DNA from: Actinomycetota bacterium
GTDB lineage: Bacteria; Actinomycetota; Acidimicrobiia; Acidimicrobiales; Aldehydirespiratoraceae
Direction: 5' to 3'
NCBI GenBank assembly: GCA_009937405.1
Contig: JAACCU010000031.1
Span: forward strand, 1-35,422
DNA length: 35,422 nucleotides
This document shows positions 1 to 35,422 of this stretch, piece after piece. How positions within the stretch are numbered: position 1 is the first letter of the stretch; every line of letters starts with the position of its first letter. The position numbers were made by a program, and so were the translations under genes. The notes under the pieces were generated by a model. The model was given only the letters and a program-made list of their open reading frames with translations. It was not told the origin of the DNA and made no database searches.

Positions 1-2
1 AT

Positions 3-545
3 CTCGCAGTTGGGGTCACCGCTGAGGCCGTCGTCCATACAGTTCCGGGTTTGGTGGACGCGCTGGTCGGCTATTTCAGCGACCGGGTCGTGATCCATAC
101 CGAGGATGCTGCGTCTGCGGACGCGCAATGGTGTCTCGAGCAGTACTTGGCCAAGGTCGATGACCACGTCGACCTCGGCCTCATTCGCGGTGCCGTTGTC
201 ACATCTGACCTCCATGAACTGTCGCCCCCCAACGGGCTCTTACTTGTCGCCCGTCTCGACGGTCAACCGGTGGGTTGCAGCTGCCTCACGCTGGTGGCGC
301 CCGATGTCGCCAACATCAAATGCATGTGGATCGACCCGTCTGTGCAAGGTCGTGGGCTTGGGCGGCAACTTCTCGAGCGGGTCATCGTCGAGGGGCGTCG
401 GCTTGGTCTTCAACGGTTGCAGATGGAGACGAATGAGGCGCTCACCGAAGTGATCGCGTTGTGCCGAGACGTGGGTTTCGCCGAGGTCGAGCCGTTCAGC
501 GATGAGCCTCATTCTCACTATTGGTTCGCCGTTGACCTCGACTGA
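3..545 (+). CDS. GNAT family N-acetyltransferase, 5' end off the window (possibly the C-terminal part of a regulator-GNAT fusion)
   Basis: Frame stays open from base 3 with no stop (LAVGVTAEAVVHTVPGLVDALVGYF...). GNAT-like core 'IKCMWIDPSVQGRGLGRQLLERVI' and 'ETNEALTEVIALCRDVGF'. The listed start at 51 is only a TTG inside a longer open frame. Confidence 0.8.
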   Translation, partial: LAVGVTAEAVVHTVPGLVDALVGYFSDRVVIHTEDAASADAQWCLEQYLAKVDDHVDLGLIRGAVVTSDLHELSPPNGLLLVARLDGQPVGCSCLTLVAPDVANIKCMWIDPSVQGRGLGRQLLERVIVEGRRLGLQRLQMETNEALTEVIALCRDVGFAEVEPFSDEPHSHYWFAVDLD

Positions 546-560
546 GGCCATGATCTTCGG

Positions 561-1205
561 ATGATTCCTTCTGCCGTTATCTTCGACTTCGACGGCACCA
601 TCGCCGATACGGAGTGGCCGATCTTTGAGATGGTACGAGCCGCCTATGAGGCGCATGACCTCGAGGTGCATCTCGAGGACTGGGTGCATTCGATCGGCAA
701 GGCCGACAATCGCCCGTTGCACGAGCACCTCGAGGAGCGCCTCGGCCGGCCGCCCGATGCCGACGCGCTCGAGCAGGCCCGTGAGGCGCACGAGCAGGCT
801 CGTTACACGGTCCCGGCTTTGCCCGGCGTTGTCCAGGTGATCGAAGCCGTCGTAGCTGCCGGTCTGCCGTTGGCGGTCGCGAGCAGCTCGCCGATCTCGT
901 GGGTTGACCCTCATCTTGTGCGGCTTGAGCTCCGCCATCACTTCGCCGTGGTCCGTACCCGCGACGATGTCGATCGCGGCAAGCCCCATCCTGACCTCTT
1001 CCTCGCGGCAGCTGCCGCGCTCGAGGTCGACCCGGCCGAGATTCTGGTGATCGAAGATTCAAAGCACGGCTGTTCCGCGGCCAAAGCCGCGGGCATGACC
1101 TGCATCGTGGTCCCTAACCGCATCACCAAGCTTGACGTCCACCCCGACGCAGATCTCGTTCTTGGCTCTCTCCTTGACTTTCCGTTCCCGCACTTTGGCC
1201 TCTGA
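561..1205 (+). CDS. HAD-superfamily hydrolase (beta-phosphoglucomutase/phosphatase-like)
   Basis: N-terminal DxD motif 'VIFDFDGTIADTE', 'ASSS' motif II region, 'KPHPDLFLAAAAALEVDPAEILVIEDSKHG' motifs III/IV. Confidence 0.9.
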   Translation: MIPSAVIFDFDGTIADTEWPIFEMVRAAYEAHDLEVHLEDWVHSIGKADNRPLHEHLEERLGRPPDADALEQAREAHEQARYTVPALPGVVQVIEAVVAAGLPLAVASSSPISWVDPHLVRLELRHHFAVVRTRDDVDRGKPHPDLFLAAAAALEVDPAEILVIEDSKHGCSAAKAAGMTCIVVPNRITKLDVHPDADLVLGSLLDFPFPHFGL

Positions 1206-1276
1206 GCTTCTCTGCCGACAGAGTTTCGCCCTCGTCGTCTTCGTCGTCGCAAAACGGGAGGCGGTAGCCTCGGGGG

Positions 1277-2257
1277 GTGAGGTTTCCGCAGCATCGTCTT
1301 CGTCGCCTTCGTCGTACTCCTGCCCTTCGGCGGATGGTCCGCGAAACACGTCTCCATCCCGATGATCTGATCGCGCCGCTTTTCGTGCGCGAAGGCATCG
1401 ATGAACCACAACCGATTGGATCCTTGCCGGGCCAGATGCAGCACTCGCGTCAGTCGCTGCGCGAAGAGGTTCGCCAACTCAAGGACCTTGGGGTTCCTGC
1501 GGTGATGTTGTTCGGTATTCCGCTGGACAAGGATCACGAGGGGAGCGAGGCGTTCAACCCGGATGGCATTGTTCAGCTTGCGATCCAGGATCTGCGCGAC
1601 GATCACGGTGACGATCTCGTGATCATCCCCGACCTCTGCGTCGACGAGTACACCGACCACGGCCACTGTGGCGTGCTCGATGACCGGGGTCAGCCCGACA
1701 ACGACGCCACCCTCGAGATTTACGAGCAGATCGCTGTCGTCCAGGCCATCGCTGGCGCCGACATTGTTGCTCCGAGCGGGATGATGGACGGTCAAGTCTT
1801 CGCTATTCGCGAAGCCCTCGACGATGCCGGCTTCGACCAGGTTGCGATCCTCGCCTACGCGGCCAAGTACGCCACGGCCCTCTATGGCCCGTTCCGGGAC
1901 GCGGTCGACGTCACCATTATTGGCGGTGGCGACCGGAAGGGCTATCAACAAGATGTCGCCAATGCCCGCGAGGCCATGGAAGAGATCCGCGAGGACATCG
2001 GCGAAGGTGCCGACATTGTCATGGTCAAGCCCGCCATGCCGTACCTCGACGTGATCTCCCGAGCCCGCCAGGAGATCGACATCCCGCTCGCGGCCTATCA
2101 CGTGAGTGGCGAGTACGCGATGGTCCACGCCGCCGCTCAGAACGGTTGGCTCGAACTCGAACCGGTGGCATTCGAACATATTGGTGCCATCAAGCGAGCC
2201 GGCGCCGACCTCATCCTCACCTACTTCTCCCGACTCATCGCCGAAGGATTGCAGTGA
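1277..2257 (+). CDS. hemB: Delta-aminolevulinic acid dehydratase (porphobilinogen synthase)
   Basis: 'DLCVDEYTDHGHCGVL' metal-site region, 'APSGMMDGQV', 'MVKPAMPYLDVI', 'YHVSGEYAMV' are ALAD signatures. Followed by hemL. Confidence 0.95.
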   Translation: MRFPQHRLRRLRRTPALRRMVRETRLHPDDLIAPLFVREGIDEPQPIGSLPGQMQHSRQSLREEVRQLKDLGVPAVMLFGIPLDKDHEGSEAFNPDGIVQLAIQDLRDDHGDDLVIIPDLCVDEYTDHGHCGVLDDRGQPDNDATLEIYEQIAVVQAIAGADIVAPSGMMDGQVFAIREALDDAGFDQVAILAYAAKYATALYGPFRDAVDVTIIGGGDRKGYQQDVANAREAMEEIREDIGEGADIVMVKPAMPYLDVISRARQEIDIPLAAYHVSGEYAMVHAAAQNGWLELEPVAFEHIGAIKRAGADLILTYFSRLIAEGLQ

Positions 2258-3513
2258 CCAATACCAACGCCAGCCTTTTTGAGCGCGCTCAGGCTGTTAT
2301 CCCCGGCGGGGTGAACTCGCCAGTTCGAGCCTTCGGCTCAGTTGGGGGCACTCCCTATTTCGTGGCGCGGGCCGAAGGTCCCTTTGTGTTCGACGTTGAG
2401 GGACGCCGCTACATCGACTACGTCCAGAGCTATGGCCCGTCGATTCTCGGGCACGCTCATCCGGCGATCATCAGCGCCATCCAGGACGCGGCGGTCCGTG
2501 GCACGAGCTACGGGGCGCCGACTGAAAACGAAGTCCTCATCGCCGAGGAGATGACCTCCCGGGTTGCGGGAATGGACAAGGTGCGGCTCGTGTCGAGCGG
2601 TACCGAAGCCACGATGTCGGCAATTCGGCTTGCTCGCGGCACCACCGGCCGCGACAAGATCATCAAGTTCGCCGGCAACTATCACGGCCATTCCGACTCG
2701 CTGCTCGTGGCCGGAGGCTCGGGTATCGCCCAGCAGGGTCTTGTCGGGTCCGAGGGCGTGACCGCCGGAGCGGTCGCTGACACCGTGGTTGCCCCCTACA
2801 ACGTTGTGCCTGAGGTCGATGAGGACGTCGCAGTTGTTTGCGTCGAGCCGATCGCCGCCAATATGGGTCTCGTTGCACCAGCGGCTGGCTTTCTCGAAGG
2901 TCTTCGTGACGCGTGCGACGCCGCGGGCGCGTTGCTGATGTTCGATGAGGTCATCACCGGTTTCCGCCTTTGTCGCGGCGGCGCAGCCGAATGGTTCGGC
3001 GTGCAGCCTGATATCTGGTGCTTCGGCAAAGTCATCGGCGGTGGTCTCCCTATGGGAGCCTTCGGCGCCTCGCATGAGATCATGGGCAACCTTGCCCCGC
3101 TCGGCGGCGTCTACCAGGCCGGCACGCTGTCGGGGAACCCGCTGGCAACGGCCGCGGGCCTCGCCGCCATGCAACACTTGACTGTCGAGGCCTATGACCA
3201 ACTCAGCGCCATCGCCACCCGCCTCGCGGACGGCATGCAGGCGGCCTTCGATGCCGCGGGCGTCGCCGCCGTCGTCCCCCGGATTGGTCCGCTCGTCGGG
3301 CTGTTTTTCGGCGCCACAGCCCCAACCGACTTTGATAGTGCCAAGGTGATCTGCGACAACGGGGTCTACGCCAAGTTCTTCCACGGCATGCTCGACCGTG
3401 GCATCACGCTCGCGCCAGGCGCCTACGAAGCAATCTTCCCGTCTTTGGCGCACACCGACGCGGAGATCGAAGAGACCCTCGTCGCTGTCGCCGAGGTCGC
3501 AGCCAGCCTCTGA
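2254..3513 (+). CDS. hemL: Glutamate-1-semialdehyde 2,1-aminomutase
   Basis: 'VIPGGVNSPVRAFGSVGGTP', 'KFAGNYHGHSDSLLV', 'LMFDEVITGFRL', 'FGKVIGGGLPMGAFGA'. GTG start overlaps the hemB stop (GTGA). The longer ORF from 2146 runs into hemB and is not the likely start. Confidence 0.95.
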   Translation: MTNTNASLFERAQAVIPGGVNSPVRAFGSVGGTPYFVARAEGPFVFDVEGRRYIDYVQSYGPSILGHAHPAIISAIQDAAVRGTSYGAPTENEVLIAEEMTSRVAGMDKVRLVSSGTEATMSAIRLARGTTGRDKIIKFAGNYHGHSDSLLVAGGSGIAQQGLVGSEGVTAGAVADTVVAPYNVVPEVDEDVAVVCVEPIAANMGLVAPAAGFLEGLRDACDAAGALLMFDEVITGFRLCRGGAAEWFGVQPDIWCFGKVIGGGLPMGAFGASHEIMGNLAPLGGVYQAGTLSGNPLATAAGLAAMQHLTVEAYDQLSAIATRLADGMQAAFDAAGVAAVVPRIGPLVGLFFGATAPTDFDSAKVICDNGVYAKFFHGMLDRGITLAPGAYEAIFPSLAHTDAEIEETLVAVAEVAASL

Positions 3514-3649
3514 CCCTCTGTTCTTGGCCAGAACGCGGCTGCTTGGCAACCTTGTGTCGTCGAAGAACCGAAACCCCTTGCGTTCGCGAACCACACTGGG
3601 ACATGTTGGGCACTGATCGCCGAACGCGCACTACGAATAAGGATTGAGC

Positions 3650-4498
3650 ATGAACAACAAGACATTGATTGGTGGAGCACTTGCGGTAGTAGCGGTTCTC
3701 GGAATCGCGGTGTGGTGGTTTGTCTTCAACGGCGATGCGCCGGAGGCAGTGTCGGTCGACGATGCCAACGCTCAACTGGACGCGGATCTTGCCGCCGCCG
3801 CGGATGACGACGGTGCAGCTGATAGCGGTGCGGATGACGGCGGCGCGGATGACGACGGCGGCGCGGATGACGACGGTGCCGCTGATAGCGGTGCGGATGA
3901 CGGCGGCACCGACGCCAGCGCGGCGGCCGGATTCGATGGCGACATCGATGCCGTCTGGGTTATCGATGACGAGATTGGTTCGTTCGACTTCGAGACCGCC
4001 AGCGGCAGCTTTGCCGGCTTCCGGGTCGACGAAGAGCTCACGGTCGGCGCGGTTGTCGCCGTCGGCCGCAGCGGTGGTGTCGCTGGCTCACTCACCATCG
4101 AGGGGGGCGCTCTCACTGCTGCCAACATCACGGTCGACATGAGCACGATCGTCTCCAACGATTCGCGTCGCGAAAGTGCCATTCGTCGAACTGTCGATGC
4201 CAGCAGCTTCCCGACCGCCAGCTTCACGCTGACCCAGCCGGTCGAACTGCCCGCTGGTCTTGGAGACGGCGAGACCGTGACCGTCGACGCCGTTGGCGAT
4301 CTCACCATCGCGGGTACAACCAACGAGGTGACGTTTGCCATTACAGCGCTCGTGCGGGTCGACGGCTTCGGCATCGTCACCGGCTCGGTTGAAATGGTCT
4401 GGGATGACTTCGGCATCACTCCACCGTCAGCACCGGTCGTCGTTTCGATCGCCGATGAGGGTGTTATCGAGTTCCAACTCGTCGTTGCCAAGGGGTAG
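3650..4498 (+). CDS. Membrane-anchored YceI-like domain protein with Asp/Ala/Gly repeat linker
   Basis: N-terminal TM 'TLIGGALAVVAVLGIAVWWFVF', low-complexity acidic linker, then a YceI-like domain ('ITVDMSTIVSNDSRRESAIRRT', 'FPTASFTLTQPV', 'DLTIAGTTNEVTFAI'). ATG at 3650 is preceded by AAGGA; stop TAG. Confidence 0.85.
   Translation: MNNKTLIGGALAVVAVLGIAVWWFVFNGDAPEAVSVDDANAQLDADLAAAADDDGAADSGADDGGADDDGGADDDGAADSGADDGGTDASAAAGFDGDIDAVWVIDDEIGSFDFETASGSFAGFRVDEELTVGAVVAVGRSGGVAGSLTIEGGALTAANITVDMSTIVSNDSRRESAIRRTVDASSFPTASFTLTQPVELPAGLGDGETVTVDAVGDLTIAGTTNEVTFAITALVRVDGFGIVTGSVEMVWDDFGITPPSAPVVVSIADEGVIEFQLVVAKG
3800..3907 (+). repeat. Imperfect in-frame minisatellite coding for (G/A)ADD-type repeats
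   Basis: A 45-bp unit GCGGATGACGACGGTGC[A/C]GCTGATAGCGGTGCGGATGACGGCGGC at 3800-3844 and 3863-3907 with one mismatch by eye, separated by an 18-bp partial unit. Confidence 0.85.
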
Positions 4499-4681
4499 GC
4501 GATCCCAGAGCCTGAGGCTCTAGAGCCGCCGGTCTTGCGCCCGAACGGGCTAGACACATTCGATGGTTCAGGCATCCGCAGGCAACAAGAAGACCGGGCG
4601 GTCACTGCTCGAGCCTCTCGAACGCCGATTCTTCGACAGGGCGACCCTCACGGTTCCGAAGCCGATCATGAGCCAGCGCCG

Positions 4682-5872
4682 ATGACGGCCCTCGTCGTCG
4701 GTGGGGGTCCGTCTGGGCTGATGGCCGCAGAGCGGCTCGTGGCTGCGGGTCATCGGGTCACGGTCATCGATCAGCGTCGATCGTTTGGCCGGACGCTTCT
4801 CCTGGCGGGACGAAGTGGCCTCAACCTGACTCACAGTGAGCGGCTCGACGAGTTCCTGGATCGATACGGGCCGGCCCGGTCTCGGCTCGAACCCATGCTT
4901 CGGGCATTTGACCCCGAGTCGCTCCGAGCCTGGGCCGACCACCTTGGCGCCGAGACCTTTGTCGGTTCCAGCGGTCGCGTGTTCCCGATGGTGCAGAAAG
5001 CCACACCGCTTCTGCGGGCGTGGCTTGATCGGCTTACCGAGGCTGGTGTCGAGTTCCGAACCGGCCTGGCATGGACCGGGTTCGTGAACGGCGGTGTGGC
5101 TGTTGTGGCCGGGGACGGATCGGTGCTGGAGCTTCGGGCCGACAGGGTTGTGCTCGCTCTTGGCGGCGGGAGTTGGCCGCGGGTCGGTGGCGACGGCGGC
5201 TGGATAGAGATCCTGAGAGACGCCGGGGTCGAGTGTGTTGATCTCGCCGCAGCGAACGCAGGAGTTCTCGTCGACTGGACCCCCAAGCACCTGGTCGACT
5301 TTGAGGGTGAGCCGTTGAAGAACGTGGCGGTTTCGATCGCCGGCCAAACCATCCGCGGCGAACCCGTGGTCACCCGAGGCGGACTGGAAGGCGGACCCAT
5401 CTACGGACTCGGACCGAAGATACGAGCAGAGCTCAACGAATCGGGCACGGCCGTAGTCCAGATCGATCTCCTCCCCGACATTTCACACAACGGCCTGGGT
5501 ATCCGGCTCGAAACCAAACGCCCCAAAGACAGCGTTTCGACGTACCTGCGGCGGGCCGGGATCAAGCCTGTCGGCATCTCCCTTATGCGCGAGGCCACCG
5601 GCAATCGACTGCCCGACGACCGTGCGGGGATGGCGTTGCTTGCCAAGGCGGTGCCGGTGGCGATCACGGCGATGGCCCCAATAGAGCGAGCGATTTCGAC
5701 CGCGGGCGGCGTTGCCTGGTCAGCGGTCGACGAGTCCCTTCAGCTCACAGCGCGACCCGGCGTCTATGTTGCCGGCGAGATGCTCGACTGGGAAGCACCC
5801 ACGGGCGGCTATCTCCTCCAGGCCTGCTTCAGCACCGGAGCCTGGGCCGGTCGAAGTAACGCTGGGCCCTGA
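4682..5872 (+). CDS. FAD-dependent oxidoreductase, HI0933/BaiN/TIGR03862-like
   Basis: N-terminal Rossmann 'MTALVVGGGPSGLMAAERLVAAGHRVTVID', 'GRSGLNLTHSE', C-terminal 'GVYVAGEMLDWEAPTGGYLLQACFSTGAWAG'. The ATG at 4682 fits the domain start better than the listed 4535. Confidence 0.85.
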   Translation: MTALVVGGGPSGLMAAERLVAAGHRVTVIDQRRSFGRTLLLAGRSGLNLTHSERLDEFLDRYGPARSRLEPMLRAFDPESLRAWADHLGAETFVGSSGRVFPMVQKATPLLRAWLDRLTEAGVEFRTGLAWTGFVNGGVAVVAGDGSVLELRADRVVLALGGGSWPRVGGDGGWIEILRDAGVECVDLAAANAGVLVDWTPKHLVDFEGEPLKNVAVSIAGQTIRGEPVVTRGGLEGGPIYGLGPKIRAELNESGTAVVQIDLLPDISHNGLGIRLETKRPKDSVSTYLRRAGIKPVGISLMREATGNRLPDDRAGMALLAKAVPVAITAMAPIERAISTAGGVAWSAVDESLQLTARPGVYVAGEMLDWEAPTGGYLLQACFSTGAWAGRSNAGP

Positions 5873-5924
5873 CCCCGGTTCGTTCTCCAGCGGTCTTCGT
5901 CGACGGCTGGGTTAGGTTCGCCCG

Positions 5925-6709
5925 ATGGCTACACCTACCTCTCTTGGCCAGCTCGACCCTGCCTTCCTTACGAAGGTGCTAGGTCAACGGGTCGCATCGG
6001 TCGAGTAGCAACGCATCGCTGTGGGAGAGGGGTTCCTTGGGGAACTGGCCCGTCTCACGCTTTCGTTCGGAGACGGCGCCGATGGCCGGGCGACGTTGAT
6101 CGCGAAGATCCCCACAAGCGACAGTGGCCTAAAGCCGATCGGGCTGACGCTCCAACTCTACGAACGAGAGGCCCGCCCCTATACGGGGGTCATCCCGCAA
6201 CTAGAGGTGCGCACGGCTAATGCCCTCTGCAACGAGATGGATGTCGAGGCCAACGGGTTCTGCCTTATTCTTGAAGACATCGTTCCCCGCGGTCGTGGAG
6301 ATGTATGGCGGTCTGCTTGGTGAGGACGTGATCGCTCACATGGCGCACTACATGCCGACGATTTCCCATGCTGACTTCTTGCGGATCGAGGTGCCGCATG
6401 CTCTGCCACGGCAACTTCGATCCGGAGTTTCGTCGGATCCACGAGCACGACCTGCTTCGTCTCTACGTTGACACCATCTCGTCAATGGACGCCGGCTACC
6501 ACGAGTTCGATGACCTCATGTACAGCTATGTCGTCACCCTGAACTTCTGGTTTGCTTTGTGGTGCCATGGTGGAGCGACCAAGGGCGAAACAACCCAACG
6601 CGGCGAAGAGCTCTTCGCCCGTGTCATCGTTCGCGTCGTTGACGCCTACCGTCAGCACGAGGCGTGGGAGCACATTGGCCAACACGAACCGCGCACTCGC
6701 TTCCACTAG
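5925..6709 (+). pseudogene. Degenerate aminoglycoside-phosphotransferase/kinase-like gene
   Basis: Homologous pieces lie in different frames: 'MATPTSLGQLDPAFLTKVLGQRVASVE*QRIAVGEGFLGELARLTL...FCLILEDI' (in-frame TAG at 6006-6008), then 'VEMYGGLLGEDVIAHM', then 'LCHGNFD...RIHEHDLLRLYVDTI' in another frame. The linker region and the segment after the HG(N/D)F loop look missing. Confidence 0.7.
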
Positions 6710-6734
6710 GGAGTGCGGGTTTCGCTCAACGTGA

Positions 6735-7613
6735 CTAGATGTCGACGTGGCCGTCGACGCACGTGACGGCGTCGCCGCCGACCCAGATCTCGCCGTCGGC
6801 TTGATCGATGAACACTCGCCCCGCCCGACCGAGTGCGGTGCCTTGAGCCGCCACATACGGAGCGGTGAGCGTGCCGTCGGCCAGCAGCCATTGGGCGAGC
6901 GCAGCGTTGAGACTGCCGGTGACCGGGTCTTCGCCCGGCCCTCCACCGGCACGGAAGAAGGCGCGCACCTCGATGGCGAACTCGTCGTCACCGTTGTTGT
7001 CAACGGCCCCGGTCTTGGCCAGCCCGGCGACACCGACGGGGCTAGGGCCAACGACGCCGATGTCGTAGCTTTCCACCGCGCTGAAGTCAGGCTCAAGAGC
7101 TAGGACGGCCTCAGCATTGGCAAGGCGGACAGCGATCCAGCCTGGTCCGTTGTCACACCATTGAGCGTCGAGAACTTCGGCACGAGCAATCTGCAGGATC
7201 AGGCAAACCCGGGCGATGTCGGCTTCGTCGGCGGGACCACCGCGGATGAGATCCGGGGCAGCGAACGCGAGCCGTCCATCCGACTGGCGAAGGTTGACGA
7301 GGCCAACCCCGCACTCCTGCACGACGATGCCCTCGGTCGCAGGGACGCCCCCCGCTTCGAGCCAGGCGTGGCAGGTGCCGATGGTCGGGTGGCCGGCGAA
7401 CGGCAGCTCGGACCCGGGCGTGAAGATGCGGACCCGGTAGTCGGCACCAGCCTCTGTCGGTGCGAGGACGAACGTGGTCTCGCTCAGATTCGTCCAATGA
7501 GCGAACTGCTGCATCTGTTCATCGGAGAGATCGTCGGCATCAAACACGACTGCTACCGGATTACCGCGGTACGGAACGGCGGTGAATACATCAACTTGCT
7601 TGAACGGACGCAT
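6735..7613 (-). CDS. PhzF family isomerase/epimerase-like protein
   Basis: 'FKQVDVFTAVPYRGNPVAVVFDADDLSDEQMQQFAHWTNLSETTFVL', 'VRIFTPGSELPFAGHPTIGTCHA', 'GPGEDPVTGSLNAALAQWL' are PhzF signatures. Confidence 0.93.
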   Translation of the reverse strand: MRPFKQVDVFTAVPYRGNPVAVVFDADDLSDEQMQQFAHWTNLSETTFVLAPTEAGADYRVRIFTPGSELPFAGHPTIGTCHAWLEAGGVPATEGIVVQECGVGLVNLRQSDGRLAFAAPDLIRGGPADEADIARVCLILQIARAEVLDAQWCDNGPGWIAVRLANAEAVLALEPDFSAVESYDIGVVGPSPVGVAGLAKTGAVDNNGDDEFAIEVRAFFRAGGGPGEDPVTGSLNAALAQWLLADGTLTAPYVAAQGTALGRAGRVFIDQADGEIWVGGDAVTCVDGHVDI

Positions 7614-7671
7614 CCGCGAACCGTACTAAGGCACGCGTGAACAGAGAAGATGCTGCGGTGCAGGGCCCCCG

Positions 7672-9306
7672 TTACTTGCGCAGGGCCCGGTACCTGCGGA
7701 TCAGGGCATTGGTGCTGGCGTCGTGGTCCAGGGCTGGTTCGTCGGAGGCGACGAGTTCGGGGATGATGGCGGTGGCCAGTTCCTTGCCGAGCTCGACTCC
7801 CCATTGGTCGAACGAGTTGACGCCCCACACCACACCCTGGGTGAACACTTGGTGTTCGTAGAGCGCCACGAGTTGGCCGAGTACCGAAGGGGTGAGCGCT
7901 GGCGCCATGATCGTTGTCGATGGGCGATTGCCCGGGAACGTGCGGTGGTTGACGAGCGCCGGGTTGGTCTCGGTCGCGGCTACCTCATCAGCGGTCTTGC
8001 CGAACGCGAGTGCCTCGGACTGGGCGAGGCAGTTCGCCACCAGAAGATCGTGATGGGCTTCGACCCCAGCGAGTTGATCGTTGGTGTGGTCGGGGGCCGC
8101 CATCAGAATGAAGTCGGTGGGCACAACAGTGGTGCCCTGATGCAAGAGCTGATGGAACGAGTGCTGGCCGTTCGTCCCCGCTTGGCCCCAGATGATCGGC
8201 CCGGTCTCGTACGTGACGGGTTCGCCATCGAGCCGCACTTGCTTGCCGTTGCTCTACATGTCGAGCTGCTGGAGGTAGGCGGGGAATCGATGGAGGTAAC
8301 GCGAGTAGGGGAGGACGGCCCGAGTCGGTAGGTCACAGAACGTGCGGTACCAGACTTCGATGAGCCCAAGGAGGGCCGGAGCGTTTTGCGCGATCGGAGT
8401 CGAGACGAAATGGTCGTCGACGATTCGGAACCCGTCGAGCATTTCGCCGAAGGCCTCAGCCCCGATGGCAAGCATGAGTGACAGGCCGATGGCGGAGTCC
8501 ATCGAGTAGCGGCCGCCGACCCAATCCCAAAAGTTGAACATGTTGGCGGTGTCGATCCCGAAGGCGGCCACGGCGTCAGCGTTGGTGGACACCGCGACGA
8601 AGTGCTTGGCGACGGCGTCGTCGCCGAGCCGATCGGCCAGCCAGCGGCGAGCGGAAGTGGCGTTGGTGAGTGTCTCCTGCGTGGTGAACGTTTTTGACGA
8701 GATCACGAACATTGTGGTGGCCGGATCGAGATCGGAAACGGCCGCGGCGAGATCGCTGCCATCGACGGTGGACACGAACTCACAGCGGATGCGTGGGTGA
8801 CGAAATGCAGCGAGTGCTTCGTAGGCCATGACAGGGCCGAGGTCGGATCCCCCGATCCCGATGTTGACGACTGTCTTGATGGGCATACCGGTTGCACCAA
8901 GCCAGTCGCCGCTGCGTACCCGATCGGTGAATGCCGCCATCTGTGCAAGCACACGGTGCACCCCCGGCACGACGTCCTCACCATCGACCACGATCGTTCG
9001 GCCTGCGGGGGCGCGGAGCGCCGTGTGAAGGACGGCTCGGTCCTCCGTCGAATTGATGCGATCACCGCGCATCATTGCTGTCGCTCGATCAGCTACACGG
9101 GTCGTCTCGGCGAGCGCGATGAGGTCGGCCAATACCGCGGGGGTGATCCGATTCTTTGACCAGTCGATGATCAGATCACCGACTGACAGTGTCATGGCAT
9201 CGACGCGCTCCGGGTCACCGGCGAAGAGAGAGCGCAGTTCGAGGTCAGCGAAATGCTCGGCGTGGGTACGTAGCGCCCGCCATGCGTCAGTCATCGTGAT
9301 GTCCAC
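7672..9306 (-). pseudogene. pgi: Glucose-6-phosphate isomerase, full-length frame interrupted by one in-frame TAG
   Basis: ORFs 8254-9306 and 7672-8238 are in the same frame and together form a 545-codon Pgi. '[18 protein letters not shown]', '[13 protein letters not shown]' and '[21 protein letters not shown]' precede the stop. The stop sits in '[49 protein letters not shown]', at the position of Glu in the MESNGK motif. Confidence 0.92.
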
Positions 9307-9574
9307 CTGGTCTCCTCGACTTCACTACCCCGACACATAATCGCAGAGGCATTCAACCCGTTTGCACCATGATTGCGGGCGTAACGCCCCGGGTAGGTGA
9401 TCTAGACCCATGAGTTGTTTGCTTCATGTTGCTCCGTTCAGTGGTTTTCTGGATCGAATCCGAGTCCTGATGGCGTTGCCGTGACGGTGAGAGCTCAGAC
9501 AACGAAGACGGCCCCATCAACGATTACGCCATGTCCACTGGCCGCATGAATTCTGACGATGGTAGTTTCCGCTG

Positions 9575-10765
9575 ATGAGCACACCGGCGCCGGTTGAAGA
9601 TTGGTCCACTGACTGGGATCATCACGCGCCTGAGTGGGTGGCGGATCCATGGCCGATTTGGGATGAGCTGCGAACGGGCTGCCCGATTGCGCATACTGAT
9701 CGCTACAACGAGGGGGTGTGGTTGCCGACTCGCCACGAGGACCTCTCGACGATCGCTCACGACACGACCGTATTCTCAAGCGGTCATAGCGGCGCAACCA
9801 TCGGGGGCACGAAGCAGCGAGCGAAGTTTCCGCCGATTCATCTTGACCCGCCGGAGCACATGGACGTTCGCCGCGAGCTTCTGCCCTTCTTCAACCCGAA
9901 GCGGGTGATGGCCTGGGAGCCAGTCGTCGAGGAGCACTGCGAGAAGTTGGCCCGTGAGCTGACCAAACGCGATGTCGTCGACCTTGCGAGCGACTACGCC
10001 GCCCATATACCGGCGGCTGTGATCGCGATGATTCTTGGTATCCCGCCCTCTGACGGCGACCGGTTCCGCAAATGGATTCACGCGCTGGAGCTTGGGGATC
10101 TCGATACGGATATGCGCGACGTCGCCCTTGGCGAGATGTCGGCCTACTTCGGCGCGGTGATCAACGAGCGACGAGCCGATCCTCGAGATGATCTGATCAG
10201 TTATCTGCTGGACATTGAGATCGACGGCGAACGATTCGACGATGAGACGCTCCAACGAATCCTCATCCTGCAGCTCATCGCTGGGATCGACACGACCTGG
10301 GGTGTGCTCGGTGCCTCTCTTTTGCATCTGGCAAAGACGTCCGCCGATCGTGAGCGCCTCGTCGCTGATCCATCGCTTATCCCGAATGCGATTGAGGAGT
10401 TTCTCCGAGCGTTCGCGTCGGTGAGCCTTTGGCGCACAGTCACCGAACCGGTTGAGATCGGCGGCGTCGAGATGGCCGAAGGTGACACGGTGATGATGGT
10501 GTTCCCCGCGGCATGTCGCGATCCCGAAATGTTTGAAGATGCAGACAAGGTGATCATTGACCGCGAACGCAACCGCCATGTTGCGTTCGGTGCCGGGATC
10601 CATCGGTGCCTCGGCTCGAACCTTGCTCGGCTCGAACTCAACGTCGGCATTCGGACCTGGCTGGCCCACGCCCCGGACTTTGAACTCGTTGCCGATGCCA
10701 ACGTGACCTGGGCCGAGGGCGCAATCCGTGGTCCCCGTTCTGTTCCCGTTCGGATCATTCACTGA
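9575..10765 (+). CDS. Cytochrome P450
   Basis: Haem-binding loop 'FGAGIHRCLGSNLARLEL', I-helix 'LIAGIDTTWG', ExxR-like 'EEFLRAFASVSLWRTVTEPVEIGG', N-terminal 'DPWPIWDELR'. Confidence 0.95.
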   Translation: MSTPAPVEDWSTDWDHHAPEWVADPWPIWDELRTGCPIAHTDRYNEGVWLPTRHEDLSTIAHDTTVFSSGHSGATIGGTKQRAKFPPIHLDPPEHMDVRRELLPFFNPKRVMAWEPVVEEHCEKLARELTKRDVVDLASDYAAHIPAAVIAMILGIPPSDGDRFRKWIHALELGDLDTDMRDVALGEMSAYFGAVINERRADPRDDLISYLLDIEIDGERFDDETLQRILILQLIAGIDTTWGVLGASLLHLAKTSADRERLVADPSLIPNAIEEFLRAFASVSLWRTVTEPVEIGGVEMAEGDTVMMVFPAACRDPEMFEDADKVIIDRERNRHVAFGAGIHRCLGSNLARLELNVGIRTWLAHAPDFELVADANVTWAEGAIRGPRSVPVRIIH

Positions 10766-10773
10766 AAACGACG

Positions 10774-10799
10774 GAACCCGCCTCCATGGAGGCGGGTTC
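10774..10799. terminator. Candidate bidirectional hairpin terminator
   Basis: Perfect 26-bp palindrome GAACCCGCCTCCATGGAGGCGGGTTC, 9 bp after the P450 stop and before the end of the convergent cytochrome c gene. No clean U-tract. Confidence 0.65.
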
Positions 10800-10830
10800 G
10801 TGTCGGTTCTTGGTTTGCCGAGCGGCTACG

Positions 10831-11652
10831 TCAGCCGGCAGCCTGCTCAGCGTCTTCGCCACTCGCGCGGGCGATGTCGATGAGGTGCTGGACGTCTTCG
10901 GCCTGGAGGCCAGAGTCGAGGTCAGTGCCCTCTTCCTCCATCACACGGAGGAGTTCTTCGAGCAGGTGAAGCTCGGCCTCAGCGGCGGCATCATCGAGAC
11001 CGCCATGGGTGATCCGCTCGTAGTAGACGACGGCGACAAGTTCTTCTGCGGAAAGACCGCCACCGAAGCCGCTCATCTGCCCGAAGCTGCCTGGGGTGCG
11101 AGCGCCCCCAGCGCGAGCAGGATCGCCGTAGGTGGCGGTGCTGGTGCCGGCAGTGCCGTTGGCAACCCAGGCAATCTGGCCGGCGATGCCGTCGTAGGCC
11201 ATGCCGGCTTCAGCGCTCGGGAAGGTCAACAAGACCTGGCCGTCGTTGAGTTGGCGGCCGGTGCCGCCGCCGCCGGTGCCGCCGTGGCAGCTGGAGCATT
11301 GGCCGCTGTAGATCTCGCCACCTTCGACAAGCAATCCACCGGCCTCGGCCGGTGGATTTTCGAGATAGCCCACGTAGTAGATCGCCCAGATCGGCAAGAA
11401 CAACAGAACGGGAATAATCCACGCCGGGATGGTCTTGCGATTGAGGCCGGCCTCGACGTACGGGGCAACAGGCTCGGGAGCCTTGGGCTCCTCTGGGATG
11501 GCTGGTGGCGCGGCGGCAACGGGGGCAGCAACGGCGGGCGTAGCAGCCGGGGTGTTGCCGCCGGACGTATCGCTACCGCCGCCGCCTTCGCCAGTAAGGC
11601 GAGCGCGGGCTTCGGCCGCTCGTTTCAGCAGGTGCTCGGGAAGTTCGGTCAC
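10831..11652 (-). CDS. Membrane-anchored mono-haem cytochrome c
   Basis: TM 'TIPAWIIPVLLFLPIWAIYYVGYL', CXXCH 'CSSCHGGTGGGG' (codons at 11284-11298), cytochrome c-like C-terminal 'LSAEELVAVVYYERI'. N-terminus MTELPEHLLKRAAEARARL. Confidence 0.88.
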   Translation of the reverse strand: MTELPEHLLKRAAEARARLTGEGGGGSDTSGGNTPAATPAVAAPVAAAPPAIPEEPKAPEPVAPYVEAGLNRKTIPAWIIPVLLFLPIWAIYYVGYLENPPAEAGGLLVEGGEIYSGQCSSCHGGTGGGGTGRQLNDGQVLLTFPSAEAGMAYDGIAGQIAWVANGTAGTSTATYGDPARAGGARTPGSFGQMSGFGGGLSAEELVAVVYYERITHGGLDDAAAEAELHLLEELLRVMEEEGTDLDSGLQAEDVQHLIDIARASGEDAEQAAG

Positions 11653-11871
11653 CGTCGTCTCCGGTGCGGGGCTAAGGACAGATTGGCCGCGCCATCACGC
11701 AGCCTTAAAGAAGACGGGTGTGATGACACAGTCCGGCTAAGGATAGGGGCAGTGTCGCACGTCCCGCTAAGTGGGCGGAGGAATGTCGCGAGATCTGTCG
11801 CCGAATGTGTGGAGACGAGGATTGCCATGGTAAACCGTTCACCCAACCCGAGGGCTTTGGCCCGACGGGAC

Positions 11872-11904
11872 TACACTTGTGAGCGGTTTCACGAAGTTCG
11901 TGAA
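11872..11904 (+). promoter_or_regulatory. Candidate promoter -10 (TACACT) followed by a palindromic operator-like site
   Basis: TACACT at 11872-11877 and TTCACGAA-G-TTCGTGAA at 11888-11904, in the ~280-bp divergent intergenic region just upstream of GTG 11931 (SD AGGAG 11920-11924). Confidence 0.4.
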
Positions 11905-11930
11905 CTCCCGCCTCCCGCCAGGAGTCGAGC

Positions 11931-12383
11931 GTGGTTGCTTTTGTTCTATCTTGGATCGTTGCCTTCTTGATCACGGGTGGCATCGTCGCGTATTCGAAGC
12001 GGCGTCCAGTCGACGTGCCCATGACATGGGGCGAAGCGATGCTGAGTTCACTTGTCGTGTTCTTTTTAATGTTCTGGAGCTACGGCGTCGTGCCTCACCA
12101 GTGGTTGGTGTGGGCTGACAACGAACTCAATTGGCGTGTCGACAAGTTTGTTGTTGGCCCAGGTGGGATCCTGAAGCACTCCCGTGATGGCGGCATCATG
12201 CCGATCGACATCACCTATGTCGTGCTTCGTGACGTGATCGCTCTGCTTATCTACGGCATCATCCTTGGCGCCAACATCGCGCTTTGGGCGATGTGGCAGA
12301 AGCGTGGCAAGGATGCTGTCACTGCTGCGCCTGAGCGTTCGGCCTTCGGCCGTCCGCTCATCAAGGAGGGCTCGTCGTCATGA
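11931..12383 (+). CDS. Uncharacterised small membrane protein at the head of the b6/Rieske operon
   Basis: GTG start with SD. About three hydrophobic segments ('FVLSWIVAFLITGGIVAY', 'LSSLVVFFLMFWSYGVV', 'VIALLIYGIILGANIALWAMW'). ATGA overlap with the next gene. Confidence 0.75.
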   Translation: MVAFVLSWIVAFLITGGIVAYSKRRPVDVPMTWGEAMLSSLVVFFLMFWSYGVVPHQWLVWADNELNWRVDKFVVGPGGILKHSRDGGIMPIDITYVVLRDVIALLIYGIILGANIALWAMWQKRGKDAVTAAPERSAFGRPLIKEGSSS

Positions 12384-12796
12384 GCAATGTCGATGCAAAC
12401 CCGCCGATGCCGGTTTTCCGGGATGATTACGTCCTTCAGGAAGTCGACGCGGCGTGGCTCAGTCAACAGGTCAAACCCAAACAATTCATTCACATCGACC
12501 AGTCCGAGTGCATTATGTGCGAAGGCTGCGTCGATATCTGCCCGTGGAAGTGCATCCATATGGTTCGCACGGATGCGATCGACGAAGCGATCGGCACCGA
12601 GCTTCCTGGCAGCGACCCCAACGATCATGTGATCTTTACGATCGACGACGATGTGTGCACTCGTTGCGCACTCTGCGTTGATCGATGCCCGACGGGCGTC
12701 ATAATCCTCGGTAAAATCGGCGATGCGCCGGCCGAGGGTGACTCCCATCAGCGCACCAATACCCACGGCTACGGATACGGAATGCGCCTCAGCTGA
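12380..12796 (+). CDS. 2x[4Fe-4S] ferredoxin-type protein
   Basis: Two cluster motifs, 'CIMCEGCVDICPWKC' and 'CTRCALCVDRCPTGV'. Confidence 0.93.
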   Translation: MSNVDANPPMPVFRDDYVLQEVDAAWLSQQVKPKQFIHIDQSECIMCEGCVDICPWKCIHMVRTDAIDEAIGTELPGSDPNDHVIFTIDDDVCTRCALCVDRCPTGVIILGKIGDAPAEGDSHQRTNTHGYGYGMRLS

Positions 12797-12802
12797 GGCG
12801 CA
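12783..12802. repeat. 20-bp perfect palindrome over the ferredoxin stop codon / cytochrome b leader
   Basis: TGCGCCTCAGCTGAGGCGCA read directly; adjoins AGGAG at 12802-12806. Confidence 0.85.
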
Positions 12803-12819
12803 GGAGAAAAAGACTTTAG

Positions 12820-13611
12820 ATGGCTATCGACGAAGATGTAAAAAAACCGTTCCCGCAACGGATGCAGGATTCGATGTCCCAAATGGGAGATCAGGTCCAG
12901 GGTTCGCAAGCGTGGAACTCAATTTTCCGACCGGGTTCGATTTTCCGGAAGGGTTACACAGACAGTCCGCGCAACCGGTCCTACGTGATCATGAACAGCG
13001 TGCTGTATCACCTTCACCCGGTGAAGGTGAAGCGCCACTCGGTAAAGGTCAGCTACACCCTGTGCCTGGGTGGCTTGTCGTTCCTCTTGTTCATTCACCT
13101 CACGATCACGGGCATCTTCTTGATGTTCGTCTACCGCCCGACGGCGGCAGCAGCCTGGGACGACATCTACACCCTGCAGAACACCGTCACTTTCGGCTTG
13201 TTGGTTCGCAACATGCACAGATGGGCGGCGCACCTCATGGTGCTGAGTGTGTTCCTGCACATGGCTCGCGTCTTTTATCACGGTGCCTACAAGCCGCCTC
13301 GGGAGTTCAACTGGGTGATCGGCGTGATGCTGCTTCAGTTCACGCTGTTGCTTTCGTTCACCGGCTATCTGCTCCCGTGGGATCAGCTGGCGCTCTGGGC
13401 TGTGACCGTGGGTACCAACATGATGGGGTATACCCCGGTGTTTGGTAACCAGGTTCGATTCGTCTTGCTTGGTGGTGTCGAAATCGGCACAGATACCCTG
13501 CTTCGTTGGTACGTGCTCCACGTGCTGCTGCTGCCATTCGTTGTTGTTATCTTTATGGCGATTCACTTTTGGAGAGTCCGCAAAGACGGCGGCATCTCGG
13601 GGCCGCTGTAG
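12820..13611 (+). CDS. Cytochrome b6-type N-terminal subunit of a Rieske/cytochrome b complex
   Basis: Four-helix b6-length protein with 'CLGGLSF', 'VYRPTAAAAW', 'HRWAAHLMVLSVFLH' (Hx13H), 'GYLLPWDQLALWAV', 'LHVLLLPFVVVIFMAIHF' (Hx14H) and C-terminal 'RKDGGISGPL'. Confidence 0.95.
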   Translation: MAIDEDVKKPFPQRMQDSMSQMGDQVQGSQAWNSIFRPGSIFRKGYTDSPRNRSYVIMNSVLYHLHPVKVKRHSVKVSYTLCLGGLSFLLFIHLTITGIFLMFVYRPTAAAAWDDIYTLQNTVTFGLLVRNMHRWAAHLMVLSVFLHMARVFYHGAYKPPREFNWVIGVMLLQFTLLLSFTGYLLPWDQLALWAVTVGTNMMGYTPVFGNQVRFVLLGGVEIGTDTLLRWYVLHVLLLPFVVVIFMAIHFWRVRKDGGISGPL

Positions 13612-13629
13612 GCCTAGGGAGAACAGACC

Positions 13630-14400
13630 ATGACTGAAATCCCCGAACATCTCCGCAAGAAGGCCGCTGAGGCTCGCGCTAAGGCCGACGCCGCAAAGGC
13701 TGAATCTGCGGCGTCCGCTGAGGAGACCGCACTCACTGCCGAACAGCAGGAAGCGGCATCAAAGATCCCCGCGCATTTGCTCGAACGCTCGAAGGCTGCC
13801 ACAGCCAAGTCGGGCGGCGGGGAAGCCGGCGGCGCTGTTGCCGCTGCTCCCGCGGCTGTCGCCGCGGCGGCGACTGGTGGCGCGCCGGTTATGACCGGGC
13901 CAGGGGGCAATACCCAGCGCTTGCTCACCGTTGTTAAATCGGGCTCGATCCAAGACACGAAGTCCACTCCGCAAGACAAGGTTCATACCTGGCCCCACCT
14001 TCTCGTGGCCGAGTTCGCAGCAGCGCTCTTCATCACGGCGTTCATTCTGATCTTCTCGATCTTCGTGAACGCTCCGCTGCTTGAGTTGGCCAACTTCAAC
14101 GAGACCCCCAATCCATCGAAGGCCCCCTGGTACTTCCTCGGCCTTCAAGAGCTTTTGACAATGTTTCATCCGATGGTTGCCGGTGTGACCATCCCGGGTA
14201 TCGGCCTCTTTGTGCTGATCCTGGCTCCGTACATCGACCGAAACCCCTCGACCAAACCTGAGGACCGAAAGTTCGCGATCTCACTCATGACGATTCACCT
14301 GATGTTTTGGGCAGTACTCGTCATGATCGGCTCGTTCTTCCGTGGCCCAGGCTTCAACTTCGTCTTCCCCTGGGAAGCCGGACTCTTCTTCGAGCTGTGA
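13630..14400 (+). CDS. Cytochrome b C-terminal domain (subunit IV-like) with long Ala/Lys/Glu-rich N-terminal extension
   Basis: 'VHTWPHLLVAEFAAALFITAFILIFSIFVNAPLLELANFNETPNPSKAPWYFLGLQELL', 'PGIGLFVLILAPYIDRNPS', 'SFFRGPGFNFVFPW'. Confidence 0.92.
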   Translation: MTEIPEHLRKKAAEARAKADAAKAESAASAEETALTAEQQEAASKIPAHLLERSKAATAKSGGGEAGGAVAAAPAAVAAAATGGAPVMTGPGGNTQRLLTVVKSGSIQDTKSTPQDKVHTWPHLLVAEFAAALFITAFILIFSIFVNAPLLELANFNETPNPSKAPWYFLGLQELLTMFHPMVAGVTIPGIGLFVLILAPYIDRNPSTKPEDRKFAISLMTIHLMFWAVLVMIGSFFRGPGFNFVFPWEAGLFFEL

Positions 14401-14416
14401 GCAAAGGAGACTGCCA

Positions 14417-15295
14417 ATGATCACCCTCGGAATTATCGCAATCGTCATACTGGCTGGAATCGCCGTTATTGCCACCATGCGCGGCCGTCAGGCCGACGAA
14501 GCGGTCGGCATCTTGTCCAGCGAGACAAAGAAGCGCGACACCGCAAGTTCGGCCCTCGGCTCAGAAGCGGAGCTTTCCGGTAAGCAAGTTGAGAAGGCTG
14601 CCGCGCTTGAGCGCAAGGCCTCGTCGCAGCAACTCGTGCTCGCCGCCAACTCTGCCCCTCCCGCCCCCTACGTGCCGCCGGATCCCGATGTCATTGGTGT
14701 TAGCCGACGTCAATTCTTCAATCGTTCACTCATCTTGATGATGCAGATTGGTCTCGGTGGCTTCGGCGCCGCATGTATTGCCTTCTTGTGGCCCGAGGTT
14801 GGTGGCGGGTTCGGCTCGGCTATCAAGGTCGGGCTTGTCAGCGATTTGCTCGCCGACATCCGTAGCAACAATGGGTTTCTCTACAAGGCCGAAGGCCGCA
14901 TGTGGCTAACCGAGTACCCCAACGGTGCGGTCGAGAAGGCTCGGGCCTCGTACTCGCCCCCCGAACTCGCTGGCATGGAGGCAGGTTTGACGCTGGGCCT
15001 CGATGGCGGGGTCCTTGCGCTCTACCAGAAGTGCCCTCATCTCGGTTGCCGTGTGCCCGAGTGTGGCACCTCGCAATGGTTCGAATGTCCGTGTCACGGC
15101 TCGCAATACAATCGGGGCGGTGAAAAACGCGGGGGTCCTGCCCCTCGAGGCATGGATCGTTTCGCGATGAGCATCGGAAGCGACGGTTCACTGACCGTCG
15201 ATACCGGCACCATCGTCCAAGGTCCCCCTATCGGCACCAACACGACTGGCCAGGAAGCCGAAGGCCCCAACTGCATCGGCCAGTCGAGCCACTAG
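14417..15295 (+). CDS. Rieske [2Fe-2S] iron-sulfur protein
   Basis: Rieske motifs 'CPHLGC' and 'CPCHGSQYN', then 'GGPAPRGMDRFAM'. ATG at 14417 with AAAGGAGA upstream; the listed 14342 start lies within the previous gene. Confidence 0.95.
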   Translation: MITLGIIAIVILAGIAVIATMRGRQADEAVGILSSETKKRDTASSALGSEAELSGKQVEKAAALERKASSQQLVLAANSAPPAPYVPPDPDVIGVSRRQFFNRSLILMMQIGLGGFGAACIAFLWPEVGGGFGSAIKVGLVSDLLADIRSNNGFLYKAEGRMWLTEYPNGAVEKARASYSPPELAGMEAGLTLGLDGGVLALYQKCPHLGCRVPECGTSQWFECPCHGSQYNRGGEKRGGPAPRGMDRFAMSIGSDGSLTVDTGTIVQGPPIGTNTTGQEAEGPNCIGQSSH

Positions 15296-15355
15296 TAATC
15301 TCCGTCCGTTCCTAAGCTGAATATTCAGACCAAAGATCCAGAGTTCTCCACGCGC

Positions 15356-16840
15356 ATGCTGCTTGCCGCTTCAACACAACGAACCATCGGCCTCGTCATC
15401 TTGGCGATCGTCTTTATTGGTGGTCTCGTCTACATCTACTTCAACATTCGATCTGCTCGTGATGAGATCGGGTCCGAAATCGAGTTGGCTGCCAACCGGC
15501 GGCCATACATGGACGATGATCAGCTCGAGACCAAGCGGCTTGATCTCGCCCTCGGCACCAGCCTCGTGCTGCTGACCATCACGGCTATCACCCTGCCCCT
15601 GTACTGGCTTGGGGAACCCGGACGCCACGAGGGCCGCGACATCGACACGGACCGCATCTCCACCAACCGTGGTGAAGAGATCTATGTCGAAGGTGCCCAG
15701 TGCGTCGCCTGTCACGGTTCGGAAGGTTCCGGCGGAGCCGTTTCCACAGCAATCACCACTGAAGATGGCGCCTTCCTCGCCCAGGTGAGCTGGAAGGCTC
15801 CCGCCCTAAACACCCTCCTCTCTCGTTTCACCGAGAATGAAGTGATTCACACCCTGAACGTTGGCCGCAATGGCGTCATGCCGGCCTGGGGTGGCGGTGG
15901 CGGTGGCCCCCTCACCGACCAGCAGCTCGAAGAGATCGTTTACTACATCCGGTCGATCCAGATCGATGAGGATCAGATCAACATCGAAGTAGCCGACGGC
16001 GTCCGTGACGGCGTCGAGACCAAACTCCGCGCCGAGAGCGGCGCCGACTGGGCCAACGAGTTACGCGCCGTGAACGAAGCCAAGGACGCAACTGCACGAG
16101 ACGTCACCCTGGCGAGCCGAGAGATCTTTGGATTCGACTGCACCGAACAAACAGATGATCCTCGCTGTGCCGCAGACAACGATGCCGCCCAGGCGCTCCT
16201 CGCGGCTGAGACCCAACATGCTGATGCGCTCAATTCGGCGGTTGCTTCATGGCTCTTCGATGTCGATGCTGTGCGCCAGAGGGCGATGGATGCCGCCTTG
16301 GCTGCCAACTCAGCGCTGGACGACGAAGGCAACGAGGAGGACTGGCGCTTCGCGACACTGGAGTTACTGTCCACGCCTGGCGAGATCGAAGGACAAGACC
16401 TGTACCTGGAGTACGGCGAGATCCTCTTCACTAATACGGCCGCCGCTGGCACCTACAGTTGCGCCCGATGCCACACCTATGGTTGGAGTTTCGATGCCAC
16501 GGGGCCTTACAGCCTCGAACTTAACGGCACCGATGACCCCATCCTTGAGGACTACACGCAGGGCGGCGGCTACTTCGGTCCCAACCTGCGTGGCGGCACG
16601 ACGCTCGAACAGTTCGAGTCCGCGGCCAGCCACGCCGACTTCATCGCCAAGGGTCAAACCATGGGAGCTACGTACGGTCGGGGCGGCTCTGGGGGCAACG
16701 GCCAGATGCCTGGCTTCGGCCCCAACACTGACTCTTCCCCCGTTGGCCCAACCATCGGCACCGGTGACGAGTTCTCGTACCCGGCTCTGCTCACTGATGA
16801 GCAGATTGACGCAATTGTGGCGTTCGAGAGGAACCTCTAA
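15356..16840 (+). CDS. Two-haem membrane-anchored cytochrome c with long inter-haem linker
   Basis: Two TM segments, CXXCH sites 'CVACH' (15701-15715) and 'CARCH' (16460-16474), cytochrome c ends 'LEEIVYYIRSIQ' and 'LTDEQIDAIVAFERNL'. Confidence 0.92.
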   Translation: MLLAASTQRTIGLVILAIVFIGGLVYIYFNIRSARDEIGSEIELAANRRPYMDDDQLETKRLDLALGTSLVLLTITAITLPLYWLGEPGRHEGRDIDTDRISTNRGEEIYVEGAQCVACHGSEGSGGAVSTAITTEDGAFLAQVSWKAPALNTLLSRFTENEVIHTLNVGRNGVMPAWGGGGGGPLTDQQLEEIVYYIRSIQIDEDQINIEVADGVRDGVETKLRAESGADWANELRAVNEAKDATARDVTLASREIFGFDCTEQTDDPRCAADNDAAQALLAAETQHADALNSAVASWLFDVDAVRQRAMDAALAANSALDDEGNEEDWRFATLELLSTPGEIEGQDLYLEYGEILFTNTAAAGTYSCARCHTYGWSFDATGPYSLELNGTDDPILEDYTQGGGYFGPNLRGGTTLEQFESAASHADFIAKGQTMGATYGRGGSGGNGQMPGFGPNTDSSPVGPTIGTGDEFSYPALLTDEQIDAIVAFERNL

Positions 16841-17958
16841 TGGAGATGCTCGACATCATCGCTGGTCTCGCCTGGGACCCTCAGATCCGCGGCTTCATGG
16901 CCGTCCTCACGGGCATTGTTGTGCTCATGGGATCGGTTTGGCTGATCATCAGCACCAACTCTGGCCCCCGCCTCGGCACCCTCCTGTCGTTCGCTGGCTT
17001 CTTCGGATGGATGGCGATCATGGCCTCGATCTGGTGGATCTACGGCATCGGCTACGCCGGTGATAACCCGGTTTGGGAACAGGTTGAGATCGTTGAGGGC
17101 ACCGACGATGAGGGTCATCTCACATTCGCCGCTCTCGACGCAACCGATGGTCTGCTTACCGAAAATCTGAGTGACGCCCACTCGGTGGTTATAGCTGCCG
17201 CCGACCAGTTGCTCGCCGAATACGGCAACAGCGCACTCACCATGTCGACCTCAGGCCTGTCGCTGGACGACGCTGAATATGTCGTCGAAGTCCAGACCGC
17301 ATGGGCTGAATACGGCATCGTCACCGTTGACTCGCTCACGCCAGACCAGACCGAAGGTCTCTCCGGCAGCGAGATCGCTGTTCTGGCCGCTGACGAACAA
17401 GCCAAGAACGAAGCGACCACACTCTCAGAGTTGGCTGCCACCGCGCCGAAGCTGATCAATCAGGACAGCAGCGAACTCGGCGGCTGGACATTGCTGTCCA
17501 CCGCTCAGTCCGGCGAGGCCCAGGCATCTGCGATTGCCATGGTGCTCCAATCGGGCGACTTCGACTTTCAGACGGCCGGCGACTTCAAGGTCCTCGATGC
17601 CTTCACCATTGGTGGCAAGCGCGGTCTGCCCGAGAACCCGACCCGCTGGGATCGAATCGAAACCCAGGTTCGCACGGCGCTCACCATCAAACATCCGACT
17701 CGTTACGGTGTCGTTCAGATTCAGCAGGTCACCGAAGAATCGGTCACAAACCTTCCGGGCACCGCTCCAAAGCGTCCTGAAGTTGACCCAGATGCTCCGA
17801 TCGTGTCGATCGTCATGATCCGCAACCTCGGCAACCTGCGTCTCGTGCCTGCCATGGTCACCATCGGTTCGCTCCTCATCTTCCTTGGCCTCTGCTACAT
17901 GCTTCACGAGCGCGACAAGCTTGTGATGGCACGGCGGGCCGAGTTCCAGGCGGGGTAG
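16840..17958 (+). CDS. Uncharacterised membrane protein of the b6/Rieske/c operon
   Basis: Start overlaps the cytochrome c stop (TAATG). Two N-terminal TM segments, a ~220-aa soluble region, one C-terminal TM ('LVPAMVTIGSLLIFLGLCYML'). Confidence 0.8.
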   Translation: MEMLDIIAGLAWDPQIRGFMAVLTGIVVLMGSVWLIISTNSGPRLGTLLSFAGFFGWMAIMASIWWIYGIGYAGDNPVWEQVEIVEGTDDEGHLTFAALDATDGLLTENLSDAHSVVIAAADQLLAEYGNSALTMSTSGLSLDDAEYVVEVQTAWAEYGIVTVDSLTPDQTEGLSGSEIAVLAADEQAKNEATTLSELAATAPKLINQDSSELGGWTLLSTAQSGEAQASAIAMVLQSGDFDFQTAGDFKVLDAFTIGGKRGLPENPTRWDRIETQVRTALTIKHPTRYGVVQIQQVTEESVTNLPGTAPKRPEVDPDAPIVSIVMIRNLGNLRLVPAMVTIGSLLIFLGLCYMLHERDKLVMARRAEFQAG

Positions 17959-17961
17959 CGC

Positions 17962-18438
17962 ATGCTGGGCCAGTACCTTCCCTTGCTGGCGCTCTTGGTG
18001 CTCGCCGCGCTATTTGCTGCAGGCAGCTTTGCCGCCTCAGGCCTGCTCGCTCCCCGTGACCCCTCGTTGGCCAAGCGTGCGGCCTACGAGTGCGGCATCA
18101 TCCCTAGCCGTGAGACCCCGGAACGCTTCCCGGTCCGGTTCTTCCTCGTGGCGATGATCTTCATCGTTTTCGATATTGAGATAATTTTCTTCTATCCCTA
18201 CGCCATCGCATACGGCGGCCTTGGTGTGTTCGGTCTCGTAGTGATCATGGTGTTCACCTTCGCCGTGTTCGAATCGTTCGTGTACCTCATCGGAAACGGT
18301 GCCCTCGAATGGGGTCCGCTGAAGCAGGTCGCTCGCCCGAGTGGTGCCGTGTCACCTGACCGCACCGCTGAAACAACGATCTGCCGAGTTGGCCTTGAGG
18401 ACCGCGGAATATCTGTCGACGACGGGCAAGCTGCCTGA
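17962..18438 (+). CDS. nuoA: NADH-quinone oxidoreductase subunit A
   Basis: '[57 protein letters not shown]'; first gene of a canonical nuo order. Confidence 0.95.
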
Positions 18439-19034
18439 TGGCACAGATTCCCCTTCTTGGTGACTCAAACTCGATCGCCGACTCCGGCCTTGAGGGCATG
18501 GATCACAACTTCCTCACCGGCAATATCGAAGACTTGGTCAAGTGGGCACGAGCCCGCAGCTGTTGGCCCGCCACCTTTGGTCTGGCCTGCTGCGCCATCG
18601 AAATGATGGCGAGTGGCGCTGCGCACTATGACCTCGCCCGCTATGGCATGGAGGTCTTCCGGGCCTCACCGCGCCAAGCCGACCTCATGATTGTCGCTGG
18701 CCGCGTCTCTCAGAAGATGGCTCCGGTTCTTCGACAGGTCTACGACCAGATGATGGAACCGAAGTGGGTTATCTCCATGGGCGTGTGCGCTTCTAGCGGT
18801 GGGATGTTCAACAACTACGCAATCGTGCAGGGTGTTGACCAGGTCGTTCCCGTCGATGTCTACGCCCCGGGCTGTCCGCCTGGCCCCGAAACGCTCATGC
18901 ATGCCATCTTCACGCTTCACGAGAAGATCCAGAGTGGCGAGCTCACCCAGCGCCGCGAAGCTTCTGGTGCCGGTGCCGGGATCACGATCGAGCAGCGCGA
19001 CGGGCAAACCGCCGGCCTCACAATCGGGGGCTGA
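18438..19034 (+). CDS. nuoB: NADH-quinone oxidoreductase subunit B
   Basis: '[52 protein letters not shown]', '[14 protein letters not shown]'. Confidence 0.97.
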
Positions 19035-19036
19035 AC

Positions 19037-19588
19037 ATGAGCGACGATACCGCAGCAGAGGCTGCCGACGATGTAGCTGAGGCTGCAGTCGAAGACCCCG
19101 GTCCAGAGCACCAAATTCGTTACACCGCCATCGTGGCTGAGTCCAAGGGTGACGTAATACTTCACCCCTCCGTTGAGACGTATCTCGGCACGATCCCCGC
19201 AGCCCACGCCGATGGCTTCGATCAACTGATCGACCTCACCGCAGTCGACTACCTGACCTACGCCGGCAAACGTGCCCTCCCTGAGGGCATCGAGGCCGGT
19301 CGCTTCGAGGTCGTCACTGCCTTGATTAATCATCAACGCCGCGAGCGAATCCGCATCCGCGTTCAGCTTGGTGGTGACGATCCCACGATTGCCACCGCGT
19401 TCGATCTTTACCCTGGAGCCGAATATCTCGAGCGTGAGGTGTATGACATGTTCGGCATCGTGTTCGCCGATCATCCCGACATGAGTCGAGTGCTCATGCC
19501 CGAGGACTGGGTCGGCTATCCGCTCCGCAAGGACTATGCGATTGGTTCGATCCCGGTCCAGTTCAAGGCAGCGAGCAACCAGCGATGA
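19037..19588 (+). CDS. nuoC: NADH-quinone oxidoreductase subunit C
   Basis: 'YLEREVYDMFGIVFADHPDMSRVLMPEDWVGYPLRKDYAIG'. Confidence 0.95.
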   Translation: MSDDTAAEAADDVAEAAVEDPGPEHQIRYTAIVAESKGDVILHPSVETYLGTIPAAHADGFDQLIDLTAVDYLTYAGKRALPEGIEAGRFEVVTALINHQRRERIRIRVQLGGDDPTIATAFDLYPGAEYLEREVYDMFGIVFADHPDMSRVLMPEDWVGYPLRKDYAIGSIPVQFKAASNQR

Positions 19589-20916
19589 CCATTACCGACC
19601 AGGAGAATGTCGACGGAGCCGAGACCACCGGTCTTAACCCCGGCATAGATGGCGCTGAGCGCGTGAAGCGTCGTGGCGACGACTCTGCGGTACTTCGTCT
19701 CAGCGAGGCTGAGTGCGCCGAGATTGGCAACGATCCCCACTCCAACGCCGACGACGAGCGTGTGCTGCTCAATATGGGTCCCTCTCACCCTTCGACTCAC
19801 GGCGTTCTTCGTCTGATGCTCGAAATGGAGGGCGAGACAATTCTTCGCTCCAAGCCTGTCGTTGGTTACCTGCACACGGGTATGGAGAAGCAGGCTGAGC
19901 AGCTCACATATCTACAGGGCTGCACCAACGTCACTCGCATGGACTACGCCTCGCCGCTCTTCACCGAGCTGGCGTTCAGTCTTGCCACCGAGAAACTTCT
20001 CGGCATCGAGGTTCCCGAACGGGCCACCTGGATCCGGATGCTCATGTGTGAGCTCAACCGGATGTCGTCGCATCTCCTGTTCATGGCCACCAACGGCATG
20101 GACCTCGGCGCCGTGTCGATGATGATCTACGGCTGGCGCGAACGCGAAGAGGTGCTGCGGTTCTTCGAGAAGGTGACTGGCCTTCGCATGAACCACAACT
20201 ACATCCGCCCGGGTGGAGTCGCCGCTGATATGCCCGACGGCTGGGAAGCCGACGTCGAGCACCTGCTCGAACTGATCCCGCCTCGCCTCGAGGAATACGA
20301 CATCCTCATGACCGGGCAACCGATCTGGCGTGAGCGTCTTCAGGGTGTAGGCGTTCTGAATGCCGACGAGGCTCTGGCTCTCTCGGTCACTGGCCCCATT
20401 CTTCGGTCAACGGGCTATGCCTGGGACCTCCGCCGCGATGAGCCGTACCTGGCATATCCCGAAGTCGACTTCGACGTCATCGTCGGCAGCTACGGCGACT
20501 GCTACGACCGCTACGCCATTCGCCTCAACGAGATCCGCGAGTCGATGCGCATCGTCGAACAGATTCTTGACAAGATGCCTGCCGGTGATTATCGGGTCCA
20601 AGACAAGAAGGTCACTCCGCCTCCGCGTGTGCGCATTGACCAGTCGATGGAAGCGCTGATTCATCACTTCAAGATCTTCACCGAGGGCTACAAGGTTCCC
20701 GAGGGCGAGGCCTACGCCTGTGTTGAGTCGCCGCGTGGTGAGCTTGGCGTCTACATGGTGAGTGACGGCACATCGACCCCATATCGCATGCATGTCCGGG
20801 GCCCAAGCTTCATCAATGTGCAGACCATGCCCCATCTCATGCAAAACGGGTTGATCGCCGATGGCGTCGCCATCATCTCGAGCGTCGACCCGATCATGGG
20901 TGAGGTTGATCGATGA
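19585..20916 (+). CDS. nuoD: NADH-quinone oxidoreductase subunit D
   Basis: 'LNMGPSHPSTHGVLRLMLEMEGE', 'YLHTGMEKQAEQLTYLQ', C-terminal 'ISSVDPIMGEVDR'. Confidence 0.97.
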   Translation: MTITDQENVDGAETTGLNPGIDGAERVKRRGDDSAVLRLSEAECAEIGNDPHSNADDERVLLNMGPSHPSTHGVLRLMLEMEGETILRSKPVVGYLHTGMEKQAEQLTYLQGCTNVTRMDYASPLFTELAFSLATEKLLGIEVPERATWIRMLMCELNRMSSHLLFMATNGMDLGAVSMMIYGWREREEVLRFFEKVTGLRMNHNYIRPGGVAADMPDGWEADVEHLLELIPPRLEEYDILMTGQPIWRERLQGVGVLNADEALALSVTGPILRSTGYAWDLRRDEPYLAYPEVDFDVIVGSYGDCYDRYAIRLNEIRESMRIVEQILDKMPAGDYRVQDKKVTPPPRVRIDQSMEALIHHFKIFTEGYKVPEGEAYACVESPRGELGVYMVSDGTSTPYRMHVRGPSFINVQTMPHLMQNGLIADGVAIISSVDPIMGEVDR

Positions 20917-21548
20917 CCGAGCACTTCACCACCGCCAACCTGGCGACCGCGTACGAAATCATTGGTCGCTACCCGAAGCCGAAATCGGCATTGATTCCGC
21001 TCCTGCATCTCGCTCAAGAACAGGACGGCTGGGTCACCGACGATGCCATGCGTCAGATCGCGCAACTCACTGCCACCACGCCGGCTGAGGTCAAGGGCAC
21101 AGGCACCTTCTACGAAATGTTCAAGTTCCATCCGGTCGGCAAATACATGGTCAACGTGTGCACCAACCTGTCGTGCCAGCTGCTCGGCGGTGAAGAACTG
21201 CTCGCCCATGCCGAGGAGAAGCTCGGCGTGAAGGCCGGCGGCACCACCGCTGATGGCATGTTCACTGTCGAAGACGTGGAGTGCATCGCAGCATGCACAG
21301 AGGCGCCGGCCCTGCAGGTCAACTACCGCTTCCGGCATCGCATCACCATCACCGAGTTCGATGAACTGATCGACGACATTCGCAGCGGCAAAGCCGATGA
21401 CATCCCTGAACATGGAACCCTCGCCCGGGTCCGTCAATCGATTCCAGCTGGTGCTGGTGCGGGGATCTACCCGCCAGAACAGGCCAATGAGGCCCCCGTT
21501 TGGCTTGCCCGCAACGATGAGGGCCGCGACGAAGGAGGGGAAGGCTGA
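20913..21548 (+). CDS. nuoE: NADH-quinone oxidoreductase subunit E
   Basis: 'GTFYEMFKFHPVGKYMVNVCTNLSCQLLGGEELL' and 'VEDVECIAACTEAPALQVN' [2Fe-2S] Cys pattern. Confidence 0.95.
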   Translation: MTEHFTTANLATAYEIIGRYPKPKSALIPLLHLAQEQDGWVTDDAMRQIAQLTATTPAEVKGTGTFYEMFKFHPVGKYMVNVCTNLSCQLLGGEELLAHAEEKLGVKAGGTTADGMFTVEDVECIAACTEAPALQVNYRFRHRITITEFDELIDDIRSGKADDIPEHGTLARVRQSIPAGAGAGIYPPEQANEAPVWLARNDEGRDEGGEG

Positions 21549-22951
21549 TGCCAACCCACGACTACATCGCTCACGCTGCCGGGTATGTCGACAATGACGG
21601 ACCCAAGATTGTCACCAGTCGATTCCCGTATGAGGATTCGTACACGCTCGAACGGTTCGAGGCCACGGGCGGCTACGACGGGCTGCGTACAGCGCTGAGT
21701 CGTCGCCCTAGCGACGTCCACAGCGAAGTTCGTGACGCCACGGTTCTCGGTCGTGGTGGCGCCGGCTTCCCCGCCGGCGTCAAGTGGGGCTTCATGCCCC
21801 CTGGCAAGTTCCCGTACTACCTCGTTGTCAACGGCGACGAAAGCGAACCTGGCACGTACAAGGATCGGCTCCTCATGGAGCGCGATCCCCACCAGCTGAT
21901 CGAGGGTTGCCTCATCACCTGCTACGCACTGGGTCTCGCCCAATGCTTCCTTTATGTCCGGGGCGAGATGGCGTTGGCTCAAGAACGCATCGCCACGGCC
22001 CTCAACGACGCATACGCCAAGGGTTACGTCGGCAAGAACATTCTCGGCACCGACTTCAGCGTCGACATCACCCTTACCTGGGGCGCCGGTGCCTACATCG
22101 TCGGTGAAGAGACGGCCCTCATCGAAAGCCTCGAAGGCAACCGCGGCATGCCGCGCCTGAAGCCGCCGTACTTCCCCGCGGCAATCGGCCTCTACGGTCA
22201 GCCAACGATCGTCAACAATGTCGAAACGCTGGCCAACCTTCCGTGGCTCATGCAGAACGGCGCTGACCAGTACAAGACGTACGGGTCCGAGTCGTCGCCA
22301 GGCACCCGCATGATTGCGGTGTCGGGTCATGTGAAACGTCCGGGCGTCTATGAGATCGAGCAAGGTGTCACTACATTTCGCGATCTGTTCTACGGCGACA
22401 ACTTCTGCCAAGGTATTCGCGAGGGCCACGAGCTCAAGATGTTCGTGCCCGGTGGAGGCTCTGCGCCATGGTTCTTCCCCGAGCAGGTCGACCTGCCGCT
22501 CGAGGCTCGTGCGGTCGGCGCCGCTGGTTCGATGCTCGGCTCCGGGGCCATCATCGTGATGGACGAGACAACCGACGCGGTGAAGGCCGCCCTTCGACTC
22601 GTGCGCTTCTACGCCCGCGAGTCGTGCGGCAAATGCACCCCCTGTCGTGAGGGAACGACCTGGGAAGAGCGGGTGATGCAACGCATTGTCGATGGTGAAG
22701 GTCGCCCCAGCGACATCGACATGCTGCTCGACATTGCCGACAACATCTCGCCTGGCCCGTACCCGGTTGCCGCCGATCCGTCGCAGGGTCTTGAAGCCGT
22801 GCCGTTCCCGCCGAAGCAGACCACCATCTGCCCGCTTGGCCCATCATCGGTCGCGCCGATTGCGTCGACGATTCGTCGGTTCCGCCACGAATACGAGGCA
22901 AAGATCACCAAGCGCGACACCATTCCTCTCACCGTTGAGGCGCTTTCATGA
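21548..22951 (+). CDS. nuoF: NADH-quinone oxidoreductase subunit F
   Basis: 'GRGGAGFPAGVKWGFMP', 'NGDESEPGTYKDRLLMERDPHQLIEG', 'GAGAYIVGEETALIESLEG', 'ESCGKCTPCREGT'. Confidence 0.97.
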   Translation: MPTHDYIAHAAGYVDNDGPKIVTSRFPYEDSYTLERFEATGGYDGLRTALSRRPSDVHSEVRDATVLGRGGAGFPAGVKWGFMPPGKFPYYLVVNGDESEPGTYKDRLLMERDPHQLIEGCLITCYALGLAQCFLYVRGEMALAQERIATALNDAYAKGYVGKNILGTDFSVDITLTWGAGAYIVGEETALIESLEGNRGMPRLKPPYFPAAIGLYGQPTIVNNVETLANLPWLMQNGADQYKTYGSESSPGTRMIAVSGHVKRPGVYEIEQGVTTFRDLFYGDNFCQGIREGHELKMFVPGGGSAPWFFPEQVDLPLEARAVGAAGSMLGSGAIIVMDETTDAVKAALRLVRFYARESCGKCTPCREGTTWEERVMQRIVDGEGRPSDIDMLLDIADNISPGPYPVAADPSQGLEAVPFPPKQTTICPLGPSSVAPIASTIRRFRHEYEAKITKRDTIPLTVEALS

Positions 22952-25428
22952 CCGACACCCACGCCGTTTCCACTGTCTCGGTCACTGTCAACGGCGAAGA
23001 GATTCAGGGCAACGTTGGGGAACTGCTCATTGACGCCTGCGAGCGCAACGGCACCTATATCCCACGCTTTTGTTATCACCCCCGTATGAGCCCGGTCGGC
23101 ATGTGCCGCATGTGTCTTGTTGAAGTCGATACGGGTCGGGGTCCGGCCCTTCAGCCGAGCTGCATGCTGGCGGTGACCGAAGGGATGAGCGTCGACACAG
23201 AGAGCGACCTCACCAAGAAGGCCCAGGACGGGGTCCTCGAGTTCCTTCTTGCCAACCACCCGCTTGATTGCCCGGTCTGCGACAAGGGCGGCGAATGCCC
23301 GCTTCAGGATCAGACCATGGCGTTCGGGCCCGGCGAGTCGCGCTTCATCGAAGAAAAGCGGCACTACGAGAAGCCGATCGCCATCAGCGACACCGTCTAC
23401 CTCGATCGTGAGCGCTGCATTCTGTGTGATCGTTGTACCCGTTTCGCTGACGAGGTCGCCGGTGACACGCTGATTCATTTCATGGACCGAGGGAACAACA
23501 CCCAGGTCAACACCTTCCCCAACGAGCCGTTCGCCTCGTACTTCTCGGGCAACACCGTGCAGATCTGTCCGGTCGGTGCGCTGACGGCGAAGCCCTACCG
23601 TTTCAAGGCCCGTCCCTGGGACCTTGAAGACAACCTTTCCACTGCGTGGACCGATTCCGTTGGATCGCGCATCACCGTGCAGTCGTCGCGAAACAAGGTC
23701 CTGCGTGTCCTTGGCGTCGACAGTGATTCGGTCAACTGGGGCTGGCTCTCGGACAAGGAACGTTTCGCGTTCGAAGCACTCAACAGCGAGGGTCGCATCA
23801 CTCAGCCAATGGCTCGCTCTGGTGCGAACAACGACCTGACCTCAACGGGTTGGGCGGTGGCGATGAAGACCATCGTCGATGTGTTCACCGACGTTGAACC
23901 CACTCGGGTTGGCGTGATCGGTGGCGCTCGCCTCACCAACGAATCTCAGTACGCCTGGGCCAAGCTCGCCAAGGGTGTCATCGGCACCGACAATGTCGAC
24001 GCTCAACTCGGCGACGGCCTTCCCGCTGAGCTCGTACTCGGCTTGCCTCGCGCCACCATCGCTGACGCCTGCCGCCCCGGTGGCACGATCATCCTTGTGG
24101 GCCCCGACCCAAAGGAAGATCTCGGCGCACTATTCCTGCGTCTCCGTCACGCAGTCGTCAACGACGGTGCCAGGCTGATTGAACTGACGCCGCACCGCAC
24201 CGGTCTTTCCGGAATTGCCGCCCACTCTGTTCATCCTCGTCCGGGTGAAGTCGGCGACCTTGCTGCGGCTCTCGTCGCAGCAAGCTCCGGGGTGGCAGCC
24301 GACACCGCCGGAGTTTCCGCTGATGCCATTGCCGCGGCCGCCGCATCCATCAGCGGGCCCGTCACAGTTGTGCTCGGGCGGGCTTCGCTCGCTGAGTCGG
24401 CGGCAGCTGCGGTCGTCGCCGCCACCGCCCTCAACGGACTCGCAAATGTCTCGTTCTTGTCTGCCTTGCGGCGTGGAAACGTGCACGGAGCGCTCGACGC
24501 GGGTCTTGCTCCTGGTTTGTTGCCCGGACGCACGACCCTTGCCGACGGTGGTGCCGCGTTCACACAAGCCTGGGGCTCAGTTCCCAGCGCTGTCGGCCTT
24601 GACACCGCAGGCATGCTTGCCGCCGCCGCCGCCGGTGACATTGACGTGCTCGTCCTTCTCGGCGCCGATCCGCTTAGCGATTTCCCTGACGCGGCAGCGG
24701 CCGAAGCCGGTCTCTTTGGTGCCGGCACCGTGATCGCCATCGACACATTGCCTAACGCCTCGCTTCTAGCCCACGCCGACCTGGTTCTGCCCGCCGCCGC
24801 GGCCACCGAGGTTGAGGGCACGTTCACCAACCTCGAAGGGCGAGTGAGTGTCTGCGAACAGAAGGTCACGCCGTGCGGTACCGCTCGGGCTGACTGGATG
24901 ATCGCCGCCCAGATCGCCTCTCGATTGGGTGCGGATCTTGGTATCGACTCACCGGCCGCGGCACGCGCCGAACTTGCTTCGCTGTCGTCGGCCCATGGTG
25001 ACCTGACCGAAGAGGCTCTTGCCGCGGCGGGCATCGAGGGTGTGTTGTGCGCCGGCAACGGTTCGATTATTGCTCCGGTTGCCAAGGACGTGGATGCCCC
25101 GACCAACGATGCCTACTCGCTTCGTCTCGTGGCTACCCGGCGCATGTATGACGCCGGGACCATGCTCGCTCACTCGCCTTCGAGTGCTGGCCTTGCCTCC
25201 TCAGTCGAGCTTCGCCTGAACCCAACTGACTTTGACAAGCTTGGTGTGGATTCTGGCAGCGTGGTGAAACTGATTTCCAGCAAAGGCGTGTTGATGACGC
25301 CGGTTGTCGCAGACCTGGGCGTGCCTGCGGGCTCGGCGGCCATTCCCGCCAACTCCCCGGATGCCAACGCCAACCGGCTGATCGACGGATCGCAGCCGGT
25401 CACCGATGTGCGGGTGGAACGCTCATGA
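22948..25428 (+). CDS. nuoG: NADH-quinone oxidoreductase subunit G
   Basis: 'CYHPRMSPVGMCRMCLVEV', 'HPLDCPVCDKGGECPLQDQ', 'CILCDRCTRFADEV' plus a molybdopterin-oxidoreductase-like C-terminal half. Confidence 0.95.
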   Translation: MTDTHAVSTVSVTVNGEEIQGNVGELLIDACERNGTYIPRFCYHPRMSPVGMCRMCLVEVDTGRGPALQPSCMLAVTEGMSVDTESDLTKKAQDGVLEFLLANHPLDCPVCDKGGECPLQDQTMAFGPGESRFIEEKRHYEKPIAISDTVYLDRERCILCDRCTRFADEVAGDTLIHFMDRGNNTQVNTFPNEPFASYFSGNTVQICPVGALTAKPYRFKARPWDLEDNLSTAWTDSVGSRITVQSSRNKVLRVLGVDSDSVNWGWLSDKERFAFEALNSEGRITQPMARSGANNDLTSTGWAVAMKTIVDVFTDVEPTRVGVIGGARLTNESQYAWAKLAKGVIGTDNVDAQLGDGLPAELVLGLPRATIADACRPGGTIILVGPDPKEDLGALFLRLRHAVVNDGARLIELTPHRTGLSGIAAHSVHPRPGEVGDLAAALVAASSGVAADTAGVSADAIAAAAASISGPVTVVLGRASLAESAAAAVVAATALNGLANVSFLSALRRGNVHGALDAGLAPGLLPGRTTLADGGAAFTQAWGSVPSAVGLDTAGMLAAAAAGDIDVLVLLGADPLSDFPDAAAAEAGLFGAGTVIAIDTLPNASLLAHADLVLPAAAATEVEGTFTNLEGRVSVCEQKVTPCGTARADWMIAAQIASRLGADLGIDSPAAARAELASLSSAHGDLTEEALAAAGIEGVLCAGNGSIIAPVAKDVDAPTNDAYSLRLVATRRMYDAGTMLAHSPSSAGLASSVELRLNPTDFDKLGVDSGSVVKLISSKGVLMTPVVADLGVPAGSAAIPANSPDANANRLIDGSQPVTDVRVERS

Positions 25429-26666
25429 TCCTCGGTCTCGATCCCCTCTACGTTGGCGACTTCATGGGTGACCTCCTGGTCACACTGCTGAAGGTCGGCG
25501 TGGCGTTCGTCTTCCTGCTCATCTCCGTGATGTTGATGGTCTGGTTCGAGCGCAAGCTCATATCCGACATGCAGAACCGCATCGGCCCGAGCATTGCTGG
25601 CCCCTGGGGCATCCTCCAGACTCTGGCTGACGGCATCAAGCTCTTCTTCAAGGAAGACCTGGTTCCCGACAACGCCGATCGCTTCGCTTTCAAGCTCGCC
25701 CCGTACCTCTCGTTGGTGCCGGCGTTTCTCGTCTTCGCCGTTGTCCCACTCGGCGGCGACTTCAACGGCGACGACGGTGACGGTGTAATCACCCTGTTCG
25801 GCCACGACACCTTCATGCAGGTTGCGGATCCGCCGATGGGCATCTTGTTCTTCCTGGCCATGTCATCGATCGCCATCTATGGCGTGATGCTCGCTGGTTG
25901 GGGTTCGGGATCGAAATACCCGCTGCTTGGGTCTGTCCGTGCTTCGGCGCAGATGATCTCCTACGAAGCTGCGCTGGGCCTCGCTATTGCTGCCGTCGTG
26001 TTGCAGACCGGTTCGCTCAGCACGCATGACATGGTGATTGATCAGGCCGCACCGGGCTTTTCGTTTGGTTCGTTCGGCATTCCGAACTGGAACATCATCG
26101 TGACCGGCATCGTCCCGTTCGTCGTGTTCCTCATCGCCGGCACTGCAGAGCTCAACCGGCCGCCATTTGACCTTGTCGAAGCGGAGCAGGAGCTGGTTGG
26201 CGGTTTCCACACCGAATATTCGTCGATTCGCTTCGCCCTGTTCTTCTTGGCCGAGTTCATGAACACGATCACCATGTCGGCAGTGATTGTGACCCTGTTC
26301 CTGGGTGGCCCCGCCGGTCCGGCGCTCTTCCTCCCTGAAGGCTGGTGGATTGGCACGATCTGGTTCTTCCTGAAGCTCTTCATCTTCTTGTTCATGTTTG
26401 TATGGTTCCGAGCCACGCTTCCCCGTTTCCGCTATGACCAGCTCATGGATCTGGGCTGGAAGCTCCTCATACCGCTGTCGCTCGCTTGGTTCATCATGTT
26501 GGCGGTCCTTCGAGTGGCCGACTCTGAGAACTGGAGCGCCGTCAAGACGTACGCTGTCGTGCTTGGCTTCATGGCCTCTTGTGGCTTGATGGCGACCCTG
26601 CTTATGGCCGCTATCAATACGGCTCGGTCCGAGCGAATCAAGGCGATGGAGGATGCCAATGGCTGA
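25425..26666 (+). CDS. nuoH: NADH-quinone oxidoreductase subunit H
   Basis: 'WFERKLISDMQNRIGPSIAGPWGILQTLADGIKLFFKEDLVP', 'ELNRPPFDLVEAEQELVGGFHTEYSSIRFALFFLAEF'. Confidence 0.97.
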   Translation: MILGLDPLYVGDFMGDLLVTLLKVGVAFVFLLISVMLMVWFERKLISDMQNRIGPSIAGPWGILQTLADGIKLFFKEDLVPDNADRFAFKLAPYLSLVPAFLVFAVVPLGGDFNGDDGDGVITLFGHDTFMQVADPPMGILFFLAMSSIAIYGVMLAGWGSGSKYPLLGSVRASAQMISYEAALGLAIAAVVLQTGSLSTHDMVIDQAAPGFSFGSFGIPNWNIIVTGIVPFVVFLIAGTAELNRPPFDLVEAEQELVGGFHTEYSSIRFALFFLAEFMNTITMSAVIVTLFLGGPAGPALFLPEGWWIGTIWFFLKLFIFLFMFVWFRATLPRFRYDQLMDLGWKLLIPLSLAWFIMLAVLRVADSENWSAVKTYAVVLGFMASCGLMATLLMAAINTARSERIKAMEDANG

Positions 26667-27324
26667 TCCACTCGATTATTTCCGCGGCTTTGTCGTCACC
26701 TTCAAGAAGCTCTTGGAGGATCGCGTTACCGGTGATTACCGAGGTGGCAAGGCGAAGGAAGGTGCACCCGACAACAAGAGATCGAAGCCGGCGCGGTTCC
26801 ACGGCCGTCACGTTCTCAACCGTTACGAAGACGGCATGGAAAAGTGCATCGGATGCGAACTCTGTGCTGGGGTCTGCCCTGCCAAGTGCATCTATGTGCG
26901 AGGCGCCGACAACGACCCCGACGAGCCCACCTCTCCGGGTGAACGCTTCGGCTACGTCTACGAGATCAACTACCTGCGCTGCATCCACTGCGATCTGTGT
27001 GTCGAGGCGTGCCCGACTCAGGCAATCACTGAGTCGAAGCTCTTTGAGTTTTCGTTCACAAACCGCAACGATGCGATCTACACGAAGGATGAACTGGTCG
27101 TCGACGACAACGGCATGCCGCAGAAGATGCCGTGGGAAGATTGGCGTGAAGGTGACGATCAGTTGACATCAGGTTGGATGCGCGCAACATCATCGTCGGG
27201 AGACCATCGCTACGAAGGTTCTGTGCATTGGGCTGGCGAGCTTGGCTATGGCGTCCGTGCCCCCGAGGTTGGCCAAAGTGGGGCCACTGACTCGAGCGAA
27301 GGTAATGAAGGCGAGGATTCATGA
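26659..27324 (+). CDS. nuoI: NADH-quinone oxidoreductase subunit I
   Basis: Two 4Fe-4S motifs 'CIGCELCAGVCPAKCI' and 'CIHCDLCVEACPTQAI'; hydrophilic Ser/Gly/Glu-rich C-terminal tail. Confidence 0.95.
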   Translation: MADPLDYFRGFVVTFKKLLEDRVTGDYRGGKAKEGAPDNKRSKPARFHGRHVLNRYEDGMEKCIGCELCAGVCPAKCIYVRGADNDPDEPTSPGERFGYVYEINYLRCIHCDLCVEACPTQAITESKLFEFSFTNRNDAIYTKDELVVDDNGMPQKMPWEDWREGDDQLTSGWMRATSSSGDHRYEGSVHWAGELGYGVRAPEVGQSGATDSSEGNEGEDS

Positions 27325-27974
27325 GTGAGGAGATTGTCTTCATTGTTAGCGCCGTGATTGTCTTGGCCGGCGCGTTGGGCGTTGTGTTGTCGAAAAACCC
27401 CGTGCATTCGGCGTTGTTCTTGATCCAGACCCTGATGGGCGTGGCGCTGTTGTTTCTCATCGAGGAAGCGCACTTCCTTGCCGCGGTGCAGGTGGTGGTT
27501 TATGCCGGCGCCATCGTGATCCTGTTCCTGTTTGTGATCATGCTGCTTGGTGTCGACAAAGCCGAAGCCATGGGCGTTGATCCGATCGGCGGCCAGCGCG
27601 AGCTGGCGTTGGTGCTCGGAGCCTCGATAGCGGCGCTTACGATCGTCACAGTTGGCTGGGCCGTTGATGGCGCCACCGGTGCGGGCCCCTCGTCCCCGGA
27701 GCACGCCCTCGACAACGGTTTCACCGATATCGAACGCATCGGTCGAGTGTTGTTCACGGATTACGCGTTCGGCTTTGAGATCACGGCAGCCCTGCTCACC
27801 ATTGCGGTCATCGGCGCAGTCGTGCTCACCCGTTCGATCGGCCGTGACGACGTGCTCCCCGATCTCGAGCCTGCCTCCATGGCCTTGCCTTGCGTTGCCC
27901 CCGCCGGAGCCAACGATGAGGATGACGGCGACCACGCGGCAGATCAGACCAGCAATGAGGGGGGAGATTCCTGA
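27321..27974 (+). CDS. nuoJ: NADH-quinone oxidoreductase subunit J
   Basis: 'KNPVHSALFLIQTLMGVALLFLIEEAHFLAAVQVVVYAGAIVILFLFVIMLL'. Confidence 0.95.
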   Translation: MSEEIVFIVSAVIVLAGALGVVLSKNPVHSALFLIQTLMGVALLFLIEEAHFLAAVQVVVYAGAIVILFLFVIMLLGVDKAEAMGVDPIGGQRELALVLGASIAALTIVTVGWAVDGATGAGPSSPEHALDNGFTDIERIGRVLFTDYAFGFEITAALLTIAVIGAVVLTRSIGRDDVLPDLEPASMALPCVAPAGANDEDDGDHAADQTSNEGGDS

Positions 27975-28279
27975 TGGAACTCACCACCACCTGGTATCTC
28001 TTGCTGTCGGCAATGGTTTTCTCGATCGGGGCGACTGGTCTGTTGGTCCGCCGGAACCCACTGGTGATGTTCATCTGCGTGGAGCTGATGCTCAATGCCG
28101 TGAACATTTCGTTCGTGGCGTTTGGTGCGGAACTGAATGATGTCGGCGGTCAGATCGCTGTGTTCTTTGTCCTGGTGGTCGCTGCGGTAGAGGTCGTTGT
28201 CGGCCTTGCCTTGGTTGTAGCCATCACTCGTCGTCGAGCGGATGCCACCGTCGATGACCTGTCGGTGTTGAGGGGGTAG
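27974..28279 (+). CDS. nuoK: NADH-quinone oxidoreductase subunit K
   Basis: 'FSIGATGLLVRRNPLVMFICVELMLNAVNISFVAFG', 'FFVLVVAAVEVVVGLALVVAITRRR'. Confidence 0.97.
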   Translation: MELTTTWYLLLSAMVFSIGATGLLVRRNPLVMFICVELMLNAVNISFVAFGAELNDVGGQIAVFFVLVVAAVEVVVGLALVVAITRRRADATVDDLSVLRG

Positions 28280-28288
28280 GCGTCGCTC

Positions 28289-30583
28289 ATGCTTGATGCT
28301 GCTTTTCTGATCCCCGCGTTCCCATTGTTGGGTTTCGTTGCGATCTTGTTGTTCGGTCGCCGACTCGGTGAGCCGGGGGCGGGCTGGTTGGCCACGCTGG
28401 CGATGGGTGGTTCGTTCGCTTCCTCTGTGGTCGTGTTCATTGGTCTGGTCAACGAGCCAGAAGAAGAACGCCGCTTCGTGCAGACGCTGTGGGAGTGGGT
28501 GCCGGCCGGCGACTTCTCCGTCGATGTCGGCTTCTTGGTCGACCCTTTGTCGGTCACCATGACGCTGTTCATCACTGGTGTCGGTGCGTTGATCCACCTG
28601 TATTCGGTTGCCTACATGCACGGCGACAAGAACTTCTCGAAGTTCTTCCTCTACATGAACTTGTTCGCCTTCTCCATGCTGATGCTGGTACTGGGCGACA
28701 ACATGCTCATCACCTTCCTCGGTTGGGAGGGCGTGGGGGCCTGCTCGTACTTCCTGATTTCGTTCTGGTTTACCGACGAGGCCAACGCGTCTGCGGGCAA
28801 GAAGGCCTTCGTCACCAATCGCATCGGGGACTGGGGGTTCATGGTCGCCATGTTCCTCACCTTCACCACGATCGGGTCGATTCAGTACGTCGACCTACTC
28901 GGCAATGCCAGCACGCTTACCCAAAACACGGCAACAGCAATCACCGTGTTGTTGTTTGTGGGTGCGGCCGGCAAGTCCGCTCAGATCCCGCTCTACGTAT
29001 GGCTGCCCGATGCTATGGCTGGCCCCACGCCGGTTTCGGCGCTGATTCATGCGGCCACGATGGTCACGTCCGGCATTTATCTGTTGACTCGCGTCAACCC
29101 GGTAATTGCCGAGTCGGCGGCCTGGGCCCCGTCGATGATCGCCTGGGTCGGCGCGGGCACGGCCCTGTTTGCGGCCACTGTTGCGGTTGCGCAGAACGAC
29201 ATCAAGAAGGTTCTCGCCTACTCCACGGTGAGTCAGCTCGGCTACATGTTTTTGGCGGTCGGCACCGGTGCGTATGTTGCCGCCATCTTCCACATGATCA
29301 CCCACGCTTTCTTCAAGGCGCTCTTGTTCCTTGGTTCTGGTTCGGTCATTCATGGCATGGACAACGATCAGGACATGCGTCACTACGGCGGGTTGCAGAA
29401 GTTGATGCCGATCACGTCGATCACGTTCATCATCGGCTGGCTCGCCATCGCTGGTGTTCCGCCGTTTGCCGGGTTCTGGTCGAAGGACGAAATCCTCGCC
29501 TACGCCTACGAAGAAAACTTCGTCCTGTGGGCCATTGGACTCCTCACCGCAATCCTTACCGCCTTCTACATGAGCCGCCAGGTCTTCATGACGTTCTTCG
29601 GTCGTTACCGATTCGCCGATGTGCGTCCGGAGGAGATTGCCGAGGTCTGGCAGGGTCGCATTGCTGCCGCCGCCACCGCTCTCGTCGAAGCTGAGTCGGG
29701 AATTGGTAGTGCCGAGGATGGCATCGCTAAGGCCGAAGAGAAGCTGGCCAAGGCGCAAGAGAAGCTTGACCAGCGTCAAAACGAGATGGCTGAAGTCGAC
29801 CAGTCCGACGAGAAGGCTGCCGACAAGGCCACCAAGAATCTCGAGAAGGCGTATGACGGTGTCGTCAAGGCTCAGGCGTCGGTTGACGAAGTCGTGCTAT
29901 CCGTCGAGGAGGCGCGCACCTTCGTGATGGAAGCTCGCCTCAATGTCGAGTCGATTGCCGCTGCCGCTGCCGCTGGTGGCGACGACCTCGATGGCATCTC
30001 TGAAAACGATCTTCCCGACGCTGTGCGGGCGCGCCGCGAGTACCACCCCCACGAGTCGCCGTGGCAGATGACGCTTCCCCTGATCGTGCTTGCTGGCGCA
30101 GCGGTGGTGGCCGGGGCGATGAACCTTCCGTTCAGTAGCGATCTCCACTTCCTGGGGGACTGGCTCAAGCCATCCACATTTGGCAACGAGGCTCACCTGA
30201 CCTCTGGTGGCGGCACCCTCTGGGTCCTCGCCGTCATCGCTGTGGCCGGTGGCATCGTCGGCATCGCCGCTGCGGTCGCCATTTATCTCAAAGGTCGGTA
30301 TCCGGCCGAGAAGGTCGAGTTGCCGATTCTTGAGCAGGCCTGGCGATACGACCAGACCATCAGCAACTTTATGGGTGGCCCCGGCCGCAAAGGCTTTGAC
30401 CGTGTCGCCTGGTTCGACGCCACATTCATTGATGGTGCCGTCAACGGTGTTGGCCGGCTTGTCAGAGAAGGCGGCGGTCAGTTGCGAAGGCTCCAGACCG
30501 GCCTTGTGCGTTCCTATGCCGCCTTCGTCGCCGTCGGCGCGGTCGGCCTCCTTGCCTGGTTCCTCACGAGGACGACGATCTGA
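28289..30583 (+). CDS. nuoL: NADH-quinone oxidoreductase subunit L, with a large hydrophilic helical insertion
   Basis: 'FITGVGALIHLYSVAYMHGDKNFSKFFLYMNLFAFSMLMLVLGDNMLITFLGWEGVGACSYFLISFW', 'HAATMVTSGIYLLTR', 'HPHESPWQMTLPLIVLA'. Charged insertion at roughly 29611-30042. Confidence 0.96.
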   Translation: MLDAAFLIPAFPLLGFVAILLFGRRLGEPGAGWLATLAMGGSFASSVVVFIGLVNEPEEERRFVQTLWEWVPAGDFSVDVGFLVDPLSVTMTLFITGVGALIHLYSVAYMHGDKNFSKFFLYMNLFAFSMLMLVLGDNMLITFLGWEGVGACSYFLISFWFTDEANASAGKKAFVTNRIGDWGFMVAMFLTFTTIGSIQYVDLLGNASTLTQNTATAITVLLFVGAAGKSAQIPLYVWLPDAMAGPTPVSALIHAATMVTSGIYLLTRVNPVIAESAAWAPSMIAWVGAGTALFAATVAVAQNDIKKVLAYSTVSQLGYMFLAVGTGAYVAAIFHMITHAFFKALLFLGSGSVIHGMDNDQDMRHYGGLQKLMPITSITFIIGWLAIAGVPPFAGFWSKDEILAYAYEENFVLWAIGLLTAILTAFYMSRQVFMTFFGRYRFADVRPEEIAEVWQGRIAAAATALVEAESGIGSAEDGIAKAEEKLAKAQEKLDQRQNEMAEVDQSDEKAADKATKNLEKAYDGVVKAQASVDEVVLSVEEARTFVMEARLNVESIAAAAAAGGDDLDGISENDLPDAVRARREYHPHESPWQMTLPLIVLAGAAVVAGAMNLPFSSDLHFLGDWLKPSTFGNEAHLTSGGGTLWVLAVIAVAGGIVGIAAAVAIYLKGRYPAEKVELPILEQAWRYDQTISNFMGGPGRKGFDRVAWFDATFIDGAVNGVGRLVREGGGQLRRLQTGLVRSYAAFVAVGAVGLLAWFLTRTTI

Positions 30584-32214
30584 TGACTTCTCTTCTTGCT
30601 GCTGAGGTTGGCGTAGCAGCCGTCTCGTTCCCTGTCTTGAGCGCGATGGTCCTGACGCCTTTCCTTGGCGCCATTTTCCTGCTGGTTCTGCCCAACAATC
30701 GTCCTGAATACTTCAAGCAGGTTGCCTTCCTGATCTCCGCTCTCACTGCGGCAATGACCGCGTGGGTCATGGTTGAGTTCGACAAGGCCCATGCGGCCAC
30801 CTTCCAGTTCGTTGATCAGTATGAGTGGATCGAATCCCTCGGGATTTCCTGGGCACTGGGCCTCGACGGCATCTCGTTGTGGCTTGTGGTGCTGACGGGG
30901 GCCCTCTTCCCGATTGTGATCCTGGCGATCGACGCCGAGCACTCGCCGAAGCCCTACTACGCCTGGATTCTTGTCCTTGAGGCCGGCTGTATGGGTGTCT
31001 TCTTGGCGCTCGATCTGTTCGCCTTCTTCGTGTTCTTCGAAATCGTGCTGGTGCCGATGTACTTCCTGATCGGCCAGTGGGGTCATGGTGAGCGGGCCTA
31101 CGCCGCCACCAAGTTCTTCATCTACACGATGATGGGCTCGGCCCTCATGCTCGTCGGCATCATCTCGACGGCCGTCATTACGGCGAATACCACCGGCAAC
31201 GATCTCACCTTTGGGCTGATCGAACTCGCTGAAGCGCAGGCATTGGCGACCAACACGGCTCGCTGGGTTTTTCTCAGCTTCGCTCTTGCCTTCGCAGTGA
31301 AGGTTCCGCTGTTTCCGTTCCACACGTGGCTGCCCGACGCCCACACCAACGCCCCAACTGCAGGCTCGGTGATTCTTGCCGGTGTAATGCTGAAACTCGG
31401 CACCTACGGATTCCTCCGCTTTGGCATCTACCTGTTTCCCGAAGCGGCCGTCTACTTCGCTCCCGTACTCGTAGCTCTCGGCACGATCGGCATCATCTAC
31501 GGCGCCGTCGCAGCCACCATGCAGCGCGACCTGAAACGACTCGTTGCCTATTCGTCGGTTGCGCACCTCGGCTTCATCGTGATCGGCACCTTCGCCCTCA
31601 ACACCGAGGGCATCGAGGGTGGTCTACTCCAGATGGTCAACCACGGTGTCTCGACCGGCGCGTTGTTCCTCCTGGTCGGCATGATCTACGAGCGACGCCA
31701 TACCCGTGAGATTTCGAAGCTTGGTGGCCTGCAGAAGCCGGCGCCGATGCTGGCGGGCGTGTTTATGGTCGTCATGTTGTCATCGGTGGGTCTCCCGGGT
31801 CTCAACGGATTCGTTGGCGAGTTCCTCACCCTTATCGGCGCGTTCGCCGCCCACCGCTGGTGGGCGGTTATCGCTGCGTCTGGCGTGATCATTGCCGCCC
31901 TTTACCTTCTCTGGGCTTACCAGCGGGTATTTCACGGCCCGGCCGAGGGCGACAACGCGACGATTCCTGACCTCACCGTTCGTGAAGGCCTCACCATGGT
32001 GCCGTTCCTCGTCGCCATTGTGTTCATGGGCGTCTACCCCAAGCCGGTGATCGAACGCATGGAACCGGCAGTTGATGCCTTGGTTGCTCATATTGAGACT
32101 CATGTCGAGGGCTTCGAGGAGCCGGTGGCGGATATAGCGCCTCCTGTCGAGTTGGAGGATCTCTCCAAGCTGGGCATTAACGGCCACGGTGAAGAAGACG
32201 GAGAGCACGACTGA
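30583..32214 (+). CDS. nuoM: NADH-quinone oxidoreductase subunit M
   Basis: 'FFVFFEIVLVPMYFLIGQWG', 'FPFHTWLPDAHTNAPTAGSVILAGVMLKLGTYGFLRF', 'GLPGLNGFVGEFLTLIGAF'. Confidence 0.97.
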   Translation: MTSLLAAEVGVAAVSFPVLSAMVLTPFLGAIFLLVLPNNRPEYFKQVAFLISALTAAMTAWVMVEFDKAHAATFQFVDQYEWIESLGISWALGLDGISLWLVVLTGALFPIVILAIDAEHSPKPYYAWILVLEAGCMGVFLALDLFAFFVFFEIVLVPMYFLIGQWGHGERAYAATKFFIYTMMGSALMLVGIISTAVITANTTGNDLTFGLIELAEAQALATNTARWVFLSFALAFAVKVPLFPFHTWLPDAHTNAPTAGSVILAGVMLKLGTYGFLRFGIYLFPEAAVYFAPVLVALGTIGIIYGAVAATMQRDLKRLVAYSSVAHLGFIVIGTFALNTEGIEGGLLQMVNHGVSTGALFLLVGMIYERRHTREISKLGGLQKPAPMLAGVFMVVMLSSVGLPGLNGFVGEFLTLIGAFAAHRWWAVIAASGVIIAALYLLWAYQRVFHGPAEGDNATIPDLTVREGLTMVPFLVAIVFMGVYPKPVIERMEPAVDALVAHIETHVEGFEEPVADIAPPVELEDLSKLGINGHGEEDGEHD

Positions 32215-33911
32215 TGCTTGCCCAAAGTAACGCCGTGCCCGTCGAGACCCCGGAAATCGTCTGGGCGGGGCTGCTCCCGCTGCTGATTCTGTCCGCTGGC
32301 GCCTTGCTGCTGGTGATGTTCCGCTCCGTGGTGAAGCGATTGCCCGACGACATCGAACCGCACCTGATCACCGCCGTCGGCCCTATCACCGTTCTCGGCA
32401 TGTGGTTGGCGGCTGGGTTTGCCGGCACCGACGTTCCACTCGCCGGTGTTCGTGACGACATCGGCGACCCAGCGTTCTTTGTTGGCTTCGTCCTCGTGAT
32501 GGCTCTCGCCGGTTCGCTTGTTCACACGATGGAGATCGGGCTCGATGCTGCGGTGACCGCTGGCCTCGGCCTCGCAGCGTTCGCGGCGACCTGGGGTCTG
32601 TGGGACGACCGTTGGCAGGTTGACGGGTCGTTTAACGCCATCGGTGATCAGTTCGCCGTCGACGGCTTCGGACTTGTCTTCTCGGGGGTGCTCGCTGCTT
32701 CGGTGGTGCTCGTTGCCTTGCTGCTGGACGAATATTTGCGGCGCGAAGACCTCGACGGACCTGAGATGTACATCCTCATGTTGTTGGCTGCCGCGGGGGG
32801 CATTGTGATGTCTGGCGCCAATGACCTGATCGTGATTTTCCTTGGCATCGAAACGCTTTCGATCGCCGTCTACGTCATGGCCGCCATGCACAACCGGCGC
32901 ACCGAGTCCCAAGAAGCCGGTCTCAAGTACTTTGTGCTCGGCGCTTTCGCTTCCGCTTTCCTGCTTTATGGCATTGCGTTCACCTACGGCGCCACCGGTT
33001 CGACGAACCTGGTCAAGATTCAATCATTCCTGAGCTCGGGTCAGCTCATCGATAACGGTCTGCTTATGGCGGCCTTTGGTCTCCTGCTGGTCGGCTTCGG
33101 TTTCAAAGTCGCGGCCGCGCCGTTCCACGCATGGACCCCCGACGTCTACCAGGGTGCGCCCACACCGGTTGTGGCTTTCATGGCCTCGGCGGTCAAGGCA
33201 GCTGGGTTCGCTGCATTGCTGCGTGTCTTTATGCTCGGCTTCTACAGCCACGTTGATGACTGGCGCCCAGCGGTCGGTGCCCTCGCCGTGCTCACCCTCG
33301 TCGTGGGTTCGGTCATGGCCATCGTGCAAAGCGACATCAAGCGCATGCTCGCCTACTCGTCGATCAGCCACGCTGGCTTCATTCTTGTCGGTGTGCATGC
33401 CGCGTCATCGGCCGGTATCAGTTCCGTCGCCTTCTACGCCGTTGCCTACACGTTCCTCGTCATTGGCAGCTTCGGCGTGCTCACCGTGGTGTCGGGTAAG
33501 GGTGACCGGGCCACGTCACTTGATGACCTCAATGGGTTGGCTAAGCGCCGTCCGGCACTGGCCTTCGTCTTCACAGTCTTCTTGCTCGCCCAAGCGGGCG
33601 TACCGCTCACGGCCGGGTTCGTAGCGAAGTTCGCGGTGATCAAGGCAGCCGTTGGCTCCGAGTTCTACTGGCTAGCAGTCGTGGCGATGGTGACCGCCGT
33701 GGTGTCGGCCTTCTTGTACCTGCGGATCGTGCTGTCGATGTACCTCGGCGTGCAGGCTGAGGATGCTGCAGATCGTGGTGATCCGATCCCCAAGGCCGCG
33801 GCACTGGCCATCGGTATCGCATTCTCGGTCACTGTTGGCTTCGGCATCTTGCCCGGACCGCTCAGCGATCTCGCCCGCGACGCTCTTCCTTCTCTGGTCG
33901 GGGCGGGCTGA
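32214..33911 (+). CDS. nuoN: NADH-quinone oxidoreductase subunit N
   Basis: 'FLGIETLSIAVYVMAAMH', 'FGFKVAAAPFHAWTPDVYQGAPTPVVAFMASAVKAAGFAALLR', 'DIKRMLAYSSISHAGFILVG'. Confidence 0.97.
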   Translation: MLAQSNAVPVETPEIVWAGLLPLLILSAGALLLVMFRSVVKRLPDDIEPHLITAVGPITVLGMWLAAGFAGTDVPLAGVRDDIGDPAFFVGFVLVMALAGSLVHTMEIGLDAAVTAGLGLAAFAATWGLWDDRWQVDGSFNAIGDQFAVDGFGLVFSGVLAASVVLVALLLDEYLRREDLDGPEMYILMLLAAAGGIVMSGANDLIVIFLGIETLSIAVYVMAAMHNRRTESQEAGLKYFVLGAFASAFLLYGIAFTYGATGSTNLVKIQSFLSSGQLIDNGLLMAAFGLLLVGFGFKVAAAPFHAWTPDVYQGAPTPVVAFMASAVKAAGFAALLRVFMLGFYSHVDDWRPAVGALAVLTLVVGSVMAIVQSDIKRMLAYSSISHAGFILVGVHAASSAGISSVAFYAVAYTFLVIGSFGVLTVVSGKGDRATSLDDLNGLAKRRPALAFVFTVFLLAQAGVPLTAGFVAKFAVIKAAVGSEFYWLAVVAMVTAVVSAFLYLRIVLSMYLGVQAEDAADRGDPIPKAAALAIGIAFSVTVGFGILPGPLSDLARDALPSLVGAG

Positions 33912-33915
33912 TCAC

Positions 33916-34386
33916 GTGAGCGATCCCAGCGACGGCTCCGGGGTGGACGAATCTGAACTGCCAATCAGCTGGGACGAAGCCCGAGAGGTTGTTGTGGTTG
34001 TCCTGTTGGCAGCCTCGGTGCTTCGTGTGCTGTCGCCGTTCCTCGGCTATCTCGATGCTGGAGTTGGTGGCGCCCTCGCCGATGACATAGCTGAGGTCAC
34101 GCGCAACGCCGATGTCTTCACCGGCATGCTGCTGCTCGGCGCCGGTTGTCTGGTTGCCACAACGCCTCAGGTCGATGTTGTGCCTGCACTTCGACGAACC
34201 GGGGTGCTGATCGCCACTGCTATTGCGGTGATGGCCGGATGGGCGCTCGTGATCGAACTCACTCGAGCATCAGGGTCAGGCATGCTGGGCCGATTGCAGT
34301 CGGTGTTCGCTCGGAGCGGCCCTGGACTGATCCTGGCGGCAACAAGCGCGTGGTGGTCTCGTCGGGTCATTCCCTTCGGAAACTGA
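33916..34386 (+). CDS. Uncharacterised small membrane protein downstream of nuoN
   Basis: GTG start 4 bp after the nuoN stop; four hydrophobic segments; the frame runs to TGA at 34384-34386. Confidence 0.7.
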   Translation: MSDPSDGSGVDESELPISWDEAREVVVVVLLAASVLRVLSPFLGYLDAGVGGALADDIAEVTRNADVFTGMLLLGAGCLVATTPQVDVVPALRRTGVLIATAIAVMAGWALVIELTRASGSGMLGRLQSVFARSGPGLILAATSAWWSRRVIPFGN

Positions 34387-35317
34387 GCTTCGGCGGGACG
34401 AAGGGTTCCCCGCCGGTCGCTATCGTGCTTTCGGAGGGGAGCAGCGGCCAAGAGAGACGGAGCTGGCCGACGAACCATGCTTCGATATCCGCTTCTAGAT
34501 GGAGCGTGGCATGGCCGCCGTCGGCCACGATGACCAGCTCAGCCAAGGAGCCTGGGGCGCCCCAGGCCGCAGCTACTGCCTCGGCCTGGGAGATATCTAC
34601 GATGGTGTCGGCGTCACCGTGCACGATCCGGACGGGAGCCGATGGTGGGGGTTGCGCGGTTGGGCTCGCGTCCGCTATGGCGGCAGAGCAGTCGGTGTCA
34701 TCACAGCCGAGCCGTGCCCGGATTGTCGCGGCCGCGTCAGCCGCGGTGCGAACCTCGAACACTGCATTGGAGGGGTCGGTGAGCGGACCAAAATTGGTCG
34801 GCGCGGCCACGGTCGCGACCGCGGCCACCCCCACATCGGAGGCAGCGATCATCGCCGCGAGATGACCACCAGCCGAGAAGCCGTAGACACCGATCCGATC
34901 GGGGTCGATACCCCAGGCTGACGCGTTTGCGCGGACGAACCGTGTCGCCGCGATCCCATCGGCCACCGAGTCGAGCAAGGTGTGTTCATCATCGGCGAAT
35001 CGGTAGTTGATGGATATGACAGCAAACCCGCGCTCCGTCCAGTCCCAGACCGGCATGGACCGACCTTTGTCGCCGCTCACCCATCCGCCCGGGTGGATCC
35101 AGATGACCGCGGGGGCGGCATCGCCCAGTTGGTCTGGCAGGTAGACGTCGAGTTGCTGACGGGGGTGCTCGCCGTAGCTCACTTCGTAGATCGCATCTGC
35201 GCCTGCCCTCGCGGGTGTAAAGGGTTTGGGTTCGCCACTAACCCACCAGAGCACGAAGATCGCGCTGATCAAGAGGCCCGCTAGGACCGCAGGGCGAACT
35301 ACCGATGTGCTTCGCAT
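34367..35317 (-). CDS. Alpha/beta hydrolase (BD-FAE/esterase-lipase-like), membrane anchored or secreted
   Basis: N-terminal hydrophobic segment, 'VIWIHPGGWVSGDKG' oxyanion-type HGG region, nucleophile elbow 'GVYGFSAGGHLAAMIA', 'VRIVHGDADTIVD'. ATG at 35317 (listed start 35323 is TTG). Confidence 0.88.
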   Translation of the reverse strand: MRSTSVVRPAVLAGLLISAIFVLWWVSGEPKPFTPARAGADAIYEVSYGEHPRQQLDVYLPDQLGDAAPAVIWIHPGGWVSGDKGRSMPVWDWTERGFAVISINYRFADDEHTLLDSVADGIAATRFVRANASAWGIDPDRIGVYGFSAGGHLAAMIAASDVGVAAVATVAAPTNFGPLTDPSNAVFEVRTAADAAATIRARLGCDDTDCSAAIADASPTAQPPPSAPVRIVHGDADTIVDISQAEAVAAAWGAPGSLAELVIVADGGHATLHLEADIEAWFVGQLRLSWPLLPSESTIATGGEPFVPPKLSFRRE

Positions 35318-35421
35318 ATCCAACGATGGCGAAGGCGCATTGCCGGTCGCTCGACGAGATAGTGGGAGGCCACGGTGGCGACCGCAGTACCGATGCTGAT
35401 GCGAATCAAGGAATGGAACCC
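35299..35421 (-). CDS. C-terminal end of a membrane acyltransferase (acyltransferase-3/OafA-like), truncated by the window edge
   Basis: My reverse-strand translation: GFHSLIRISIGTAVATVASHYLVERPAMRLRHRWICEAHR*. 'YLVERPxxRLR' is the typical C-terminal signature. It overlaps the start of the hydrolase ORF. Confidence 0.6.
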   Translation of the reverse strand, partial: GFHSLIRISIGTAVATVASHYLVERPAMRLRHRWICEAHR

Positions 35422-35422
35422 G

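Follow-up and report, generated by a model that had tools for sequence, protein, structure and literature searches.

Seven co-directional genes occupy positions 11931-17958 of the plus strand in the window, which is the whole analysed stretch of 35,422 nucleotides, and the ORF list continues directly downstream with nuoA-N. The genes encode, in order, a small membrane protein (M150), a 2[4Fe-4S] ferredoxin, a cytochrome b6, a subunit IV, a Rieske iron-sulfur protein, a two-haem cytochrome c and a protein with three transmembrane (TM) helices (TM3). The seven reading frames and their overlaps, described in an earlier note on this DNA, were borne out, every frame lying where that note had placed it.

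M150 (11931-12383, +) starts with GTG and has three predicted TM helices (residues 2-24, 33-64 and 96-123). Its gene overlaps that of the ferredoxin (12380-12796, +) by 4 bp (ATGA). The ferredoxin has 138 amino acids and a net charge of -12; it is a Fer4 dicluster protein in Pfam and NCBIfam, with cysteine motifs at 12509-12553 and 12656-12691. Cytochrome b is split into separate genes for b6 (12820-13611, +; Cytochrome_B) and subunit IV (13630-14400, +; Cytochrom_B_C), the latter comprising the C-terminal part of cytochrome b and an N-terminal extension of about 110 residues. Four TM helices are expected in b6 from homology, and the four haem-ligand histidines are conserved. Outside the match to plant and cyanobacterial b6 lies a basic N-terminal extension (residues 36-77; 12925-13050, +) with a net charge of +8, predicted to be cytoplasmic, which includes His64 (13009-13011, +). 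Cys82 of b6 (13063-13065, +) is the equivalent of Cys35 of b6f, the covalent haem ci (cn) site, and Glu128 of subunit IV (14011-14013, +) is a candidate axial ligand of that haem. The Qo motif of subunit IV, APWY, is found at 14122-14133.

The Rieske gene (14417-15295, +; Rieske in Pfam and NCBIfam) begins with an ATG at 14417, the mechanical ORF opening at 14342. Its motifs are CPHLGC (15032-15049) and CPCHGSQY (15086-15109), and both the Ser and the Tyr that form hydrogen bonds in high-potential Rieske centres are present. The membrane-anchored cytochrome c (15356-16840, +; Cytochrom_C) has two CXXCH motifs, at residues 116 and 369 (15701-15715 and 16460-16474). The start of the TM3 gene (16840-17958, +) shares 1 bp with the end of the cytochrome c gene, and the protein has an alpha/beta domain between two N-terminal helices and one C-terminal helix. 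A short form of 120 amino acids, lacking the alpha/beta domain, is found in another family of the class.

Upstream lies upC (10831-11652, -), a divergent one-haem membrane cytochrome c that is a recurrent neighbour in Acidimicrobiales and probably an electron carrier. The downstream nuoA-N genes (17962-33911, +) encode a complex I with NuoE/F/G and adjoin the module in most of the class; they were not found beside it in several loci of other classes. A P450 gene is also located near the ferredoxin within the window.

Neither M150 nor TM3 gave a family match in Pfam or NCBIfam, and PDB profile searches with the two proteins gave no credible match; the four weak PDB matches of M150 cover just 14 residues of an ETV6 construct, which is unrelated. 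Foldseek searches with AF2 models of both (pLDDT 85 and 87) returned nothing below E = 0.4. No known unrelated family was thus found for either protein. Both may be accessory membrane subunits of the complex.

Cytochrome b type and conservation in the phylum

The best PDB matches of b6 are cyanobacterial and chloroplast b6 proteins, and Cys82 aligns with the Cys of CLGG in 2zt9. In a census of related loci, the haem-ci Cys and each of the four His ligands of the two b haems were present in 164/164, the subunit IV Glu in 151/151 of the ferredoxin type, and the Rieske Ser and Tyr in 145/145 and 143/145. Judged by its sequence, the b6 belongs with the haem-ci (b6f-like) proteins and is not a canonical fused QcrB. 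A single PF00033 cytochrome b was found in the genome (a MAG that is 92% complete) and no canonical fused qcrCAB elsewhere in it, so the module is apparently the only respiratory complex III of the organism. COX1 and POR_N genes are present. The genome has menD and lacks mqnA, and menaquinone is therefore expected to be made by the classical route.

Far from being peculiar to this genome, the gene order is kept across Acidimicrobiia and in other classes of the phylum. M150 and the ferredoxin were both present wherever more than 1.5 kb upstream of b6 could be read among 80 named Acidimicrobiia loci. The best 80 loci of a contig scan were nearly all titled Acidimicrobiia or unassigned Actinomycetota, the remaining titles being two Acidobacteria and one 'bacterium'. 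Rather than belonging to a single operon, the module apparently serves Acidimicrobiia and their relatives as the usual complex III. Nearly all other main-family cytochromes c scanned have two CXXCH motifs, with one in L061.

Of the 164 main-family loci, 160 have the ferredoxin gene in one cluster with b6, and the orthologs keep all eight cluster cysteines (159-160 of 160). It stays with b6 at loci where nuo is not adjacent. A role as a component of complex I was rejected, the ferredoxin tracking b6 rather than nuo. In four genomes of a single family the ferredoxin has been lost and the rest of the module kept, and it is therefore not essential to the core reaction. M150 is retained in all four of these genomes, three of which also keep its C-terminal GG(Y) motif, which rules out a pure ferredoxin anchor. 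The earlier note's proposal of a variant quinol:cytochrome c oxidoreductase with an operon ferredoxin agrees with these results; its further suggestion, that ferredoxin and small membrane protein together may form a dedicated arm, needs correcting for M150, which is not merely a helper of a ferredoxin that it outlasts.

Paralogous complexes and known systems

Seven of the sampled genomes carry an additional, paralogous complex (loci L228-L234). In six of these a GltD/NfnB-like FAD-NAD(P) oxidoreductase, encoded directly upstream of b6, was seen to end in a C-terminal ferredoxin domain, with the domain order Fer4_20, Pyr_redox_2 and C-terminal dicluster domain. An M150-like small membrane ORF precedes the flavoprotein in 6/6 readable loci, and the core of the last two TM helices of M150 recurs in these NAD(P)-type complexes. 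A profile of the module ferredoxin scored 48-67 bits on the paralog dicluster domains, 40 on NuoI and below 17 on the other ferredoxin-like proteins of the genome. The ferredoxin of the module is thus, by sequence, homologous to the Fe-S domain of the paralogs' NAD(P) oxidoreductase. In the tree of ferredoxin domains the stand-alone ferredoxins and the NAD(P)-type domains are on separate branches (92/99, under the tool's mark for a firm fork); because the alignment has few columns and the outgroup branches are long, its deeper forks are unreliable. The ci Cys is present in 0/7 of the NAD(P)-type paralogs, and His replaces the subunit IV Glu in 7/7.

The basic b6 extension is common to both arm-bearing types, with a net charge that averages +7.3 over 164 loci, and is absent from the arm-less b6 of the phylum. 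His64 is invariant in complexes of both the ferredoxin and the NAD(P) type and is a candidate ligand of an interface haem like the one modelled in the anammox complex. The spacing from His64 to the C-terminal Arg-Lys in b6 is 190, against 204 from the residue numbers of the anammox paper, and the equivalence of the two histidines is therefore unproven.

The systems nearest to the module are the haem-ci b6c complexes and, in anammox bacteria, the NAD(P)-Rieske/cytochrome b complexes (Kuenenia Kuste4569-4574 and Kustd1480-1485; PMC12954380). The layout of the paralogs appears to match the described architecture of the latter. The module resembles them in the split b6 and subunit IV, a predicted haem cn with a candidate Glu ligand, the raised-potential Rieske residues, menaquinone and a proposed cytoplasmic Fe-S arm. 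It differs from them, as they are described, in having a stand-alone ferredoxin and no NAD(P) oxidoreductase; the FAD-NAD(P) subunit is absent from the window and was found in the paralog loci only. Furthermore, its cytochrome c has two haems whereas the anammox partner is multihaem (6-8), and it is the sole complex III in an organism with O2 reductase genes.

The b6c complexes of Firmicutes and heliobacteria, like the module, have a split cytochrome b, haem ci (predicted in the module) and menaquinone; to our knowledge they have no operon ferredoxin, M150, TM3 or long basic b6 extension. The canonical actinobacterial QcrCAB shares the overall reaction and a two-haem cytochrome c toward the oxidase, and it has a fused QcrB, no haem ci and no ferredoxin. 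The module proteins score far below the QcrA/B/C models: the QcrB model gave 111 bits on the module b (cut-off 500) and the QcrC model 13 bits on the cytochrome c (cut-off 200), despite the two CXXCH motifs. An identity with ExtP/ExtQ was rejected: b6 exceeded the NCBIfam cut-off of ExtP (302 against 290 bits), and subunit IV fell short of that of ExtQ (51 against 150 bits); unlike Geobacter-type operons, the module is not accompanied by a multihaem cytochrome operon. The automatic name of selenite/tellurite reduction for b6 would mislead.

Cyanobacterial and chloroplast b6f is similar in its b6 with a ci cysteine, its subunit IV and its Rieske protein, and the module, like b6f/b6c-like complexes, has the Rieske and a membrane c-type cytochrome in the same operon as b6. 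A ferredoxin:plastoquinone reductase function has been proposed for b6f (PMC13287000). In contrast to b6f, no cytochrome f or small Pet subunits were found in the module operon, the b6 has the extra basic N-terminus, the quinone is menaquinone, and the ferredoxin is 2[4Fe-4S] rather than plant-type [2Fe-2S]. In the literature searched, no account of an actinobacterial bc operon with a ferredoxin turned up, which is weak evidence, subscription journals being mostly uncovered.

Proposed role of the ferredoxin

The complex III of the organism would be a haem-ci (b6c-type) menaquinol:cytochrome c oxidoreductase, the two-haem cytochrome c passing electrons toward the haem-copper oxidase. The ferredoxin is read as its dedicated cytoplasmic-side electron-transfer arm, because the paralogs have a ferredoxin domain in the same position on an NAD(P) oxidoreductase, an arrangement in line with that described for the anammox complexes. 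The arm may dock on the basic N-terminal extension of b6 and, at the quinone-reducing (Qi) site, give electrons to haem ci or take them from it. The ferredoxin is acidic (-12) and the extension basic (+8), which is in keeping with such docking. Conserved gene order alone could have co-regulation or assembly as its cause. The complete reading, with docking on b6, contact with haem ci and electron input preferred, is given about an even chance of being right; physical association, electron path and direction are inferred.

As to direction, input from ferredoxin to menaquinone is favoured because the ci Cys and Glu, and hence the Qi site, are intact here, whereas the NAD(P)-type paralogs have other residues in their place. 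Ferredoxin reduced, for instance, by 2-oxoacid:ferredoxin oxidoreductase would then pass electrons by haem ci to menaquinone, and the Q-cycle enzyme would thereby contain a ferredoxin:menaquinone reductase. The parallel with cyclic electron flow drawn in the earlier note gains from the ci Cys and the ferredoxin being on the same side of the membrane, and from the fusion of the paralog domain to an NAD(P) oxidoreductase. Against input, about 300 mV is wasted when ferredoxin is oxidised by way of menaquinone instead of being used to form NAD(P)H. Loss of the ferredoxin together with 2-oxoacid:ferredoxin oxidoreductase was not seen, POR_N being present with or without it.

The opposite direction would have menaquinol electrons bifurcate in an aerobic cell, one branch running through the Rieske protein and cytochrome c to O2 and the other through haems b and ci to ferredoxin. 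The anammox complexes, with their NAD(P) oxidoreductase on the same side, are proposed to reduce NAD(P), and the Rieske Ser and Tyr raise the potential, which is unusual for menaquinone by the reasoning of the same study (PMC12954380). The phylum's own paralogs also carry an NAD(P) oxidoreductase on that side. POR/OGOR is near-universal in Acidimicrobiia, and a strain of the class with MK-9(H8) is reported to run the roTCA cycle aerobically on sulfide, which requires reduced ferredoxin (PMC11697166). However, the intact ci Cys and candidate Glu should let the Qi site drain low-potential electrons into menaquinone, the potential of ferredoxin is below that of NAD(P), electrons crossing to the cytoplasmic side oppose the membrane potential, and a sole complex III must run the ordinary Q cycle too. 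Output through the arm is unlikely. That menaquinol oxidation by O2 drives reduction of the module's own ferredoxin by quinol-based bifurcation, supplying low-potential electrons aerobically, is distinctly doubtful; if true, bifurcation could feed, for example, POR/OGOR in CO2 fixation by the roTCA cycle.

A structural, assembly or redox-sensing role for the ferredoxin as a subunit (in Qi gating or haem ci maturation, for example), with no net electron traffic, is rather doubtful. The strict linkage to b6, and the one lineage that lost the ferredoxin and kept the rest, would suit such a subunit, but the conserved cluster cysteines and the place of the homologous paralog domain on a FAD/NAD(P) electron path indicate electron transfer. 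An ordinary cytoplasmic carrier that merely shares the operon, serving complex I, 2-oxoacid oxidoreductases or the neighbouring P450, is very improbable: the ferredoxin does lie beside nuoA-N and near the P450, and a 2-oxoacid:ferredoxin oxidoreductase gene is in the genome, but across the phylum it tracks b6 and not nuo, the homologous domain is physically fused in a gene adjoining b6 in the paralogous complexes, and complex I, with NuoE/F/G, has its own NADH module.

The link to the NAD(P)-type complexes suggests that Rieske/cytochrome b enzymes form a family in which the cytoplasmic Fe-S arm can be exchanged, and the scheme described in anammox bacteria would thereby reach a widespread phylum that includes aerobes. 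A large group of actinobacteria from soil and water carries a photosynthesis-like b6 complex with its own ferredoxin gene, apparently as its sole respiratory complex III. In photosynthesis, with several routes linked to ferredoxin and NADPH operating at once, it is unsettled whether b6-type complexes accept ferredoxin electrons at haem ci. Here a haem-ci complex with a dedicated operon ferredoxin occurs in a non-photosynthetic class that has cultured members and natural ferredoxin-loss lineages, and the question therefore becomes directly testable. The arm could also explain how ferredoxin is kept in balance in Acidimicrobiia during aerobic 2-oxoacid:ferredoxin metabolism.

Gene order of the module and its spread

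The earlier note claimed seven co-directional genes at 11931-17958, and their positions were confirmed as given: M150 (a 3-TM protein, 11931-12383), ferredoxin, cytochrome b6 (12820-13611), subunit IV (13630-14400), Rieske, cytochrome c and TM3 (also with three TM helices, 16840-17958). M150 and the ferredoxin share an ATGA overlap, and there is a 1-bp overlap between the genes for cytochrome c and TM3. Pfam and NCBIfam searches recognised the ferredoxin, the N- and C-terminal parts of cytochrome b, the Rieske protein and the cytochrome c; no Pfam or NCBIfam model matched M150 or TM3. The source is a metagenome assembly of 3.4 Mb, 92% complete and 5% contaminated, and its single PF00033 cytochrome b is, at that completeness, the b6 of the module. 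Under NCBIfam, b6 (forward strand) would be named ExtP, of a selenite/tellurite reduction operon; for a subunit of a respiratory complex III this automatic name is misleading. Elsewhere in the window the reading frame of the glucose-6-phosphate isomerase gene (7672-9306, reverse strand) is broken by an in-frame TAG near 8254 (LDM*SNGK), representing a nonsense mutation, readthrough or an assembly error.

The homology surveys covered genomes of the same phylum and a scan of named genomes. A search of 297 genomes of the phylum detected M150 in 34, and it adjoins the b6 gene cluster in all 33 regions fetched around M150 hits as well as in the window. The best 80 loci of the b6 profile scan of named genomes, including the complete genome of Aquihabitans sp. 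G128, are nearly all titled Acidimicrobiia or Actinomycetota, and wherever the sequence upstream of b6 exceeds 1.5 kb both M150 and the ferredoxin were present. Close b6 sequences (at least 65% identity) occur in many further genomes from other classes of the phylum. The 50 fetched loci L178-L227 have the full seven-gene order wherever the contig reaches, with a few downstream genes incompletely detected.

The ferredoxin is missing in three of these (L214, L216 and L217) and in one locus fetched earlier (L053), all from one family, with all other module genes retained; a genome-wide search found no ferredoxin ortholog in the four genomes. The loss in one family marks the ferredoxin as an accessory arm; M150 is retained there and is therefore probably a general subunit. 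M150 has three helices in an AF2 model. TM3 likewise has three, plus an inserted alpha/beta domain that is missing from a 120-aa form; no resemblance of either to solved structures was found.

In the window nuoA begins 3 bp past the TM3 stop codon and complex I genes extend to 33911. The NuoL gene (28289-30583, forward strand) encodes a long charged Ala/Glu/Lys-rich insert at about residues 440-560, which is unexpected in NuoL. Genes for nuo adjoin the module in most of the class and were not found beside it in several loci of other classes, and the ferredoxin therefore belongs with b6 and not with complex I.

Haem ci residues and quinone

Cytochrome b6 of cyanobacteria and chloroplasts is the best match of the module b6 (E about 1e-46), with Cys82 aligned to the haem ci-binding cysteine. 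This cysteine and each of the four haem His were conserved in 164/164 loci. In helix 1 of subunit IV a Glu was found in all 151 loci; in menaquinone b6c complexes Glu is the second ligand of the low-potential haem cn, that is haem ci (discussed in PMC12954380). In the seven NAD(P)-type paralogs (L228-L234) the cysteine is changed to Arg or Tyr (7/7) together with a change of the Glu to His (7/7), as expected if the Glu ligates haem ci, which makes it a candidate ligand. Subunit IV (forward strand) also has the N-terminal motif MTE(I/L)PEHL..(K/R)AAEARA in common with a divergent one-haem cytochrome (10831-11652, reverse strand), and contains a second copy, IPAHLLERS; the motif is possibly a common interaction or sorting tag of the two proteins.

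The Qo motif is APWY. Menaquinol is the probable substrate since menD is present and mqnA absent in the window genome (92% complete assembly), and one cultured member of Acidimicrobiia has MK-9(H8) (PMC11697166). Genes of COX1-family oxidase are also present in the genome.

Homology and possible docking of the ferredoxin

The paralogs form a second b6 complex in seven sampled genomes (G161, G010, G058, G043 and G092 among them), with b6 50-56% identical. Directly upstream of b6, six of the seven encode a protein of about 600-650 aa in which an FAD-NAD(P) part is combined with a dicluster domain at the C-terminus; in the seventh, L230, the contig end falls within that domain. Pfam identified Fer4_20, Pyr_redox_2 and a C-terminal Fer4 dicluster in two of these proteins. 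The C-terminal domain scored 48-67 bits against the profile of the module ferredoxin, compared with 40 bits for NuoI and below 17 for the remaining ferredoxin-like proteins in the window genome. In 6/6 readable loci the gene follows a small membrane ORF of two helices whose similarity to M150 is weak but consistent (E 1.6e-8 to 2e-3, six loci).

The paralogous complexes look like the anammox NAD(P) type, though, with the ci cysteine in 0/7 of their b6 sequences, presumably lacking haem cn. Their architecture matches the published description of the Kuenenia complexes, in which several [4Fe-4S] clusters belong to an FAD-NAD(P) oxidoreductase on the cytoplasmic side and NAD(P)H formation by quinol bifurcation has been proposed (PMC12954380). 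Paralog layout and Kuenenia architecture together indicate that the stand-alone ferredoxin occupies the position of a known kind of cytoplasmic electron arm of Rieske/cytochrome b complexes, to which it is also homologous.

A basic N-terminal extension of b6 with an invariant His64, outside the match to plant b6, is common to the ferredoxin and NAD(P) types and absent from the arm-less b6 of the phylum (L235-L237). The ferredoxin is acidic, and these circumstantial observations suggest that it may dock on the extension.

Proposed direction of electron flow and relation to known complexes

The best supported proposal is electron exchange between the ferredoxin and haem ci/Qi. Input, from reduced ferredoxin to menaquinone, is favoured for three reasons: the module keeps the ci cysteine and Glu, and hence a working Qi site, which the NAD(P)-type paralogs have lost; the reaction is downhill; and the window genome has a 2-oxoacid:ferredoxin oxidoreductase gene. 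Output, by menaquinol bifurcation to ferredoxin, is a serious rival. The Rieske protein retains the potential-raising Ser (145/145) and Tyr (143/145), which do not match menaquinone; for the anammox complexes this discrepancy served to argue that the haem b potentials are very low. Aerobic CO2 fixation via ferredoxin-dependent POR/OGOR is also reported for Acidimicrobiia (PMC11697166).

Identity with canonical QcrCAB was tested and rejected for the module, as was identity with the NAD(P)-type complex. The searched literature, which covered few subscription journals, gave no description of a 2[4Fe-4S] ferredoxin that is encoded in the operon as a separate protein and is an almost constant partner across a whole class, of how it relates to the NAD(P) arm or of the two accessory membrane proteins. 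Haem ci complexes and the NAD(P)-linked arm of anammox bacteria are already known, and the module can be filed as a putative variant of the haem ci Rieske/cytochrome b complexes, previously undescribed in that literature.
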